The notes beneath the pieces are model-generated. The model made no database searches. It worked only from the letters and a program-made list of their open reading frames with translations, and had not been told where the DNA came from. Of a DNA stretch of 64,000 nucleotides, positions 1 through 64,000 are shown one piece after another (position 1 is the first letter of the stretch; each line of letters starts with the position of its first letter). The DNA comes from Salipaludibacillus neizhouensis. GTDB taxonomy: Bacteria; Bacillota; Bacilli; Bacillales; Salisediminibacteriaceae. Location: contig NZ_KZ614146.1 of the NCBI RefSeq assembly GCF_002886185.1, forward strand, positions 1,410,930 through 1,474,929. The letters are read 5' to 3'. The position numbers were made by a program, and so were the translations under genes.

Positions 1-736
1 CCCGAGCTTTTCCTTTGGGATTTATAGTAATATTAATGATTTGACGTTCTGAGCCTTTGAATAGCTCTTCTAGCAACATACCAAGAGCAAACAATTCACT
101 GTCGTCAATTGCGATAATTAAAACAGAATCATCTGGCTTCAAAAGTTTTTTTGCTAATTCTAAACGACGTTTCATAAAAGCTAACCACTTACTATGTCGC
201 CATTCGTCATTACTATCTACAAAACTATTATTGTATTTCCAATCTCTAGCTCCTGTATTATACGGAGGATCAATATAAATGCAGTCGACTTCTCCAGGAT
301 ACAGATAATCTAATAATTGAAGGGCATGATAATTATCTGCTTCAATTAGCATATGCCAAGCAGCATCTTTTGAACCTTTTTGCACTGAATCAACATGTTT
401 TAACACAGGAAAGACAGCTTCTCCAAATCTACGAATTTGAACTACTTTCCGTTTTTCTTCTGAAAATAACTCACCTGTCTTCAAGTTTCTTAGTGTGACC
501 TCGTTATCATTTATATCTGTAACTAGATATGTATCATCAACAGACTTGTTTTTATAGCAGACCGTCATACCTACTTGTAATTCTGAATTGTATAATAAAG
601 TCTTCTCTGGTAAGTGTTCTTCAAAGACTAAACCAAACTTTTTCTTTTTCGTCAAATATGCAACTTCTTCAGACAATCTTGCTCTAAGGTGTACATCTGA
701 AATTTGATTAACCAAGTCATTTATTGCTGCCATCAT
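1..736 (-). CDS. Site-specific adenine DNA methyltransferase, 3' end outside window
   Basis: This gene reads leftward and leaves the window without a stop, so only about 245 N-terminal residues are visible. The motif DPPYNTG (about residues 156-162) is the catalytic motif IV of N6-adenine or N4-cytosine methyltransferases. The preceding region is typical of type III Mod-like enzymes, and the following SNDEWRHSKW and ddsvliiaiDD segments also fit that family. Two adjacent ATG codons (736 and 733) follow a GGAGGAA site; 736 is used here, but 733 has the better spacing. The enzyme would methylate host DNA, either as part of a restriction-modification or related defence system or alone. Its partner genes would lie to the left and cannot be seen. 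A relic of a type III restriction subunit occurs at 39.3 kb, but no link is shown. Confidence 0.88.
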   Translation of the reverse strand, partial: MMAAINDLVNQISDVHLRARLSEEVAYLTKKKKFGLVFEEHLPEKTLLYNSELQVGMTVCYKNKSVDDTYLVTDINDNEVTLRNLKTGELFSEEKRKVVQIRRFGEAVFPVLKHVDSVQKGSKDAAWHMLIEADNYHALQLLDYLYPGEVDCIYIDPPYNTGARDWKYNNSFVDSNDEWRHSKWLAFMKRRLELAKKLLKPDDSVLIIAIDDSELFALGMLLEELFKGSERQIINITINPKGKAR

Positions 737-945
737 TCTTCCTCCAATTTCCAAATTCTATAACTTTAATTTTATCATAATTAGCATAATAAAAATCGCC
801 AATATCAGACAAAAACTAAACTGTTATTGACGATAGTTTAATTTTCTTGATATTTGGTGGGAAACCATAAGGTAACTTTAGCCATTTAAATAATGGTGAA
901 ATAATTTCAATTGATATTATTGATGCAGAAACGGTATTTAATCAT

Positions 946-988
946 GTTTCTTCATATGAATTTTCAAAATCAAAGAGCGTAGAAATAC
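946..988 (+). repeat. Left copy of a flanking module (gtttcttcatat ... agagcgtagaaatac)
   Basis: The same ordered pieces, gtttcttcatat, then aaatcaaagagcgta, then gaaatac, recur at 3051-3094 in the same orientation. The two copies enclose the DUF3990 gene pair. Function is unknown; it may be a remnant of an integration or duplication event. Confidence 0.5.
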
Positions 989-1336
989 GGTACTAAATGA
1001 ACTCCAGCTTGTTTTAGCTGGGTATTCTTAATATTTAAGGTTTATAGTGAGACATCATACTTTTCTGCAATATCCTTATTTTATGCCTTCCACGTATCAA
1101 TTTTGTTTATAGGTAGTAAAGGTAATAATTCTGTTGTAGATAAAAGCCTTAATGCATTCCTAATTTATCAGATGTATAAACAACAAATTACGAGTATAAT
1201 TAATTGACCACATAGTCTATATAACTATACATAACTATACAGATATAAATATAACAGGTAACATATGAAAGTATTGTTTTTAAAGATTTTACAAACATAA
1301 TGAAAATGAAATTTATCAGAAATAACATAGATGCGC

Positions 1337-1354
1337 TATGGGCGGAATGATGTA
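1337..1354 (+). repeat. Copy A of an 18-bp motif (tatgggcggaatgatgta)
   Basis: Two further copies lie at 2868-2885 and 3295-3312, all in the same orientation, with 2 to 3 differences. In one reading frame each ends a possible coding stretch as D-x-(L/E)-W-A-x-stop. They could therefore be the shared 3' ends of lost genes, or attachment-type sites. Confidence 0.55.
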
Positions 1355-1662
1355 TAAAGGGAGTCAAACCCCTTTTATATCAACGTTCATAACCCTTAAT
1401 TTCTAACTTAGTGTCCGAAAAAGTGTCGGAGCAATTCTATAAATGTCTGTTTCAATCATTGCTGTTTCCTCCATTGTCATTTGTAATTTTTCCTTTTGTG
1501 TTGTCCTAAAAGTATGCTTTTTTATGAATGTACAAGGAAGTTACTTATGCATTAGAACTATAATTAGAAAAAAATTAATTTATTTTTGGATTTTTTCTTA
1601 AAACAAGTAGGAACACCCTCTTCTTCTGTCGAAATGTTTAAAGCAGTACTAGGAGGGGAAAA

Positions 1663-2253
1663 ATGTCTATAATCTTACCTGAAATACTTTATCATGGAAC
1701 TACAACAAAATCGTTACATATAATGAAAAAAGAATTAATAAACAAGGGTTATTGGAAAACTGGTAGAGATTTTGGAAAAGGCTTATATACAACTGTGAAT
1801 TTGGCTCAGGCAAAAGTTTTTGCTAACATAAAATCAAATAATCCGAAAAATCTACCCTGTGTGATTAAGTTAAAAGTCGAAAATATTGATTTAAGCACAT
1901 ATAGAAAGAAAATTTTTTTAGGAGCTTCAATAAATTGGGCTTCATTAATATATAATCACCGGATTCATGAGGTTGGATTTTCCGAATATGATCTTATAGT
2001 AGGTCCACTTGCGGACAGTTCAATGAGGAAGGTTATCTTAGAATGTAAATTGAAACAACACAGTATAAATTGGTTTTATGAAAACGTAATAAGAAATAAG
2101 GAAAGTAAACTGATTGAGGATTTAGGAAGTCAAATTGTTTTTTCTAACGGTGAATTCGCAAAAGAGGTTCTATCTATTGATGGATGGTATATTAGAAGTA
2201 ATGGAGGGTGGATCTATGAAAGTGTTGGCAAAAGAGATGCAAGCTCATTATAA
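1663..2253 (+). CDS. DUF3990-family protein, predicted ADP-ribosyltransferase-fold toxin
   Basis: The 196-residue protein opens with PEILYHGTTT and continues with GRDFGKGLYTT and a QAKVFA segment. This HGT ... DFGKGLYTT ... QA pattern is the signature of DUF3990, a family related to ADP-ribosyltransferases and often predicted to be the toxic half of toxin-antitoxin pairs. The ATG follows AGGAGGGG at good spacing. The next gene overlaps its 3' end by 38 bases, so the two are very likely translated together. The target and the activity are not shown by the sequence. The pair lies between two copies of a repeated module, suggesting arrival as a unit. Confidence 0.75.
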   Translation: MSIILPEILYHGTTTKSLHIMKKELINKGYWKTGRDFGKGLYTTVNLAQAKVFANIKSNNPKNLPCVIKLKVENIDLSTYRKKIFLGASINWASLIYNHRIHEVGFSEYDLIVGPLADSSMRKVILECKLKQHSINWFYENVIRNKESKLIEDLGSQIVFSNGEFAKEVLSIDGWYIRSNGGWIYESVGKRDASSL

Positions 2254-2710
2254 AATAGAAATTGTGGCTACACTCAGAAAATTGGGGAATTTTAATCAAG
2301 AAAAAGCTTTAAAAATATATAACGATTATCAAGAACCAATTAAAAACTTAAATAGTTATCTGAGTCCGGAGGATGTAGCTGAACAAGTTTATGATAATTA
2401 TTTAGACCGTGTAACCGCAGAAGAATGGATTTCCCACTTAGAATGGTTAAACTCAGATGACGACGAAGGATTTGTTTCATTTCGTAGTGAAAACAAAGAA
2501 ATTAAGAGGGGAAAAACAGGTACAGGAAGGGTCCTTGTAGTATCTGCGAGCAATATAAAAAAAACTAATTATGTGGATGAAGTACCCAAAGTAGCCTGGA
2601 GTAAAGAAACAAAGAAAACTGTGACTCCGAGAAGAGTAATGGTGGGAAAAACATCTAACGATAAATCATTTAGGGGAGTTACAGGCAAAAGATTTACACA
2701 AAAAAAATAA
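2216..2710 (+). CDS. Hypothetical partner of the DUF3990 protein
   Basis: I do not recognise this 164-residue protein. Its start is placed at ATG 2216 because GGAGGG lies seven bases upstream; an earlier in-frame ATG at 2135 has no such site. The N-terminal half is acidic and helical-looking, with several tryptophans (AEEWISHLEWLN), and the last 60 residues are very basic and rich in K, R and T. It overlaps the upstream DUF3990 gene and shares its transcript. By position it could be the antitoxin or a DNA-binding partner, but this is inference from gene order only. Confidence 0.6.
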   Translation: MKVLAKEMQAHYKIEIVATLRKLGNFNQEKALKIYNDYQEPIKNLNSYLSPEDVAEQVYDNYLDRVTAEEWISHLEWLNSDDDEGFVSFRSENKEIKRGKTGTGRVLVVSASNIKKTNYVDEVPKVAWSKETKKTVTPRRVMVGKTSNDKSFRGVTGKRFTQKK

Positions 2711-2782
2711 TAAAATCGAATGAAGCTCCTATTAGTGCTTTTATTATGTCTTTGTAATTCGGGGCAACTGATTATTATGAAA

Positions 2783-2807
2783 AAGGGTAAGGAAAAGTGC
2801 CTTACCC
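2783..2807 (-). terminator. Hairpin GGGTAAGG/CCTTACCC with U-run on the minus strand
   Basis: An 8-bp perfect stem with a 7-9 base loop is followed by TTTTTC when read leftward, so it would terminate minus-strand transcription. No minus-strand gene survives to its right, which suggests that a gene has been lost. Confidence 0.45.
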
Positions 2808-2867
2808 AATGATTATAAAAAAGCTCATAATATTGCTCATAGTATTTCTCTATTTTTTTCGTTGATG

Positions 2868-2885
2868 AATGGGCGAAATGATGTA
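2868..2885 (+). repeat. Copy B of the 18-bp motif (aatgggcgaaatgatgta)
   Basis: Second copy of the motif also found at 1337-1354 and 3295-3312. Read in one frame it ends VDEWAK-stop. A tandem ttttgaccac repeat, which looks like a recombinase core or arm site, lies about 60 bases downstream. Confidence 0.5.
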
Positions 2886-3050
2886 AAAGAGTAAAAAATA
2901 AGTGTATAAAGTATATCTGATAAGTGGATCGGTGATTCATTTTTGACCACATTTTGACCACCAAATATATATTATTGTGTTTATTCCATTTACACTTTAC
3001 AGATGAAAGAGCTTGTTAAATCAGGCACCTTTAATATTTTATTATTTCGT

Positions 3051-3094
3051 GTTTCTTCATATTATATAGATAAATCAAAGAGCGTAAGAAATAC
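3051..3094 (+). repeat. Right copy of the flanking module
   Basis: Matches 946-988 in order and orientation. Together the two copies enclose about 2.1 kb carrying the DUF3990 gene pair. Confidence 0.5.
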
Positions 3095-3294
3095 AGTTTA
3101 AAAAACTCTTTACTCGTTACAAACCAATTTAAATCGAGATTTAAATTGGAGTAACATGCGGGTAACGTAATATCGAAATAAATTATTATTTAGCGTTAAA
3201 GATGTTACAAAAGAAACCCTATAAAAACGTTTGTATGACGTGAGTTAATAGGCTTACGTTAACTTACGTTAAACATGTTACACAGCGACGGACT

Positions 3295-3312
3295 TATGGG
3301 CGGCATGATGTA
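3295..3312 (+). repeat. Copy C of the 18-bp motif (tatgggcggcatgatgta)
   Basis: Differs from copy A at one base. It is preceded by about 140 bases containing several gttaac/acgtta-type repeats (3170-3285), as expected for a protein-binding region but without a known match. Confidence 0.55.
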
Positions 3313-3377
3313 AGTTGGCCCTGAAACCCAAGATATTAAGGATTTTTAAATGATTTGCTAACATTATGTAAAAAAGT

Positions 3378-3425
3378 AGAAGAGGCTTCTCATTAGTTGA
3401 CTAAACTAATGGGAAGCTTCTTTTT
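3378..3425 (+). terminator. Rho-independent terminator
   Basis: A long stem (gaggcttctcattagt paired with actaatgggaagcttc) is followed by a run of six T. No intact gene lies immediately upstream, so it probably served a lost gene. The stem is long enough to act in both directions. Confidence 0.7.
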
Positions 3426-3600
3426 TAATTTCTTCCATAATTTGTTCTAGTGCTACACTAGCTTCTGCTAGAATAGAAGTGTGTAATGTGTGAAGTAATG
3501 TGGGCTTTGTGTTTGAATGATTTTAAAAAAGTTACCTCCAAAAATTCTTCGTATTAACCCTTTAGTAAACGTTTTTTAAAAATTGTTTTTGATATTTTTC

Positions 3601-3625
3601 ACGAACAGTGCCAGGAACTGTTCGT
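3601..3625. repeat. REP-like palindrome, family A (acgaacagtgcc ... ggaactgttcgt)
   Basis: A 25-bp imperfect palindrome. Related copies lie at 21371-21399, 32008-32032 and 44322-44346. Such dispersed palindromes are often spread by REP-associated transposases; none is seen in this window. Confidence 0.7.
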
Positions 3626-4068
3626 AATAGCAGAATAACGCCTATCGCTTATTGTGCATCCCTACTCGATATGAGGATTTCTTAAGATGATGTCGACAAA
3701 TCGGGAGATTTGGCTTGTAAATGGAGTGCGATAAGTTGTGTAGATACCAATAAATGCTTGAATCTCAGTATAAAAAAAGAATTGATAACTTAATGAGTAT
3801 ATAACAGATCTTCTCGGTTATGAATATGTTGAAATTAAGGTAGAAGATATATATTATCGATTCTTCTCCAGTGAAATAAAAGAAGGTGCGGAAAGGATCA
3901 TTAGTGAGACTTCAAGAAGTTAAAACGAGAAAAATCAAGCTTATCCTTTAGGGAATTGATTGGAAGAAACATAGTCAATGAGATTTTATTTATTAATGAC
4001 ATATTATAAGAAAAGAGGGGTTCCTTATTGGCTGGAACCCCTCTTCATATTTGCCTGGACTCTTGTTC

Positions 4069-4121
4069 CTGCCCCCGGTGAGTTAATATTAAGACACTGG
4101 GGGGGGGGCTGGCTCTTTTAT
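4069..4121 (+). repeat. Dispersed hairpin repeat, family B, with a run of ten G
   Basis: The element reads cctgcccccggtg, a short centre, then cactgggggg ... ctggctctttt. Arms and T-run resemble seven other family B copies in the window. The G homopolymer is longer than in the others, so the length may be unstable or mis-called. Confidence 0.6.
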
Positions 4122-4251
4122 CCAATTTATTTAATTGGGTTCAAGAATTTTAATGTCACCTAGAAAAAAAAGTTATATTTCATGGTGTTATCAAAAGAAA
4201 AATAGTAAAATGTACCCTATATTGATCTTTAGGAATGGAGAATTATTGTTT

Positions 4252-4620
4252 ATGAGTAATGAATGCGCATTTTGTCAGTTGAACAAATACATACTAGAAA
4301 ATAACCTAGCTTTTGTGATATACGACAAATACCCTGTAGCAAAGGGACATGCCTTGGTGATTCCGAAGCGGCATGTGGCGGATTATTTTGATACGACGGA
4401 ACAAGAAAAAAGAGCGATGCAGCAATTAGCCGAAGAGATAAGGGGAATTCAAATAGCAGAGTTTTCTCCTGATGGATTTAATATCGGTATCAATTGTGGT
4501 GAAGCGGCAGGGCAAACGATTTTTCATGTTCACATGCATGTGATTTCTCGTCACAAGGGAGATATGAAAGATCCGGCTGGGGGAGTTCGTGGAGTGATTC
4601 CAGGAAAGCAGAAATACTAA
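4252..4620 (+). CDS. HIT family hydrolase
   Basis: The 122-residue product carries the histidine-triad active site FHVHMHVISR near its C-terminus and an N-terminal CAFCQL that is the usual zinc-binding start of HIT proteins. These enzymes hydrolyse nucleotide phosphoramidates or dinucleoside polyphosphates. The ATG at 4252 is chosen because it begins the conserved MSNECAFC region; upstream codons are low-complexity and unlike the family. It ends 18 bases before the likely start of the PLD-helicase pseudogene, so the two probably formed one operon. A Nudix gene holds the same position before the intact helicase at 8.2 kb. Confidence 0.9.
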   Translation: MSNECAFCQLNKYILENNLAFVIYDKYPVAKGHALVIPKRHVADYFDTTEQEKRAMQQLAEEIRGIQIAEFSPDGFNIGINCGEAAGQTIFHVHMHVISRHKGDMKDPAGGVRGVIPGKQKY

Positions 4621-4638
4621 GGAACCAGGAGGATGAAT

Positions 4639-6976
4639 ATGAGTGAAGTCAAATTAATCACCAAACAACTGATTCAAGAAATTACAACGAAAATTGATCA
4701 AGCTTCGACGATATACATCCTCGTTTCGTTCTCGATGAAAACTGGTGTCAAACTATTAGCACCACCTTTAAAACGTGCTGCTGATCGGGGAGCAGATATT
4801 AAAATATGTACGGGTGACTACATGTATGTGACTCAACCAGAAGCGCTTGAGATGTTAATACATATTGATTCTCGCATTGAAACCCGCCTTTGGAGAAGTG
4901 AGGGGAAGTCATTTCATCCAAAGGCTTATTTGATAGAGGGGGAAGAAGAAGGATATTTATATGTTGGTTCATCAAATCTTTCTTCATCAGCACTTACAAA
5001 TGGAGTGGAATGGAACTTAGCCGTTTCGAATAAAGTGGCAGCAGAAACAATAAATGAAGCTCGAGACGAGTTTCTAGGTTGTTTTACTTTGAGCAAACAG
5101 TTTCTTTAAATGAACTAACATTGAAAAGTTATCAAAAAGTATATGAAGAGAAACGTCAACAAGTACCAGAGTTTGTTCGGTGGTGGACAGAAGACGATGA
5201 AAAAAGTTTAATGCTAGCTGATGATCGTCAAGAAGTGAGTAAGGTTGCGGAAACGAGAGAAGAATATAACACGTTGATTGAACCACGAGGTCCACAAATC
5301 GATGCGTTGCAAGCTTTGGATAATACAGTTGAAGAAGGATATGACAAGGCGATGATTGTCATGTCAACTGGACTTGGTAAAACATACTTGGCTGCCTTTT
5401 TTGCTAAGAAATATAAGAAAGTTCTTTTCATTGCACATCGTGAAGAGATTTTATTTCAAGCACAGCAGTCTTTCAAACATGTGATGCCAGATAAATCTCG
5501 CGGTATTTTGAATGGGAAATACAAAGAATCGGAAGAAGATCATGTCTTCGCCTCGATATTCACGCTTTCCAGCGACCGTCAATTGAAGACATTTGATCCA
5601 GATGAGTTTGACTTGATAATTGTGGACGAGTTTCATCACGCAGCAGCGAATTCGTATTCAAGGGTGATCGAGTATTTCGAGCCAGCCTTTTTGTTGGGCC
5701 TAACAGCAACGCCTGATAGAATGGAAGGTAAAGATGTGTTTGCGATTTGTGAAGGCAATATCGCCTTTCAAATGCATTTTCTTGAAGCGATCCAAATTGG
5801 CTGGCTCGCTCCGTTCAAATATTATGGCATTTATGATGATACGGATTACTCGCAAATTACATGGCTCGGAACGAGCATAAACAGTCAAGAACATTGGCTT
5901 TTTGTTCATCTATTAAACAAGCCTCTTTTTTAACCCAGTTTTTCAGTAAACAGGGTGTGAAAGCCGTTGAAATTCATTCTTCTGCATAAGGAATGAACCG
6001 AAAAGAAGCGATTAAACAAATTAGCGAAGCAAAGATTGATATTATATTCACGGTAGATTTGTTTAACGAAGGGACAGATATCCCATCTTTGGACACGCTA
6101 CTATTTGTACGTCCAACGGAGTCATTGACGATCTTTACTCAGCAAATTGGACGGGGCTTACGTCTTCATGAAGCGAAAGAGCATTGTGTCGTTATTGATT
6201 TGATAGGAAACTATCGAAATGCAGATCTCAAGCTAAGTCTGTTCGATACAAGAGCAGAAGAAACAAGGGGAAAAAGTCGAGATGTTGTGCCTCAAGTACC
6301 AGCTTCTTGTTTGATCGATATTGATGTTCGTGCCATTGATTTATTGGAAGAGTTCAAGAAAAAGCAGCAACCCCGAAAGCAAAAGATATTAAGTGACTAC
6401 CTACGTTTTAAAGAAGAGTTTGGTTATCGTCCGTCTTATTTGGAATTTCATCGTCACGGTTATGAGAATTCAAGAGCGATTCGACAAGAATTTAAATCGT
6501 ATGTTGGCTTTTTATATTGGGCTGATGAACTGTCAAATAAGGAACAACAAGCATTTAAGGACGGAGAAGCATGGCTTATTGAAGTTGAAAAAACTTCCAT
6601 GAGTAAAAGCTATAAAATGGTCGTTTTGCAATACATATTGAAGCGTGGAGCAAGTGAATGGTTGAAGCCAGTCACACCAGCTGAAGTGGCACCTTATTTC
6701 TTTACCTATTTAACAGAAAAAGAATACCGCCGAAGAATTGACTTTAATGACAAAGATAAGAGAAACTGGACAGAAGATGATGTCACGAAAGTCGCCAAGT
6801 TAATTGCACGAATGCCGATGACGAAGTTCGGTGGTAGTACTTCCTTTGATGGCGAGTTGTTTAAACTCGATCTTGATTTTGACGATGACAATCAGGATGA
6901 CATTTATAAATGGACCCAGGAGATATGTGAGTATCGGTTGGAGAGTTATTTTGAGAAGAAGGAAGAGAGAAGATAG
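4639..6976 (+). pseudogene. Broken PLD-domain DEAD/DEAH helicase (paralogue of 8202-11021)
   Basis: Three reading-frame pieces form one helicase. Piece 1 (to about 5079) is a phospholipase-D-like domain with HPKAYL and VGSSNLSSSAL. Piece 2 (about 5079-5875) holds Walker A STGLGKT, a DEAH-type box DEFHH and motif TATPDR. Piece 3 (about 5882-6976) holds helicase motif VI QQIGRGLR and the C-terminal region. Damage seen: a +1 shift near 5079, a deletion of roughly 30-40 codons with a frame change near 5875, and an in-frame TAA at 5987-5989 in the place of a conserved loop. The gene follows HIT closely and has its own AGGAGG site. It is probably dead as a full-length protein, though fragments might still be made. 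Confidence 0.85.
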
Positions 6977-7057
6977 CCTAATTAGCGAGTTTAAAAAAGA
7001 CTAAATGTTGAAGTAGCTTATTTTAAAAATTAGAATTTTTAGGAGGACATAGAAATC

Positions 7058-7279
7058 ATGGCAGAAATCAAATACGAAATTGTTGAACAACTAGGAGTAT
7101 TATCCGAGTCTTCTAAGGGATGGAAGAAAGAATTAAACCTCGTAAGTTGGAATGGAAGGGACCCAAAATACGATGTTCGAGAGTGGTCACCAGATCATGA
7201 AAAGATGGGGAAAGGGATAACTTTAACGAAAGAGGAAGTTGAATCTCTCACAAGAATATTGAAAGGCCATCTTGTATAA
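7058..7279 (+). CDS. YdbC family protein (PC4-like single-stranded DNA binding), copy 1
   Basis: This 73-residue protein matches the YdbC family, a bacterial relative of the transcription coactivator PC4; a family member is known to bind single-stranded DNA as a dimer. Visible conserved parts are LNLVSWNGRDPKYDVREW and HEKMGKGITLTKEE. An AGGAGG site lies upstream. The gene follows the broken helicase by 81 bases. A nearly identical copy at 39726-39944 shares upstream and downstream DNA as well, so the duplication is recent and includes non-coding sequence. The cellular role is uncertain; binding of exposed single strands during repair or transcription is likely. Confidence 0.88.
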   Translation: MAEIKYEIVEQLGVLSESSKGWKKELNLVSWNGRDPKYDVREWSPDHEKMGKGITLTKEEVESLTRILKGHLV

Positions 7280-7746
7280 AAACATCGGTAGAATAAGGGG
7301 AAGCTCCAACATAACGGGAATGTGAAACTGAATTGTGAATAGATGTCGATGCAAAAATGGCTGAAAGAACTTTTCGGTTGGTCTAGCATATTTTTGCATG
7401 CCCTAAAACAGATTGGGGATGTTTTAATTTGCTTATCTATCAAAAGTTGTTAAGATTTCTAAGCATTTGAAGGAATTTGGTATAATTTGTTGAAACATAC
7501 AATATAAGATTAATTAATTGAAGTTAAGTACGGCCATAGTATTGGAGTGTCTAAAGTGAAAATATCATTGAAGAAAAGATAATAATTTAAATATTAAGGA
7601 ACTAAAAGAACTGATAAAAAACAACCGACGTATATAATATGTGAAAATGACGTTCTTTTTACTAAATAACAAAAGTGAAGTTGAAGCAATTCATCGGAAA
7701 TTATAGTTTCCGTATATTAAAGACAAAAATGTAAACGGAGGACGCC
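7280..7746. other. 467-base intergenic stretch
   Basis: No gene is seen. Bases 7361-7391 (ctgaaagaacttttcggttg onward) match 39949-39979 downstream of the second YdbC gene, so the YdbC duplication reaches this far, with about 70 bases inserted here. The remainder is AT-rich; a TATAAT at 7481-7486 has no convincing -35 partner. Confidence 0.5.
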
Positions 7747-8151
7747 ATGAAAAAAACAATTCGTGTTGTTGGTGCAGTCATTATCGAGAACGGAAAAATA
7801 TTGTGCGCGCAGAGAGGCCCTGATAAATCTTTGCCATCCATGTGGGAGTTTCCAGGAGGTAAGATAGAAGCTGATGAGAGTCCGGAAGATGCGTTGAAAC
7901 GAGAAATTCAGGAAGAGATGCTATGTCACGTAGAGATTGGTGACCAGGTTGAACGGACAGTTTATGAATATGATTTTGCAATAATCGATTTAACGACGTT
8001 TTATTGCAAGTTAATAGAAGGAAAACCAACGTTAACCGAGCATGAAAGAATAGAATGGTTACTTCCAAATGAATTAGCGTCACTAGAATGGGCACCGGCA
8101 GATATACCTGCTATTGAAAAGCTTGCTAAAGTTAAGGTGGAGGAACTTTAA
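7747..8151 (+). CDS. Nudix hydrolase, MutT-like (deoxy)nucleoside triphosphate pyrophosphatase
   Basis: The 134-residue protein begins with the typical MutT strand (IRVVGAVIIENGKILCAQR) and carries the Nudix box as GGKIEADESPEDALKREIQEE, which contains the metal-binding REIQEE. The ending with EWAPADIPAIEKL is usual for this subfamily. It would hydrolyse modified or excess nucleotides. An AGGAGG-like site (cggaggacgcc) precedes the ATG. The next gene, a PLD-helicase, starts 50-60 bases downstream in the same direction, and the order mirrors the HIT plus helicase pair at 4.25-7.0 kb. Substrate is not shown by the sequence. Confidence 0.9.
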   Translation: MKKTIRVVGAVIIENGKILCAQRGPDKSLPSMWEFPGGKIEADESPEDALKREIQEEMLCHVEIGDQVERTVYEYDFAIIDLTTFYCKLIEGKPTLTEHERIEWLLPNELASLEWAPADIPAIEKLAKVKVEEL

Positions 8152-8201
8152 GAACAAAGATATTTTTGAATGCGGTATGTAAAGTTAAAATGATGAATTA
8201 G

Positions 8202-11021
8202 GTGATAGTATTGGATGTTGAGAAGAGACTGATAGTGAATTCAGGTAAAGGAAACTTGTTGAATGAATTGGTGAAATCATTAAAGGAATGTGAGAGCTTT
8301 TATTTTAGCGTGGCATTTGTTAATTTTAGTGGTCTGCAACTATTACTAGATTCTTTAAAAGAAGGTCAGGCAAAAGGTGTCAAAGGGAGAATAATTACTT
8401 CGACGTATTTAAATTTCACGGAAGCAAAAGCGCTTCACAAAATTACGACTTTTAATAATATTGATTTGAAGGTATTTGTAACCGATAGAGACATAGGTTT
8501 TCATACGAAGGTATACATATTCGAATTCAAAGAGTGTTACAAGGTCATTATAGGTTCTTCCAATATCACACAAAGTGCTTTGAAAAGTAATATTGAGTGG
8601 AATGTAGAAATTATCTCCAAATATAATGCGGCGTTTTTAAGAGATGTCTTGAAAGAATACGACACTTTATGGAAGAGCAGTGTGAATGCTGACAAGCGTT
8701 TTATCGATGAGTACGAGCAATTTATCAAAACGCTCACGACGGAACACAAAGTTCCAAACCTTATTTTTGAAAACTCCGAATACATTGTTCCAAATCGTAT
8801 GCAAAATCGAGCAATGGAAAACCTCGAGAGAGTGAGAGCCTTTGGAGAGAGCAAAGCACTCGTAATTGCCGCAACGGGAACAGGGAAGACATATATGTCA
8901 GCGTTTGACGTGAAAGCTTATAAGCCTCGTAAAATGCTGTTTATTGTACATAGAGAAGAAATATTAAAGAAAGCGAAAGAAACGTTCGAGCATCTCATTC
9001 CTAACAGAGGGATCACGTTTGGTCTATTAACAGGTAATCATAAAGACCATGAGGCCGATTATTTGTTTGCAACAATTCAAACGATGTCGAGATACTATAC
9101 TAATTTCACACAAGACGCTTTTGATTATTTAATAATTGATGAAGCTCATCACGCAACAAGCCCAACATATCAAACCGTGCTCAATTACTTTAAACCAACA
9201 TTCACCTTAGGAATGACGGCAACGCCAGAACGAAGTGATCATAATAATGTGTTTGAACTATTTGATAATAATGTCGCATTAGAAGTCCGATTACATGAAG
9301 CGTTGGAAGATGAGCTCGTTATTCCTTTTCACTATTTTGGAATTACTGATATCGATGAAGTGGATTTAAGTGATATAGATATCGATGATGTCGCAGAAGT
9401 AACGAGGAGATTGAAGGTCAATGAACGCGTGGACTTTATCATCGAAAAAATGACGTTCTATGGAAATGATGGCGTAAAACGAAAGTGCCTTGGTTTTTGC
9501 GCTAGTATTGATCATGCCAAATATATGTCCGAGCAGTTTAATGTGCGAGGAATTAAAAGTATTCATCTATCTGGGGAAGATTCTGTAGAAACACGGGAGA
9601 AGTTCACGAAAAGATTAGAAGATGATACGGATGAACTTGAAGTCATCTTCACGATTGACATTTTTAATGAAGGAGTCGACATCCCTTCTGTAAATACTGT
9701 CTTGATGTTAAGACCTACGAACTCGCCGATTATCTTTATCCAGCAATTAGGTCGAGGGCTTCGTAAACATGAAGGGAAAAACTTTTTAACTGTACTCGAC
9801 TTTATTGGGAATCACAGTAAAACATTTTTAATTGCGATTGCTTTAAACGGAAGTCGCTACTATGACAAAGAAAGTTTGAAAGTGGCGATCGCTACCGACT
9901 TTGCGAATATCCCAGGTGCTACACATATTCAAATGGATGAGATCGCACAGGAGAGAATTCTAGCTCAAATTGATCAAGAAAACTTCAACTCGATGAAATA
10001 CTTAAAGGATGAGTACTTTGAATTTAAAAAGATGAATGAGGGTTACATCCCTTATTACCTCGTTGATTATTTGAAATTTGACGGTGCACCTGATCCGGTT
10101 AAATTTATTGATAAAGAAAAAACGTACCTTGGTTTTGTCGGCAAAACAGAAAAAGATGATACGTTGAAAGCCCTGTTAACGAATGAAGTATTCGAAAAAG
10201 CTCTGAAAGAATTATCTAGTAAACTACCATTAAAAAGAATTCATGAATTCGTGATTATCAAGTTTCTATTAAAACATGACAATATTTCCATTGACAGAGC
10301 GAGAAGAGAAATACTTAAATTTGTCAAAGAAGTAGATGATGATACTATTCTGCATGCTTTTGAGTGCTTAAATCAAGATTACTATGATAGTTCGCAACAG
10401 AACAGGACCGTAAAGCTTTGTGAGTTGGAGAATGGCCAATTGTATAAGAGTAATGCATTTACGTCACTTCTCGAAAATGAAAACTATCTAAGTTATCTAG
10501 AAGACGTCTTAGTTTACGGAATCTTCCGATATGAAAAAGAATTTAAACAAGATTACTATGGCGTCCCACATTTCAAGTTATTTGAACAATATCAAATGAT
10601 AGATGCAGCTTTGCTTTCGAATTATCGAAAAACGCATTCGGCCTTTCGAGGATCAGGCTTATTAGCCAATGGGAACGAATATTTTCTTTTCATCGACTTG
10701 CACAAAGAAGAAGACATTGACGAAAGCATCAATTATAAAGATAAATTTATCGATCAACAATTCTTCCAATGGCAAAGTCAAAATTCTACCAAACAATCAT
10801 CTGAAAGAGGAAAAAACATCATTATGAACAGACAAAGAGGCATCAACCTCCACGTATTTGTACGTAAATACAAAGAGCTCGATGGCAAAACAGAGCCATT
10901 TATTTATATTGGCACAGGCAATACCGTTGAATACGAAGGCGAAAAGCCAATCACCGTCAAACTAGAACTGGAAAACGAAGTCCCACCAAATATTTATACG
11001 GAATTTGTAGAAAAAGTGTAG
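8202..11021 (+). CDS. PLD-domain DEAD/DEAH-box helicase with DUF3427-type C-terminus
   Basis: This 939-residue protein has an N-terminal phospholipase-D-like nuclease domain with HTKVYIF (about residue 100) and IIGSSNITQSAL, then a superfamily 2 helicase core: Walker A ATGTGKT (about 222), DEAHH (about 312), TATPE (about 338) and motif VI QQLGRGLRKHEGK (about 513). The long C-terminal part fits DUF3427. Such proteins are predicted nuclease-helicases acting on DNA and are common in defence islands. The listed start is GTG 8202, but TTG 8211 has a better placed AGGTGA site. The gene is intact, unlike its paralogue at 4.6-7.0 kb, and follows a Nudix gene. Confidence 0.9.
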   Translation: MIVLDVEKRLIVNSGKGNLLNELVKSLKECESFYFSVAFVNFSGLQLLLDSLKEGQAKGVKGRIITSTYLNFTEAKALHKITTFNNIDLKVFVTDRDIGFHTKVYIFEFKECYKVIIGSSNITQSALKSNIEWNVEIISKYNAAFLRDVLKEYDTLWKSSVNADKRFIDEYEQFIKTLTTEHKVPNLIFENSEYIVPNRMQNRAMENLERVRAFGESKALVIAATGTGKTYMSAFDVKAYKPRKMLFIVHREEILKKAKETFEHLIPNRGITFGLLTGNHKDHEADYLFATIQTMSRYYTNFTQDAFDYLIIDEAHHATSPTYQTVLNYFKPTFTLGMTATPERSDHNNVFELFDNNVALEVRLHEALEDELVIPFHYFGITDIDEVDLSDIDIDDVAEVTRRLKVNERVDFIIEKMTFYGNDGVKRKCLGFCASIDHAKYMSEQFNVRGIKSIHLSGEDSVETREKFTKRLEDDTDELEVIFTIDIFNEGVDIPSVNTVLMLRPTNSPIIFIQQLGRGLRKHEGKNFLTVLDFIGNHSKTFLIAIALNGSRYYDKESLKVAIATDFANIPGATHIQMDEIAQERILAQIDQENFNSMKYLKDEYFEFKKMNEGYIPYYLVDYLKFDGAPDPVKFIDKEKTYLGFVGKTEKDDTLKALLTNEVFEKALKELSSKLPLKRIHEFVIIKFLLKHDNISIDRARREILKFVKEVDDDTILHAFECLNQDYYDSSQQNRTVKLCELENGQLYKSNAFTSLLENENYLSYLEDVLVYGIFRYEKEFKQDYYGVPHFKLFEQYQMIDAALLSNYRKTHSAFRGSGLLANGNEYFLFIDLHKEEDIDESINYKDKFIDQQFFQWQSQNSTKQSSERGKNIIMNRQRGINLHVFVRKYKELDGKTEPFIYIGTGNTVEYEGEKPITVKLELENEVPPNIYTEFVEKV

Positions 11022-11048
11022 CCTTCTCGGATGAGGAGGTTTTTATTT
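11022..11048 (+). terminator. Terminator after the PLD-helicase gene
   Basis: The stem CCTTCTC/GAGGAGG (one G-T pair) with loop ggat is followed by TTTTTATTTTT directly after the helicase stop codon. Confidence 0.7.
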
Positions 11049-11213
11049 TTCCATATTTTTTTCGATAAAGTTAACGATATCAAATAAAATATAAATTATT
11101 GATGAAAAACATGTATTTAGAACCATAATTTGGTGATATAGTAGAAGGAGTATAGTCCTATTCAGTAGAAATGAATCTTGACTAACCAATAGAAATTGAG
11201 AGGGAGAATTAAA

Positions 11214-12599
11214 ATGAAGAAGAAATTATTATGTTTTTCAATTATTTTGCTATTATGCTTTTCTGTATTCACTACGGTCAATGCTCACTCGGGGAGAACA
11301 GATAGTAGCGGTGGTCATAACTGTACGGAAAAATCGGTTGCAAAAGGTTTGTGTACGGAGTATCACTATCATAACGGAGGTACTAGTGAAAGTTCGCCTT
11401 CCTCATCTAGTGGCTCAACTTCTACCCCTGTAGAAACAAAATCAGCAACTCAAATTGCTCAAGAAGAGAAAACAGAAGGAGAGAATAAAGGTTACACAAC
11501 TGGAGTGAATGAAGGGTATGAAGGTCAAAAAACCAATTCTACCTCTAGCGGTTCGGATGCTTATAAAGAAGGGTACCAATTAGGCTATGAAAAAGGATAT
11601 AGTGAAGGTTTAGCCAAGTTAGAAGCGGAGAAGAAAAAGAAATTAGAACAAGAGAGAGCAGAAGGAGAAAAAGAAGGATATTCGGTGGGAGGGGATGATG
11701 GTTATGAAGGAAAAAAGACCAATTCTACTACCAGCGGAACAAATGCTTATAAAGAGGGATATGGTACAGGGTATGACAATGGATACGAAGAAGGAGTAGA
11801 GAAATTTGAAAAAGAAAGAGCAAAAGGAGAAAAAGAAGGATATGCAATAGGCGTGGCAGAAGGTTATGAGGAAGAAGAGATCGATTCGTCTACAAGTGGT
11901 ACTGATGCTTATAAAGAGGGATATAAGAAAGGGTTTGAAAAAGGGTACGATGAAGGACTAGAAAAATTAGAAGAAGAGAAAAAGGCTGCGGAAGAATCTG
12001 GGGTTGAACAGGGGTTGGCTCAAGATGAGATCGATATACCTGAAGAGTATGAAGAAGATGATAAATTAAAGAAAGCTTATGAAGTTGGTTTTAAAAAAGG
12101 CGTAACAGAGCGTGATGAAGAAAACATGAAAGTGTACATGGAACAAGGCGTTAAAGATGGAAATGCAGATAAAAGAAATGAACCAATGGATGTAAAGGCA
12201 ATTTACATTGAAGCTTATGACGAAGGTTATGAAGATGGACAAGTTCAATTAAAAGATAGTTATATTGAACAAGGGTTTGAAGCAGCATTCACAATGCTTG
12301 CTTACGAGGAACCTAATTTAGCTAAAGATAGTTATAATGAGTGGTATAAAGAAGGTTTTGATTCTAATACGAAGATTTCTTCTATAGTCGAATCAGCATA
12401 TGATATGGGCTTAAATGGAGACGATCTAGTTATTCCTGAAGAGTATGATAAAGCAGAATTTCTCTATCAACACCACTATGATCTGGGGAATCAACAAAGA
12501 AGTGCGGATAACACTAAAACAGCTGGTGGACTGTTCGGGGCTGGCTTTTTAAGTTGGTTTGGAAGACGGTTTTATGTAGCTAGAAAAATGATTAAATAG
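11214..12599 (+). CDS. Secreted YHYH-motif protein with Gly-Tyr-rich charged repeats
   Basis: The start is ATG 11214, with AGGGAG seven bases upstream. The protein (461 residues) has a signal peptide (MKKKLLCFSIILLLCFSVF, cleavage near VNAHS), then a YHYH domain (HSGRTDSSGGHNC ... TEYHYHNGG) of the kind seen in secreted Bacillus proteins. A Ser/Thr-rich linker follows, then three units of about 55-60 residues built on AYKEGY..GY..GY.EG and EGEKEGY, separated by Lys/Glu-rich helices. Two more distant units follow. The C-terminus has a hydrophobic Gly-rich stretch (AGGLFGAGFLSWFG) and basic residues but no LPXTG motif. Role unknown; surface attachment or metal binding are possibilities. The small gene after it probably shares its transcript. 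Confidence 0.8.
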   Translation: MKKKLLCFSIILLLCFSVFTTVNAHSGRTDSSGGHNCTEKSVAKGLCTEYHYHNGGTSESSPSSSSGSTSTPVETKSATQIAQEEKTEGENKGYTTGVNEGYEGQKTNSTSSGSDAYKEGYQLGYEKGYSEGLAKLEAEKKKKLEQERAEGEKEGYSVGGDDGYEGKKTNSTTSGTNAYKEGYGTGYDNGYEEGVEKFEKERAKGEKEGYAIGVAEGYEEEEIDSSTSGTDAYKEGYKKGFEKGYDEGLEKLEEEKKAAEESGVEQGLAQDEIDIPEEYEEDDKLKKAYEVGFKKGVTERDEENMKVYMEQGVKDGNADKRNEPMDVKAIYIEAYDEGYEDGQVQLKDSYIEQGFEAAFTMLAYEEPNLAKDSYNEWYKEGFDSNTKISSIVESAYDMGLNGDDLVIPEEYDKAEFLYQHHYDLGNQQRSADNTKTAGGLFGAGFLSWFGRRFYVARKMIK

Positions 12600-12610
12600 G
12601 AGGAGAATAA

Positions 12611-12796
12611 ATGGGTATTTATCAAAAGCTTTGTTACAAAGTAGAAGATGCATTTGTAGGTGTGATGGCTAAGAAACAAGACTCGGAAGTGGTTAGAGAA
12701 AAAGTTGAAAGTTATAGAATATCGAAAGAAGATGCTAAAAAAACAACTAAATTAGAAAAAGTGCCTGAGGAAGAACAAGTGGAAGAGGTTAAATAA
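12611..12796 (+). CDS. Small hypothetical protein, 61 residues
   Basis: I do not recognise this charged, Lys/Glu-rich protein. A strong AGGAGGAG site precedes its ATG, it begins 11 bases after the YHYH protein gene, and a clear terminator follows. It is therefore very likely a real second gene of that operon. It has no signal peptide or membrane segment, so it would stay in the cytoplasm while its neighbour is exported. Confidence 0.65.
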   Translation: MGIYQKLCYKVEDAFVGVMAKKQDSEVVREKVESYRISKEDAKKTTKLEKVPEEEQVEEVK

Positions 12797-12805
12797 TTTT
12801 TCTGC

Positions 12806-12848
12806 ACCATGCTCACATAAGTGGTTTTATGTGAGCATGGTTTTTGTT
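12806..12848. terminator. Strong terminator between convergent genes
   Basis: The stem CCATGCTCACATAA pairs with TTATGTGAGCATGG around a short loop and is followed by TTTTTGTTT. It ends the YHYH operon and can also serve the convergent NERD gene on the other strand. Confidence 0.85.
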
Positions 12849-12855
12849 TAAGGAT

Positions 12856-13683
12856 TTATTTAATCGCTTTCTGATGGTCAAAACAATATATCTCACCTTT
12901 GAACTTCTGTTTAGACAAACAATAGCTCCTCACTTTAGCAGAAACAGGCTTATGACATTTTGCACAAGTAAACGGTTGATTTGTAACTTCGTTGATAGTC
13001 TGGTTTTTCAATGCTTGAGTATGTCTTTCTCTGATTTTTGCATCAGCAATGTTCGCATTTGAAAACCTCTTATAAATGATAGAAATATCATCACTACTTA
13101 ATAACGGTTCCTTATGTTGGAGTTTCAAAGTGGAGATTTTCCTATGTATGAACTCTGATAATTCGATGTCATATACAAGAAGTTCATCAGAAGTAATTTT
13201 ACGGTAATCGACTCCTACTTTAAATGTGCAGCGCTTTGTAAATGATACCATTGAAATGAATATTTCTTTATGGTTTAAATCTACTAATGTTTTTAGTGCT
13301 TGTATATGACCGTAGTTTTGTACAAAGGGGTTCATCATTTTGAACTTCCCGTTTACTAACCACGTATTTCTTTCCTTGCCGCCATAAATGGTCCCCTTGT
13401 AATTTTTCGTTTCAATCACAATGATGCCATAAGGAGAAAGTATGACGTGATCAATTTGTGAATAGCCGGATTTTGCTTTCTTGTTTTCTATGAGTAGATC
13501 ACTTAAATACAGAATATCTTTTGGTAACTGATCCAATTGAATATCAATCTTATATTCTCCGATTTCTCCCTTTCTAGCAGCAACCATCTCTGTCGAAATA
13601 TTAGGCTTTGGTGGGTGAGTGTTCTTTTCGCTTTTTTTAGAAGGCTCATCTTTCTTTTTCTTAAAGAAGTTTAAAAATGACAT
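12856..13683 (-). CDS. NERD-domain nuclease-like protein with C-terminal zinc ribbon
   Basis: The 275-residue protein has a basic N-terminus, then a NERD domain (nuclease-related domain, PD-(D/E)XK fold) whose core reads IDHVILSPYGIIVIETKNYKG, the D ... E-x-K catalytic pattern. The C-terminus carries CAKCHKPV and a second Cys pair, a likely zinc ribbon. NERD proteins are predicted DNA-processing nucleases. The start ATG follows AAGGAGG at good spacing. It is divergent from the Mrr-like gene, and a second NERD protein lies 1 kb further on, so this is a nuclease-rich neighbourhood. Substrate unknown. Confidence 0.87.
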   Translation of the reverse strand: MSFLNFFKKKKDEPSKKSEKNTHPPKPNISTEMVAARKGEIGEYKIDIQLDQLPKDILYLSDLLIENKKAKSGYSQIDHVILSPYGIIVIETKNYKGTIYGGKERNTWLVNGKFKMMNPFVQNYGHIQALKTLVDLNHKEIFISMVSFTKRCTFKVGVDYRKITSDELLVYDIELSEFIHRKISTLKLQHKEPLLSSDDISIIYKRFSNANIADAKIRERHTQALKNQTINEVTNQPFTCAKCHKPVSAKVRSYCLSKQKFKGEIYCFDHQKAIK

Positions 13684-13803
13684 AATATCCTCCTTATTTG
13701 ATTTTACATTCCCTTTAACACATCTTTAGAACCATGTTAAGAACATAATAACATATTTATATGATAAAATAGACTCATATGATAAAGAGGGAGGAAAATC
13801 TAA

Positions 13804-14478
13804 ATGACTAAGAAGACCAAAAAACAATTATCGAGAGGTATTGCTGCATTTATTTTTCTTGTAGGGATATATTTTTATTACATGATTTATGAAGGGACAA
13901 GTGTAGTAATTTTCATTGGTTTGTTCATAGCTGTTCCAGTTATTGAAGGAGTACTTAATATGCTACTCAATAATAAGAAAACCTCTAAGAAGAGTGTGCA
14001 AAGACAGCCAAGTAGTAAAAATATCCGAGTAAAAGAAAAATCTAACCGGCTATTACCTGATAAAGAACTAATTAATATCTCATTGGGTGAGCTGTCATGG
14101 CGTGAGTTTGAAAGGTTATGTTTCTTGTACTTTAAGGCAATGGGATATAAGCCAAGAGAAACTAGACAGGGGGCGGATGGTGGTGTGGATTTAATCATCT
14201 ACAATCGTTACCATAAAGCAGATGAAGCAATTCAGATCAAACATTACATACATTCCAAAAATCAAATTACTATTAAAACCATCCGAGAATTAAATTCAGC
14301 GAAACGTAATCATAATTGTATTCTATCAAGGTTTATTACTTCATCAACCTATACAAAGAAAGCTTTGAAACAAGCTGATGATTTAAAGATGACTTGTAAT
14401 GATATTACATGGGTGACAAACAAACTTGTAAAATGGCAGGAACAAGAACGTATGAAGAGAGTCGGAAAAACTGTCTAG
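13804..14478 (+). CDS. Membrane-anchored Mrr-like restriction endonuclease
   Basis: The 224-residue protein starts with two hydrophobic helices (about residues 12-57) and a basic linker, followed by an Mrr_cat domain from about residue 95. Visible catalytic pattern: ELSWREFERLC, then GADGGVDLII and AIQIKHY, which give the D ... Q-x-K active site of Mrr-type enzymes. These enzymes cut DNA, in some members DNA carrying modified bases. The ATG follows GGGAGGAAA. Membrane placement of a restriction-like nuclease is a recurring arrangement and would suit attack on incoming DNA. It is transcribed away from the NERD gene. Confidence 0.87.
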   Translation: MTKKTKKQLSRGIAAFIFLVGIYFYYMIYEGTSVVIFIGLFIAVPVIEGVLNMLLNNKKTSKKSVQRQPSSKNIRVKEKSNRLLPDKELINISLGELSWREFERLCFLYFKAMGYKPRETRQGADGGVDLIIYNRYHKADEAIQIKHYIHSKNQITIKTIRELNSAKRNHNCILSRFITSSTYTKKALKQADDLKMTCNDITWVTNKLVKWQEQERMKRVGKTV

Positions 14479-14847
14479 TAACTATATATAGTCTTAAACT
14501 GCTGCTTGGCATTTAAACAGGAGATTAAGAGGTTGTTTTTGATTAACGAGGACTTACTAACCTTAAAGAATATCATGTAACTAATTTAGTAATTGATTGA
14601 ATGGCACTGAGAACTCTTACTCTTAGCTATCTGAATAAGAACTAAAAAATGTAAACATAAATTTCAATATTTTCTAGAGATGAGCATTCTAATCTCTATA
14701 TGAATTTTTCAGTTTTAAATAGGTTATACGGGACTTTTCTAGTGGTATTTAATAATAATTGTCTTTTTCAACAAATTTCGACGGTATATTTATAGGGATA
14801 ATGATATAGTTCGAACATACATACATAATTAAAAGGGTGTGCTGTGA
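14479..14847. other. 369-base intergenic stretch with a dispersed repeat
   Basis: No gene is seen. Bases 14603-14690 (cactgagaac ... ctgaataagaacta ... gatgagcatt) recur in similar order at 59631-59790. The nature of this repeat is unknown. The last part contains the ribosome binding region of the NERD-HRDC gene. Confidence 0.5.
14603..14690 (+). repeat. Dispersed repeat of unknown type, copy 1
   Basis: Shares the ordered pieces cactgaga, ctgaataagaactaa and gatgagcatt with 59631-59790. It is not a clear palindrome and has no open frame. Confidence 0.45.
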
Positions 14848-15948
14848 ATGTTATTAAAGAATATTTTCAAAGCCTTGTCTGATAAAAGGGATATAAAAAC
14901 AGCAATTTTTAAAAAGGAATTCTCAGAAATTCCTCAGAATATTACGCAATTACAGTCATTATTGGAGGATACATCAGGGATCATTGATAAAAAACGTGTA
15001 GAAAATGATCTGAAGTTATTTAAAATCGGGTTAATTGGCGAATCAAATGTGAACTACGAGTTAAAGAACTCCATGCTTCCGATGATTTGTTTTCATGATG
15101 TTCGATTACAGGTGGAGGATTATACGGCGCAGTTTGATTTCATTGTCGTTACCCACAGTGTGATCTATGTCATTGAAACGAAGAAACTATATGGAGACAT
15201 TGAGGTCAATGATTCTGGCGCATTTATTCGGAAAATTAGGTATGGCAAGGGGCTTAAAAGAGAGGGAATGTATAGCCCTATCACACAAAGTGAAAGACAC
15301 TGTAGGATCCTCAAGAAAATCTTAACCGATCAAGGTTTTATAAAGAAAACACCCGTTAAACCCGTTGTTGTACTCGCTAATCCTAAATCAATTATCGATA
15401 AAAAGCGTGCCCCACAGGCTGTGAAGGATCTCATTATAAAGTCTGATCAACTCGTAAACTATTTATCAGAAGACATGAAACGACATAGAAAAGATCGCTA
15501 TATGATGGACGATTTCATCACGAATATTAGTGATTTCATAATGGCCAATAATAAAACAGTAGACATAGATATGGAGAAATATAAATTAGACGCAAAACGT
15601 AAACCAGCAACAAAAACAAGAGTAGTGCTAGACACGGAACTAAAAACGAAAACAGAATCTGAGCCAAAGTTAAAAGTAGAGCCTGTGAAAAGTATAAAGC
15701 CTATTGCACCGATTAAGAAAGAAACTAGTAAAGAAGCGCTATACACAGAGCTTAAAGAATACCGGCTAAAGCAAGCAAAGCTTGAGGAAATGAAACCATA
15801 CTTGATCTTCTATAATTCAACATTAGATGAAATCATTGAGAAAATGCCGACAAGTGTAGATGACCTCTTGAACGTAAAAGGCTTTGGAAAAGTTAAAGCA
15901 GAGAAGTACGGCCCGGCTGTTATTGAGATTGTGAAGATGTATCGTTGA
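14848..15948 (+). CDS. NERD-domain protein with C-terminal HRDC domain
   Basis: This 366-residue protein carries a NERD nuclease-related domain (about residues 60-190) with the core FDFIVVTHSVIYVIETKKLYGD, which has the D ... E-x-K pattern. A Lys/Pro-rich linker (about 245-295) leads to an HRDC domain ending VDDLLNVKGFGKVKAEKYG. HRDC domains bind DNA and are known from RecQ helicases and RNase D. The combination suggests a DNA- or RNA-processing nuclease. The ATG follows a weak AAGGGTGTG site. It lies between the Mrr-like gene and the SIR2-HerA pair; a short HRDC-like relic reappears after HerA. Confidence 0.87.
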   Translation: MLLKNIFKALSDKRDIKTAIFKKEFSEIPQNITQLQSLLEDTSGIIDKKRVENDLKLFKIGLIGESNVNYELKNSMLPMICFHDVRLQVEDYTAQFDFIVVTHSVIYVIETKKLYGDIEVNDSGAFIRKIRYGKGLKREGMYSPITQSERHCRILKKILTDQGFIKKTPVKPVVVLANPKSIIDKKRAPQAVKDLIIKSDQLVNYLSEDMKRHRKDRYMMDDFITNISDFIMANNKTVDIDMEKYKLDAKRKPATKTRVVLDTELKTKTESEPKLKVEPVKSIKPIAPIKKETSKEALYTELKEYRLKQAKLEEMKPYLIFYNSTLDEIIEKMPTSVDDLLNVKGFGKVKAEKYGPAVIEIVKMYR

Positions 15949-16321
15949 GTAAAATAACATTACTGGCTTACAGGTAATGGTAGAGGCTCTACTTTAATAG
16001 AGTAAGGAAAATTGCTAGTTGTAAAACATGTATACTCTGTATACTCCATTAAGATAACCCTCTGAATTGGCAGAGCTATTTATGAAATCAAATCAAATGA
16101 ATAAATGGTAATCTGGCAAATACTGTGTAGCGTGCAATATTAGGAGAAAGAGGCTTTTTAAATAGCAGAAATTATTTTACTTATAGTATATATAAATGAA
16201 TATGAGCTTGCAGTGGTAATTTACAGGGAAGTTTACTCTATTACTTTAATGAGTAAACTTCACATGATAACTAGAAATTTAACTAAAAAACTTTCAAGGT
16301 CCTATACTAGGAGTGATAGAT
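15949..16321. other. 373-base intergenic stretch before the SIR2-HerA operon
   Basis: No gene is seen. The only clear structure is a perfect 11-bp inverted repeat at 16228-16261, about 60 bases before the SIR2 start. The rest is AT-rich and probably carries the operon promoter. Confidence 0.5.
16228..16261. promoter_or_regulatory. Perfect inverted repeat upstream of the SIR2 gene
   Basis: GAAGTTTACTC and GAGTAAACTTC form an 11-bp stem around 12 bases. There is no T-run, so it is not a standard terminator. It may be an operator or a leader hairpin for the defence operon. Confidence 0.45.
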
Positions 16322-17467
16322 ATGAGTAAATTTGATCAATTGTTTGAAGAATTAAATAAGCACCTTGATAGCACTAATCAAAATTGGCTCTTTGGAGCTG
16401 GAATAAGCTATCAATCGAATATCCCTTTAATGATACCAATGACTAAAAAAATTGAAGAAGATCTTCTTCAAGATAATACGACAACATTTTTAAGTATAAA
16501 GGAATTTTTACCTGTTGATTCTCACATCGAGCATTATTTAAGCCATATTGGAGATTTAATAGCCTTAATAGAAAGATCGAATAAGCATGAATTAACAATT
16601 AATAATGTAACTTATAATTATTATTCTTTAGTAACTTTGTACAATGAAATCATAAGCCTAATAGGAGACTTAGTGAGATATGGGTATAAGGAAAGTGAAA
16701 AAATTCAAGGCAACATAAATTGGCCTATAGTAGAAATTAAGTATCATAAAGCTTTTGTAAGAACACTATTCAATAGAAGATCAAACTTAGAAAACATTAC
16801 AAATATTAATTTTTTTACTACAAACTATGACACGTTGTTAGAAGATGCTCTCGCACTTGAAAAGAAGTTAGTTATTGATGGGTTTACAGGTGGATCTATG
16901 GGTTTTTGGAATCCAAAAGTATTTAATACTAGCTATCAAGCTAGCACATTCAAACTTTTTAAACTTCATGGTTCTATCGATTGGCATAAGGATGATGAAA
17001 ATGGCTTAATTAGATGCAGATATGGGACGAAATACTTGTCAGATAATTCTAATCTTTTAATCTATCCCCAAGCAACCAAATATATTGAAACACAAAAAGA
17101 TCCATTTGCTTTTCTATTTAATAAATTCAGAGAAAGCCTCAATATAGAAAGAGATAATGTTCTAGTTACATGCGGTTACAGTTTTGGTGATAACCATATA
17201 AATAATGAGATTGAAATGTCAATGTCTCTACCAGACAATAAAACTAATCTCTTAATATTTATTAAAGAGAGCTGGATAGAGGCTGAAGACAAAACTACAC
17301 TGCCAGAGATACTTATTAAATGGTTAGATGATAGTAATTTTCGGAATAGAGTATTTGTAATGAGTGATCAAGGCTTATATAACGAAAGTAGTAATATAGA
17401 GAAGGAACAAGGAGAAAATACATATGATTGGTGGACGTTTGAAGGATTGACTAATTTATTAGATTAA
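16322..17467 (+). CDS. SIR2-family NAD-consuming effector of a SIR2-HerA (Nezha) system
   Basis: The 381-residue protein has the SIR2 fold signature: WLFGAGIS (NAD-binding start), FFTTNYDTLLED (about residue 165) and KLHGSIDW (about 215), the histidine of which is the catalytic base in sirtuin-type enzymes. In bacterial defence, such proteins deplete NAD when phage is sensed. The ATG at 16322 is chosen because AGGAG lies eight bases upstream; GTG 16313 overlaps that site. HerA follows after 12 bases. SIR2-HerA pairs are an established anti-phage system, described under the name Nezha. The function here is inferred from this family match and gene order. Confidence 0.9.
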   Translation: MSKFDQLFEELNKHLDSTNQNWLFGAGISYQSNIPLMIPMTKKIEEDLLQDNTTTFLSIKEFLPVDSHIEHYLSHIGDLIALIERSNKHELTINNVTYNYYSLVTLYNEIISLIGDLVRYGYKESEKIQGNINWPIVEIKYHKAFVRTLFNRRSNLENITNINFFTTNYDTLLEDALALEKKLVIDGFTGGSMGFWNPKVFNTSYQASTFKLFKLHGSIDWHKDDENGLIRCRYGTKYLSDNSNLLIYPQATKYIETQKDPFAFLFNKFRESLNIERDNVLVTCGYSFGDNHINNEIEMSMSLPDNKTNLLIFIKESWIEAEDKTTLPEILIKWLDDSNFRNRVFVMSDQGLYNESSNIEKEQGENTYDWWTFEGLTNLLD

Positions 17468-17479
17468 CGGAGGTTCTTG

Positions 17480-19285
17480 ATGGCAAATTTTTCAGTGGTT
17501 AACGATTTGAGTTTAGGAAGAGTTGTCGAAGTTGAAGGCACGAGTATTAAAATTGAACTAGATAACAATTTAACAGACTTAACTCGCTCTTATAACGGCA
17601 GAGTTTATTCAGTAGGTCAAATAGCTAGTATTTTGAAGATACATTTCGGTAGAAAAATATTATTTGTATATGTAAAATTGTTAAGAATGAGCTCTGATGT
17701 TGAAAATCAAGAGAAAAGTTCTTCGATCAATGCCGATTCTAGAATTATAGAGGCTGACTTGTTAGGTGAAGGTGTATGGGATAAATCTAATAAAACATTA
17801 AAGTTTTCTCGAGGTGTAGAGTTATACCCTTTGCCATTACAATCAGTCTACTTAATGACAGATTATGAGTTGGATGCTTTATATAGTGGTGCTGAATCGG
17901 ATGCTCAAAATAATTCTGTAACACCTTTGGTAGAAATAGGTACTTATTCTGGAAGTAATCAAATAGTCAGAGCAAATATAAATAAATTATTTGGTAATCA
18001 TTGCGCTATACTTGGTTCGACTGGATCGGGTAAGTCGGGAACTGTAGCAGCAATTTTACACTCAGTAATTGATGCTACTGGAGTAGAAAATAAAACTCTT
18101 CATCCTCGAATTATTATGATAGATCCTCATGGAGAATATGGAAAAGCCTTTAATGGAAAGGCAGTTGTTTATAACGCATATAGCGATGCAACAGCTGAAG
18201 CTAGTTCTTCTGAAGAAATTATTTTACCTTTTTGGCTTATGACGGCTGATGAATTTCGGTCTTTAGTAATAGGGAAGACAGAATTTGAAGCAACTTCTCA
18301 GAATAATATAATTTACGAAGCATTAGCTTATGCAAGAATGGTTAATTTAGGGATATTGAAACGAATTGAAGATACCGATCCAAAAGGAGGTACAGAAGCT
18401 GACCTGCAGGATGGGAAATCGGAGAAAGACAAATTACTATTTGATAGGGATAAGCCAATCCCCTTCAAGCTAGAAGACTTTCTATTTCATATTGACAAAA
18501 TTCAAGGCAGGAAACTTGGAAAAACCGAAAAAATTTCACAATCGGGTAGAGAAAGTATTGACGGTATTTTAAGGAAATTTAGGATTTTAAGATCGAACCC
18601 ACAATTAAATTTTATTATGAAAGAATTAGATGGCGATACACCACAATTACCCGAGATCATTAGTCAGTTGTTAGGAGAAAACGCAGGGGGGAATTTAAGG
18701 ATAATTGATATATCTGGTCTTCCTAATGAAGTAGCTGGAATTTTAACCGCATTAATTGCAAGATTAACATTTCAGTATAAATTATGGCAATCGCGTGAAG
18801 AAAGAGAAAAAGATCCAGTTTTATTTGTATGTGAAGAAGCACATAGATATGTGCCTAAATTTGGAGAAGCTCAGTATAAAGAAGCACAAGTAGCTATTAG
18901 AAGAATTGCTAAAGAAGGTAGGAAGTATGGTATAGGCTTAATGTTAATTTCTCAACGACCTTCCGATGTAGAGACAACGGTTCTTTCGCAATGTAACTCT
19001 TGGATTATTTTACGATTAACAAATTCGAATGACCAAAGCTATGTTTCAAATTTTATTCCTGATAGTCTTTCAGGATTAACAAAAATTTTATCTTCTCTAA
19101 CTCGTAGAGAAGCAATATTCGTTGGAGAAGCAGCTGCACTTCCTAGTAGAATTAAAATACGAAAATTAACTAGCGACAAACTGCCGGATTCTTCGGATGT
19201 AGATTTCTTAAAAGGCTGGAGTGCGCCTCAACTTACTCTGGATGACATAAAAAAGACTACGGAAAAATGGGTTAAAAATACTTAG
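17480..19285 (+). CDS. HerA-family DNA translocase of a SIR2-HerA (Nezha) system
   Basis: The 601-residue ATPase has an N-terminal HAS-barrel-like region, Walker A GSTGSGKS (about residue 178), a Walker B-like VLFVCEEAHRYVP (about 446) and the downstream LISQRPSDV and IILRLTNSNDQ segments typical of the HerA/FtsK group. It would form a hexameric ring and combine with the SIR2 protein. GGAGG precedes ATG 17480 at six bases; an adjacent TTG at 17477 is less likely. The 12-base gap after SIR2 indicates co-expression. In characterised systems the complex shows NADase, ATPase and sometimes nuclease activity; which of these apply here is not visible. Confidence 0.9.
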   Translation: MANFSVVNDLSLGRVVEVEGTSIKIELDNNLTDLTRSYNGRVYSVGQIASILKIHFGRKILFVYVKLLRMSSDVENQEKSSSINADSRIIEADLLGEGVWDKSNKTLKFSRGVELYPLPLQSVYLMTDYELDALYSGAESDAQNNSVTPLVEIGTYSGSNQIVRANINKLFGNHCAILGSTGSGKSGTVAAILHSVIDATGVENKTLHPRIIMIDPHGEYGKAFNGKAVVYNAYSDATAEASSSEEIILPFWLMTADEFRSLVIGKTEFEATSQNNIIYEALAYARMVNLGILKRIEDTDPKGGTEADLQDGKSEKDKLLFDRDKPIPFKLEDFLFHIDKIQGRKLGKTEKISQSGRESIDGILRKFRILRSNPQLNFIMKELDGDTPQLPEIISQLLGENAGGNLRIIDISGLPNEVAGILTALIARLTFQYKLWQSREEREKDPVLFVCEEAHRYVPKFGEAQYKEAQVAIRRIAKEGRKYGIGLMLISQRPSDVETTVLSQCNSWIILRLTNSNDQSYVSNFIPDSLSGLTKILSSLTRREAIFVGEAAALPSRIKIRKLTSDKLPDSSDVDFLKGWSAPQLTLDDIKKTTEKWVKNT

Positions 19286-19399
19286 TTGTAACAAATCTTA
19301 TTCGAAAAATTAAGAATAAATACGAAAAAACGGTTAAGAGAGAAAGGATCTACAGTCCAATCGAATAAAGTGATAGGGATTGTAGACTTAAAGAAAATT

Positions 19400-19503
19400 T
19401 TAGTAGAGAATGATTCCATCAAGAAGACATTGGGAAGGTAAAGGGTGAAAAGTACGGACTATCGATTTTTGAGAGAATCGGCAGTAGGCATAGGTAATAA
19501 TTA
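19400..19503 (+). pseudogene. Relic of an HRDC-domain C-terminus
   Basis: One frame reads DIGKVKGEKYGLSIFERIG and then a stop, very like the end of the HRDC domain at 15.9 kb (GFGKVKAEKYGPAVIEIV). The codons before it lie in another frame. It is probably the tail of a lost RecQ- or NERD-HRDC-type gene. Confidence 0.55.
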
Positions 19504-19553
19504 GGTCTGCAATACTATCATTAAAAAATCTATATATAGAGGAGGAAATCTAA

Positions 19554-20378
19554 TTGTTTATAAGGGATGGTAATGAAGTTTTAAAAGACATTTTAATTAA
19601 CAATTTAGAAAGTGATTCCTCTGTAAAATCTACTTCTGTAAAACACCCAATATATAGCCATGATTTAAGTTTAAGAGAAAAAAATATTGTGGAAAGCTTT
19701 TTTAAATATGTCTATTTGATTCATCCATCAGAAGTCGAAAAAGCACCTGTAATACATCCAGAGTTCATAAGGTATCCAACTGATAAAGAGGTATATAAAG
19801 AACCAAAACAACTAGATAACTTCTTTCTTGGCAGGAAGTGGTCAAGATACGTAACTGTTGACGGAAAAGAATATCGAGCAGCAAAAAACAATGTAAGAGC
19901 AAAATATGCATTTAGAGATTATACTAATGTAAATTTAACAAATGATAAAACATCTAATAGGCTATATGGCTACACTGTTGCACATATATTTGGTGGTGCA
20001 AACAATCCAATTCTCTTTAGTGCTGGTTTTAATTTAGCTCTAATTTTAGATGGTTTTGTTAAATTTACAGATGAACAGCACTTAAACAGTGAGATATTCT
20101 GGGCATTAACTTCTGCTAGTTATTTACTTAATTACTCAATATTAAATAATCCTAGATTAATTCATCAAAAGTACGGCATACCTTTTCAAGAAAATGATTT
20201 GTTTCCCTTATTTCCCATGATGAAAGATAATAAAATTATTAAAGAAGGGTTTAGAATAAAATACCAAAGAGTACCTGCTTTTCCTTTTTGGTTTGATATC
20301 AACGTAATTAGGAAGAACGGAAATACATATAAGATCGAAAAAGTAAGACCAGATTGTAAAAGAAGAGGACTTCAATAA
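19554..20378 (+). CDS. Hypothetical protein next to the SIR2-HerA operon
   Basis: I do not recognise this 274-residue protein with certainty. The TTG start is well supported by AGAGGAGGAAA six to seven bases upstream. The central region YTVAHIFGGANNP...F.AGFNLALIL has a His followed some 15-20 residues later by an Asn-Leu, which loosely resembles HNH-like nucleases that carry an HI ... F.A..NL pattern. The N-terminal third is charged and the C-terminus very basic (KVRPDCKRRG). It has no signal peptide or membrane segment. It begins 268 bases after HerA in the same direction, separated by an HRDC relic, so it may be an accessory component or an independent island gene. Confidence 0.65.
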   Translation: MFIRDGNEVLKDILINNLESDSSVKSTSVKHPIYSHDLSLREKNIVESFFKYVYLIHPSEVEKAPVIHPEFIRYPTDKEVYKEPKQLDNFFLGRKWSRYVTVDGKEYRAAKNNVRAKYAFRDYTNVNLTNDKTSNRLYGYTVAHIFGGANNPILFSAGFNLALILDGFVKFTDEQHLNSEIFWALTSASYLLNYSILNNPRLIHQKYGIPFQENDLFPLFPMMKDNKIIKEGFRIKYQRVPAFPFWFDINVIRKNGNTYKIEKVRPDCKRRGLQ

Positions 20379-20432
20379 GTAAAAGTGAATATATAACAAT
20401 TTAGTATACTTTCATTCTTTTGGAGGGGTGCT

Positions 20433-20558
20433 ATGTCTTTAACTTACGTTTTTGAGGACTACAGTAACAGTACGGAATCTATTGATCATATTCACCCTAA
20501 GCGAATCTCCATAAGCAAAATAACTGATAATGCCGGAGTAAAATTGATCCATGCTTAA
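20433..20558 (+). pseudogene. 41-codon ORF with DHIHPK motif, possible nuclease fragment
   Basis: A TGGAGGGG site precedes an ATG, and the product contains IDHIHPK, resembling the EHIHP active-site motif of HNH nucleases of the GmrSD type. It is far too short for such an enzyme. It is either a fragment left by deletion or a small independent protein. Confidence 0.4.
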
Positions 20559-20585
20559 TATTTGTTATTAGACCTTATCAGCAAG

Positions 20586-20610
20586 CGATGGGGGTCAGGC
20601 ATTTTTTTTC
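20586..20610 (+). repeat. Family B repeat, half element (gatgggggtcaggcattttttt)
   Basis: Only the right arm and T-run of family B are present. It borders a gene relic (20617-20643) and could still act as a weak terminator signal. Confidence 0.55.
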
Positions 20611-20616
20611 AGTTTT

Positions 20617-20643
20617 TCTGGACAGCGTTGTACGGCAATTAAA
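20617..20643 (+). pseudogene. Tiny aldehyde dehydrogenase relic (SGQRCTAIK)
   Basis: These bases match the catalytic-cysteine region of the gapN gene at 30764 at 25 of 26 positions. They encode SGQRCTAIK and then lose similarity. Probably a leftover of a related gene or a short copied patch. Confidence 0.45.
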
Positions 20644-20677
20644 TTTTTAATAAGCCTAAAGTTCGACAGTGTGATAT

Positions 20678-20716
20678 TTTAAAAGGATCTGTTCTCTTAA
20701 CAGTGTAAGAACAGAT
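20678..20716 (-). terminator. Terminator of the truncated aldolase gene
   Basis: AGGATCTGTTCT and AGAACAGATCCT form a perfect 12-bp stem. On the minus strand it is followed by TTTTAAAA, which suits termination of the leftward aldolase gene. Confidence 0.7.
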
Positions 20717-20827
20717 CCTCTATAAAAAGATAGCATTATCATTAAATAGAAAAGAACTGTAAGTAACTACGCTTGAAAATAAATGGGTGATTCTTATCTT
20801 TGACATTTAAATGATGTTTTTTTACGC

Positions 20828-21355
20828 TCATACCTTAGAATTACTACCGAAAAGTTGCATTTTGTTTCTGACAATGTTTTTCATTGCTTCACGACCGGCT
20901 CCTTGGTAAGCTCTCGGATCAAATGCATCTGGGTTAGCTTGAAGATATTTGTGTACAGCATTTGTATAAGCTACACAACTTTCTGTGTTAACATTTATTT
21001 TTCCTACTCCCATGGATATTGCGTCGACAATTTGTTGATCAGGGACACCTGAGCCCCCGTGAAGGACAACCGAGACTCCAATTGATTCTGCTACTTTATG
21101 GATATTATCTAATTGAATTTTAGGTTCTTTTTTATAAATACCATGTGCAGTTCCAACTGCAATTGCCATGGCATCTACTTTTGTTTCGTTCCAAAAATAG
21201 ATCGCTTCGTCAGGGTCCGCTAACATGGCATCTTCCTCAGAAACTGACAGCCCGTCTTCTGTACCACCAATCGCTCCTAATTCACCTTCTACCGATACTC
21301 CCACTGCATGGGCAGCTTCAACCACTTGTTTTGACGTTTTATATTTTCTTCCAAA
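20828..21355 (-). pseudogene. N-terminally truncated class II fructose-bisphosphate-type aldolase
   Basis: The remaining C-terminal part (about 170 residues) matches class II ketose-bisphosphate aldolases: VVEAAHAVGVSVEGELG, GGTEDG, LHGGSGVPD with the zinc-binding histidine, and the GVGKINVNTE phosphate-binding segment. The family is usually about 285 residues, so the first 110-120, including the first zinc ligands, are missing. The first in-frame ATG is at 21325, but similarity continues to about 21355 in the same frame (KTSKQ). Only about 15 bases further upstream lies a family A palindrome (21371-21399), which marks the break. No Shine-Dalgarno site is seen. It is certainly inactive as an aldolase. 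Confidence 0.85.
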
Positions 21356-21370
21356 TTATATTTTGAGCCA

Positions 21371-21399
21371 TTACGAACAGTGCCTGGCACTGTTCGTAA
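21371..21399. repeat. REP-like palindrome, family A, nearly perfect
   Basis: ttacgaacagtgcc and ggcactgttcgtaa form an almost perfect palindrome at the cut end of the aldolase relic. It is the best-conserved family A copy in the window. Confidence 0.8.
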
Positions 21400-21753
21400 A
21401 AATGTAGCCAAGTGTAAAGGGACATCTCTCTATTTCTTTTTATGGAAATCATATTGAATGAGGAGAACTGTCGAATCGCCCATGGGATACTTCTGATGAA
21501 ACAGTAATTCTTAATAATGAATTGCTGTTTTTTGATTTCATTTTCTTAAAAGGGAAAAGAAGAGTGTCCACATTCTTAATAATGATTATCTATCAAAGTA
21601 ATTTTCTAATTAGGAAACTAGGTGGCTAATCTTTTGTTTGCTATATAATAACCTCGGCTGTGCTTGATATTCAGATATTTTTGGTTGGATTTTCTGTATA
21701 TGAAGTTATCTTGATTAAATTGTGTAAACACTATGAATTTAGAAAAAAAGTAT

Positions 21754-21767
21754 TGTAAACGCTTGCA
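21754..21767 (+). promoter_or_regulatory. cre site (CcpA catabolite control)
   Basis: TGTAAACGCTTGCA matches the Bacillus cre consensus TGWAANCGNTNWCA at 13 of 14 positions or better and overlaps the -35 box. Binding of CcpA should repress cluster 1 when preferred sugars are present. Confidence 0.8.
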
Positions 21768-21791
21768 GTAATTAAAAGACTGTTGTATACT
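21763..21791 (+). promoter_or_regulatory. Sigma-A promoter of sugar-acid cluster 1
   Basis: TTGCAG, a 17-base spacer and TATACT make a near-consensus promoter. Transcription would begin near 21798, just before the palindromic operator. Confidence 0.8.
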
Positions 21792-21806
21792 TCTATCTAA
21801 CAGGTT

Positions 21807-21830
21807 GAATACATTGTATACAACGTATTC
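21807..21830. promoter_or_regulatory. Palindromic operator, probably for the adjacent GntR regulator
   Basis: GAATAC, then TTGTATACAA with one base on either side, then GTATTC form an almost perfect 24-bp palindrome just downstream of the transcription start. A half site TTGTATAC also overlaps the -10 box (21783-21790). This position fits repression released by a sugar acid. Confidence 0.75.
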
Positions 21831-21856
21831 ACAATACATAAAATGAGGTGAAAACA

Positions 21857-22561
21857 ATGAAGTTTCCGATAGATAAATTAAATCCTTCTTCTAAAGGAGA
21901 AGAAATTGCGGGATTAATGCGTTTTGAAATTATTTCAGGGCATTTAAAACCAGGGGATATTGTGTCAGAAAACTCCATCGCTAAAAAATATAACTCTAGT
22001 CGTTCACCATCAAGAGAAGCATTACGTATTCTTCAAAATGAAAGATTACTTTCCTTGAACAGAACAGGGGTTGAAATCATTGGATTATCTCAAAAGGATA
22101 TTGAAGAATTAAGTGATATTCGATACTTAATTGAAAATTTCGCAATAAAAGAATGTACTAAGAAGAACGATGACGAACTTATTGCTTTCTTAAATTTCAC
22201 AGTAGAAAAAATGAAAATTGCTATTAATAAAGAAGACCCGACAGAATTGGCATTTCAAGACATAGCATTTCATGAAGCAATTATAAAAGCTAGTAATCAT
22301 GATCAAATACATCATTGGTGGAAAAACATTGAAAAACTAATTGTAACGGCACTTTTAATTGCTACTGAAAAAAGGTTTTCGACCGAGACGAAAACCGACT
22401 TTAAAGAATTTTTAGTTGAGAGTCATTTAAATATTGTAGACGTAATTAGGGATGGAAGAATTGATGAAGTTGAAGAAATTCTTCAAACTCATTTCATTGA
22501 TACTAGAGCTACAGTAAGAAAAAGTGTATTTATTAATAATGAATTTAAAAAGGGGCATTGA
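21857..22561 (+). CDS. GntR family regulator, FadR/FCD type
   Basis: The 234-residue protein has an N-terminal winged helix (IAGLMRFEIISGHLKPGDIVSENSIAKKY, recognition helix near SRSPSREALR) and a C-terminal all-helical FCD ligand domain. The FCD metal ligands appear as D-x3-H in DIAFHEAI and later His residues (ESHLNIV, LQTHF). FCD-type GntR repressors usually bind sugar acids or other carboxylates. The ATG at 21857 follows GAGGTG; GTG 21848 is within that site. It is the first gene of the cluster and one base separates it from the dehydrogenase gene, so it is probably autoregulated through the palindrome upstream. Confidence 0.88.
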   Translation: MKFPIDKLNPSSKGEEIAGLMRFEIISGHLKPGDIVSENSIAKKYNSSRSPSREALRILQNERLLSLNRTGVEIIGLSQKDIEELSDIRYLIENFAIKECTKKNDDELIAFLNFTVEKMKIAINKEDPTELAFQDIAFHEAIIKASNHDQIHHWWKNIEKLIVTALLIATEKRFSTETKTDFKEFLVESHLNIVDVIRDGRIDEVEEILQTHFIDTRATVRKSVFINNEFKKGH

Positions 22562-22562
22562 A

Positions 22563-23573
22563 ATGAAGGCTGGAGTATTTAATGGACCAGAAATTGTTGA
22601 AGTAGAAGAAAAAAGTATTCCTATTATAAATGAGAATGAAGCGTTGATTAAAGTCTCGTATGCAGGAATTTGTGGAACAGATATGATGATATATTCTGGT
22701 TCACATCCTAGAGTAAAACCACCATTAATAATGGGACACGAGTTTTCAGGTCAAGTAAAAGAGATAAAAGGTAACGAAACGATTAAACCAGGTGATAGAG
22801 TTACGATTAATCCTCTTATAAGTTGTGGAAAGTGTTATGCGTGTCACATAGGAGAAAATCATATATGTAATAATTTGAATTATATAGGAATCTATAGCTC
22901 TGGTGGATTTGCTGAGTACGTGAGAGTACCTTTAAATAATTTAATGTTGTTAGATTCTTCAATAAGTGATGAAGAAGGGGCTTTAACGGAACCTCTTGCT
23001 GTGGCAGTTCATTCTCTTAGAAAATCAAGTTTAAGATTTGGTGATGTGGCCGTAATTCTTGGGGCTGGTCCAATTGGTATGCTAATTGCTATGCTTGCAA
23101 AAAAAGCTGGAGCATCACATGTTGTAATATCAGATGTTAATGAATATCGACTAGATTTAGCGAAGAAATTAGGTTTCTACACAGTAGATGCAAGAGAAGA
23201 GAATGTAGTTGAGGTTACTCGTGAATTGACTAACGGGATTGGAGCGGATGTTGTATTTGAAGTGGCAGGTACTCAAAGTACTGCTAATCAGATGATTGAC
23301 GCTATTAAACCACAAGGAGAAATTTTATTAGTCAGTGTCTATAAACAAGCACCTCAAATAAATTTAGCTCAAATGCATTTTAGAGAAATCTCATTAAAAA
23401 CTACGAGATGTTTTTCAACATATGATTTTGAACGAGCGCTTCATATTTTACGAAATAAAGAAATAGATGTTAAACAAATAATCTCTCATAAACTTTCGAT
23501 TGAAAAGTTTGATGAAGGATTTCAACTTATGAAAAATGGGAAGGAATCTTTAAAAGTATTATACGAATTTTAA
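22563..23573 (+). CDS. Zinc-dependent medium-chain alcohol/polyol dehydrogenase
   Basis: The 336-residue enzyme has the zinc-MDR pattern: GICGTD (catalytic Cys), GHEFSGQV (catalytic His/Glu), a structural zinc loop with Cys at CGKCYACHIGENHIC, and the NAD-binding fold with GAGPIGML. It resembles RspB and sugar-acid dehydrogenases found beside RspA/ManD dehydratases, and would oxidise a hydroxyl of a hexonate or polyol. Start ATG 22563 is chosen by homology length and its tight spacing to the GntR stop. The genes after it (SDR, ManD) complete a hexonate route. The exact substrate cannot be read from the sequence. Confidence 0.85.
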   Translation: MKAGVFNGPEIVEVEEKSIPIINENEALIKVSYAGICGTDMMIYSGSHPRVKPPLIMGHEFSGQVKEIKGNETIKPGDRVTINPLISCGKCYACHIGENHICNNLNYIGIYSSGGFAEYVRVPLNNLMLLDSSISDEEGALTEPLAVAVHSLRKSSLRFGDVAVILGAGPIGMLIAMLAKKAGASHVVISDVNEYRLDLAKKLGFYTVDAREENVVEVTRELTNGIGADVVFEVAGTQSTANQMIDAIKPQGEILLVSVYKQAPQINLAQMHFREISLKTTRCFSTYDFERALHILRNKEIDVKQIISHKLSIEKFDEGFQLMKNGKESLKVLYEF

Positions 23574-23593
23574 AAATAAGGAGGGGTTTTATT

Positions 23594-24349
23594 ATGTATA
23601 GTAAGGACATGTTGAAAGGGCAAGTTGCAGTAGTAACAGGAGCAACAAGAGGAATTGGGAAATCCATGGCAGTTGCGTTGGCAGAAACTGGAGCTGACGT
23701 GGCATTAATTCAACGATCAGAAAATGAAGAAACGAAACGCGAGATTGAAAGTTTAGGGGTGAGATGTGAAATATTCCATTGTGATTTAAACAATATGGAG
23801 AGTGTTAGGTCTGTGATACCTGCAATTGCGAACGAAATGGGTACAGTTGATATTCTTGTAAATAGTGCTGGCATTCAGAAGCGACATCCAGCTGTAGAGT
23901 TCCCTGAAGAAGATTGGGATCAAGTCATTAATATTAACCTGAAAGCTGTATGGATTCTATGTCAAGAAGCTGGAAAAATTATGGTTTCAAAAAACAGAGG
24001 GAAGATTATTAATATTGCGTCTCTAGTATCTTTTCAAGGAGGAATTACAGTACCGGCTTATACTTCATCTAAAGGCGCTGTAGGACAACTTACTAAAGCA
24101 CTTGCCAATGAGTGGTCCTCAAAAGGGGTGAATGTCAACGCCATTGTTCCAGGTTATATTGACACTGATATGAATACTGCTTTAATTAATGATCCTACTC
24201 GTAGTCGTCAAATATTAGAAAGAATTCCTGTAGGTCGTTGGGGACGACCAGATGATTTCAAAGGTCCCGTATTATTTTTAGCGTCTCCAGCATCAGAATA
24301 TGTACATGGCCATTTATTAGCTGTAGATGGTGGATGGTTAGGAAGATAA
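23594..24349 (+). CDS. SDR oxidoreductase, KduD/UxuB-like
   Basis: The 251-residue short-chain dehydrogenase shows TGATRGIG (cofactor loop), NSAG, the active-site Ser region IASLVSFQGG, and YTSSK with catalytic Tyr-x3-Lys. It most resembles 2-deoxy-D-gluconate 3-dehydrogenase (KduD) and Bacillus fructuronate reductases. Beside a mannonate dehydratase, a role as fructuronate reductase making D-mannonate is attractive, but this is inference. AGGAGGGG precedes the ATG. Confidence 0.82.
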   Translation: MYSKDMLKGQVAVVTGATRGIGKSMAVALAETGADVALIQRSENEETKREIESLGVRCEIFHCDLNNMESVRSVIPAIANEMGTVDILVNSAGIQKRHPAVEFPEEDWDQVININLKAVWILCQEAGKIMVSKNRGKIINIASLVSFQGGITVPAYTSSKGAVGQLTKALANEWSSKGVNVNAIVPGYIDTDMNTALINDPTRSRQILERIPVGRWGRPDDFKGPVLFLASPASEYVHGHLLAVDGGWLGR

Positions 24350-24376
24350 AAACTAGAAAGGGGGAGAATTTTCACG

Positions 24377-25630
24377 TTGAATAATTATAAAATTCTAGAT
24401 GTAGAGGTGTTTGTAACTGCTCCAAATAATATTGATTTGGTAGTAGTAAGGATAAAGACAAATAAAACCGGCTTATACGGACTTGGTTGTGCAACGTTTA
24501 CTCAGCGTGCAATTGCTGTTAAACATGCAATTGAAGACTATCTAAAATCCTTCTTGATAGGAAAGGATCCTTCTAACATAGAAGATATTTGGAATAGTGC
24601 AAATGTAAGCGGATACTGGAGAAACGGTCCAATTATGAATAATGCTTTATCTGGAATAGACATGGCTTTATGGGATATAAAAGGAAAAATTGCAGATTTA
24701 CCTGTGTACGAATTACTTGGTGGAAAGTCTAGAGATGGAGTCGCTCTTTATCGTCATACGGACGGATCTTCAAAAGAAGAAGTGGTAGAAGATATTCGTC
24801 AGGCCATAAAAGAAGGGTATCAACATGTTCGCTGTCAATTAGGAATGTATGGGGGGGCCGGCACTGAAGATACTGGTTTAATCTCAAAAAAAATGGAAGC
24901 AGCTAAAGGGTTGGTGAAAAAACGCTCCCCTGATAACTTAAGAGAAGGTCAATATTTTGATACTGACGGATACCTTAAAAGTGTAGTAGAACTTTTATCT
25001 TATATCAGAACTGAGGTAGGGGAAAATATCGAATTAATTCATGATATTCATGAAAGAGTTTCGCCTATTGATGCTATAAAACTCGCTAAAAAAGTCGAAA
25101 AATTTAATTTATTTTATCTGGAAGACCCTTTCCCACCCGAAAATTTAGAGTGGCTTAAAATGTTAAGAGAGCAAACAAGCACTCCAATTGCTATAGGGGA
25201 ATTATTTTCTCACCCCAATGATTGGAAACAGCTAATCATTTCACAGCAAATTGATTTTATTCGGGCACATATCAGTGCCATTGGGGGGATTACACCTGCA
25301 AGGAAATTAGCTGTATTAGGAGAAATCTTCGGCGTAAGAACTGCTTGGCATGGACCTGGTGATATCTCACCTATTGGTGTTGCAGCTAATCTCCACCTTG
25401 ATATCAGTGTCTCAAACTTTGGTATTCAAGAATGGACACCTATGAATCAACAATTAAGAGAGGTGTTTCCAGGTGGACCTATAATAAAAGAGGGATATGC
25501 ATATTTAACCGATGCTCCAGGTTTAGGTGTAGATTTTTGTGAAAAAGCGGCATTAGCTCATCCTCCACGTAACGAACCTCCAGAGTGGACGCTGGCTAGA
25601 ACATATGATGGGACTTCAGTGAAACCTTAG
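24377..25630 (+). CDS. manD: ManD/RspA-type D-mannonate (or gluconate) dehydratase
   Basis: The 417-residue protein belongs to the mannonate dehydratase group of the enolase superfamily. Metal ligands are seen in ELIHDIHERV (Asp), FYLEDPFPPE (Glu) and AIGELFSHP (Glu), and the family segments HISAIGGITPARK and TAWHGPGDISPIGVAAN are present. It converts D-mannonate or D-gluconate to 2-keto-3-deoxygluconate; some members are slow and of uncertain role. The start is TTG 24377 with GGGGGAG about ten bases upstream. Its neighbours supply import (TRAP) and redox steps. Enzymes for later steps (KDG kinase and aldolase) are not in this cluster. Confidence 0.87.
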   Translation: MNNYKILDVEVFVTAPNNIDLVVVRIKTNKTGLYGLGCATFTQRAIAVKHAIEDYLKSFLIGKDPSNIEDIWNSANVSGYWRNGPIMNNALSGIDMALWDIKGKIADLPVYELLGGKSRDGVALYRHTDGSSKEEVVEDIRQAIKEGYQHVRCQLGMYGGAGTEDTGLISKKMEAAKGLVKKRSPDNLREGQYFDTDGYLKSVVELLSYIRTEVGENIELIHDIHERVSPIDAIKLAKKVEKFNLFYLEDPFPPENLEWLKMLREQTSTPIAIGELFSHPNDWKQLIISQQIDFIRAHISAIGGITPARKLAVLGEIFGVRTAWHGPGDISPIGVAANLHLDISVSNFGIQEWTPMNQQLREVFPGGPIIKEGYAYLTDAPGLGVDFCEKAALAHPPRNEPPEWTLARTYDGTSVKP

Positions 25631-25665
25631 TTTTTACTATAAAATTATAAAGGGAGTAGATTGTA

Positions 25666-26682
25666 ATGAAAAAATATTTATTTTCCATTTCAGCGACAGC
25701 ATTAATCATTGCTTTATCGGCGTGTCAAGGAGAAGAGGGATCTAGTAATGCTACTAGTAATGCGAATGAGGAAAATGAAGAGGAGCATACCATTCGTATT
25801 GGAATAACTCAAAATGACCAAAATGCTGAGTATAAAGGATTGGAGCAATTTAAAGAAGGTGTTGAAGAACGCACAGATGGTGCTGTTAAAGTTGAACTTT
25901 ATCCTAGTGACCAACTAGCTAGCATCCCGGATCTCGTAGAACAGGCTTCATCTGGTACCAATGTAGGTACAATAACAGACGCTGGACAAATTGGAGATTT
26001 AATGAATGAATTTTATATTTTGCAGTCCCCTTATATGTTTGAAGATTACGAAGAAATAGATAAATTGTTAGAATCAGACCTTTATCATCAATGGGTGGAG
26101 GATTTTACAGATAATGGTATCCGGATCCTTTCCTTTAATTGGAAATTAGGGGAAAGAAATTTGGCCACAAACACAAAAATTGAGACTCCAGATGATTTAG
26201 AAGGTAATGTCATTAGAACAAATGGTTCTCAAATAGTTGATGGTGCCATTTCAGCAATGGGTGGTTCACCAAGTGGAATGCCTTGGACTGAAGCATATCC
26301 TGGATTAGAGCAGGGTGTTATAGACGGAGTGGAGGCACATAATCTTGCTATTTATGAATCTAGTTTATATGAGGTCATTGATCATATCGCTTTGACTAAT
26401 CATTTTCAATTGGTTTCAGGTTTGGTTGTAAGTAATGACTGGTATAGCGAATTACCTGAGGAGTACCAGGATATTTTGACTGAAGAAGCTCAAGGGGCTG
26501 GTGAGACTGCTTTTGAAATTGCAAATGAAACCGCAAAAGAGTACGAAAAATTAATGAAAGAAGCGGGCGTAGAATTCTCAGATGTGGACAGAGAAGCGTT
26601 TAAAGAGCGTGCACAAGATGTATATTCAGAACTTGGATTGGAAGACATACAAGCTCAAGTGAATGAGGTGCTAAATGATTAA
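25666..26682 (+). CDS. dctP: TRAP transporter solute-binding lipoprotein (DctP family), cluster 1
   Basis: The 338-residue precursor has a lipoprotein signal ending LIIALSAC, with Cys as the lipid-bearing residue, then an acidic linker and a DctP domain. The usual arginine for carboxylate binding is in the GNVIRTNGS segment. It would capture a sugar acid outside the membrane and pass it to the DctQM permease encoded next. AAAGGGAG precedes the ATG. The stop codon overlaps the start of the next gene (TAATG), showing tight coupling. Confidence 0.9.
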   Translation: MKKYLFSISATALIIALSACQGEEGSSNATSNANEENEEEHTIRIGITQNDQNAEYKGLEQFKEGVEERTDGAVKVELYPSDQLASIPDLVEQASSGTNVGTITDAGQIGDLMNEFYILQSPYMFEDYEEIDKLLESDLYHQWVEDFTDNGIRILSFNWKLGERNLATNTKIETPDDLEGNVIRTNGSQIVDGAISAMGGSPSGMPWTEAYPGLEQGVIDGVEAHNLAIYESSLYEVIDHIALTNHFQLVSGLVVSNDWYSELPEEYQDILTEEAQGAGETAFEIANETAKEYEKLMKEAGVEFSDVDREAFKERAQDVYSELGLEDIQAQVNEVLND

Positions 26683-27188
26683 TGTTTAATAGTGCATTTT
26701 TCCCAAGAATAAGAAATGGTTATATTAAAATCGAGAATCTCGTGCTAATAACCTTGCTTACCTCACTAGTGGCACTAGTTTTTATGGAAGTTGTTGTACG
26801 CGCTTTCAATCAGCCGACGAGGTGGTCTGTTGGAGTAGCTCAATTAATATTTATGTGGGTGATCTTTTTAGGAGCTAATCGTGGGCTAAGACAGAATTCT
26901 CATATTGGTATTGATTTATTTACTAACATGCTTCCTAAAAAAGTTCAAAAATATCTTGAAATTTTTAATCAGGTAGTAATACTTACTTTTTTATCGGCAT
27001 TAATTTATTACGGATTTCAAATGACATTTGCAAATACAGGTAGATTGATTACTGGTACTTCTATAGGTTACTACTTTATTACACTAGCGATACCTGTTGG
27101 AGCAACTATAATGATTGTTACTGCAATATGCAAAATGATTACGTTAATAAAGGATCGTAATAATACAGATATTCAAGGTGAAATATGA
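26682..27188 (+). CDS. dctQ: TRAP transporter small membrane subunit (DctQ), cluster 1
   Basis: The 168-residue protein has four hydrophobic helices and the family segment RGLRQNSHIGIDLF. It pairs with DctM to form the permease that takes the acid from DctP with sodium or proton symport. It starts within the stop codon of dctP. Confidence 0.88.
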   Translation: MFNSAFFPRIRNGYIKIENLVLITLLTSLVALVFMEVVVRAFNQPTRWSVGVAQLIFMWVIFLGANRGLRQNSHIGIDLFTNMLPKKVQKYLEIFNQVVILTFLSALIYYGFQMTFANTGRLITGTSIGYYFITLAIPVGATIMIVTAICKMITLIKDRNNTDIQGEI

Positions 27189-27221
27189 ATATGAGTTATC
27201 AGAAATATAGGTGGTTATAGT

Positions 27222-28499
27222 ATGACTATGATGCTAATCGTGTTTTTTATATTGATATTTGCTAATATTCCTATTGCTTTTGCTATTGGTATATCCGGGT
27301 TACTTTATTTTATTACATCCCCAGATATTATGAACATGGTTGCTATACAACAATATACGACGGGGACACAATCATTTCCTTTGTTAGCCGTACCGTTTTT
27401 TGTATTAGCGGGTCATATTTTAAATGTATCTGGTATTACAACAAGATTAATAAATTTTGCAAATTTACTGACCGGTCATTTAGTAGGTGGATTAGCACAT
27501 GTATCAATTGTATTAAGTACTATGCTAGGTGGGATATCTGGATCTGCAACAGCAGATGCTGCCATGCAAAGTCGAATCCTTACAAATGATATGGTCAAAA
27601 GAGGGTATTCAAAAGGATTTTCGATAGGGGTAATTGGCGTTAGTTCATTAATTACCTCTACTATACCTCCAAGTATAGGGTTAATCTTATATGGATTTAT
27701 TGGTGGGGTATCCATTGGCGATCTATTTATGGCGGGTATCATTCCAGGAATATTGATGTGTTTTACTTTAATGTTGACAGTATATCTTGTTTCCACAAAG
27801 AGAGGTTATGATGCAGGAAGGTCAGTTGAGAAACCTACATTCAAAGAACTTGTAGTTAGTTTTAAAGACTGTATATGGGCTCTATTATTTCCAATTATAT
27901 TATTGGTGGGAATTCGCTTCGGAATATTTTCCGCTTCTGAAGGAGGAGCAGTGGCAGTAGTATACGCTATTTTGGTAGGGAGACTCATCTACAAAGAATT
28001 AACTTGGAAGAAATTTAAAACAGCGATTGTTGATGCCGTACAAGATAATAGTATGATTATGTTAATCATAGCTGCAGCGTCGATATTCAGTTACGTCATA
28101 GCATTTGAAAATTTACCCAGAAGCTTCTCAGAATTTACTATGGGGGTGACTACTAATCCGACACTCTTATTGTTACTAATCTTGCTCATCGTTTTTATTG
28201 CGGGCTTGTTCATGGAAGCGACAGCAAACACCTTATTATTAACTCCAATTTTTCTTCCAATAGTACAACAAGCAGGTGTTGATCCGGTACACTTTGGAAT
28301 ACTGATGATTGTATTAATTACACTCGGGGGTATGACTCCGCCGTTAGGTGTTACAATGTTGGCGGTTTGTTCTATTACAAAAACATCAGTTACAGAGTTT
28401 AGTAAGGGAGCATTTCCATTTTTAATCGCAGTAATTTTCTTAATTATAATATTGGTATTCTTCCCGCAAATAGTTTTATTTTTACCCAATACATTTTAA
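27222..28499 (+). CDS. dctM: TRAP transporter large membrane subunit (DctM), cluster 1
   Basis: This 425-residue protein has about 12 hydrophobic segments and DctM motifs such as GGISGSATADAA and TPPLGVTML. It forms the transport path of the TRAP system. AGGTGG lies upstream of the ATG. Together with the two preceding genes it gives a complete tripartite importer for the substrate of cluster 1. Confidence 0.9.
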   Translation: MTMMLIVFFILIFANIPIAFAIGISGLLYFITSPDIMNMVAIQQYTTGTQSFPLLAVPFFVLAGHILNVSGITTRLINFANLLTGHLVGGLAHVSIVLSTMLGGISGSATADAAMQSRILTNDMVKRGYSKGFSIGVIGVSSLITSTIPPSIGLILYGFIGGVSIGDLFMAGIIPGILMCFTLMLTVYLVSTKRGYDAGRSVEKPTFKELVVSFKDCIWALLFPIILLVGIRFGIFSASEGGAVAVVYAILVGRLIYKELTWKKFKTAIVDAVQDNSMIMLIIAAASIFSYVIAFENLPRSFSEFTMGVTTNPTLLLLLILLIVFIAGLFMEATANTLLLTPIFLPIVQQAGVDPVHFGILMIVLITLGGMTPPLGVTMLAVCSITKTSVTEFSKGAFPFLIAVIFLIIILVFFPQIVLFLPNTF

Positions 28500-28535
28500 G
28501 CGTTATTAGTACGAACAAAATTAGGAGGGAACATC

Positions 28536-29486
28536 TTGAACATTCTATCATCAGCAGCATTACCTATAGAAAACCGTAAAAAACTAAATAAAACATTTCC
28601 AGAAATTAATTTTATATTTTGTGAAAGTATTGAAGAAGCAAAAGATCATCTTTCAACAGCTGAAATCATAATCACGTATGGAGATGATTTATCTGAAAAT
28701 ATATTAAATCAAACGTCAAATTTAAAGTGGGTCATGGTCATTGCAGCAGGAATTGACAAACTTCCATTTGAAGCATTACACAAACGTGACATTTTAGTTA
28801 CTAGTGCAAAAGGGATTCATAAAGCACCTATGTCAGAATATGTTTTTTTTATGATGATGTCAGTGTATAGGCAAGGAAAAAGATTAATCGAGAATGAAAA
28901 GAATAAGGTTTGGACCCGGGACATTCAAATGGAGGAAATAACAGGAAAGAGTCTATTAATTGCAGGTACTGGAGTAATTGGACAAGAGATTGCAAAAGTA
29001 GCTAAAGCATTTCAAATGAAAACCATAGGGGTTTCACGAAGTGGTAAAACAGTCAATCATTTTGATAAAAATATCACTCATAAAGAAATGAAAACTCACC
29101 TTAATGAAGTAGACTTTGTCGTTTCAGTACTTCCAAGCACTTCAGGGACGCAGGGATTTTTCAAATATGAACATTTTGAAGCTATGCCTAATCACGCTGT
29201 ATTTATAAACATAGGGAGGGGAGATGCCGTTCGAGCAGAAGATGTCCTTAAGGCTGTTCAAGAAAAAGAAATATACCATGCGGTCTTAGATGTCTTTGAA
29301 ACAGAGCCCCTTTCTTCTGATCATCCTTTTTGGGAAGAAGAAAATATTACGGTAACTACTCATTTATCTGGAGTGTCTCCTCATTATTTCAATAGAGCAC
29401 TAGAAATTTTTTCGGAAAACTTAAAATCATTCCAAGAAGATGGTAGAGAATTAGTGAATATTGTAGATACTCAAAAAGGTTATTAA
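28536..29486 (+). CDS. D-2-hydroxyacid dehydrogenase (NAD-dependent)
   Basis: The 316-residue enzyme has the D-isomer-specific 2-hydroxyacid dehydrogenase layout: NAD loop GTGVIGQEIA, catalytic Arg in INIGRGDAV, Glu in FETEPL and His in TTHLSGV. Such enzymes interconvert 2-keto and 2-hydroxy acids, for example glyoxylate, hydroxypyruvate or 2-keto-gluconate. In this cluster it may process a side branch or the entry substrate. The TTG start follows AGGAGGG. A terminator lies 115 bases after its stop. Confidence 0.82.
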   Translation: MNILSSAALPIENRKKLNKTFPEINFIFCESIEEAKDHLSTAEIIITYGDDLSENILNQTSNLKWVMVIAAGIDKLPFEALHKRDILVTSAKGIHKAPMSEYVFFMMMSVYRQGKRLIENEKNKVWTRDIQMEEITGKSLLIAGTGVIGQEIAKVAKAFQMKTIGVSRSGKTVNHFDKNITHKEMKTHLNEVDFVVSVLPSTSGTQGFFKYEHFEAMPNHAVFINIGRGDAVRAEDVLKAVQEKEIYHAVLDVFETEPLSSDHPFWEEENITVTTHLSGVSPHYFNRALEIFSENLKSFQEDGRELVNIVDTQKGY

Positions 29487-29906
29487 GCGTGAATCCCAGG
29501 TTTAAATTAAACTAGAGAGTTCAGATATCGATTAAGAAAGAAATGTTTCTGTCGTTAATAAATCTATACTGATTGATTATGATTAGAGTTCTACTAGCTT
29601 GCTGAAGAACGCTAGATGTATGGCGTTCTTTATTTATTTAATATCCCCATATTAGTAATAGTTTTTACCAACATTTAAATTCTAGCCTTCGATATTATTA
29701 GAATGAGAAAGATAGCTGGTTGTATTCGCTTTTAGAAGAAAACTAAATCTAAATGTCTATGGTTAAAGAAAAATAATTTATAACTTAGCTTTTTGATTAT
29801 ATAGAATGATTACACTGAGTATTCCACTTAATTCTAAGTCCTCTTTTGTATTAGATATTAATATCTATCAAATGCAGTTATATAAAAATTTTAAAGGAGA
29901 TGTATC
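29487..29906. other. 420-base intergenic region before gapN
   Basis: It holds the cluster 1 terminator at 29603-29632. The remaining 270 bases are AT-rich and show no gene; the gapN promoter must lie here, but no clear consensus was found. Confidence 0.5.
29603..29632 (+). terminator. Terminator of sugar-acid cluster 1
   Basis: AAGAACGC and GCGTTCTT form the stem, followed by TATTTATTT. It lies between the hydroxyacid dehydrogenase gene and gapN. Confidence 0.75.
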
Positions 29907-31352
29907 ATGCCATTACAAAAAAACTTTAAATTACATCAGTATCTTTATAACAATGAATGGAAGAGTAGTGACACAGGGAACACTATTGAAATTAACTCCC
30001 CCGATGATGGAAGTATCGTAGGTGTAGTACCTGCAATGTCCCAGGAAGAAGTAGATCGATCAATAATTAAAACTGCTAATGTACAAGAAGAATGGGCTGC
30101 AACAGATGGTCATGAAAGATCAGATCTCCTTCATAAATGGGCTGAAGAGCTTGAGAATATGAAGGATGAAATTGGGAATATGATACATTTAGAAGTAGGC
30201 AAAACTTTAACAGCAGCTAAAAGTGAAGTGAAGCGTACAGCTCAATTAATTCGTCATACAGCAGAGGAAGGTCTTCGAACACACGGAAGCTTTATTCAGG
30301 GAGATGCGTTTCCAGGGGCCTCTAAATCAACTAAAGCAATGGTTCAAAAAGTTCCTCACGGTGTTGTACTTGCTATATCTCCATTTAATTATCCTGTTAA
30401 TTTAGCAGCATCAAAAATTGCACCTGCACTCATTACTGGTAACACCGTGGTGTTTAAGCCAGCTACACAAGGTGCTATTAGTGGTCTTCTCATGATAAAG
30501 GCTTTAGTTAAAGCCGGGTTACCTAAAAGTGTAGTGAATGTAGTTACTGGACGCGGTTCTATCATTGGTGACTTTTTGGTCACTCATCCTGAAGTGGATA
30601 TGATTACTTTTACTGGCGGTACCTCTACAGGACAACATATTGCAAAGAAAGCATCAATGATACCTGTTGTTCTTGAGCTAGGAGGTAAGGATCCTGCAAT
30701 AGTTCTAGAAGATGCAGATTTAAATAAAGCAGCTAAAGAGATAGTAAGTGGTGCATTAAGTTATTCTGGACAGCGTTGTACGGCGATTAAGCGTGTAATG
30801 GTAATAGATAAAGTTGCAGATGAACTAGTAGAGAAAATAAAAACTAATATAGCTACATTGAAAGTAGGGAAATCTACTGAGGAAGCAGATATTACCCCTT
30901 TAATTGACCAAAAATCTGCAGATTATGTTATTTCATTAATTGATGATGCAGTGAAAAAAGGTGCAACGGTCGTATCAAAAGGAATTATTCAAGATAATTT
31001 AATCGGTGTAACATTACTTGACCATGTTTCAGAGGATATGAGAATTGCTTGGGAAGAACAATTTGGTCCAGTATTACCGATCATGAGAGTTTCAAACGAA
31101 CTGGAAGCTATTGATTTAGAGAAACGTAATGAATATGGTCTGCAAGCAAGTGTTTTCACAAAAAACCTTGAAAAAGCCTTCGTATTAGCCGATCGACTTG
31201 AGGTTGGAACCGTTCAGGTTAATGGGAAAACATCACGAGGTCCAGATCATTTTCCTTTTTTAGGTGTTAAGAATTCAGGACAAGGCGTTCAAGGAATCGG
31301 AAGAAGTATTGATTCTATGCTACGTGATAAAGTACTTGTACTTAATCTCTAA
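29907..31352 (+). CDS. gapN: Non-phosphorylating NADP glyceraldehyde-3-phosphate dehydrogenase
   Basis: The 481-residue aldehyde dehydrogenase has the catalytic Glu in LELGGKDP and Cys in GQRCTAIK, and an ending characteristic of GapN (RGPDHFPFLGVKNSG, then SIDSMLRDK). GapN oxidises glyceraldehyde-3-phosphate directly to 3-phosphoglycerate and makes NADPH. It would act on triose released by aldolase cleavage of phosphorylated keto-deoxy acids, which suits its place after cluster 1. AAAGGAGATG precedes the ATG. It has its own terminator, so it is probably a separate unit. Confidence 0.87.
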   Translation: MPLQKNFKLHQYLYNNEWKSSDTGNTIEINSPDDGSIVGVVPAMSQEEVDRSIIKTANVQEEWAATDGHERSDLLHKWAEELENMKDEIGNMIHLEVGKTLTAAKSEVKRTAQLIRHTAEEGLRTHGSFIQGDAFPGASKSTKAMVQKVPHGVVLAISPFNYPVNLAASKIAPALITGNTVVFKPATQGAISGLLMIKALVKAGLPKSVVNVVTGRGSIIGDFLVTHPEVDMITFTGGTSTGQHIAKKASMIPVVLELGGKDPAIVLEDADLNKAAKEIVSGALSYSGQRCTAIKRVMVIDKVADELVEKIKTNIATLKVGKSTEEADITPLIDQKSADYVISLIDDAVKKGATVVSKGIIQDNLIGVTLLDHVSEDMRIAWEEQFGPVLPIMRVSNELEAIDLEKRNEYGLQASVFTKNLEKAFVLADRLEVGTVQVNGKTSRGPDHFPFLGVKNSGQGVQGIGRSIDSMLRDKVLVLNL

Positions 31353-31390
31353 TTCTTGAGTGAGCAAAACTAAAGGAAATATGTTCAGTG

Positions 31391-31430
31391 TAAGAATGTT
31401 AGGAGACCTGTGCTCCTAACATTCTTTTTA
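31391..31430 (+). terminator. gapN terminator
   Basis: AGAATGTTAGGAG pairs with CTCCTAACATTCT around a 7-base loop and is followed by TTTT. A strong rho-independent terminator. Confidence 0.85.
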
Positions 31431-31561
31431 ATGATGTCGATAATTAAACGCTCTGTATTTTTATGTTAAATAAAGAGGAATAACCCTAAGTTATTAGGAC
31501 GCAATTTGCGAATTATCACTTTTTTAACAAATGGAAAATAACTATCGGTGGGGACATGCAC

Positions 31562-31669
31562 TTTTTACCGATTAACTCAGCCAGGAGACTACTTGTCTTA
31601 GAAGAAGCAAATGGCAATGGGTTTGATGAGTGGCGCATGAGTTTTCACGAGAGAGAAATTTGTTCGTGA
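31562..31669 (+). pseudogene. HNH restriction endonuclease relic, copy 1
   Basis: One frame reads INSARRLLVLEEANGNGFDEW and then MSFHEREI before a stop. This matches the fragment at 42.45 kb and the C-terminal part of a family of HNH endonucleases annotated as phosphorothioated-DNA-binding restriction enzymes. The remainder of the gene is missing. The fragment ends at a family C repeat. Confidence 0.6.
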
Positions 31670-31692
31670 AGCAGGGGACGGTTCTCTGCTTC
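31668..31692. repeat. Dispersed palindrome, family C (gaagcaggggacggttctct)
   Basis: GAAGCAG and CTGCTTC arms surround gggacggttct. Other copies are at 36711-36735 and 59437-59461. The first two are each followed by tcatttt, then ttgttg within a few bases. Confidence 0.75.
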
Positions 31693-31814
31693 ATTTTTGT
31701 TGTGTGAAAGAAACAGAGAATTGTCTTGTTAAAACGCTGAAAATTTTTAAAATGGAAATTGTCGATGTTGGATGTTCAGTATATAATGTTTTACTCAACG
31801 TTGGTTGCAGAGGA

Positions 31815-31895
31815 GCACGTGTTAACGGAACATGAGAAGATTAGCGTGGCTTTCTCCAAGAGAGTTGAATTCACTTGAGTGGGCACTAGCTTTAG
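31815..31895 (+). pseudogene. Nudix hydrolase relic (C-terminal fragment)
   Basis: The sequence reads LTEHEKI, then, after a frame change, RELNSLEWAL. This parallels LTEHERIEW...NELASLEWAP at the end of the intact Nudix gene at 8.0 kb. It is evidence that a second Nudix copy once stood here. Confidence 0.6.
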
Positions 31896-31921
31896 CCTTT
31901 GACCTAAAAGCATATGAAACG

Positions 31922-31945
31922 ATAGGGGTCAGGCACTTTTTTACT
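31922..31945 (+). repeat. Family B repeat, half element
   Basis: ataggggtcaggcacttttttac is the right arm and T-run of family B. No left arm is seen. Confidence 0.55.
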
Positions 31946-32007
31946 TTTTTAAAATAGAAAGTATGAAGAAACAGGGGAATGGCACTCTTATAAAGAAGCT
32001 ATTATTC

Positions 32008-32032
32008 ACGAATAGTGTCAGGAGCCGTTCGT
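32008..32032. repeat. REP-like palindrome, family A, diverged
   Basis: acgaatagtgtc and ggagccgttcgt are imperfect arms of the family A palindrome. It lies in a gene-free stretch. Confidence 0.55.
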
Positions 32033-32245
32033 CAAAGAATAAAGCATAAGAACTTCAACTTGCTGGTTGCACTGGTGAAATATTGAAAGTAGAGAAGCTT
32101 GTTTCTATTGAAAAGAGCAAAGACTTGATTCATATAGTTCTGGCTTATGAATGATGGCTTTCTCTCTATCATACAACTATAAAAGAGGAGATGAAATCGC
32201 AGAAGATAGTGCATGCCCCCAGCATATAGAGAAGGGAAAAAGATT

Positions 32246-33388
32246 ATGAGCCTAAAGTTGAAAGGTTATGTAATAGTTCTAGGTACGTTATTCCTACTCA
32301 TACTTTATTTAACGTTATGGCCGGTACCGATTAATCCTCCTTATTGGGAAGCTCCACAGGCGGAAGGATATACAGGTCCTCATAAAGAGAATAATAGGCT
32401 AGCAGGTATGGAATTTATTGAACTAGATAATTACAAACAACCGGAGCATATTGTGTATCGGAAAAATTGGCTGTATGCCGCGATGAAGGATGGAGAAATT
32501 ATTCGCGTTCGTCCTGATGGATCAGAAAGGGATGTTGTAGTAGATACAGGGGGGGGGCCGCTTGGATTTGCATTCGATTCCAAGGGAGCACTTATCATTG
32601 CGGATCCTTTGTATGGAGACCATGGTGGATTGCTTCGGGTGACAAACACTGATGGGGAAGCAGAGATAGAACTTCTAACAGATTCCCACGAAGGAAATCC
32701 AATTCATTTTCCTGACGCAGTTGTAGTGGCAAAAAACGGGTTGATTTATTTTTCGGATGCCTCATCACTAGTGAAGGCAAAGGAAATTGGTGATGTTGGA
32801 AAAGCTGGTGAACTAGACATATTAGCCAATAGCAGTACAGGAAGGGTATTGGAGTACAATCCTAAAACACAACAGACACGAGTATTAATGAATGACTTAA
32901 GTTTTGCAAATGGAATTGCTTTAAGTGAAGATGAACAGTATTTATTAATCAATGAAACAGGAAAATATCGTGTTTGGAAGTTAGATGTAACTGCAGTAAA
33001 TATCAGTGCATTTGAACAGAATATATCAGCAAAAATAGTCATTGATAATTTGCCAGGTCTACCTGATAACATCATGCAAGGGGAAGATGGAAGGTACTGG
33101 ATCGGGTTAATCTTACCTCGAAACGACTTTTTAGATTATAGTGCAAACAAACCATGGCTTCGATCTATAGCGATGCGTTTACCAAATTTTTTGTTGCCTA
33201 AAGGTAATGGATATTCCCATGTTATAGCGATTAATGAGTCCGGAGATATTTTAGCTGATTTACAAGATTCAGGTAGTTCATATACAGAAATAACTGGAGC
33301 AACGGAGTCAGACGATAAGTTGTTCTTCCATCATTTAAATAATACGAACACAATTGGTTGGATTAAAAAAGAAGATATAGGATTTTGA
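32246..33388 (+). CDS. Membrane-anchored SMP-30/strictosidine synthase-like beta-propeller protein
   Basis: The 380-residue protein has one N-terminal membrane helix (VIVLGTLFLLILYLTLWPV) and a six-bladed propeller of the SMP-30/gluconolactonase/strictosidine-synthase type. Recognisable pieces are GPLGFAFDSKGALIIAD, HFPDAVVV..NGLIYFSDAS and DNIMQGEDGRYWIG. Family members hydrolyse lactones or related esters; the bacterial APMAP-like branch is poorly characterised. ATG 32246 follows GAAGGG; an upstream in-frame ATG at 32213 lacks a site. A run of eight G inside the gene (near 32550) is a possible slippage point, but the frame is intact. It stands alone among relics. Confidence 0.8.
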   Translation: MSLKLKGYVIVLGTLFLLILYLTLWPVPINPPYWEAPQAEGYTGPHKENNRLAGMEFIELDNYKQPEHIVYRKNWLYAAMKDGEIIRVRPDGSERDVVVDTGGGPLGFAFDSKGALIIADPLYGDHGGLLRVTNTDGEAEIELLTDSHEGNPIHFPDAVVVAKNGLIYFSDASSLVKAKEIGDVGKAGELDILANSSTGRVLEYNPKTQQTRVLMNDLSFANGIALSEDEQYLLINETGKYRVWKLDVTAVNISAFEQNISAKIVIDNLPGLPDNIMQGEDGRYWIGLILPRNDFLDYSANKPWLRSIAMRLPNFLLPKGNGYSHVIAINESGDILADLQDSGSSYTEITGATESDDKLFFHHLNNTNTIGWIKKEDIGF

Positions 33389-34118
33389 CTTAGAGAGTTA
33401 CACTAGTTTTATTTAATGGGCGGTAGCTCATGACAGAGAGACATATACCTGATAGATTGAAAGGTTGTTAATGATCTACTGTGACTTTCTAAATAGTAGG
33501 AAACAATCGCTTTGAATTTAAGGGCTTGGTTAATATTCCTTGCACCCCATAGTCTGTCAGACTATTAAAAAACAACGTAGGGATGGTTTGATACGAAGCG
33601 GGATTCTGCTTTTTCCGCAGGTCGGCAAACCCCTTGATGACACGTTCACGATAAAGGGATTTGATATCCGCATTTACACGTCAATCTGAATGAAAACTGG
33701 CAGGAGATCCATGAACGATTGTTGGAAGTACTTGGCCTTAAATGAGGTTAAAACGGGCATGGATTTTTAGGAATGGAGACGATACATATGGAGGAATCAG
33801 AACTAAAAGACCGTCTGTAGCAACTAAGTATCTGGAAAAAGGGAGATCAGAGGGCTCCTCATGCCGAGTGTCAACAATTTCAATAGGGTCCTGAATTTCT
33901 AAAATTTAAAAATTCATGAGATTCACCTCTTTTTTGTGGTACTATACCCAAAATTTTCACCCCATAACTTCACCAAAAGTACGTAAGAATCTCTCATATG
34001 TAGTTTTTGGCAGTATGTTAATCAACAAAATTGTATAATCCTTTTTCTTATTGAACAAAATTCTTCTTCTTGTGTACAACGATAAAATGATTTACTCTTT
34101 GTTTAGGGAGAGATAGTC
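33389..34118. other. 730-base gene-free stretch with a repeat and a coding relic
   Basis: Bases 33472-33551 resemble 63131-63238. Bases about 33600-33745 read as protein in changing frames (GKPLDDTFTIKGFDI, then VNLNENWQEIHERLLEVLG and a stop); I do not recognise the family. No intact gene is present. Confidence 0.5.
33472..33551 (+). repeat. Dispersed repeat of unknown type (tgatctactgtgac ... ccttgca)
   Basis: Shares tgatctactgtgact, gaaacaatc and attccttgca-ccccata in order with 63131-63238. Probably remnants of the same lost mobile or duplicated element. Confidence 0.5.
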
Positions 34119-34578
34119 ATGAGTGAAAATATTGAAGGTATTGATTACAAAAAAGTAATTTTGAATATGCACTTGATCCGCTAATTGTTCATTCGCAACT
34201 GAAATATATATAAATGAAGCATCAGAAAATTTTTTTAGAGCTTCAAAAGACGAGATAATTGGGGCAAGTCCTTTGGATATCTTTAAAAGTACCTCTAAAC
34301 CCGCGATTATAAAAAGAATATCTGGGGCTTATAGGGAACCAGCAGAGCTTATTGAGGAAACTATCTATAGAATGGATGGGACCTCAGTTGATGTTGAGTT
34401 ATATTGTCATCCTATCAAGATAGGAGAAACACGAGCCCTTCAAACTTATGTAAAAGATATCACAGAGAGAAAGCAACATGAAAAAGTACAATATGAAATG
34501 AATATACAAATAAATGAACTAGCCAGCAAAATTGTACCACTTTTATGCACATACTCTAGCAGTTACATTTTTAAATAA
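34119..34578 (+). pseudogene. Frameshifted PAS-domain protein, RsbR/STAS-like remnant
   Basis: An AGGGAGAG site and ATG (34119) begin a PAS domain that changes frame twice (about 34155 and 34215) and then reads EASENFFRASKDEIIGASPL on to KDITERKQHEK, the end of a PAS domain. The following NELASKIVPL is the usual link to a STAS domain in RsbR-type stress proteins, but a stop follows within 15 codons. The gene is inactive. A related intact STAS protein lies at 60.3 kb. Confidence 0.7.
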
Positions 34579-34598
34579 ACGACCATTCAAAATAGATA

Positions 34599-34638
34599 AA
34601 AATAAGCGTCAGCAACTTAGGCTAACGCTTATTTTTCC
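34599..34638. terminator. Bidirectional terminator
   Basis: AAAATAAGCGT pairs with ACGCTTATTTT around 15 bases, giving A- and T-runs on both sides. It separates the PAS relic from the convergent LVIVD gene. Confidence 0.8.
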
Positions 34639-34658
34639 GTTGTTACAGGTAACTTATT

Positions 34659-36062
34659 TTACTTCCCTCTTGTAAGTACCTTCAACCCTTGTCCCATATC
34701 TGAAGCAAGGATATAATTGCGGTCAACGAACACACCCCATACATCTGATTGAGCTGGAACATACTGACCAATTTGCGTTGGCTTACTTGGGTTTGAAATG
34801 TCGACCATATAAACCCCGCCAGAATAATGGCTTAAATAAAGAGTATTTCCATGAACTTTCGGGTCGTGGACTGTATTAGCAAACGTCCGTCCATCCTCAA
34901 TGTTATCTACTAAATCTGTTTTAAATTCGCTTAATAGAATTGGATTTGACTTATCTTTGATATCGAAAATACGTGTATAGCCATATGATGATTCAAATCC
35001 TTCTCTAACTGGATTAGAAACCTCTCTCGTTTCAATTAAGATGTTTCCACCTTTAGCAAGTGCTGCAGAGTGGGCAGACCCTTGTTGGTCAGACGCATAA
35101 TCTGTACGACCAAGGTAGACTGGATTTTCAGGATCTTTTATATCAAAGATCACAGTTCCTAAATCCCACATTGAAACGTACGCGTACTGGGCATTGTTAT
35201 CTGTTATGACGCTATGGTTGAAGACAGCTCTTGATTTGCCATGTTCATCTGTCCAATGGTAGCCATTGAATGTGGGATTTGCTTGAATTTCCGGCAACGT
35301 TCTTGGGTCAAATTCCCAAATAGTCTTTGGCTCAGCTGGATTCGTTACATCAACGATTTGGAAGTCTTTTTGTCTACGTTCTTCTGGCTCGTGGTAAGCT
35401 GTACTATAGTAATCTGCATACGGATTTGATGCAAATACTAGTGTACGGTCCCCTTGTTGTGCTAAGTAAAGCTCATGAGTACCGTTTGTCCGATCATACG
35501 TTTCCCAGAACCCTAGTTTTTTAGGATTATAAGGATCAGTTACATCATATAATAGAAATCCACCAGCTGTATCTGCATTGCTATTCAACTGCTGTACACT
35601 AACAACAGCTAAATCTCCTTTAAAGTGCGGTGTATTTACACTTTTGACAATCACTTTTTCTTGCCACGTTCCTGGTACATCATCGTTCGCAAACACAGCT
35701 ACTTCTTTTGGATCTGAAGGATCTTTTAAATCAAAAACACGCACGCCACCGTTCGCACCGTTTGCAATATGGGTTCCTAAATAAGCAAATCCTTTATGTG
35801 CATAAACGTCGGCGGTGTTATTTTGAACACCATTTAATTCACTAATCTGCACGGCAGCTGCCTCACTAAAACTAGAAACCTTCTTCTGGCCATTAAAGCT
35901 CGCCTCTGGCAAACTTTGTACTTGAACATTCGAAAGAACCGTTCGTTCACCTTTTGATACCCCATCAACTTCTAATTCATCATGCGCAAATACTGCTGGC
36001 GCCACTGCAGACATCGCCATGATACACGCCAAAGTCGTGCTTAAAATAACTTTCTTCTTCAA
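34659..36062 (-). CDS. Secreted LVIVD-repeat beta-propeller protein
   Basis: The 467-residue precursor has a clear signal peptide (MKKKVILSTTLACIMAMSAVA, cleavage near VFAHD) followed by repeated propeller blades of the LVIVD type: VRVFDLKDPSDPKEV, FLLYDVTDPYNPKKLGF, FQIVDVTNPAEPKTI, VYMVDISNPSKPTQIG. Such proteins are exported to the surface or medium; their role is mostly unknown. The start is TTG 36062, with GGAGGG six bases before it. It stands alone between relic zones with its own terminator. Confidence 0.87.
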   Translation of the reverse strand: MKKKVILSTTLACIMAMSAVAPAVFAHDELEVDGVSKGERTVLSNVQVQSLPEASFNGQKKVSSFSEAAAVQISELNGVQNNTADVYAHKGFAYLGTHIANGANGGVRVFDLKDPSDPKEVAVFANDDVPGTWQEKVIVKSVNTPHFKGDLAVVSVQQLNSNADTAGGFLLYDVTDPYNPKKLGFWETYDRTNGTHELYLAQQGDRTLVFASNPYADYYSTAYHEPEERRQKDFQIVDVTNPAEPKTIWEFDPRTLPEIQANPTFNGYHWTDEHGKSRAVFNHSVITDNNAQYAYVSMWDLGTVIFDIKDPENPVYLGRTDYASDQQGSAHSAALAKGGNILIETREVSNPVREGFESSYGYTRIFDIKDKSNPILLSEFKTDLVDNIEDGRTFANTVHDPKVHGNTLYLSHYSGGVYMVDISNPSKPTQIGQYVPAQSDVWGVFVDRNYILASDMGQGLKVLTRGK

Positions 36063-36872
36063 TAGAATCCCTCCATGAAATAAAGTTTTGTGTAACGAAG
36101 TATTTCAAGGAAAATTATATCACTAAGATAATTAGTTTTACTATCGTAATTTTCAGATTAATCAAAACTGGTTATATTTAACTATAATGTAACTTAGTAG
36201 TCTATCTTTGCTCCCTTAACAAGCTCGTTCTAGGTAGTATCTATTAACTTTCTCTACCTAACTACTTAATTTCTCTGGAAATCTAGTGTGAGAAATTTAA
36301 CTTCCATTGCTATAGTAGGGAATGTTTTTTGTTTTATCTAGGTATAAAAGAGGAACAATCAAGTTAAATTTAAACGAGAAACATTTATGATTTATCAGAA
36401 ATCCTCGCATCCCAATCACCATGTTCACTGTAATTAAAAATCCAGGTGGTCAAAGGCACACGAACTTCTAGAATAAAGGAACTCTTGCAAGAAACTCTTT
36501 AAACTCTATGCATAGCATAGGACAATCACAAATGCTCATAAGTATCTCTTATCTAAAAGACTTTCTGTACCAAAGAGCAGAATGGAGGAGTTTAACGGGA
36601 ACGATTTCTGTCTTTTATAGGGAGACACTGGATTTGCACCGATTCTTCTTCTTTTCATCGCCATGCCTAGAGTCTCTTCTTTGATGAGATTCTAATAACA
36701 TTCATGAAGTGAGGCAGGGGACGGTTCTCTGCTTCATTTTGTTGGGTTTAGTAAGCCATTAATCAAGTTTTGGACATACTGTAAAATATTGAAAATTGGT
36801 GTTGAAGATGTTGGAAGCTCCGTATATAGTAAGATCATAGGAATGTATGTTCGATTAAAAAGGAGGGTGCCA
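36063..36872. other. 810-base gene-free stretch
   Basis: Nothing recognisable is seen up to 36700. A family C repeat lies at 36711-36735. Bases 36789-36835 (gaaaattggtgttgaagatg onward) resemble 31750-31790, so the family C repeat and its downstream flank are duplicated together. Confidence 0.5.
36711..36735. repeat. Dispersed palindrome, family C
   Basis: gaggcaggggacggttctct then gcttc; see also 31668-31692 and 59437-59461. It precedes the broken Rpn gene. Confidence 0.75.
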
Positions 36873-37714
36873 ATGGCTATTGACCATGATCGTTTATTTA
36901 AGGAGTTATTATCCACGTATTTTGAAGAGTTTATGATTGCATTTTTTCCTGAGGCTTATGAAGAGATTGATTTTAATCACGTAAGATTTCTTTCGGAGGA
37001 ACTCTACACAGATGTGACAGCAGGGGAAAAATACCGGATTGACCTTTTAGCAGAGACGAGGCTGAAAGGAGAAGAAGCCTTGATCATCGTTCATATGGAA
37101 CCTCAAAGTTATGTGCAAAAGAAATTTAACGAACGCATGTTTATTTATTTTAGCCGATTGTATGAAAAATATCGATGCAAGATCCTCCCCATTGCCATAT
37201 TTAGTAACGATATGATCCGTGATGAAACCGCTACCTTTCAGCTAACCTTTCCGTTTGCTAATATACTAGACTTTAAATTTTTAAAACTAGAACTAAAAAA
37301 CAAAATTGGCGTGATTATATCCGTACACCAAACCCTGTCGCTGCTGCATTGCTCTCCAAAATGGGCTATACTGAAGATGAGCGAGTTGAAGTGAAAAAAG
37401 AGTTTTTACGTATGATTGTAAAAATGAATATAGATATGGCTAGACAAACGCTAATTACCGGATTTTTCGAAACGTATATCCAACTGACGCCCACAGAAGA
37501 AGAACAATTAATGAATGAGGTGAAACAAATGGACAAAAAGGAAGGAGAGAAAGTCATGGAAGTAATGGTTTCTTATGAGCGGAAAGGCGTGGAGAAAGGA
37601 AAAACGTCAATAGCAAAGAATATGCTAAAAAAAGAAATGGAAGTAGATCTTATTGTTGAATTGACGGGACTTAATAAAGAGGAAGTATTGAAGTTGAAAG
37701 AGGAGATGGATTGA
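36873..37714 (+). pseudogene. Frameshifted Rpn family recombination-promoting nuclease
   Basis: The first part (MAIDHDRLFKELLSTYFEEF, then RIDLLAE and LIIVHMEPQ) gives the Rpn/PDDEXK_2 nuclease core with D ... E/H-x-E-like residues. Near 37300, in an A-rich run, the frame changes; the other frame continues WRDYIRTPNPVAAALLSKMG and the charged C-terminal domain to 37714. A single-base change would restore one protein of about 280 residues. GGAGGG precedes ATG 36873. These genes are often transposon-like and commonly frameshifted; a sequencing error in the homopolymer is also possible. Confidence 0.8.
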
Positions 37715-38119
37715 ATCAGGGAACGAATTTTTGGTGGCTGCCCCACTAATGTAACGTTTTACAGTGGTGGGGGCAGGCACTTTTTTCAGATTTTCATTAT
37801 GGAGTCGTTGAAGTTTTAAAGGAAGAATATGATTGTATACTCCTGCTAAGAATGAACCTCATCGTCACTGTATTTACAAAAGAATATACAGAATAATAAA
37901 ATTGCTTTCCGTTTAATCTAATGTGTAAACTATATAAACATATCTCTGAAATGAATACCATTTGGCGATGATTTATTTTACTAAGTTTTTATTGTTTTTA
38001 TTGATATATGCAAAGTTAGCAGTACACTATTAAAGTAATAAGGTTTACTTTAGTAAAATAAGGTATATTATATTTGTTGAATAGATTATTTTTAAAGAAA
38101 AGAAAAGTAGGTGAACAAA
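37715..38119. other. 405-base intergenic stretch
   Basis: Apart from the family B repeat at 37738-37785, nothing is recognised. The final part probably carries the promoter of the small gene at 38120. Confidence 0.45.
37738..37785 (+). repeat. Dispersed hairpin repeat, family B
   Basis: GCCCCACTAATGTAA and TTACAGTGGTGGGGGC arms are followed by aggcacttttttc. It begins 24 bases after the Rpn stop and may act as its terminator. Confidence 0.75.
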
Positions 38120-38269
38120 GTGGGGAAATATCAATTGGATTCCAAAAGTAAGGCAGCAGTGACAAAGTTTCATGAAAAACAGAAGTCTGCCAAATTTGAT
38201 AAAAAGCAACAAATTGAAAAAATACGTGCGGAGTATTTGAAAAAGAAGCAAAAACAAACAGATAAATAA
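38120..38269 (+). CDS. Small basic hypothetical protein, 49 residues
   Basis: A GTG start at 38120 lies six bases after AGGTG, and the product (starting VGKYQLDSKSKAAVTKFHEK) is Lys/Gln-rich with a helical, charged pattern through to KKKQKQTDK. A strong terminator follows at once. I do not recognise a family, although small proteins of this look occur in Bacillaceae. It could bind nucleic acid or ribosomes. Site, frame and terminator support a real gene. Confidence 0.6.
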   Translation: MGKYQLDSKSKAAVTKFHEKQKSAKFDKKQQIEKIRAEYLKKKQKQTDK

Positions 38270-38277
38270 TATGAATG

Positions 38278-38311
38278 AAAACATAGGAAGACTAAAACCT
38301 CCCTATGTTTT
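38278..38311 (+). terminator. Terminator after the small basic protein gene
   Basis: AAAACATAGG and CCTATGTTTTT arms around 13 bases, ending in a T-run. Confidence 0.8.
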
Positions 38312-38335
38312 TCTTATTCGAAATTCTTTTTTGGG

Positions 38336-38377
38336 TGGACCACACATCTTAACCTTATCTAAGGTGTGTGGTCTTTT
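38336..38377. terminator. Second hairpin, terminator-like
   Basis: GACCACAC and GTGTGGTC arms followed by TTTTCG. It may serve the minus-strand side or be a backup. Confidence 0.6.
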
Positions 38378-38469
38378 CGTATCAACTGCTTTCCTTATCT
38401 GACGTTTTGTATTTATTTTTCATTTTCTGAGCTGATGGGATACTTATAATCATTAATAAAAATAATGAC

Positions 38470-38508
38470 AAACATCCTGTGAGATAATCGATCTGCACAG
38501 GATGTTTT
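38470..38508. terminator. Third hairpin, terminator-like
   Basis: AACATCCTGTG and CACAGGATGTT arms followed by TTTG, with A-rich sequence on the other side. It lies just after the stop of the leftward YeeE relic. Confidence 0.65.
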
Positions 38509-38563
38509 TGAATTTTTGGTTGTCTGTTAGGGTACCGGGAGAAAAAATACATACGATATTGGC

Positions 38564-39210
38564 TTATTTAGATGCTAGAAAAGGAATTTTCCGGCTGATG
38601 ATGTAGGCTGTATAAACCCCGGTTACTGCCATGCCTGTCCAGATCCAGGCATGCAAACTCATGGATGCGACACCACTGAAATAAGCGCCTACGTTGGCTC
38701 CCGATGATATAGTTGCTCCGTAACCCATAGGTATACCCCCTAACAGGTAATACCCGCCATTCGAATGGTAATCTTCGCGAAACGAAAAAGACCAGCAAGT
38801 GCCATCGTAAGGAGTGCACATGTTATTATTCCGAAATTTAATACACTAATACTGCTAGTGAAAACGGAATCGGTTAGTTCGTGAACAGGTTCCTGTTCTC
38901 CCCAGTAACTCCATGATACAGGATCAAATCCCATTTGATCAGCGAGCTTTGAGCCCCATAGGGTAAATGCACCTGTTACTTTCCAAGGGCTGCCTTGTAC
39001 CATAAGCACTGCGGCATTTAATAGGGTGAAGGCTGTAGCACCGACCCAGATTGGCCAAGTTCGAAACAGAATTTCCGTCCGATTTGTACCGCGAGGCATC
39101 GGTGGAAGGGGAGGTGGTAGTTTCCGTTTATGGTGTAAATAGGTTCCGATAATAACGGTGGCAAAGATGACGGCTTGAAGAAGCCATGCGTCTGTGATCT
39201 TTGGTTCCTG
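38564..39210 (-). pseudogene. Truncated and frameshifted YeeE/YedE family transporter
   Basis: Read leftward from about 39210, the frame gives ITDAWLLQAVIFATVIIG, then FRTWPIWVGATAFTLLNAAV and LWGSKLADQMG, all typical of the YeeE/YedE (DUF395) sulfur-compound transporter family. Near 38770 the frame changes and continues REDYHSNGGYYLLGGIPMGYG to the normal C-terminus. The N-terminal half of the usual 350-400 residues is absent; the gene stops exactly at a family B repeat (39208-39264). It is not functional. Confidence 0.82.
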
Positions 39211-39264
39211 GCCCCCAGTGCGTTAAAATGTTAACGCACTGGGGGTCAGGCGCTTTTTTTCTGA
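39208..39264 (+). repeat. Dispersed hairpin repeat, family B
   Basis: CCCCCAGTGCGTTAA and TTAACGCACTGGGGG form a perfect long stem, followed by tcaggcgctttttttc. It sits at the truncated end of the YeeE relic. Confidence 0.85.
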
Positions 39265-39429
39265 AAGTAAATTTTGTAGAAGTCGCCAATATTATATTAG
39301 ATTTGATTCCACCATCGAAAAGAAGGTTTGCAGAAAAACTTAAGATGAAGATGTAAAACTAATTATAAAGCTGCCGAGCTAATTCGTGACCTTGACACTC
39401 ACTTGGAAAGTACAATCGTAACTGCTAAA

Positions 39430-39653
39430 CTAAAATGGACAGTCCAGATTGGGCTGTAATGCTAGAAAAAGAGGGAACCAAAAAGCCTTATTTTGTGGTT
39501 GTAACTAAGGGTAGTACTGACAAGTTAGATCTTAGGTTAAGTGAACAAGGAAAGATAGGCTGTGGTCGTAAACACTCTCCGTGTTTCCGTGTTAGAAACG
39601 AATGTCGAGTATAAGCTAGTTGATAGCTACGATTCATTAAAAGCGAATTTATA
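39430..39653 (+). pseudogene. C-terminal relic of a type III restriction enzyme Res subunit
   Basis: One frame reads DSPDWAVMLEKEG, then YFVVVTKGSTD, LRLSEQGKIGCGRKH. After a frame change near 39585 it reads LETNVEYKLVDSYDSLKANL and a stop. This is the PD-(D/E)XK nuclease end of type III Res subunits (xPDWAV ... E/V-TKG). The helicase part is gone. Bases 39290-39370 carry another short coding-like stretch. The second YdbC gene follows 72 bases later. Confidence 0.72.
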
Positions 39654-39725
39654 GTTAATTGTTTAAAAAGACTAAATATTGAAGTAGCTAACATTAAAAC
39701 TATAATTTAGGAGGGCGTAGAAATC

Positions 39726-39944
39726 ATGGCAGAAATCAAATACGAAATTGTTGAACAATTAGGAGTATTATCCGAGTCTTCTAAGGGATGGAAAAAAGAA
39801 TTAAACCTCGTAAGTTGGAATGGAAGGGACCCAAAATATGATATTCGAGAGTGGTCCCCGGATCATGAAAAAATGGGGAAAGGGATAACTTTAACGAAAG
39901 AAGAAGTTGAATCTCTCACAAGAATATTGAAAGGACATCGATGA
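39726..39944 (+). CDS. YdbC family protein (PC4-like single-stranded DNA binding), copy 2
   Basis: The 72-residue product differs from the copy at 7058 in only a few residues (DIREW for DVREW and the last residues). The leader (gactaaatattgaagtagct, and taggaggg site) and 30 bases after the stop are also shared with copy 1. It probably binds single-stranded DNA like the rest of the family. Both copies follow remains of helicase-containing defence genes, here a type III Res relic, suggesting that the gene travels with such systems. Confidence 0.87.
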   Translation: MAEIKYEIVEQLGVLSESSKGWKKELNLVSWNGRDPKYDIREWSPDHEKMGKGITLTKEEVESLTRILKGHR

Positions 39945-40049
39945 AAAATGTCTGAAAGATCTTTTCGGTTGGTCTAGCATACAGACATATGTGTTTGCGA
40001 TTCATAAAGACACAAACAAGTCCTTATCACAGATTCGAGAGTAATATAT

Positions 40050-40092
40050 GAGTGTAAGCGTAAAATAGTCCACATCTATTTTACGCTTACAG
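40050..40092. terminator. Long hairpin at the end of the 5'-nucleotidase gene
   Basis: TGTAAGCGTAAAATAG pairs with CTATTTTACGCTTACA around 7 bases. There is no strong T-run, but its place after the leftward nucleotidase gene suggests transcript end or stability. Confidence 0.6.
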
Positions 40093-40128
40093 AAAAAGGG
40101 CATTTCTTTTCAAGGACGTAGATTCGAC

Positions 40129-41640
40129 TTATTGAATTACCTGTATTCTTTTATCTAGGCTTGCGTTAATCGTACCTAGCTTGCTTGCATATTGTATCAG
40201 AACTTCCGCATCTGTTTGAGCATTGGTGTCGTCTATTAGAATCTCGCTTTCGGCAAACATTGTATAGCCATCTCCACCATTGAAAATATAATTTGGCATG
40301 GCAACGAGATAGTCTTTTTCTAAATCAATGGGTTCATTGTTAATTGTAATTGACTGCACCCTTGCTCCAACTGGAAGATTTGGATTATAGGAATATTGGA
40401 TTCCGGATACTTGTAAAAATCCTCCTCCTAAACTTTCTACATGTGAAACACTGTTCTCAAACGCAGCTTGAATTGTCTCTCCTTTTACATTACTAAGAAT
40501 TATTTTATTGCCAAAAGGTAAAATTGAGTATGCATCTCGTAATGAGAATTCTCCAGCAGGAATACTTGTACGAATTCCGCCGCCATTCATTAGCCCAATA
40601 TCCGCGTTAAAATGATCGCGATAACTATCAGCCACAAAATTACCAATATTGGTTTCCTTGTATCTTGATTCATGATTATTTCCATAAGCTAAAGGATTAT
40701 CTAATTGCGCAATCGTTTGACCTAGATCTTCTTCCAGTTTGTTTTGGTAATAGTCAGCTAACGCTTTTAATTCTGGGTCTTCCGGAACGGTGTGATCAAC
40801 TTCAATAACAGTAGGAATGAGGCTAATATCCTTCGCATGTTTCGTAATATCTAAGCGAATCATCGAACCGATATTTCCTTCTGATGCTAATATATAATCG
40901 TTACCATGTTCTATAATAAAGGACCTGTCCTCTGCTTTTTCCTCTGTAAATACGGCGTCAACTTCTGGTACAGCATCTAGCAATTGCTTGTCCTTCTCAA
41001 GCGATTCCTGTGTCAATGCAATAATCACATCAATTTTTTGTGTATTTTTGATTTGCTCGACAGCTTTTTTAGCTGAAGAAATAATATCCTGCTGAATAAT
41101 CTTCCCGTCATTTGTTGTCGTATACATGTCATCCGTTAAGCCGATTATTCCAATTTTAATACCACGTTGATTGATAATTTGATAGGTTGGCAGACTAGCA
41201 AATGCATTACCTTCTATATCTGTTAAATTAGACGTAATCCATTGAAATTTTGATGCTTTAACTAACTGCTCAGTCACCTCAGAACCGAAGTCAAAATCAT
41301 GCTGTCCAAAATTGGCAATATCAATTTCTATTTGATTAAAAGCTTCTACAATTGGAAACCCCTTGTATACACCACCAAAGAGTGTTCCACCACCTAAATC
41401 ACCACCAAAAGCAACGGAGGTATGTTTATTATCTTCTTTCACACGATCGATTACAGTTTTCAGTCTAGCGACACCACCACGGTCGCCATAATCGTTTACA
41501 ACAGGGCTAATTTCGTGGGCATCATTAAAATATAATATAGTTGCTTTTCTTGGTTCCTTCGCATCTGTAGGACTTGATTGTATAAGAAAAGTACACAAAA
41601 ATAGGGTTACACATGATAAAACAATCACAAGTTTCTTCAT
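40129..41640 (-). CDS. Secreted bifunctional metallophosphatase/5'-nucleotidase
   Basis: The 503-residue precursor has a signal peptide (MKKLVIVLSCVTLFLCTFL, cleavage near TDAKE). The metallophosphatase domain follows, with metal-site motifs FNDAHE, GGDLGGG and ANFGQHDFDFG. The canonical family motif is GNHEFD, and here the N is replaced by Q (GQHD). The C-terminal 5'-nucleotidase domain has NIGNFVADSYR and GLMNGGGIRTSI. It would hydrolyse nucleotides outside the cell to recover nucleoside and phosphate. GGAGG precedes the ATG. It stands alone. The Asn-to-Gln change in a metal ligand could alter activity. Confidence 0.87.
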   Translation of the reverse strand: MKKLVIVLSCVTLFLCTFLIQSSPTDAKEPRKATILYFNDAHEISPVVNDYGDRGGVARLKTVIDRVKEDNKHTSVAFGGDLGGGTLFGGVYKGFPIVEAFNQIEIDIANFGQHDFDFGSEVTEQLVKASKFQWITSNLTDIEGNAFASLPTYQIINQRGIKIGIIGLTDDMYTTTNDGKIIQQDIISSAKKAVEQIKNTQKIDVIIALTQESLEKDKQLLDAVPEVDAVFTEEKAEDRSFIIEHGNDYILASEGNIGSMIRLDITKHAKDISLIPTVIEVDHTVPEDPELKALADYYQNKLEEDLGQTIAQLDNPLAYGNNHESRYKETNIGNFVADSYRDHFNADIGLMNGGGIRTSIPAGEFSLRDAYSILPFGNKIILSNVKGETIQAAFENSVSHVESLGGGFLQVSGIQYSYNPNLPVGARVQSITINNEPIDLEKDYLVAMPNYIFNGGDGYTMFAESEILIDDTNAQTDAEVLIQYASKLGTINASLDKRIQVIQ

Positions 41641-41929
41641 CTCTCATCCTCCAATTTTTCTATCTTATAAATAAGTATAGCTTTTTAATATATAGAGATT
41701 ATGAAAGATGGATAAACTTTGAGTAAAGAAAATGTTACCCACCTTTAGATTTTAAATAAAGTCGTACCGTTTAACAAAGTTATACAGTTCTATCCCCTTT
41801 GGATTTTTTATTAAAAGGAATGTTTTCGTTGTATATCTCCAACTGGACCATGGGGATCAAAATAGCTTAACTGATATTCATATTCTTTGTTGTTGATAAC
41901 CATTTTTCCCCCACATGTTTTGAGAGCAT

Positions 41930-42178
41930 TCCTACCATTATGATAGTTTCGATGCCAAATATGAAACCTTAAAATATACAAAACCAAAAGAATGTAAAGA
42001 ATGTTCACTAGCAAATGAAGGTATTTGTAAAAGGTATATAAGATAAAAATCACAACAGACTTCCGAAAATATACATAACCAGCACGAGGGTCAAAGGTAT
42101 GCAAGACCCTTTTCGCCGTTCTGCGGTAGAACGTGTGAACGGATATCTGAAAGAATATTTTCAATTGAACAACGTTTA
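41930..42178 (+). pseudogene. IS1182-like transposase C-terminal relic
   Basis: In changing frames the plus strand reads ECSLANEGICK, VYKIKITTDFRKYT, PARGSK and AVERVNGYLKEYFQLNN. This order (Cys-rich piece, ITTD.R.Y..PARGS, then RVNGYLK) is the end of IS1182-type DDE transposases. Several stops and shifts make it inactive. The long minus-strand frame over it is a shadow. Confidence 0.7.
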
Positions 42179-42204
42179 AAGAGCTGGTGCCTGGTGTGGT
42201 CAAG

Positions 42205-42430
42205 CCCCCTAAATATGGACAATAATAAAAATCGGCAAATTACTAGTATAGAAACTTTGGATTAGTTAATTTATTCATACTAAAAAATAGTAATTTAGTG
42301 GACTCAAACAGCTTTCAAATAATTTAATAAATACTTTTTCGGAGCTATAAGTCCTAGTTTATATTGGCTTCGTTTTTCATTGTAATACTCATATATTTGT
42401 TCAAATTCTGTTCTAACGAATTTTATTTAG
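42205..42430 (-). pseudogene. IS3-type transposase C-terminal relic with IS end
   Basis: Read leftward it gives RTEFEQIYEYYNEKRSQYKL, then GLIAPKKYL, resembling the last residues of IS3-family OrfB (YYN.KR.Q ... P..Y). It then stops. The leftmost bases (gtccatatttaggggg on the minus strand) look like an IS3-type terminal inverted repeat. The other end of the element is absent. Confidence 0.6.
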
Positions 42431-42451
42431 AAGAGTCCTCCTTAGAGCTCC

Positions 42452-42679
42452 ATGCACCATAAACTGTTTGACCGCGGTGTATTCACAATCAACTCATCCA
42501 GGAAACTACTAGTCTCAGAAGAAGCAAATGGGACTAATGGTTTTGATGAGTGGCTTATGAGTTTTCATGGCAGAGAAATCCGTTCACCAGTCCATCCCGC
42601 CTACGCTCCACAAGAAAGTTTTATGAATTGGCATGTCAGCGAAGTTTTTAAAGGACCGGAGCGGTATTTTGGGAATTAA
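42452..42679 (+). pseudogene. HNH restriction endonuclease relic, copy 2
   Basis: The 75-codon frame (MHHKLFDRGVFTINSSRKLL, then GFDEWLMSFHGREIRSPVHP and FMNWHVSEVFKGPERYF) matches the C-terminal end of HNH endonucleases annotated as phosphorothioated-DNA-binding restriction enzymes. The preceding codons, which should hold the N-terminal DNA-binding domain and the first HNH residues, are replaced by the IS3 relic. No ribosome binding site is seen. A shorter relic of the same part is at 31.6 kb. Confidence 0.7.
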
Positions 42680-42903
42680 GGAGAATTCGTACATAAAAGA
42701 TAATCGTTTTATGAACAGATTCAAGAGCATTCTCATTGTGCCCTTATAAAAGTAGGAAAAGATCACTATGGAAAAACAAGTGATCTAAGTTAGAAACCAA
42801 CCTTCCCAGTTAATACCAGTGTTGTAATTGCTGTTTTTTCGAAGAATCTATGGAATAAGTATTAGTAATTAACATTATAAAATACAAATAAAGGAGTTTT
42901 CCT

Positions 42904-43989
42904 ATGTATAAAGTTGATATGACTAATAATGAGTTGATAGAAATTGAAACTACTAACTTTTCAGAACAGAAGATAAAAGAAAGAGAACATATTGAAGAAT
43001 GGATTAGGAAGAGTCCTCAAACATTAGGAGAAGACTTACTTATTATTGGTCATGAGTATGATAAATTTGAAAATAACGAACGTCTTGATTTGTTAGCCTT
43101 AGACACAGATGGCAATTTGGTTATTATTGAAACAAAACAAGACTACGCGAGTTCAGGAGTTGATTTCCAGGTTCTAAAATATTGTTCTTATTGTTCAACG
43201 TTAAAGCCAATTGACATTATAGAAATTTACGAGGAGTATATTAAAAAGTTTAGTCTGCAAGGTGATGCTATTGATAATATACTTGAGTTCCTAGACATTG
43301 ATTCCCAAGATATCTTAAACAATTTATTAAACAAAAGCCAACGAATTATTATTGTCGGCAATGAATTTGATAGAAGAGTCCTTTCTGTGGGAGCATGGTT
43401 GCATCAGAATGGGATTGATATCAAATGTATATCCATCAAACCATATATAGGAAATAATCAATCAGAATTACTAATAGATTTAAAACAACTTATTCCTCCT
43501 CAAAATATTGAAAATTATTACATTAAAAAGAAAGTCCAAAACACAAAATCTCAAGGTGATGTTTACCAGTCAGGTAATGTCATTCAATTTTTTGAGAAAA
43601 CTGTTGAAAACGCAAAACGAAAAGGTCATCAAGCATATTATCATCCGAGGAAATCTTATTGTACTGTAAAATCAGGATACAAGAACATTTCGTTTACGCT
43701 CATATATCAAAAGAGTTTTTCTCATTTTGTTATTGAAGTGGTTACTAGTGATCCTGAAGTAAAAAAGGACATTTTTTCTGTATATCAAGGCAATGAAGAC
43801 ATGATTACTTCAAAAACCCAATTAGAATTTAAGACAGAAAGTGGGAAAAGAAATCCAGATTGGGGAAGAATCATAGGGTATCAAAAAATAGATAATGACG
43901 TAGCCATAGATCATTATTCTGAAGATATAAATAATAAATTCATCATGACAATTGAAGCTTTTAAAGAGCTCTTTAAACCAGGTATGTAA
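42904..43989 (+). CDS. NucS/DUF91-like PD-(D/E)XK endonuclease
   Basis: The N-terminal half of this 361-residue protein carries a nuclease core: EHIEEWIRKSPQTLGEDL, then RLDLLALDTDGNLVIIETK with D ... E-x-K, and the following helix VDFQVLKYCSYCS. This is typical of NucS/DUF91-like proteins widespread in defence regions. The C-terminal half (from about 230) is an unrecognised alpha/beta domain with GRIIGYQKI. It probably cuts DNA. AAGGAG precedes the ATG. It stands alone between an HNH relic and a duplicated repeat. Confidence 0.8.
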   Translation: MYKVDMTNNELIEIETTNFSEQKIKEREHIEEWIRKSPQTLGEDLLIIGHEYDKFENNERLDLLALDTDGNLVIIETKQDYASSGVDFQVLKYCSYCSTLKPIDIIEIYEEYIKKFSLQGDAIDNILEFLDIDSQDILNNLLNKSQRIIIVGNEFDRRVLSVGAWLHQNGIDIKCISIKPYIGNNQSELLIDLKQLIPPQNIENYYIKKKVQNTKSQGDVYQSGNVIQFFEKTVENAKRKGHQAYYHPRKSYCTVKSGYKNISFTLIYQKSFSHFVIEVVTSDPEVKKDIFSVYQGNEDMITSKTQLEFKTESGKRNPDWGRIIGYQKIDNDVAIDHYSEDINNKFIMTIEAFKELFKPGM

Positions 43990-44035
43990 GGAATTATAAT
44001 GAAGCTGGAGGGTCTACACTTCATTTTTGTTGTAT

Positions 44036-44096
44036 GAATTTTTGGTGCTTAACGTTACAGTAGTGGGGGGTCAGACACTTTTTTTCGTTTTCAATC
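44036..44096 (+). repeat. Dispersed hairpin repeat, family B, diverged left arm
   Basis: aacgttacagtagtggggggtcagacactttttttc, with only part of the left arm. It forms the start of the longer direct repeat 44052-44320. Confidence 0.65.
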
Positions 44097-44320
44097 TATT
44101 TCTTTCTATATATAGTGTGGGTTTGCTCTCTTCGCATAAAACATCTTCACTAATTTCTACATTGTTGTCATCTCGAAATTGCAGACGACAACAGGGGCAA
44201 ATGTCAAAAGAATGATCATTATATTCATCATATGCAGGTTCGCCTAACTTACATATTAATATGTTCAAAACTATAATCTGCCGCTATACTAATATTTAGT
44301 GAAAGACTAATTGGTAGGAA
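44052..44320 (+). repeat. Left copy of about 260-bp direct repeat flanking sugar-acid cluster 2
   Basis: Nearly all of this stretch recurs at 56432-56692 in the same orientation, with scattered substitutions and small gaps. It begins with the right arm of a family B repeat and ends with ttggtaggaa. On the minus strand it encodes the relic of a small Cys-rich protein (AYDEYNDHSFDICPCC), resembling cysteine-rich CPCC proteins. The two copies enclose the complete cluster 2. Confidence 0.85.
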
Positions 44321-44321
44321 T

Positions 44322-44346
44322 ACGAACAGTGCCTGGCACTGCTCGT
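44322..44346. repeat. REP-like palindrome, family A
   Basis: acgaacagtgcc and ggcactgctcgt arms. It lies directly at the inner end of the left direct repeat, and is absent at the right copy. Confidence 0.75.
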
Positions 44347-44409
44347 ATGTCAGCTCCTATTTATCTGGAGTTATATCTCCATAGGCACAAACCTTTAAAG
44401 TCAGCAAAC

Positions 44410-45105
44410 TTAATCAACGTTCATATAAAATTGTTTTGCTCGAGAGAAATTGAGTTCGATTGCCTGTTTTATTTTCTGATTATCTCTGTCTGTAATAGCT
44501 TGCATTAATTTTTTTCGACACTCTATACTGTTTGTCCGAGCACCGGGTACATTAAGAATTTTTGTCATTGATTCGTTCCGTAAATGCACGATTGTTTGCA
44601 TTAGTTTGCTATATATTCTGTTACTACTACAGTGACCCATATGCAGATCAAATTCGTCAAGTAACTGTTGGAAGGTGTTATTATTCTCTGAATTATCATT
44701 TAGTTTATTTAATATGCCTTCTAGTTTTATTATGTCATTATTTATCATATTTTGAGAAGCTTCAAAGTAAACTTCAGACTCAATTAGCTTACGTGCAGCA
44801 TAAACTTCTTCTAAATTATTAACTTCCTTATAATACATCCAACCAATTGTTTCAGCTGGAATAGTAGACTCTTGTTTATTTACAAAGCTTCCTTCTCCAG
44901 GCTTTATCGTAATAAGACCAATGAGAGCTAGTGCACGTAATCCTTCCCTTATTCGACCTCTATTGACTCCAAATTCCTCAGCCAAGGTACGTTCATTAGG
45001 GAGTTTCTCCCCTGCCTTTAATTGATTGGTAGTTATCCAAGAAGCCATTTGTTCCATAATCTGTTCAGTAATAGTTATTCTCTTAATTGGATTGATCTTA
45101 ACCAT
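44410..45105 (-). CDS. GntR family regulator, FadR/FCD type, cluster 2
   Basis: The 231-residue protein has a winged helix (ERTLAEEFGVNRGRIREGLRAL) and an FCD domain with the D-x3-H type ligands in LLDEFDLHMGH. Such repressors sense sugar acids. The ATG follows AAGGGGA. It is divergent from the cluster 2 operon, and three TGGTACTACCA sites lie between the two, so it probably represses both itself and the operon. Its relative in cluster 1 uses a different palindrome. Confidence 0.88.
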   Translation of the reverse strand: MVKINPIKRITITEQIMEQMASWITTNQLKAGEKLPNERTLAEEFGVNRGRIREGLRALALIGLITIKPGEGSFVNKQESTIPAETIGWMYYKEVNNLEEVYAARKLIESEVYFEASQNMINNDIIKLEGILNKLNDNSENNNTFQQLLDEFDLHMGHCSSNRIYSKLMQTIVHLRNESMTKILNVPGARTNSIECRKKLMQAITDRDNQKIKQAIELNFSRAKQFYMNVD

Positions 45106-45153
45106 CTTATAATCCCCTTTTTGTTATTTATCGTTTTTATAAATCATATGTTA

Positions 45154-45166
45154 CTGGTACTACCAG
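45154..45166. promoter_or_regulatory. GntR operator 1 (CTGGTACTACCAG)
   Basis: A 13-base palindrome 49 bases upstream of the GntR start. Two further TGGTACTACCA copies lie nearer the operon. This motif fits known TGGT...ACCA operators of FCD-type GntR proteins. Confidence 0.75.
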
Positions 45167-45264
45167 AGTATCACAATTTATTTATAATAGGTATTCCCCA
45201 TCTCTAAACGAATGCTGCTAAAAGCAAATTAGATGAAAGAATATTCGAAGTATTTAATTTATAC

Positions 45265-45293
45265 TTGTAAACGCTTTAATCGCGTGGTATATT
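45265..45293 (+). promoter_or_regulatory. Promoter of cluster 2 overlapping a cre-like site
   Basis: TTGTAA, a 17-base spacer and TATATT form the promoter. The -35 box overlaps TGTAAACGCTTTAA (45266-45279), a cre-like site with one or two mismatches. The layout is the same as in cluster 1. Confidence 0.75.
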
Positions 45294-45303
45294 TTAGGTG
45301 TTG

Positions 45304-45314
45304 TGGTACTACCA
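45304..45314. promoter_or_regulatory. GntR operator 2 (TGGTACTACCA)
   Basis: Lies 11 bases after the -10 box, over the expected transcription start, a repressing position. A second cre-like site TGAAAACGCTCTCT follows at about 45329. Confidence 0.78.
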
Positions 45315-45398
45315 CCGAATAACTTTAAATGAAAACGCTCTCTTAATGGGGGTTGTAATTAAGAAAAGAAATATATTGTCACTTTCATTTGCATTTAT

Positions 45399-45409
45399 TG
45401 GTACTACCA
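45399..45409. promoter_or_regulatory. GntR operator 3 (TGGTACTACCA)
   Basis: Third identical site, in the untranslated leader of the operon, 95 bases from operator 2. Repressor looping between sites is possible. Confidence 0.75.
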
Positions 45410-45480
45410 CAGTACCAAAGAGGAGTTGAACTAACTTATTGAAAGCTAATATTAAAATTAAACAGAGAGGAGAAAAAAAT

Positions 45481-45792
45481 GTGAGTGACCATATTTTCAG
45501 ATCAATTGTAATGAAGCCATTGGATGACGTAGCAGTTGCTTTACAAGAGATTCCAGATGGAACTGAAATTGAAGTACATTTTTCGGAAGATCAAACGGCT
45601 AAATTGGTCTTAAAGGAAATAATATCTTTTGGTCATAAGTTTGCTATACGGACAATTAATAAAGGAAGTGAAATCAAAAAATATGGTGAAGTAATTGGGA
45701 GAGCTTCAAGAGATATTGAAATAGGTCAACATGTTCATGTGCACAATTTGGAAGGAATTAGAGGAAGAGGGGATAAAATTGTTAGAGATTGA
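45481..45792 (+). CDS. UxaA-family sugar-acid dehydratase, small (SAF-domain) subunit
   Basis: The 103-residue product is the SAF domain found at the N-terminus of altronate and galactarate dehydratases (DDVAVALQEIPDGTEIEV, then KFAIRTINKGSEIKKYGEVIG and HVHVHNLEG). GTG 45481 is chosen because AGAGGAG lies eight bases upstream; an earlier TTG at 45439 has a poorer site. The large subunit gene overlaps by 14 bases. Together they should dehydrate a sugar acid to a 2-keto-3-deoxy acid, using iron. Confidence 0.85.
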   Translation: MSDHIFRSIVMKPLDDVAVALQEIPDGTEIEVHFSEDQTAKLVLKEIISFGHKFAIRTINKGSEIKKYGEVIGRASRDIEIGQHVHVHNLEGIRGRGDKIVRD

Positions 45793-46954
45793 AGAAGGGA
45801 AATTCTTAGGGTATCGTCGATCCAATGGAAAAGTTGGTGTTCGCAATCACGTCCTTATATTACCAACTATTACATGTGCTACGCAAGCTGCAAAGCAAAT
45901 TACAGAGCTGGTAGATGGAACAGTTTCCTTTATACACCAACATGGATGTGCTCAAGTTGGAGATGATTATGAACAAACATTTCGAACTTATGTAGGTTTT
46001 GGTGAAAATCCGAATGTATACGGTGTAATAGTACTTGGATTAGGGTGCGAAACCCATCAGGCAAAAAGTGTTGCTGAGGAAATAGCTAAATCAGGAAAAC
46101 CTGTTGTAACAGTTTCCATTCAGGATCACGGAGGAACGTTAACAGCAATAGCTGAAGGAGCAAAGGAAGCTACCAAACTAGTTCAAGAAGCGTCAACTCA
46201 ATTAAGAGAATTGTGCGATTTCAGTGAATTGATTATTGGTACTGAATGTGGTGGATCTGACGCCTGTTCTGGATTATCTGCTAACCCAGCGGTTGGTGCT
46301 GTTAGTGACAAGATTGTTGAAAAGGGTGGGACTGCTATTCTAGCTGAAACAACAGAGTTAATAGGAGCCGAACATTTGTTAGCTAACCGTGCTTCTAACG
46401 ATAAAGTTAAAAAACGTGTATATGAAGTAATAGAGTCTATGGAAAATCGTTCAATGCAAATGGGTATTGATATTCGTACAGGTAATCCAAGTCCTGGAAA
46501 TATTGATGGTGGATTAAGTTCACTAGAGGAAAAGTCATTAGGAGCTGCAAATAAATCGGGGACTAGTCCTTTAAATCAGATAATAGATTACGCGGAAGAA
46601 CCAACAGAGAAAGGTTTAGTTTGGATGGATACACCGGGCCATGACATAGAGCAATTAACTGGAATGGTAGCTGGAGGGGCTCAAGTTGTCTTATTTACAA
46701 GTGGAAGAGGGACACCTACAGGCTCACCAATTGCTCCTGTCATAAAAATTGCAACAAATACTCCTATGTTTGAACGTATGGGAGAAAATATGGACCTAAA
46801 TGCAGGGAATATCATTGAGGGAACAGAAACAGTTGAAGAAGTTGCTAATAGAATATTCAACGAAATAGGATTAGTTAGTACTGGTAAAAAAACTAAAGCA
46901 GAAATCCTAAAACAACATGACTTTGGCATTTGGAGAATTGGACCAACGTTTTAA
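45779..46954 (+). CDS. uxaA: UxaA-family sugar-acid dehydratase, large subunit
   Basis: The 391-residue protein matches the C-terminal catalytic part of altronate/galactarate-type dehydratases: GYRRSNGKVGVRNHV, HQHGCAQVGDD, GTECGGSDACSGLSANPA and SGRGTPTGSPIAPVIK. The conserved cysteines probably hold the catalytic iron. TTG 45779 follows GAGGGG and overlaps the small-subunit gene. The family acts on several aldonates and aldarates, so substrate cannot be fixed. Downstream enzymes suggest a pentonate or 6-deoxyhexonate as well as a hexonate. Confidence 0.87.
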   Translation: MLEIEEGKFLGYRRSNGKVGVRNHVLILPTITCATQAAKQITELVDGTVSFIHQHGCAQVGDDYEQTFRTYVGFGENPNVYGVIVLGLGCETHQAKSVAEEIAKSGKPVVTVSIQDHGGTLTAIAEGAKEATKLVQEASTQLRELCDFSELIIGTECGGSDACSGLSANPAVGAVSDKIVEKGGTAILAETTELIGAEHLLANRASNDKVKKRVYEVIESMENRSMQMGIDIRTGNPSPGNIDGGLSSLEEKSLGAANKSGTSPLNQIIDYAEEPTEKGLVWMDTPGHDIEQLTGMVAGGAQVVLFTSGRGTPTGSPIAPVIKIATNTPMFERMGENMDLNAGNIIEGTETVEEVANRIFNEIGLVSTGKKTKAEILKQHDFGIWRIGPTF

Positions 46955-47052
46955 TAATTATACGTATTAATAGTATGGTAGATAACTGTTAATAGATGTT
47001 AAGAGTTCTTCCTATCATACTTTAATAAACAATAAAAAAGGAGATGGTTATA

Positions 47053-48144
47053 TTGAAAAAAATGAATAAGTGGATGTTTATGATTTTAGTAGTATTTATT
47101 ATTACACTGGTTACAGCATGCTCTAATGAGGAAACTTCTTCTAACTCACCTGATGAAGCAGAAAATGAAACAACAGAAGATTCCTCAAATGATTCTAATG
47201 AAGCTAAAGAAGAGAACGAAGCAAATGGGGTAGAGGCAATTACTATTAACATTGCTCATGGCAATCAACCTGATGAGCCTGTCGGCCAGTTAGCGCAAAA
47301 ATGGAAGGAGTTGGCTGAGGAAAGAAGTGATGGAGCACTTGAATTAAATCTTTATCCAAGTTCTCAATTAGGTTCTGAAAAAGATGTATTGGAGCAAGCT
47401 ATGATGGGTAATAACGTAATTGTCATGGCAGGGTATGACTTCTTAATGGATTATGTTCCAGATGCAGGTATATTAACTGCTCCTTATTTAGTAGAAGACT
47501 TTGACGAATTATTATATTTAACCGAAACGGAATGGTATGAAAGTTTAGTTGATGATTTAAATGGTGAAGGGATAGATATCGTTACAACAAGAACTGTTTA
47601 TGGGGAACGTCATCTTTTAACCAATGAAGAGGTACAAACACCAGCAGATTTAGAAGGGAAAAGTATTCGGGTTCCAAATAACCAAATGTCTATTGAAACA
47701 TTTGAAGCTATGGGGGCTTCAGCTACACCGACACCACTTGGGGATTTGTATACTTCACTTCAACAAGGACTTGTAGATGGTGCAGAAAACCCGCTTCCTG
47801 TACTTCAAGGTGTCAAGGCACAAGAAGTTTCAAAACACCTTGCATTGACAGGACATCAAAAATTTATTACTGCTTGGATAGGTGGAACTAGTTACTTAGA
47901 AACATTACCAGAGGATCTAGTGCAAATTTTAAAAGAGACTGGTGATGAAGCTGGGGATTATGCTAGAGGAATTTTAGATGAAGAAACAAAATCAGTTTTG
48001 GCTGAATTTGAAGAAGAGGGTGTAGAGATATATGAAGTGGACCAGGAGCCGTTCAGGGAATCAGTTCAAGAAGTTTATAACTCATTTCCATCTTGGACGC
48101 CTGGTTTATATGACCAAATTCAAGAATTATTAGAAAGCCGTTAA
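47053..48144 (+). CDS. dctP: TRAP transporter solute-binding lipoprotein (DctP family), cluster 2
   Basis: The 363-residue precursor has a lipoprotein signal ending ITLVTAC and a long acidic Ser/Glu/Asn linker before the DctP domain. The arginine-containing segment GKSIRVPNNQ is the usual carboxylate-binding site. The start is TTG 47053 with AGGAG nine bases upstream; ATG 47044 overlaps that site. It should feed a sugar acid to the DctQM genes that follow after a 169-base gap. Confidence 0.88.
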   Translation: MKKMNKWMFMILVVFIITLVTACSNEETSSNSPDEAENETTEDSSNDSNEAKEENEANGVEAITINIAHGNQPDEPVGQLAQKWKELAEERSDGALELNLYPSSQLGSEKDVLEQAMMGNNVIVMAGYDFLMDYVPDAGILTAPYLVEDFDELLYLTETEWYESLVDDLNGEGIDIVTTRTVYGERHLLTNEEVQTPADLEGKSIRVPNNQMSIETFEAMGASATPTPLGDLYTSLQQGLVDGAENPLPVLQGVKAQEVSKHLALTGHQKFITAWIGGTSYLETLPEDLVQILKETGDEAGDYARGILDEETKSVLAEFEEEGVEIYEVDQEPFRESVQEVYNSFPSWTPGLYDQIQELLESR

Positions 48145-48184
48145 TAAGTTTAGTCAGTAATAAACAGGTTGTATTAATTGGAGT

Positions 48185-48226
48185 AGTGGTGAGCGTGGGC
48201 TATTTGCAATCATGATCACCACACTC
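48185..48226. promoter_or_regulatory. Hairpin between dctP and dctQ
   Basis: GTGGTGA and TCACCAC arms lie in the only long gap inside the operon. Such a hairpin after a binding-protein gene often protects the upstream message, giving more DctP than permease. There is no T-run. Confidence 0.5.
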
Positions 48227-48313
48227 TTCATGTTAAAAGCCATATGATTAATTATCAATTTCACTTAAATAATTAGCCGAATTTTTTAACATGTTCTGTC
48301 AGGGGGGAGTTTA

Positions 48314-48790
48314 ATGATTAAAAAGTGGTTTAATGCTATTGATGATGGGGCGTCTACTTTCGCACTTTTTGGAATTATCATACTAACTGGTATAAACGTT
48401 TTTTCCAGGTATGTATTAAACAACTCATTACCATGGATTGAAGAAATTGCTATTGGTTTATTTGTTTGGTTTGTTTTTGTAGGTATGAGCTCAGCAATGA
48501 AGGAAGATAAACATATAGGAGTTGACTTCTTTGTTAAGAAAATGCCAAGACAGATTCGTATTATTGGTTTTATAATTCGTGCTGTAGCCATTTATTATGT
48601 TCTCTTCTATGTCTTTATCTATCTTGGATACGATTTAATGAAGACAAGCAAAATAACGCCAATTTTAGGAATTAGTTATAAAATAATTAATTTAGCTGTC
48701 CCTATTGGTGGATTATTAACGGTTATTCATTTTACTAAGGTATTGGTAAAGTCTTTTCCTATAGAATTTGGAAAAGAAGGGGGATCATGA
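48314..48790 (+). CDS. dctQ: TRAP transporter small membrane subunit (DctQ), cluster 2
   Basis: The 158-residue protein has four hydrophobic helices and the DctQ segment SSAMKEDKHIGVDFF. A GGGGGGAG site precedes the ATG. It forms the permease with DctM, whose start lies one base after its stop. Confidence 0.88.
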   Translation: MIKKWFNAIDDGASTFALFGIIILTGINVFSRYVLNNSLPWIEEIAIGLFVWFVFVGMSSAMKEDKHIGVDFFVKKMPRQIRIIGFIIRAVAIYYVLFYVFIYLGYDLMKTSKITPILGISYKIINLAVPIGGLLTVIHFTKVLVKSFPIEFGKEGGS

Positions 48791-48791
48791 G

Positions 48792-50075
48792 ATGGCTTTA
48801 ACTGCCGTATTAATAGTTTTAATATTGTTATTCATTTTAAATGTACCAATAGCATTTTCCTTAATTATAAGTACATCCGTATACTTCTTCTTTACTGATA
48901 GTTTTTCAAGTACAGTCTTAATTCAAAGAATGATTGGTGGGGTTCAATCAGTTCCTTTGCTTGCTATATTATTTTTTGTTACAGCAGGTATCTTAATGAA
49001 TTATACGGGTATTACAACAAGGATGCTCCGGTTTGCACAAATTTTAACTAATCGTCTCCCTGGATCTTTAGCCCAAGTAAATGTGGTTTTGAGTACATTA
49101 ATGGGTGGATTGTCGGGATCAAATGTTGCAGATGCAGCTATGCAATCGAAGATTCTAGTCCCTCAAATGGAAAAAAAGGGGTACAGTAAAGCATTTGCAA
49201 CAGCACTTACTGCATCAACTTCTTTAATTACACCAATTATTCCTCCAGGTATTGCTTTAATTATGTATGGTTATATTGGAAATGTTTCAATTGGCGATTT
49301 GTTTTTAGCCGGCGTTCTACCTGGACTCGTTTTATGCTTGAGTTTTATGATTTATGTTCATTTTTATGCCAAAAAACATAAAATTGAAACAGAAAATAAA
49401 GAAAAAGTCACAAAAAAATACTTTTTCTTAACCTTTAAGGATGCAATCTTAGCATTATTATTGCCAGTAGTTATCATAGGTGGAATACGGTTTGGAGTAT
49501 TTAGTGCTACGGAAGCTGGAGCAATAGCGGTATTCTATGCATTTTTTCTAGGGTTGGTTGTCTATCGTGAAATGAAGATAAATCAATTATTTGGTGCACT
49601 TATTGAAACTGTGCATACAGCCGCTTCTATATTACTCATAATTGCTGCAGGTTCGGCGTTTGCTTGGGTACTAACATTAGAGCAAGTCCCACAGAGAATG
49701 ACAGGGTTAATGGTTAATTATATTTCCTCTGAATTTATATTTTTTATTGTTGTTCTTATTTTCCTATTAATCGTAGGAATGTTTATTGAAGGTAATGTTT
49801 CTATCGTTATTTTAACACCTCTGTTTATGCCAATGATTCAACAATATCAAATAGATCCAGTTCATTTTGGTATTTTCTTTATCGTATGTATAAGCATAGG
49901 AACACTCACACCTCCTTTAGGTACAATTATGTACACAACATGTGCGATTACAGGTACAAAGGTTGAAGAATTCATAAAAAGTAGTGCTCCATTTTTATTA
50001 ATTCTAATAATAGCAGCATTACTTCTCGCATTCGTACCAAGTATTTCTCTTTGGTTACCATCAGTTTTAAATTAG
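48792..50075 (+). CDS. dctM: TRAP transporter large membrane subunit (DctM), cluster 2
   Basis: The 427-residue protein has about 12 hydrophobic segments with GGLSGSNVADAA and TPPLGTIMY, typical of DctM. ATG 48792 follows AAGGGGGA at seven bases; an earlier in-frame ATG lies inside dctQ. It is paralogous to the cluster 1 DctM, but the two are clearly different in sequence, so the clusters are not recent duplicates of each other. Confidence 0.9.
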   Translation: MALTAVLIVLILLFILNVPIAFSLIISTSVYFFFTDSFSSTVLIQRMIGGVQSVPLLAILFFVTAGILMNYTGITTRMLRFAQILTNRLPGSLAQVNVVLSTLMGGLSGSNVADAAMQSKILVPQMEKKGYSKAFATALTASTSLITPIIPPGIALIMYGYIGNVSIGDLFLAGVLPGLVLCLSFMIYVHFYAKKHKIETENKEKVTKKYFFLTFKDAILALLLPVVIIGGIRFGVFSATEAGAIAVFYAFFLGLVVYREMKINQLFGALIETVHTAASILLIIAAGSAFAWVLTLEQVPQRMTGLMVNYISSEFIFFIVVLIFLLIVGMFIEGNVSIVILTPLFMPMIQQYQIDPVHFGIFFIVCISIGTLTPPLGTIMYTTCAITGTKVEEFIKSSAPFLLILIIAALLLAFVPSISLWLPSVLN

Positions 50076-50134
50076 TTAATAAGATTATCTTTCATGTCTT
50101 TATAGATTTTCCAAATAAGATATTAAGAGGTGCA

Positions 50135-50902
50135 ATGTTGATTAATATTAATCTAGAAAAACAAACCGTTTTAATAACAGGTGGTGAAACTGGCATTGGG
50201 AGAGCGATAGCTATTAAGGTCGCTGAGGCCGGTGCTAGAGTAGCTATTAATTACAATAGTAGTAAAGAGAGTGCTGAACAAGTTACTTCTGAAATTATTG
50301 CAAATGGAGGGATTGCTTATAATTATCAATGCGATGTCACTAAAGAAGAACAAGTAAAAATAATGGTATCTAACATTGAGGTTGACCTTGGTTCGGTGGA
50401 TATTCTTGTTAATAATGCTGGCTCACTAATAGAAAGGTGTAGGGTTGATGAGATGTCTTCGGAACTTTGGGAAGAAGTAGTAAATGTTAATCAAAAATCT
50501 GTCTTTCTATGTTCTAAATATGTTATCCCAGCTATGAAGATGAATAATTATGGCAGGATAATTAATGTCTCTTCTATTGCTGCAAGAAACGGAGGAGGAA
50601 TGGGGGCCGTAATTTATGCATCTACTAAGGCTGCAGTGAGTGCATTTACAAAAGGCTTAGCGAGGGAACTGAGTGAATTCCAAATTTCAGTAAATGGTGT
50701 GGCACCAGGTACGATAACAACTGCATTTCATGATAAATTTACGGAAAATAATGTAAGAGAAAAGGTCGTTGAAACGATCCCATTAAAGCGAGAAGGAACG
50801 CCAGAAGAAGTAGCTAATGCGGTACTATATTTGGCATCACCTTTAAGCTCGTTCTTATTAGGTGAAGTGATTGAGGTTAATGGTGGACAGTTAATGGATT
50901 AG
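50135..50902 (+). CDS. SDR oxidoreductase, cluster 2 first copy
   Basis: The 255-residue short-chain dehydrogenase has TGGETGIG, NNAGS, the Ser region NVSSIAARNG and YASTK. It resembles sugar and sugar-acid 1- or 3-dehydrogenases (glucose-1-dehydrogenase and FabG-like). In this operon it could oxidise an aldose to a lactone or an acid to a keto acid. ATG 50135 follows AGAGG; the upstream extension lacks homology. Confidence 0.82.
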   Translation: MLININLEKQTVLITGGETGIGRAIAIKVAEAGARVAINYNSSKESAEQVTSEIIANGGIAYNYQCDVTKEEQVKIMVSNIEVDLGSVDILVNNAGSLIERCRVDEMSSELWEEVVNVNQKSVFLCSKYVIPAMKMNNYGRIINVSSIAARNGGGMGAVIYASTKAAVSAFTKGLARELSEFQISVNGVAPGTITTAFHDKFTENNVREKVVETIPLKREGTPEEVANAVLYLASPLSSFLLGEVIEVNGGQLMD

Positions 50903-50913
50903 TAGTACAGGGG

Positions 50914-50945
50914 TTTGGAGATATAATAGCAAACAATTATATCTC
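50914..50945. promoter_or_regulatory. Intra-operon inverted repeat
   Basis: GGAGATATAAT and ATTATATCTC arms lie between the SDR and dehydrogenase genes, without a T-run. It may be a processing or stability hairpin. Confidence 0.45.
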
Positions 50946-51006
50946 TAGTTGTGAAAGCGTCATCTTATGGTTCGAATTGATAAATTAATAGGAGGTAGGA
51001 AAAGAA

Positions 51007-52020
51007 ATGAGAGTAATTAGTTGTGAAGATCCTAAGCTATTTGTGGAAAAAACCGAAGGAAAACCTAAAATAGTAGACGGCGAAGTACTGATAGAGATAA
51101 AAAAAATAGGCATTTGTGGTACGGATATTCATGCATACCATGGTAGTCAACCTTTCTTTACTTATCCAAGGGTATTAGGTCATGAATTAGCTGGTATTGT
51201 AAAAGAAGTGGGAAATAACGAAAATAAATTGAAGATAGGTGATCAAGTAACGGTTATTCCTTACATGGAATGTGGGACCTGTAAACCTTGCAGAAGTAGA
51301 AAAACGAATTGTTGTACAAATATAAAAGTATTAGGGGTACACATAGATGGGGGAATGAGAGAATACTTGCGTGTAGCAATTGATCATGTGATTCAAGTAA
51401 ATAATATTAGCTTAGATGAAGCCTCGATGATAGAGCCATTAAGTATTGGTGCACATGCAGTAAAACGTTCAAATCTTCAAGAAGGACAGGTAGCATTAGT
51501 TATCGGTGCTGGACCTATTGGATTAGGTGTAATGAAGTTTGCTAAATTAACAGGAGCAAAAGTGATAGCCATGGATATTAATGAGGATCGTCTGAAATTT
51601 TGTAAAGAATGGGCAGAAGCTAACCACACAATTAATGCCTTAGATGACGCTAAGGATCATTTGAATCGATTAACAGATTCTGATTTTCCAGATGTCGTTT
51701 TTGATGCAACTGGAAATAAAATGTCTATGATGAATGCATTTAACTATGTTGGTCATGGTGGTCAACTAGTTTATGTTGGACTAATTAAAGAAGAGTTAAC
51801 TTTTAACGATCCAGAATTTCATAAAAGGGAAATGAGTTTACTGGCGAGTCGAAATGCAACTTTACAAGATTTTAACTATGTCATTAATTGTATTGAAAAA
51901 GGTTTAATTGACGTAGACAAAATCATTTCAGATCGAATTAGTTTCTCTAACCTTATTGATGAATTTGAAGAGTTATTTGAACCATCAAGAAAAGTAATTA
52001 AAGCGGTTGTAGAATTGTAA
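51007..52020 (+). CDS. Zinc-dependent sugar or sugar-acid dehydrogenase, cluster 2
   Basis: The 337-residue enzyme is a zinc MDR protein: GICGTDIHAYHG, GHELAGIV, structural Cys at CGTCKPCRSRKTNCC, and the NAD fold GAGPIGLG. Relatives oxidise L-galactonate, L-idonate, galactitol or similar substrates. AGGAGG precedes the ATG. It may convert the imported substrate before dehydration. It is a paralogue of the cluster 1 enzyme at 22.6 kb but clearly diverged. Confidence 0.85.
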   Translation: MRVISCEDPKLFVEKTEGKPKIVDGEVLIEIKKIGICGTDIHAYHGSQPFFTYPRVLGHELAGIVKEVGNNENKLKIGDQVTVIPYMECGTCKPCRSRKTNCCTNIKVLGVHIDGGMREYLRVAIDHVIQVNNISLDEASMIEPLSIGAHAVKRSNLQEGQVALVIGAGPIGLGVMKFAKLTGAKVIAMDINEDRLKFCKEWAEANHTINALDDAKDHLNRLTDSDFPDVVFDATGNKMSMMNAFNYVGHGGQLVYVGLIKEELTFNDPEFHKREMSLLASRNATLQDFNYVINCIEKGLIDVDKIISDRISFSNLIDEFEELFEPSRKVIKAVVEL

Positions 52021-52147
52021 GAATATGATCCAAGTGAACTGGAATGCCATTTCCCTATTCATAGTTAAACCGGAGAAGTAGTGGAATAATAGTTTCGAAT
52101 AAATACAAAACCTAGTTTTAGATTTTAAAGCAAATGGAGGAGTTTTA

Positions 52148-53047
52148 ATGAGGATAATTCGATTTGAAGAGAAGGAATCAAAAAAAGTAGTATTAGCAGC
52201 TGTAACAGAAGGAGGTAAAATATATTCACTTCCGTATGCTAGTTTCATAGATGTAGTAAATGTAGCAACGACCAAAAGTGTTCAACCCCTTGAATTAATT
52301 AATGAGATTATTTTAGATACTCTACCGTTAAATTATTCTTTAGAAAAGTTAAATCTGTTAGTACCAATTGAGGCTCCAGAAGTTTGGGCTGCGGGAGTAA
52401 CGTATCAAAAAAGTAAGGAAGCTCGAAATCATGAAGCTACAAATGGAAAACTAGATGCAACTACCTTTTATGACAAGGTTTACGATGCAGAAAGACCTGA
52501 AATCTTTTTCAAGTCTACAAAGGAACGAACAATTGGTCCTAACAGCCAGTTATATTTAAGAAGTGATTCAAATTGGCAGATACCTGAGCCAGAATTAGGG
52601 CTGGTGCTTGACGGTAAGGGGGACATTCTAGGATATACGATAGGAAATGATATGAGTTGTCGTGATATTGAAGGTGAAAACCCGCTTTATTTACCGCAAG
52701 CAAAGGTATGGGCACGCTCTTGTTCCATTGGCCCAGCTATTCTTCTAGCAGAATCTGTAGAAGATCCTTATAACTTTGATATCATGTGCAAAATTTACCG
52801 TAACGAAGAGCTAGTAGTCGAAGGTTCTGCAAGTACTAGTCAACTTAAACGCAAGTTTGAAGAGTTGGCTGGTTTTTTAAAAAGAGATAATATCGTGTTT
52901 CCAGGTACGGTCTTGTTAACAGGAACATGTATTGTTCCTCCAAATGATTTTACTTTAAATGATGGAGATCAAATTGAAATTGAAATTTCTGGAATTGGGA
53001 AATTAACTAATTTAGTTAAAAGCCAGGTTGTTCAAATTGTAAGATAA
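52148..53047 (+). CDS. FAH-family 2-keto-3-deoxy-pentonate (KDA) dehydratase-like
   Basis: This 299-residue FAH-fold protein begins its catalytic part with WAAGVTYQKSKEARNHE, then PEIFFKST, PEPELGLVLD (metal-binding Glu pair) and GNDMSCRDIEGENPLYLPQAK. This pattern fits 2-keto-3-deoxy-D-arabinonate dehydratase and related enzymes, which make 2-oxoglutarate semialdehyde from a C5 keto-deoxy acid. The aldehyde dehydrogenase encoded next is the expected following step, which strengthens the call. TGGAGG precedes the ATG. Confidence 0.8.
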   Translation: MRIIRFEEKESKKVVLAAVTEGGKIYSLPYASFIDVVNVATTKSVQPLELINEIILDTLPLNYSLEKLNLLVPIEAPEVWAAGVTYQKSKEARNHEATNGKLDATTFYDKVYDAERPEIFFKSTKERTIGPNSQLYLRSDSNWQIPEPELGLVLDGKGDILGYTIGNDMSCRDIEGENPLYLPQAKVWARSCSIGPAILLAESVEDPYNFDIMCKIYRNEELVVEGSASTSQLKRKFEELAGFLKRDNIVFPGTVLLTGTCIVPPNDFTLNDGDQIEIEISGIGKLTNLVKSQVVQIVR

Positions 53048-53096
53048 AAGGTAAAATTTTACGAAAATTGAAAACAAATTCTAGGAGGAATTTTTT

Positions 53097-54563
53097 ATGG
53101 TAATAAAAACAGAAGCTACTACATTTTTAAATTTTGTGAACGGTTCGTGGGTCAAAGCATCGAGCTCAGAAGTAGAGGCAAGTATTAATCCAGCTAATCA
53201 TAATGAAATTGTAGGGTATGTACAGAAATCATCTCTTGAAGACTTGAATACTGCAGTTGAAGCTGCCAAAAAAGCTCAAAAACCATGGGGAAAACTTTCC
53301 GGTGCAGAGAGAGGGGATTATTTATACAAAGTTGCTGATATTCTCGAAAAAAACATAGAACAAATAGCTGAAACAATGACAAAGGAAATGGGTAAAACCT
53401 TACCGGAAGCAAAAGGTGAAACCGCCCGTGGAGTTGCAATCTTAAGGTACTATGCAGGAGAAGGTATGAGAAAGGTTGGGGATGTTATTCCTTCTACTGA
53501 CAGTGAAGCACTACTGTTTACAACACGTACTCCTCTAGGAGTGGTAGGCGTTATTACTCCATGGAACTTTCCAGTAGCTATCCCAATTTGGAAAATGGCA
53601 CCGGCATTAGCATATGGGAATACGGTGTTGATAAAACCTGCTGGAGAAACATCGGTAACTGCAGCGAAAGTAATGGAATGTTTTGCTGAAGCAGGATTAC
53701 CAGAAGGTGTTATAAACATGGTAACCGGTTCAGGTACGGTAATCGGTCAAGGGATTATTAATCATGAGGATATTAATGGAATTACATTCACAGGCTCTGA
53801 TAGTGTGGGAAAACTAGTTGGTCAAGGGGCATTAGCTCGAGGTGCAAAATATCAATTAGAAATGGGTGGTAAAAACCCAGTTATTGTTACTGACGATGCC
53901 GATATTGACTTAGCTGTTGAAGCGACAATTAGCGGAGGACTTCGATCCACGGGGCAAAAATGTACGGCAACAAGCCGTGTTATCGTACAAAGTGCCGTAT
54001 ACGAAGAATTCAAAGAAAAATTAGTCTCAAGAGTAAAAGAGTTAAAAGTAGGTGACGGCTTACATGAAGAAACGTGGATGGGACCTTGTGCAAGTGAGGC
54101 GCAAATGAATACAGTTCTTTCTTATATTGAGAAAGGTAAAGAAGAAGGGGCAACTCTTCTCTACGGTGGAAATAAACACGAAGAAAAAGGATTAGAAAAT
54201 GGATTCTATGTGCAGCCAACATTGTTTGATAATGTCAAAAATGACATGACTATTGCTCAAGAAGAAATTTTTGGGCCAGTATTAGCTTTAATTAAAGTTG
54301 ATACATTAGAAGAAGCTGTTCAAGTAGCTAATGATTCAAAATTTGGCCTAAGTGCATCGATCTTTACAAGAAATATATCTAATATGCTTTCCTTTATCAA
54401 AGATATGGATGCAGGTCTTGTTCGTATTAATGCTGAGAGTGCTGGTGTTGAACTCCAAGCTCCATTTGGTGGAATGAAACAGTCTAGCTCGCATTCGAGA
54501 GAACAAGGTCAAGCAGCTATTGAATTCTTTACTTCTATTAAAACCGTATTTGTAAAATCATAG
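53097..54563 (+). CDS. Aldehyde dehydrogenase, 2-oxoglutarate-semialdehyde type
   Basis: The 488-residue enzyme has the ALDH active site: Glu in LEMGGKNP and Cys in GQKCTATS, with the cofactor region [10 protein letters not shown]. It resembles 2,5-dioxovalerate (2-oxoglutarate semialdehyde) dehydrogenases of non-phosphorylative pentose and aldarate pathways. Placed directly after the KDA-dehydratase-like gene, it would complete conversion to 2-oxoglutarate. AGGAGG precedes the ATG. Confidence 0.85.
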
Positions 54564-54655
54564 TATTTTTATAGAATAATAATACAAATGAAAGGTACTC
54601 CGATCCCAGGCTATCTAATGGTATGTAATTAATTAATCAGAAAGAAGAGGATAAT

Positions 54656-55426
54656 TTGAGACTTAAGAATAAAGTCGCCTTAGTAACCGGAGCAGGATCA
54701 GGAATAGGGAAAGAAACCGCACTAACATTTGCTAAAGAAGGTGCATTCGTTATTATTGCAGATATAAATGAAGTGATGAGTTATGAGACTGTCCAAGAAA
54801 TTGAAGCGATAAGTGGAAAATCATTTTTTGTAAAAGTTAATGTTACAAATGAAGACAGTATCAAAAATATGGTTAAAGAGGTTCAAGAAAAATGTGGAAA
54901 GATTGATATCTTATTTAATAATGCTGGGATAAGTGGTGTAGGTCAATTACATGAGATAGAACGAGAAACGTGGCAAAAAGTACTTGACGTTAATGTCACG
55001 GGAGTTTTTTTAGTTTCAAAAGCGGTCTTGCCTATCATGATGGATCAAAACAGCGGTTCAATAATTAATATGTCTTCTTGTATTGCAGAAATAGGTTTGG
55101 CTAACAGGGCTTCTTATGCTGCAAGTAAAGGAGCTGTTCTATCTTTAACGAAGTCGATGCAAGTTGACTATGCTAAATATAATATTAGAGTAAATGCTTT
55201 AATGCCAGGAACTATTTATACGCCATTTGTGGAAGACTATTTATCGAGAGAACCTAACCGTAATGCCGCAATTGCAAAGATAAAAGATAGACAGTTAAGT
55301 GGTGACTTAGGTAAACCAATTGACGTAGCGTATGCTGCACTATATTTAGCCTCTGATGAATCTAAATTTATGATGGGAACACCATTTGTAATAGATGGAG
55401 GAGTAGTTAACGGGAAGTCTAGCTGA
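54656..55426 (+). CDS. SDR oxidoreductase, 2-keto-3-deoxy-acid 4-dehydrogenase candidate
   Basis: The 256-residue short-chain dehydrogenase has TGAGSGIG, NNAGISG, the Ser region NMSSCIAEIG and YAASK. It is similar to 2-keto-3-deoxy-L-fuconate dehydrogenases, which make 2,4-diketo-3-deoxy acids. The following gene encodes a hydrolase that would split such products, so the two should form one branch. TTG 54656 follows AGAGG at five bases. Confidence 0.82.
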   Translation: MRLKNKVALVTGAGSGIGKETALTFAKEGAFVIIADINEVMSYETVQEIEAISGKSFFVKVNVTNEDSIKNMVKEVQEKCGKIDILFNNAGISGVGQLHEIERETWQKVLDVNVTGVFLVSKAVLPIMMDQNSGSIINMSSCIAEIGLANRASYAASKGAVLSLTKSMQVDYAKYNIRVNALMPGTIYTPFVEDYLSREPNRNAAIAKIKDRQLSGDLGKPIDVAYAALYLASDESKFMMGTPFVIDGGVVNGKSS

Positions 55427-55488
55427 AGGAGCTCTTACCACTATTACAAAGGATGTTAAGACTATATTAATACATGGAGGCTTCTTAT

Positions 55489-56379
55489 ATGAAATTGCTT
55501 ACGTTTTATGAAAAAGGAGAGTTGAAATTAGGAGCTAAGACAGAAGCAGGGATATTGAATATTGAAAAGGCCGCAACTTATTTCAATATGGAAGTGGTTA
55601 CTTCTTTTGAGGATGTGATTGGTAATGAAGGGGCTATCGAAGCTTTTGAATCTTTAATAGAATTAGCTATCGAGAATAAATCTAAGCAATTAATTTTAGA
55701 TGAGGAAAGTATAGTTTTTGGCCCTTCAATGCCGAAGCCTGGAAAAATAGTTTGTGTGGGGTTAAACTATCAAAAACATGCAATAGAATCAAATATGCCA
55801 TTTCCTGAATATCCAATTTTATTTAATAAATTTGATAATGCAATTGCAGCACATAATGAAATTATAAACCTACCAATTAATTCAGATGAAATCGATTATG
55901 AGGCTGAGCTTGCTATCGTAATTGGGAAAAAAGCAAAGCGAGTAAAAAAAGAAGAAGCATTAAATTATGTGTTTGGCTATTGTAATGCAAATGACTTATC
56001 ATCTAGAGATTTACAGTTCCGTACAAATCAGTGGTTATTAGGTAAAACTTGTGATGGATTTAGTCCACTGGGTCCCTATTTAGTCACAAGTGAAGAAGTT
56101 GGAGATCCGAACGACCTATCGATTAAGACTACTGTTAATGGTGAAATGCGGCAAAATTCTAATACATCAGATATGATTTTTAAGTGTGATGAAATTGTTA
56201 GTTATATTTCCGAGTATATGACCTTGAGTCCAGGTGATATTATTTTAACAGGCACTCCTGCCGGGGTGGTTTTTGGATTACCAGAAGATAAAAGAGTGTA
56301 TTTACAAGACGGTGATGAAGTGACAATTAATATAGAGAAATTAGGAAAGCTTACTAATACATTTAAAAAAGAAGTATAA
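55489..56379 (+). CDS. FAH-family 2,4-diketo-3-deoxy acid hydrolase-like
   Basis: The 296-residue protein is a fumarylacetoacetate-hydrolase-fold enzyme: VCVGLNYQKHAIESN, PILFNKFDNAI, DYEAELAIVIGKKA (metal Glu residues), GYCNANDLSSRDLQ and LTGTPAGVVFG. It resembles 2,4-diketo-3-deoxy-L-fuconate or -rhamnonate hydrolases, which yield pyruvate and L-lactate (or glycolate from pentonates). ATG 55489 has GGAGG eight bases upstream; the ATG at 55474 overlaps that site. It is the last gene of cluster 2, 22 bases before a family B repeat that can act as terminator. Confidence 0.82.
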   Translation: MKLLTFYEKGELKLGAKTEAGILNIEKAATYFNMEVVTSFEDVIGNEGAIEAFESLIELAIENKSKQLILDEESIVFGPSMPKPGKIVCVGLNYQKHAIESNMPFPEYPILFNKFDNAIAAHNEIINLPINSDEIDYEAELAIVIGKKAKRVKKEEALNYVFGYCNANDLSSRDLQFRTNQWLLGKTCDGFSPLGPYLVTSEEVGDPNDLSIKTTVNGEMRQNSNTSDMIFKCDEIVSYISEYMTLSPGDIILTGTPAGVVFGLPEDKRVYLQDGDEVTINIEKLGKLTNTFKKEV

Positions 56380-56401
56380 TACGAATGAATTTCATAAATA
56401 A

Positions 56402-56463
56402 GACCTGGTGCCTGCCCCCGACCACTGTAAAACATTACAGTAGTGGGGCCAGGCACTTTTTTT
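56402..56463 (+). repeat. Dispersed hairpin repeat, family B, acting as cluster 2 terminator
   Basis: GTGCCTGCCCC, CCACTGTAA and their complements TTACAGTAGTGG and GGGCCAGGCAC form a long stem followed by eight T. It is well placed to end cluster 2 transcription. Confidence 0.8.
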
Positions 56464-56692
56464 CCATTTTCAATCTATTTCTTTCTAGTGTGGGTTTGCT
56501 CTCTTCACATAAAAACATCTTCACTATTTCTACTTTGTAATCTTCTCGAAATTGCAAGCCCAACAGGGGCAAATGTCAAAAGAAGGATCATTATATTCAT
56601 CATATGCAGGTTCGGCTAACTTACATATTAATATGTTCAAAACTAAAATCTGCCGCTATACTAATATTTAGTGAAAGACTAATTGGTAGGAA
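56432..56692 (+). repeat. Right copy of about 260-bp direct repeat flanking sugar-acid cluster 2
   Basis: Same orientation as 44052-44320. It carries the same minus-strand relic of a small Cys-rich protein (AYDEYNDPSFDICPC). It lacks the family A palindrome found beside the left copy. Confidence 0.85.
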
Positions 56693-56765
56693 GAATATCA
56701 TCATTATAATGGTATACTATGGTAAATTAATACAGGGATTTTTCCATTAAAAAGGAGTTTGTTAG

Positions 56766-57722
56766 ATGACGAGTTATCATTTAAATTATGAAACTGTGAA
56801 AAGCAAGATCTTGCCGTCGATTTCCCTTAGCTTAAATGAATCACAAACTACTGCGATTTACAGTGATACAGATATGCAGGCGGAGTTCATAGATACACTT
56901 CTTAGTAATGGAGATATTACCGTGTTTGATCAGAAGGAAGGATTATATGATCGTTTGACGGTAGTTGATAATGTTACTTTTTATCATAAATGGTTCGGTT
57001 GTTCGATACCATTGCCTGAAATTCTTGTGATGTTCGAGCTGCAAATGTTTGCCACATAGCCTTTGCGGAAGTGCTCGCCGTCTGAAATTGCTCGTGTATA
57101 CTATGCAAAATACTTTATGTCGGATACGTATCCAATGGTATTTCAAGAGCCGATTCATGGTGTCGATATCAAGACGATCAATATCTTTATCAGCATGCTA
57201 AAAAAGATAACAGACAATAAGGTACCAGCACTTATTTTAGTCTCCAATATTGAACATGCTCTGCTTCTTAGCGATGTTGCCTATAGGTTACGGGAAAATG
57301 GATTGCAGGAGATTGAAGTAGATAACGGGGAGAAGGATGAGAGTGCACCTGATGCTGAAACAGTTTCTACATTATCAACAGCAAAGTTATTTAAGATTCC
57401 TGCCAAGATAGATGATAAAGTCATTTTGTTCGACCCGATGGAAATTGATTATATCGAAAGCCAGGAGGGAAAGGCCATGATTGTCGTAAATCATGAATCT
57501 TTTTCACTCGATTCGACGTTGGCTGAAATAGAGAAAAAATTAGAGGTATATGGTTTTTATCGGTGTCACCGATCATACATCGTCAATTTGCAAAAAGTAC
57601 GTGAGATCATTACATGGTCAAAAAATACATACTCACTCCGGATTGATAACCAACCCAAGTCAACCATTCCATTAGCTCGGACAAAAATGCAAGGTATCCA
57701 GGATATGTTTAACCTGAAATAA
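56766..57722 (+). pseudogene. LytTR regulator with ABC-like N-terminus, interrupted by an amber codon
   Basis: The first 97 codons form an ABC-ATPase-like domain without clear nucleotide-binding motifs (SISLSLNESQTTAIYSDTD, GLYDRLTVVDNV). TAG at 57057-57059 stops translation. The same frame continues directly with LRKCSPSEIARVYYAKYFM, the rest of that domain, and then a LytTR DNA-binding domain (DYIESQEGKAM ... GFYRCHRSYIVNLQKV). Normal family members are one protein of about 310-320 residues that regulates the adjacent ABC genes. The stop may be a true nonsense mutation, a sequence error or rarely read through. AAGGAG precedes the ATG. An internal restart at TTG 57063 lacks a ribosome site. 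Confidence 0.82.
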
Positions 57723-57884
57723 GTACCGTTCAGCTTTTACTTGGAACAAAGCTCCTTTTGCGATATCCATTCATCAAGAAATGGGTACATTTTAGCTTCC
57801 TTTTGGTACATCTTGCTTTGATATTACTGCATTCACAAGCAATACAGGATACGATATGCAGAGATCACAAAAGGAGGAGTTCAG

Positions 57885-58733
57885 TTGGAAAATGCAATTA
57901 AAGTTACGGAGTTAAGAAAGGTTTTCGATCACCATGTCGCCATTGAAGATATCAGTTTCTCTGTGAAGCCCGGAGAAATTTTTGGTTTGTTGGGACCGAG
58001 TGGATCAGGTAAAACAACAACGATCAAAATCTTAACAGGAGAGCTTGGCCAAACAGCGGGTGACGTCAACGTATTAGATATAAGTGCTCCATTATTTAGA
58101 ACTGCTGATTTTAAATCTAAAATTGGGATACTATCCGATAATAGTACGTTGTATGAACGTCTAACCGTGTATGATAATTTGAAATTGTTTTGTAAGTTGT
58201 ATGATGCACCATTAGAACAAATTGATGTCATGCTGGATCAAGTAAATTTGAAAGAGGCACGCAGCAAAGTCGTGTCTAAATTATCAAAAGGGATGAAGCA
58301 GCGTGTTCTGCTGGCAAAAGCGCTTATTCATAAACCTGACCTTGTATTTTTAGATGAACCTACTTCGGCTTTGGACCCTGGGAATATGGCACATATCCAT
58401 CGTGGGCTGCAGAAGCTGAATGATGCAGGGACGACTATATTTATAACCACTCATGATATGGAGGAAGCAACAGAATTATGTGATCGTGTTGCTTTTTTAG
58501 ACAACGGTAAAATACAGGAATTGGGCAGCCCGGCTGAGCTCCGGTATAAATACTCCACCCACGCCTTTCATATTGAAACATTTGAGAATGAACGACTGGT
58601 GATGGCAAATGAGGCCGGGAGTGCGGATAAAATCAGGGATCTAATTGCAAACGGAAAATTAAAATCCATCCAATCGGATCATCCCACACTCGGTCAGGTC
58701 TTTTTAAAAATAACCGGAAAGGAGCTGGCATAA
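57885..58733 (+). CDS. ABC transporter ATP-binding protein
   Basis: The 282-residue ATPase shows Walker A GPSGSGKTT, a signature with LSKGMKQRV in place of the classical LSGGQ, Walker B LVFLDEPTSALD and the switch His in TTHDMEEA. It is of the drug or antimicrobial-export type (ABC-2). The TTG start follows AAAGGAGG. It shares one base with the permease start, forming a two-gene exporter under probable control of the preceding LytTR regulator. Confidence 0.9.
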   Translation: MENAIKVTELRKVFDHHVAIEDISFSVKPGEIFGLLGPSGSGKTTTIKILTGELGQTAGDVNVLDISAPLFRTADFKSKIGILSDNSTLYERLTVYDNLKLFCKLYDAPLEQIDVMLDQVNLKEARSKVVSKLSKGMKQRVLLAKALIHKPDLVFLDEPTSALDPGNMAHIHRGLQKLNDAGTTIFITTHDMEEATELCDRVAFLDNGKIQELGSPAELRYKYSTHAFHIETFENERLVMANEAGSADKIRDLIANGKLKSIQSDHPTLGQVFLKITGKELA

Positions 58734-59428
58734 TGAACACACAACGAATAGGCGCCATTTTTGAAAAAGACTTAAAAGATTTTATGAAGAACATGATGCT
58801 TTTGACGATGCCAATCATCCCTATTATACTGGCGCTAATTTACAGTCGTTTAGGCGGAGATGAAGGACTCCCGATCTCGATGTTATATTTAATTGTCGGG
58901 GTCACCTTTTCTTCTGTAACATCAAGCTGCATGATGACGATGATGGCGGAAGAAAATGAGAAGAAAACATTACGAGGACTTATGCTGTCACCTGCCTCTT
59001 TTATGGACATCATTGTTGGTAAAAGTCTTGTAGTCGGGCTCATGACTTTCATAGCTTTAGCTATTTCTCTGCTCCTCGTTGGCATGAAACCTTTCCTGAA
59101 TGTTCAGGCAATCATTGGGTTAATCTTATTATTTCTTTTCTTTTTATTCCTTGGGATTGGCATCGGATTATTCACAAAGTCGGTTGCCTCAACCTCTGCC
59201 TACTTAATGCCGGTAATGTTTCTGTTTGGATTCACACCGATGATTGATTTCCTCGGCCTTGGAGAAGACAGTATTGCGATTACGGTAGCAGAGTTATTTC
59301 CCTTAATGCAGTTAATAATCATGCATGAAACCAATTCCTGGGTGCCAATAGGTATTGTTGCGATTTGGACGATTGCCGCAGCAGCATTCACTTATATCTG
59401 TTTTAAAAAGGAAAGAACCGATGACTGA
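58733..59428 (+). CDS. ABC-2 type transporter permease
   Basis: The 231-residue protein has six hydrophobic helices and a short cytoplasmic start (RIGAIFEKDLKDFMKN), typical of ABC-2 permeases. EENEKKTLRGLMLSPAS is the usual loop motif. It pairs with the ATPase encoded just upstream, with overlapping stop and start codons. The exported substrate is unknown; small hydrophobic or peptide antimicrobials are typical for LytTR-linked exporters. Confidence 0.87.
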   Translation: MNTQRIGAIFEKDLKDFMKNMMLLTMPIIPIILALIYSRLGGDEGLPISMLYLIVGVTFSSVTSSCMMTMMAEENEKKTLRGLMLSPASFMDIIVGKSLVVGLMTFIALAISLLLVGMKPFLNVQAIIGLILLFLFFLFLGIGIGLFTKSVASTSAYLMPVMFLFGFTPMIDFLGLGEDSIAITVAELFPLMQLIIMHETNSWVPIGIVAIWTIAAAAFTYICFKKERTDD

Positions 59429-59436
59429 TGCAGGGT

Positions 59437-59461
59437 GATGCAGGGGACGGTTCTCTGCATC
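59437..59461. repeat. Dispersed palindrome, family C
   Basis: gatgcaggggacggttctct then gcatc; the arms changed together relative to the other copies (GATGC/GCATC for GAAGC/GCTTC), which keeps pairing. It lies just after the ABC permease stop. Confidence 0.75.
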
Positions 59462-59630
59462 GCTTCCATACACGATGATAATGGAAGTGCAGAGGCCTCC
59501 TATGAAATATTTCTTCAAAACAGCGATTCTTTCTAAATTGCTATTTTGAATGAGCATTGCCTGGCACGACCCGAATTTTGTTATATTTTATCGATAGATT
59601 AGAGAATTAATAGCACTTAATTAGCAATGT

Positions 59631-59790
59631 TATGACACTGAGAATACTTAGCTGTCTGAATAAGATAAGCATCTAATAATGTATTATCCTGATTTTGGGA
59701 TAAGGGATTTTTCGATGCCTACTGAATAAGAACTAAATAAGTTAAAGATAAAGATCAATATCTCCTGGTGATGAGCATTATCGTCGCAAG
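59631..59790 (+). repeat. Dispersed repeat of unknown type, copy 2
   Basis: Shares ordered pieces with 14603-14690, with extra DNA inside. Unexplained. Confidence 0.45.
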
Positions 59791-60146
59791 GGGATTTTTT
59801 AAGTTTGAAATAAATTATTCGAGAATAAAAGACGGTAATGCCGTTACAACTTGAAAACATTTCCAATAAATTTCAAACGGGATAAAGGACGAGGTCATTT
59901 AAGGTTTGGAAGAGTCGTTTTGATAGCACTATGACTGGAGTTGGACAGAGTTTAAAAACCAAGTATATTATTGTATACTGTGAAGTAGTAACTAAATTTC
60001 ATCTAAGATTATTGGAAAAACTTCACAAGGATATTAAAGGTAGTTCAACAATTGGGCGTAATTTTCGTAGTGAATGACCTCATTATCTAGATTAATGTTG
60101 GTTTGTTGCTTTATTAGATTTTTATTTAAAATTAATGAGTAATTAT

Positions 60147-60172
60147 GTTTATTTACTACTTAAAAAAGGTAT
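60147..60172 (+). promoter_or_regulatory. Possible sigma-B promoter of the STAS gene
   Basis: GTTTAT, a 14-base spacer and AGGTAT resemble the sigma-B consensus (GTTTAA, 12-15 bases, GGGTAT). A stress-sensor gene under sigma-B control would be natural, but the match is imperfect. Confidence 0.4.
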
Positions 60173-60285
60173 TTACTAATGACACTTGTATAATTTCGAT
60201 TATTATCAAGCAAGGAGAAAGTAATACACATTGATACTGCACATTCTAGTTTATTTACTATTAAAAAAGTGGTGGGGGAATTAAA

Positions 60286-61113
60286 GTGAATATTTATTTA
60301 GAATCTTCATCTGAATTAAGAAAATTTTTCAAGGCTAATAAGAATAATTTTGAATCTACTTTGTTGGATGAAGCAGTAAACGTTAAAAATAAGATCAATC
60401 AAATTCTGACAATCGGTAATATAGATTTAGTTAATAATGCACATCAGTTAACTGTTTACATTATTAATAATGAAGATAATGAACTAAAACTATTTGCGAA
60501 AAAGGAAGGGATAGCCTGGGCAACATATTCTATGGAATTAACTTTTAAGCTGGAATGGATACAAGCTATTCGTAGAACTTTATGGATTTTTATACATAAG
60601 TATTTTGATCTTTCAAATCAATATAATATGAACGATTTTTTTAATCTAGAAGCAGAGATAAATAATAAAGTAGACATTTTTTTAAATGCATTTTTTATTA
60701 GTTACTCTACATACAAGGATTCACTGATTAATGCACAAAAAAAGTTAGTCGAAAATTTATCGGTTCCAATTATTCCGATAAATAGTAATATTAGTATATT
60801 GCCATTGATTGGATCAATTGATGGCAATCGTATTGAGATTCTAAAGGAAAAAGTATTAGGAGAGGTATCAGGTTTACGAATTCAAACGTTAATAATGGAT
60901 CTTTCAGGTATCGCTAATATGGAAGAAGAAGTTATCTATGAATTTTTGAAAGTTATTGATGGTATCTCATTAATGGGATGCTCAACTGTATTAACAGGAT
61001 TACGAAAGGAACTAGCAAAAGATATTACGGAATTGGGAATTAAATTCAGTCCAGAAACTAAGAAGTTAGGAACTTTGCAACAAGCACTAGATGAATACCT
61101 AAAACACGACTAA
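60286..61113 (+). CDS. RsbR-like stressosome protein with STAS domain
   Basis: The 275-residue protein has an N-terminal helical domain of the RsbR type (non-haem-globin-like, about 1-150) and a C-terminal STAS domain: ENLSVPIIPI, LPLIGSIDGNRIEIL, LIMDLSGIANMEEEV and GCSTVLTGLRKELAKDI. RsbR proteins build the stressosome that controls sigma-B activity. The two phospho-threonines known in RsbRA (in the IDT and VDT segments) are Gly (IDG) and Glu (MEE) here. GTG start at 60286 follows GGGGG. No RsbS, RsbT or other stressosome gene is nearby. Confidence 0.83.
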   Translation: MNIYLESSSELRKFFKANKNNFESTLLDEAVNVKNKINQILTIGNIDLVNNAHQLTVYIINNEDNELKLFAKKEGIAWATYSMELTFKLEWIQAIRRTLWIFIHKYFDLSNQYNMNDFFNLEAEINNKVDIFLNAFFISYSTYKDSLINAQKKLVENLSVPIIPINSNISILPLIGSIDGNRIEILKEKVLGEVSGLRIQTLIMDLSGIANMEEEVIYEFLKVIDGISLMGCSTVLTGLRKELAKDITELGIKFSPETKKLGTLQQALDEYLKHD

Positions 61114-61495
61114 AACAGCTAAACTTTAAGTCGGATATATGTGTTTAAATCAAAAAATTTAAAAGTTAATCAAATGGACGCAATCATAAGGTAAAATGGT
61201 TGCGTTTTTTTAGTAGAACCGTTAACTATTGGGGATTGACAAAATAGTTAACACACATATTTCTAAATAATCGTTAATTAAATTAGTTCTATCTATGCGA
61301 TAAATTAACAAAAATATATACTTCTTCCAATTGTATATTTTTAATAAAGGCTCTGTTAAAGGTAAATGTTGATTTTTGATAACTGATTGACTTCTTGATT
61401 TTATCAACATAAGAACAAACATTCGGGGGCCGTATCTATATTCAATATGTTGTTTTCTTATACCAATTTAATCCTAATGTATAGCAGAGAGGTGA
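61114..61495. other. 382-base intergenic stretch
   Basis: It begins with a terminator-like hairpin (61175-61213). The rest is AT-rich without a recognised gene. Confidence 0.5.
61175..61213 (+). terminator. Terminator of the STAS gene
   Basis: ACGCAATCAT and ATGGTTGCGT arms (one mismatch) are followed by TTTTTT. Confidence 0.75.
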
Positions 61496-62035
61496 GTGGT
61501 AAATTTGAAAAAAACATTGGAAAAAAGGTTGGCTCATTTATATTCTGGGGAATTATTTTCTATAATCACTTTTGTACCTGTTAGTTATTTTCTAAATTAC
61601 GCATTCCCCAATCTACAATTGTATACTCTATATTCATTTTGGGTATCTTTTATCCTTTTAGAGTTTCTTTTATTACAAGCAACGATTTATTGGTATGTAA
61701 AACTTAAAAGACTAAGAAATGAGAATAATCCTATAACTCCGATTAAGGTTATTCGACAGTTACATTGTTTAAAAACGGTGAACAAGGTTATGATTCCGAC
61801 TACAATTGTTGTATTTGTTTTTGATGTCATTAAATGGTATCCATCTTTGCCGTTAGGCGGGTTAACAATCACCTTCTTCATATATATCTTTGCGGGTTTA
61901 GAGTTTATTAACTACTTTTACATTCAACTCTCATACGATAATGTCTCTGACGTTAAAAATTTGTTAAGAAGTAGAAAATTGAAGAATTCCTGTATGAATA
62001 AAGATTTTAAACGAATTTTGAAATTGGAACTCTGA
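61496..62035 (+). CDS. Hypothetical membrane protein, four helices
   Basis: I do not recognise this 179-residue protein. It has four hydrophobic segments (about 20-40, 44-68, 102-121, 125-145) with charged ends, and a basic C-terminus. The start is uncertain: GTG 61496 lies very close to AGAGGTG, TTG 61505 lies at longer spacing. A perfect terminator overlaps its stop, so it is a single-gene unit. Bacterial small integral membrane proteins of this kind often have no known role. Confidence 0.6.
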   Translation: MVNLKKTLEKRLAHLYSGELFSIITFVPVSYFLNYAFPNLQLYTLYSFWVSFILLEFLLLQATIYWYVKLKRLRNENNPITPIKVIRQLHCLKTVNKVMIPTTIVVFVFDVIKWYPSLPLGGLTITFFIYIFAGLEFINYFYIQLSYDNVSDVKNLLRSRKLKNSCMNKDFKRILKLEL

Positions 62036-62054
62036 AAATTGAGTTCCAATTAAT
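62022..62054 (+). terminator. Terminator overlapping the membrane protein stop codon
   Basis: AATTGGAACTC pairs perfectly with GAGTTCCAATT around 8 bases and is followed by AATTTTT. The stop codon lies in the loop. Confidence 0.8.
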
Positions 62055-62083
62055 TTTTACCCTAGTAACATTCCATCCTTGAT

Positions 62084-62117
62084 AAAAAGTAAAGTAAATT
62101 TGTCAAAAAGTAAAGTA
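62084..62117 (+). promoter_or_regulatory. Two direct repeats (aaaaagtaaagta) upstream of the XRE gene
   Basis: Copies at 62084-62096 and 62105-62117 are 21 bases apart, exactly two DNA turns. The second overlaps a TATACT -10-like box. They are good candidates for the binding site of the XRE regulator just downstream. Confidence 0.6.
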
Positions 62118-62159
62118 TACTGTACAATTTAATTACTGAAAGATTAAAGGGTGAATTAT

Positions 62160-62369
62160 ATGTTATTAAAAAATCGAGTAAAGGAATTAAGGGCTAAACA
62201 TAATGTGACGCAAAGTGTTCTTGCAGAATCTGTAAATGTTACAAGACAAACCATCGTTTCTTTAGAGAAGGGAAACTACATTCCGTCACTTTTACTAGCT
62301 ATGAATATTGCACATATATTTCATTTACCAATTGAAGAAATATTCTTTTTAGAGGAGGGTGAGAAATGA
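62160..62369 (+). CDS. Small XRE-family transcriptional regulator
   Basis: The 69-residue protein is a single helix-turn-helix domain of the XRE type (KNRVKELRAKHNVTQSVLAE, VTRQTIVSLEKGNY, then the IFFLEE ending common in YozG-like regulators). ATG 62160 follows AAAGGGTG. The next gene overlaps by 4 bases (GAGAAATGAG), an arrangement often seen for such regulators paired with a small membrane protein. It probably regulates its own operon through the repeats upstream. Confidence 0.87.
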   Translation: MLLKNRVKELRAKHNVTQSVLAESVNVTRQTIVSLEKGNYIPSLLLAMNIAHIFHLPIEEIFFLEEGEK

Positions 62370-62832
62370 GCGTTTCTCGAAATACATTAATCACAGTTAT
62401 TGTAATCATATTATTTGGGTGGGCGATGACTGCATTTTATTATGCTTCGATTGACATCTCAGAGTATTTAAACGATACTAGTCGTTCTACTATGTTTGAA
62501 CTAAATTTAACGCCATTAATAGCTTTTGCTTGTTTGGTAGGTATATTGTCTTTTATTGGTTTTAGTAAAAAGAAAAAGAAATCGTGGGCAAAAGCACTAC
62601 TACTACCTGATGAATTTGAGGAAAATGACGAACGTGAAAAACAGATTACTAGCCACCATGCAGAGCTTCTTACGTTAGCATGATGTATGCAACACCTATA
62701 ATTGCAAGTCTATTCTTACTTTATCCGTTTGTATCTGAGTCCATCCCATACTATCCTATTGTTATATTTTTGTTGCTGCCACTAACACAAATCGTTACTT
62801 ACCTTGTCTCATGGAAACAGAATTATAACTAA
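62366..62832 (+). pseudogene. Small membrane protein gene broken by a frameshift (DUF2178-like partner of the XRE gene)
   Basis: The first frame (105 codons) has two hydrophobic helices, then NDEREKQIT. A shift near 62650 leads to a stop at 62683. Another frame continues CRASYVSMMYATPIIASLFL and two further helices to 62832, as expected for a four-helix partner of about 155 residues. Alternatively, the second part could be translated separately from ATG 62680, which overlaps the stop as ATGA. AGGAGGG precedes the first ATG. Which version is real cannot be decided here. Confidence 0.65.
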
Positions 62833-62880
62833 AGGAGTATTTAGGAAAGAGGTTATGATTTAGAAGAAGCAGGATTTTTG

Positions 62881-62939
62881 GTACCTGACCCCCATGACTG
62901 TAACATGTTACAGTCGTGGGGGTCAGGTATTTTTTTTTG
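62881..62939 (+). repeat. Dispersed hairpin repeat, family B, nearly perfect
   Basis: TACCTGACCCCCATGACTGTAA and its complement flank a short centre and are followed by nine T. It is the most complete copy of the family here and probably also terminates the XRE operon. Confidence 0.85.
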
Positions 62940-63130
62940 GGGTCTCTTTTTTCTAAATTAGCGGTGTATTTTTCGGGAATCCATTTTATTCGTAATTCAT
63001 TTTGTCCTAAAGAAAGCTTTTCAGAACGTTCTCTTATCAATTCACTCATGAACTTATCCTTATATTTTTTAAGACCTGTTGACGACTGGTACTATCCGAA
63101 GTTTAGTAGATATTCAGATTAATTTGTTTT

Positions 63131-63238
63131 TGATCTACTGTGACTCTCCAAATAACATATAAATGAAAAGTAAGAAACAATCCCTTGGAAAGAATTTGCT
63201 TTTTAAGGCCGTGTTTAAGATTCCTTGCATCCCATAAA
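63131..63238 (+). repeat. Dispersed repeat of unknown type, second copy
   Basis: Matches 33472-33551 in ordered pieces, with 25-30 extra bases. Not protein-coding in an open frame. Confidence 0.5.
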
Positions 63239-63301
63239 CAACCACCCTTGTGCTTCTATAGTTTTAAGAATTTAAGATTAACGAAGCCAAGTAACTGCCG
63301 T

Positions 63302-63598
63302 TCATTCAATAATAGATTCTTGTTGCTGAGCTTCGTCCATTTTTTGTTGTTCAACCATTATATTTTCTTTTATGCTTTGAATAGACCGACCAGCTAAAAT
63401 TAAACTTCCCGTTAGATAAAGTATGGTACCAATAATAACAGCAAAGCCTAAGAAGTGAAGGAGACTGCCGATTAAAAAGGAAAACGCGATTAGCACGTCG
63501 TTAACTGTTTTCAACAGCCTGCACTGTTTTTTAAAAACTATCCGGGAAGTTCCACATCTTATATCTAAAATATCTTCCTTATTCTTGATGCTTAGCAT
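63302..63598 (-). CDS. YrhK-domain membrane protein
   Basis: The 98-residue protein has two hydrophobic helices (IAFSFLIGSLLHFLGFAVIIG, shown in part, and GTILYLTGSLILAG) after a short beta-rich start. This matches the YrhK domain, a small membrane domain of unknown role in Bacillus. ATG 63598 follows GGAGG at seven bases; the upstream in-frame ATG at 63643 is less likely. It ends in a Gln-rich tail (EQQKMDEAQQQE). Confidence 0.75.
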   Translation of the reverse strand: MLSIKNKEDILDIRCGTSRIVFKKQCRLLKTVNDVLIAFSFLIGSLLHFLGFAVIIGTILYLTGSLILAGRSIQSIKENIMVEQQKMDEAQQQESIIE

Positions 63599-64000
63599 GT
63601 CAATTCCTCCTTTATGAAGACATCTTTCACGACGGAATTTCACTATATATGTTGTATTACGCGGAAATTAACTAGTTTAATTTGAATAGAACCTATTATA
63701 TCTTGAATAGTAATGTTTTCTGCTTATATATTGATAATTACCGAATTTTCTAACGCTAAAACTTTATATGAATGAAATTAATTTAATATTAATAAACAGT
63801 AATTCAGTGTAATATTTTCAAAGACTATTGGACTACAGATCGAGGGCTCCCCCGTTTTGCGAAATCCATCAAAATATGGACAGTGGCACAGTAACCGACC
63901 TTGACTCAATCTCAATGAATAGGGGGAAGATTATTCCATACTGTACACTCTCGAAAACTCGTTTTATAGATGTTGTAGGTCTCTTAATTAATAAACAATA
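63599..64000. other. Terminal 400 bases without recognised gene
   Basis: AT-rich up to 63830. The last 170 bases are less AT-rich and include tatggacagtgg, which is similar to the IS3-type end at about 42.2 kb, and a short open stretch (NRGKIIPYCTLSKTRFIDVV) running to the edge. Nothing can be assigned. Confidence 0.4.

Follow-up and report, generated by a model that had tools for sequence, protein, structure and literature searches.

The closest described counterparts of the catabolic genes considered here are routes II and III of pentonate degradation in Herbaspirillum huttiense, which, as outlined in PMC6336799, involve a UxaA/GarD-family dehydratase, a FAH-fold KDP dehydratase, and an SDR 4-dehydrogenase together with a FAH hydrolase. 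The arrangement of the genes recalls tandem duplication-random loss, which is known mainly from mitochondrial genomes and which, in the parts of PMC5975268 and PMC5122201 that describe it, predicts the kind of block-swapped or circularly permuted order that is present at this locus.

Gene content of the cluster

In the window, i.e., the whole 64,000-nucleotide stretch of Salipaludibacillus neizhouensis DNA that was analysed, 12 genes at positions 44410-56379 form a pentonate-type catabolic cluster. The first, R (44410..45105, minus strand), encodes a GntR/FCD regulator and is followed by three TGGTACTACCA palindromes (45155..45409, with starts at 45155, 45304, and 45399), which are probable R operators; all nine relatives scanned have one to three such sites, either within the R-n gap or at its edge. 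On the plus strand, n (45439..45792) encodes a UxaA/GarD N-terminal (SAF-like) subunit, corresponding to the N-terminal part of the galactarate dehydratase model, and D (45731..46954) encodes a sugar-acid dehydratase of the UxaA/GarD family. A TRAP importer is encoded by P (47044..48144; substrate-binding protein), Q (48314..48790; small permease), and M (48768..50075; large permease), all on the plus strand, as are the genes that follow. The two short-chain dehydrogenases are s1 (50051..50902), whose true start is probably further downstream because family matches begin near residue 35, and s2 (54656..55426), whose putative role as a 2-keto-3-deoxy-acid 4-dehydrogenase is suggested by its partner, f2. 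The product of A (51007..52020) belongs to the zinc-type alcohol dehydrogenase family, and that of K (53097..54563) scores above the curated cut-off as the alpha-ketoglutaric semialdehyde dehydrogenase GucD. The FAH-fold protein f1 (52148..53047) has the 2-keto-3-deoxy-D-arabinonate dehydratase 2q18 as its closest solved relative, and f2 (55474..56379), a FAH hydrolase, is related to HpaG-type enzymes and to the L-2,4-diketo-3-deoxyrhamnonate hydrolase 8gsr.

Judged by protein family, the gene set for routes II and III (the dehydratase, the KDP dehydratase with the KGSA dehydrogenase, and the KDP dehydrogenase with the hydrolase) is present in one cluster, and the predicted activities fit the non-phosphorylative pentonate routes of these names. 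Compared with the H. huttiense routes, in so far as PMC6336799 outlines them, D, f1, and the pair s2 and f2 would be the respective counterparts, and a GucD-type KGSA dehydrogenase (K) is also present here, whereas the TRAP importer and the GntR regulator are differences, as is the fact that f1 is most like an archaeal dehydratase among solved structures. The first-pass annotation, made on the same DNA, had listed a regulator, a dehydratase, and a TRAP importer, which agrees with the present assignment, and five downstream enzymes; six follow the TRAP genes.

The flanking repeat

A direct repeat of about 260 bp brackets the cluster, as the first-pass annotation had described. The left copy (44052..44320, plus strand, 269 bp) and the right copy (56432..56692, plus strand, 261 bp) are 90% identical, have the same orientation with a spacing of 12.37-12.38 kb, and lie 89 bp and 52 bp, respectively, from the left and right ends of the cluster. 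The better of two alignments contains 13 substitutions and 14 gap columns; a shared block of 132 bp is 98% identical, and the exact runs common to both copies measure 46, 30, 29, and 24 bp. Uneven divergence of the copies, of the kind left by a conversion tract (22 versus 3 substitutions; p 0.0036), was seen in an alignment with a misplaced gap, and the idea was dropped when the realigned copies gave 10 versus 3 substitutions (p 0.335). Across all 5,511,086 bases of the genome (11 contigs) the repeat has no further match, and a mobile, high-copy repeat was accordingly rejected. It was not found in seven other genomes of the genus and, except for one 24-bp match, it is missing from 80 related loci. 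In 396 other genomes of the order only the hairpin and short stretches were present, in 15 genomes, and a plasmid collection contained no DNA match. A second small ORF is also duplicated in the window (6991-7390 with 39662-39981).

Both copies carry the relic of a small CPCC protein that had been reported for the repeat, in the form of the decayed 3' part of a minus-strand gene with an identical 5' lesion in the two copies. The left relic (44074..44268, minus strand; genome match C1:1455003-1455197, minus strand) has lost its N-terminal part and remains an open frame across the 65 codons searched; the right relic (56459..56640, minus strand; two matches) is frameshifted. The name CPCC is based on protein matches to intact relatives; the Pfam CPCC model PF14206 had no match in the genome at E 0.01, and among eight genomes of the genus it had none above the cut-off and sub-cut-off matches in two. 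A phage source of the repeat was rejected, as no phage record encodes the relic, and so was a plasmid source, the protein matches in 11 records being just 45-54% identical and accompanied by no DNA match.

The repeat also contains a hairpin of family B, a roughly 50-60-bp GTGCCTG...CAGGCAC stem-loop that is dispersed in Bacillales and in this respect is like the bacterial stem-loop repeat families as they are characterised in PMC2267715. The hairpin had been assigned to both copies, and it is complete in the right one (56407..56463, plus strand), where it is followed by a T run, lies 27 bp after f2, and is terminator-like (-31.5 kcal/mol; z -6.1). The left copy begins at the second base of the 4-base loop and retains the right half only (44052..44086, plus strand), which folds no better than shuffles (z -0.04). 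Known RNAs were absent from 40-60 kb at the gathering threshold.

A palindrome of family A (44321..44347) directly abuts the left copy, which ends at 44320, in agreement with the first-pass annotation. The break points coincide with palindromes, given that the left copy starts on its outer side within the loop of hairpin B and on its inner side reaches the foot of palindrome A. Four family A sites were found in the genome, all within 250 kb, and three of them are separated by 0, 2, and 4 bases from an end of a duplicated segment. With the tolerance set to 2, 5, and 10 bp, p is 0.0016, about 1e-4, and 0.0004, respectively, for four sites and tolerances picked post hoc. The family A core was not found in viral contigs. 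The suggested movement by REP-like repeats fared poorly: none of the seven REP-transposase-type matches (PF01797) in the genome is located in the 400-kb stretch C1 1.19-1.59 Mb, and, bar one lone CAGACAC in L250, no palindrome of family A or family B lies closer than about 1.5 kb to any of them, so that a REP element moved by a REP-associated tyrosine transposase was rejected. Compared with the stem-loop families above and with the REP-associated transposases of PMC2817692, family A differs in having so few sites and no linked transposase that we could find.

Gene order in relatives

In a tree built from ten concatenated proteins (12 rows, with missing genes as gaps), the window cluster and that of Halalkalibacter alkalisediminis (L026) are sisters with support of 100/100, and a clade uniting the window with L030 and L034, both of which have the gene order of the window, is rejected (p-AU 7e-6). 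With K alone, the tree sets the window apart from H. alkalisediminis (SH-aLRT 84); the individual trees of R, f2, and f1 give no clear placement. The order in the window is R n D P Q M s1 A f1 K s2 f2, and that in H. alkalisediminis is A-IclR-f1-K-s2-f2-><-R->n-D-P-Q-M. With the exception of the loss of IclR and the gain of s1, which is at the join, the blocks are swapped so that one order is a circular permutation of the other, as tandem duplication-random loss predicts, and it is precisely at the two repeat copies that the order is broken.

Among eight relatives having both R and f2, f2 adjoins and converges on R in six; in the other two, L030 and L034, which are sister to each other, f2 is not a convergent neighbour of R. 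Since both of these acquired a similar order with no bracketing repeat, permutation needs no repeats. A TGGTAGTACCA site for s2 itself is present in four of the six loci with f2 next to R. Upstream of s2 in the window, no degenerate operator matching at 9 of 11 bases was found, which is expected if s2-f2 shifted into the main operon; the s2 operator is, however, also lacking in the remaining two of the six (L032 and L045), which counts against the explanation favoured below. The f2-R spacer of H. alkalisediminis (about 440 bp) has only chance matches of 11-21 bases to the repeat, and five other f2-R spacers that were read measure about 46-59 bp, so that no spacer of the supposed ancestral kind was observed. 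A search for remnants of lost genes outside the repeats (40000-44051 and 56693-61000) gave no tblastn or blastn match at 0.01.

Origin of the bracketed cluster

We tentatively prefer, at slightly less than even confidence, a single event from which the f2-R spacer emerged in two copies. In an ancestor in which f2 and R were convergent neighbours (f2-> <-R), as in the sister cluster and most relatives, a single spacer between them would have given rise to both bracketing repeats. In this lineage, a tandem duplication of the cluster may have been followed by loss of complementary halves or, in a formally equivalent alternative, a circle carrying the cluster may have been inserted by one crossover. 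The outcome would be the order observed in the window with a spacer copy at each end, and the copies could in principle still recombine, with deletion of 12.4 kb. It is our own deduction that tandem duplication-random loss would place a copy of the spacer at each end, and we infer the ancestral spacer as well as the order of duplication and loss; the present case departs from that model in that neither an intermediate nor the ancestral spacer was observed in relatives. Also counting against the preferred explanation are the lack of gene remnants outside the repeats, the repeat-free permutation in L030 and L034, and the single-gene trees.

The copies could also be there by coincidence, the CPCC relic and hairpin having been copied within a repeat-rich, decaying stretch and having happened to fall in the gaps at the cluster ends. 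We regard this as plausible, though somewhat less likely than the preferred explanation. The 400-kb stretch holds 24 direct repeat pairs (200-999 bp, at least 85% identity, 3-50 kb apart) versus 1 and 3 in two 400-kb controls, its coding density is 0.76 versus 0.84, and in the stretch 19 of the 24 link one gap with another; the small ORF duplicated in the window is a further instance. With pairs of this size so frequent there, coincidence has to be reckoned with. The excess concerns the longer pairs only, the totals (470 versus 317 and 390) being not clearly separated, and a foreign base composition is at best a weak case (G+C 0.359 versus 0.372 and 0.377). Against coincidence, the copies lie close to the cluster ends, exactly at the permutation point, and a gap pair named beforehand would hold a repeat pair in this stretch with a chance of 24/6273, although many clusters could have drawn notice.

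The first-pass annotation had proposed a passive cassette: in several strains, homologous recombination of one repeat with the other would add or remove the cluster as a unit of 12.4 kb. Its low-copy repeat, its patchy cluster, and the position of the copies at the cluster ends where the order breaks were confirmed, and the exact runs are in its favour, but no sign was found of movement as a unit, and we consider the proposal unlikely. Of 397 genomes sampled from the order, five contain the GntR orthologue (E <= 1e-40), the other four lying outside this family, and two of the 35 family genomes contain D with an identity of at least 76%; two Bacillaceae plasmids, of which one is typed mobilizable, carry relatives of D (79-82% identity) with the genes differently ordered. 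This patchiness in Bacillales suggests horizontal acquisition. Against the cassette, the repeat is all but missing from the 80 related loci and from the other genomes of the order and has no match in plasmid DNA, and no relative with one repeat copy and no cluster was found. None of those 80 loci has the left flank gene (42904-43989; DUF4268), just one of them, L103, has a match to the LytTR neighbour (35%; threshold E 1e-15), and the loci read from 35 family genomes contained neither an empty site nor a locus syntenic for the flank proteins. Relatives thus carry the cluster with unrelated flanks, which tells against the cassette in general and is still compatible with a single event in this lineage.

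A homologous cluster in Bacillus sp. FJAT-29790 (IclR to K, 2783-12712) is likewise flanked by direct repeats (2466-2594 and 12799-12938), a parallel that would suit the preferred explanation as well as a cassette. These repeats consist of the 3' end of the neighbour gene and its terminator; their differences by codon position (4, 3, and 5) fit neutral decay rather than a donor allele. The 80 loci include nine direct non-coding pairs, of which four enclose D, and this bracket could likewise be chance. Repeats composed of the 3' end of a gene and its terminator, most clearly those of FJAT-29790, resemble the att duplications of integrative islands. An integrase-type island that has lost its integrase nevertheless seems very improbable to us: no integrase, in line with the first-pass annotation, and no mobility gene was annotated among the twelve genes between the repeats, and in contrast to the short, near-identical att cores of such islands the copies are long and differ by indels. 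It is also unlikely, though conceivable, that short palindromes mark duplication break points in the 400-kb stretch, with the repeats as joints of a palindrome-provoked tandem amplification still able to amplify or delete under selection and the FJAT-29790 cluster as a second case.

No sign of a dedicated mobile cassette was found, and the structure resembles a scar left by an earlier duplication or insertion in a stretch rich in repeats. In such a stretch, flanking direct repeats are weak evidence of mobility unless the local background rate is measured. The permuted catabolic operon and its flanking repeats may nevertheless record one event and, if so, the past duplication or insertion of an operon would be readable without any mobility gene.

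The direct repeat and its components

The first-pass annotation had described a direct repeat on either side of a sugar-acid cluster, and sequence comparison bears this out. The two copies, at 44052–44320 (269 bp) and 56432–56692 (261 bp), lie in the same orientation about 12.38 kb apart and share 90% identity, the alignment containing 13 substitutions and 14 gap columns. No copy beyond these two was found in the 5.51-Mb genome of S. neizhouensis, and there was no match to the repeat in seven other genomes of the genus. Uneven divergence between the copies is not supported by the alignment.

Each copy retains the 3' part of a small gene on the minus strand that carries a CPCC motif, and the 5' damage of this relic is the same in the two. 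Over 65 codons the left relic remains open; the right relic carries a frameshift. Among 298 other genomes examined from the order, 6 contain intact relatives of 99–112 aa; the Pfam CPCC model gave no match in the S. neizhouensis genome at E 0.01. A complete terminator-like hairpin starts 27 bp past f2, the last enzyme gene of the cluster, and the right copy begins within it. The left copy begins within the loop of the same hairpin and folds no better than shuffled sequence. When a query around the right copy was searched against 397 genomes of the order, 16 were matched (own genome counted), and the matches in other genomes mostly covered nothing but the hairpin, plus a few short segments from other parts of the query. 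The GTGCCTG...CAGGCAC element (family B) is therefore an ordinary dispersed stem-loop of the Bacillales.

On its inner side the left copy directly adjoins a second type of palindrome, family A, present in the window at 3600, 21372 and 44321. The genome holds four such sites at up to 3 mismatches, all between 1.21 and 1.46 Mb of the contig, and three of these sit close to where a duplicated segment ends, at distances of 0, 2 and 4 bases. Random intergenic positions fall no more than 5 bp from a segment end in 2.9% of cases; the probability that three of four sites would do so is about 1e-4, a figure based on four sites and a tolerance picked afterwards. A distance of 62 bp separates one palindrome from the 3' end of the regulator gene R, and another is about 450 bp upstream of an ORF at 21848, GntR-like by reading, in the other sugar-acid cluster. 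The LytTR gene to the right of the repeat (56766–57722) is split into two frames, 56766–57059 and 57063–57722; it is a single frame in the relatives G021 and G028.

Predicted pathway and regulation of the cluster

The 12 genes between the repeats (44410–56379) encode R, a GntR/FCD regulator, a UxaA/GarD dehydratase (n and D), a TRAP transporter (P-Q-M), and s1, A, f1, K, s2 and f2, of which s1 and s2 are SDR proteins. Among solved structures D matches galactarate dehydratase, and the nearest to f1 is 2-keto-3-deoxy-D-arabinonate dehydratase. K scores above the curated GucD cut-off; f2 is akin to HpaG-type enzymes and L-2,4-diketo-3-deoxyrhamnonate hydrolase, under the curated cut-offs. A report on Herbaspirillum huttiense (PMC6336799) places D-arabinonate dehydratase in the UxaA/GarD family and describes FAH-fold KDP dehydratases, along with a branch employing an SDR and an FAH-hydrolase, a combination that the present cluster resembles in all these components. 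Based on the gene families, the structure matches and this parallel, the substrate is most likely a pentonate such as D-arabinonate. The predicted branches would most likely lead to ketoglutarate via f1 and K, and to pyruvate and glycolate via s2 and f2.

Three TGGTACTACCA palindromes occupy the R–n gap, and one to three TGGT-n-ACCA sites were found inside or at the edge of this gap in each of the nine relatives scanned. These palindromes are probably operators of R. The s2 gene has its own operator-like site in the related loci L026, L029, L031 and L033; none was found at s2 in the window, L030, L034, L032 or L045. L026 also carries an 89-bp repeat, at 1089–1177 and 10694–10782, upstream of A and of P, which is probably a promoter or operator region common to the two.

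Distribution and gene order among related loci

Protein matches to D were present in 13 of 35 genomes of the family, reaching at least 76% only in S. neizhouensis and one other. Of 397 genomes sampled across the order, 5 have an R orthologue (E value at most 1e-40); S. neizhouensis is the only one of these that belongs to this family. Of 121 D relatives in named genomes, 80 were kept as related loci. Two Bacillaceae plasmids, pBY2G20 of Metabacillus dongyingensis and pNCT2_4 of Priestia megaterium, carry D relatives at 82% and 79%, respectively, in gucD clusters with an IclR regulator and a gene order unlike that of the window.

In L026 (Halalkalibacter alkalisediminis) the order is A-IclR-f1-K-s2-f2-><-R->n-D-P-Q-M, and f2 is likewise convergent on R in L029, L031, L032, L033 and L045. 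L030 and L034 have R at the start and s2-f2 at the end, as in the window. In a concatenated tree of 10 proteins from 12 loci, the window and L026 are sisters with support of 100/100, and a grouping of the window with L030 and L034 was rejected (p-AU 7e-6). Among seven single-protein trees, this pairing is recovered with M and s2 (both starred) and with D (SH-aLRT 91); R, f2 and f1 leave the relation without resolution, and the K tree, which has two long branches, separates the window from L026 (SH-aLRT 84). Since the tree pairs the window with L026 and not with L030 or L034, its gene order is a derived state that arose on its own branch. The break point of this order coincides with the positions of the repeats.

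A scan of the 80 loci for D-enclosing direct repeats, with a minimum length of 100 bp, gave five pairs in four loci, all labelled by the script as overlapping ORFs. The pairs in L059, L060 and L100 fall within paralogous cluster genes. In L048 (Bacillus sp. FJAT-29790) the copies, at 2466–2594 and 12799–12938, consist of a gene 3' end and terminator. The left copy lies about 190 bp before the IclR gene (2783), and 86 bp separate K (12712) from the right copy. The latter represents the last approximately 28 codons and the terminator of an intact minus-strand gene (12856–14601), and the left copy duplicates the same end in decayed form; the window repeat is similarly a gene 3' end with a hairpin. 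A laxer scan of the 80 loci yielded nine direct non-coding pairs, four of them around D.

Duplicated surroundings and origin of the bracket

The surrounding 400 kb (contig 1190001–1590000, window included) is gene-poor and repeat-rich, with a coding density of 0.76 versus 0.84 in controls, and includes duplicated ORFs that, by reading, look phage-replication-like or nuclease-like. A second direct pair in the window (6991–7390 and 39662–39981) has a 72–73-aa ORF in both copies. The small ORF at 42452–42679, which by its translation looks like the terminal part of a gene for an HNH-type nuclease, is partly repeated at 31571–31665. Collinear repeated pieces at 31571–37771 of the window and 1477.7–1486.7 kb of the contig, separated by some 35 kb, point to an ancient segmental duplication into which other DNA was later inserted.

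The proposal that the cluster is a cassette moving repeatedly as a unit is not supported, the repeat being found in none of the 80 related loci apart from one 24-bp match. Coincidence, in which a duplicated fragment happens to bracket the cluster, must be taken seriously as an alternative, given how many such fragments the stretch holds: direct pairs of 200–999 bp, at least 85% identical and 3–50 kb apart, number 24 in these 400 kb, several of them from one multi-copy family, against 1 and 3 in two controls of equal length, and all repeat pairs number 470 against 317 and 390. Of the 24, 19 run from gap to gap. A pair of gaps fixed in advance would hold a repeat pair in 24 of 6273 cases, so exact bracketing of a cluster named beforehand is unlikely. 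Bracketing as such is not proof, since this cluster was noticed through being bracketed. The repeat pair is probably no accident. A tandem duplication of the cluster followed by complementary loss would account jointly for the repeat and the permuted gene order; a circle inserting through a single crossover would account for both equally, and the two routes are indistinguishable among the genomes compared.
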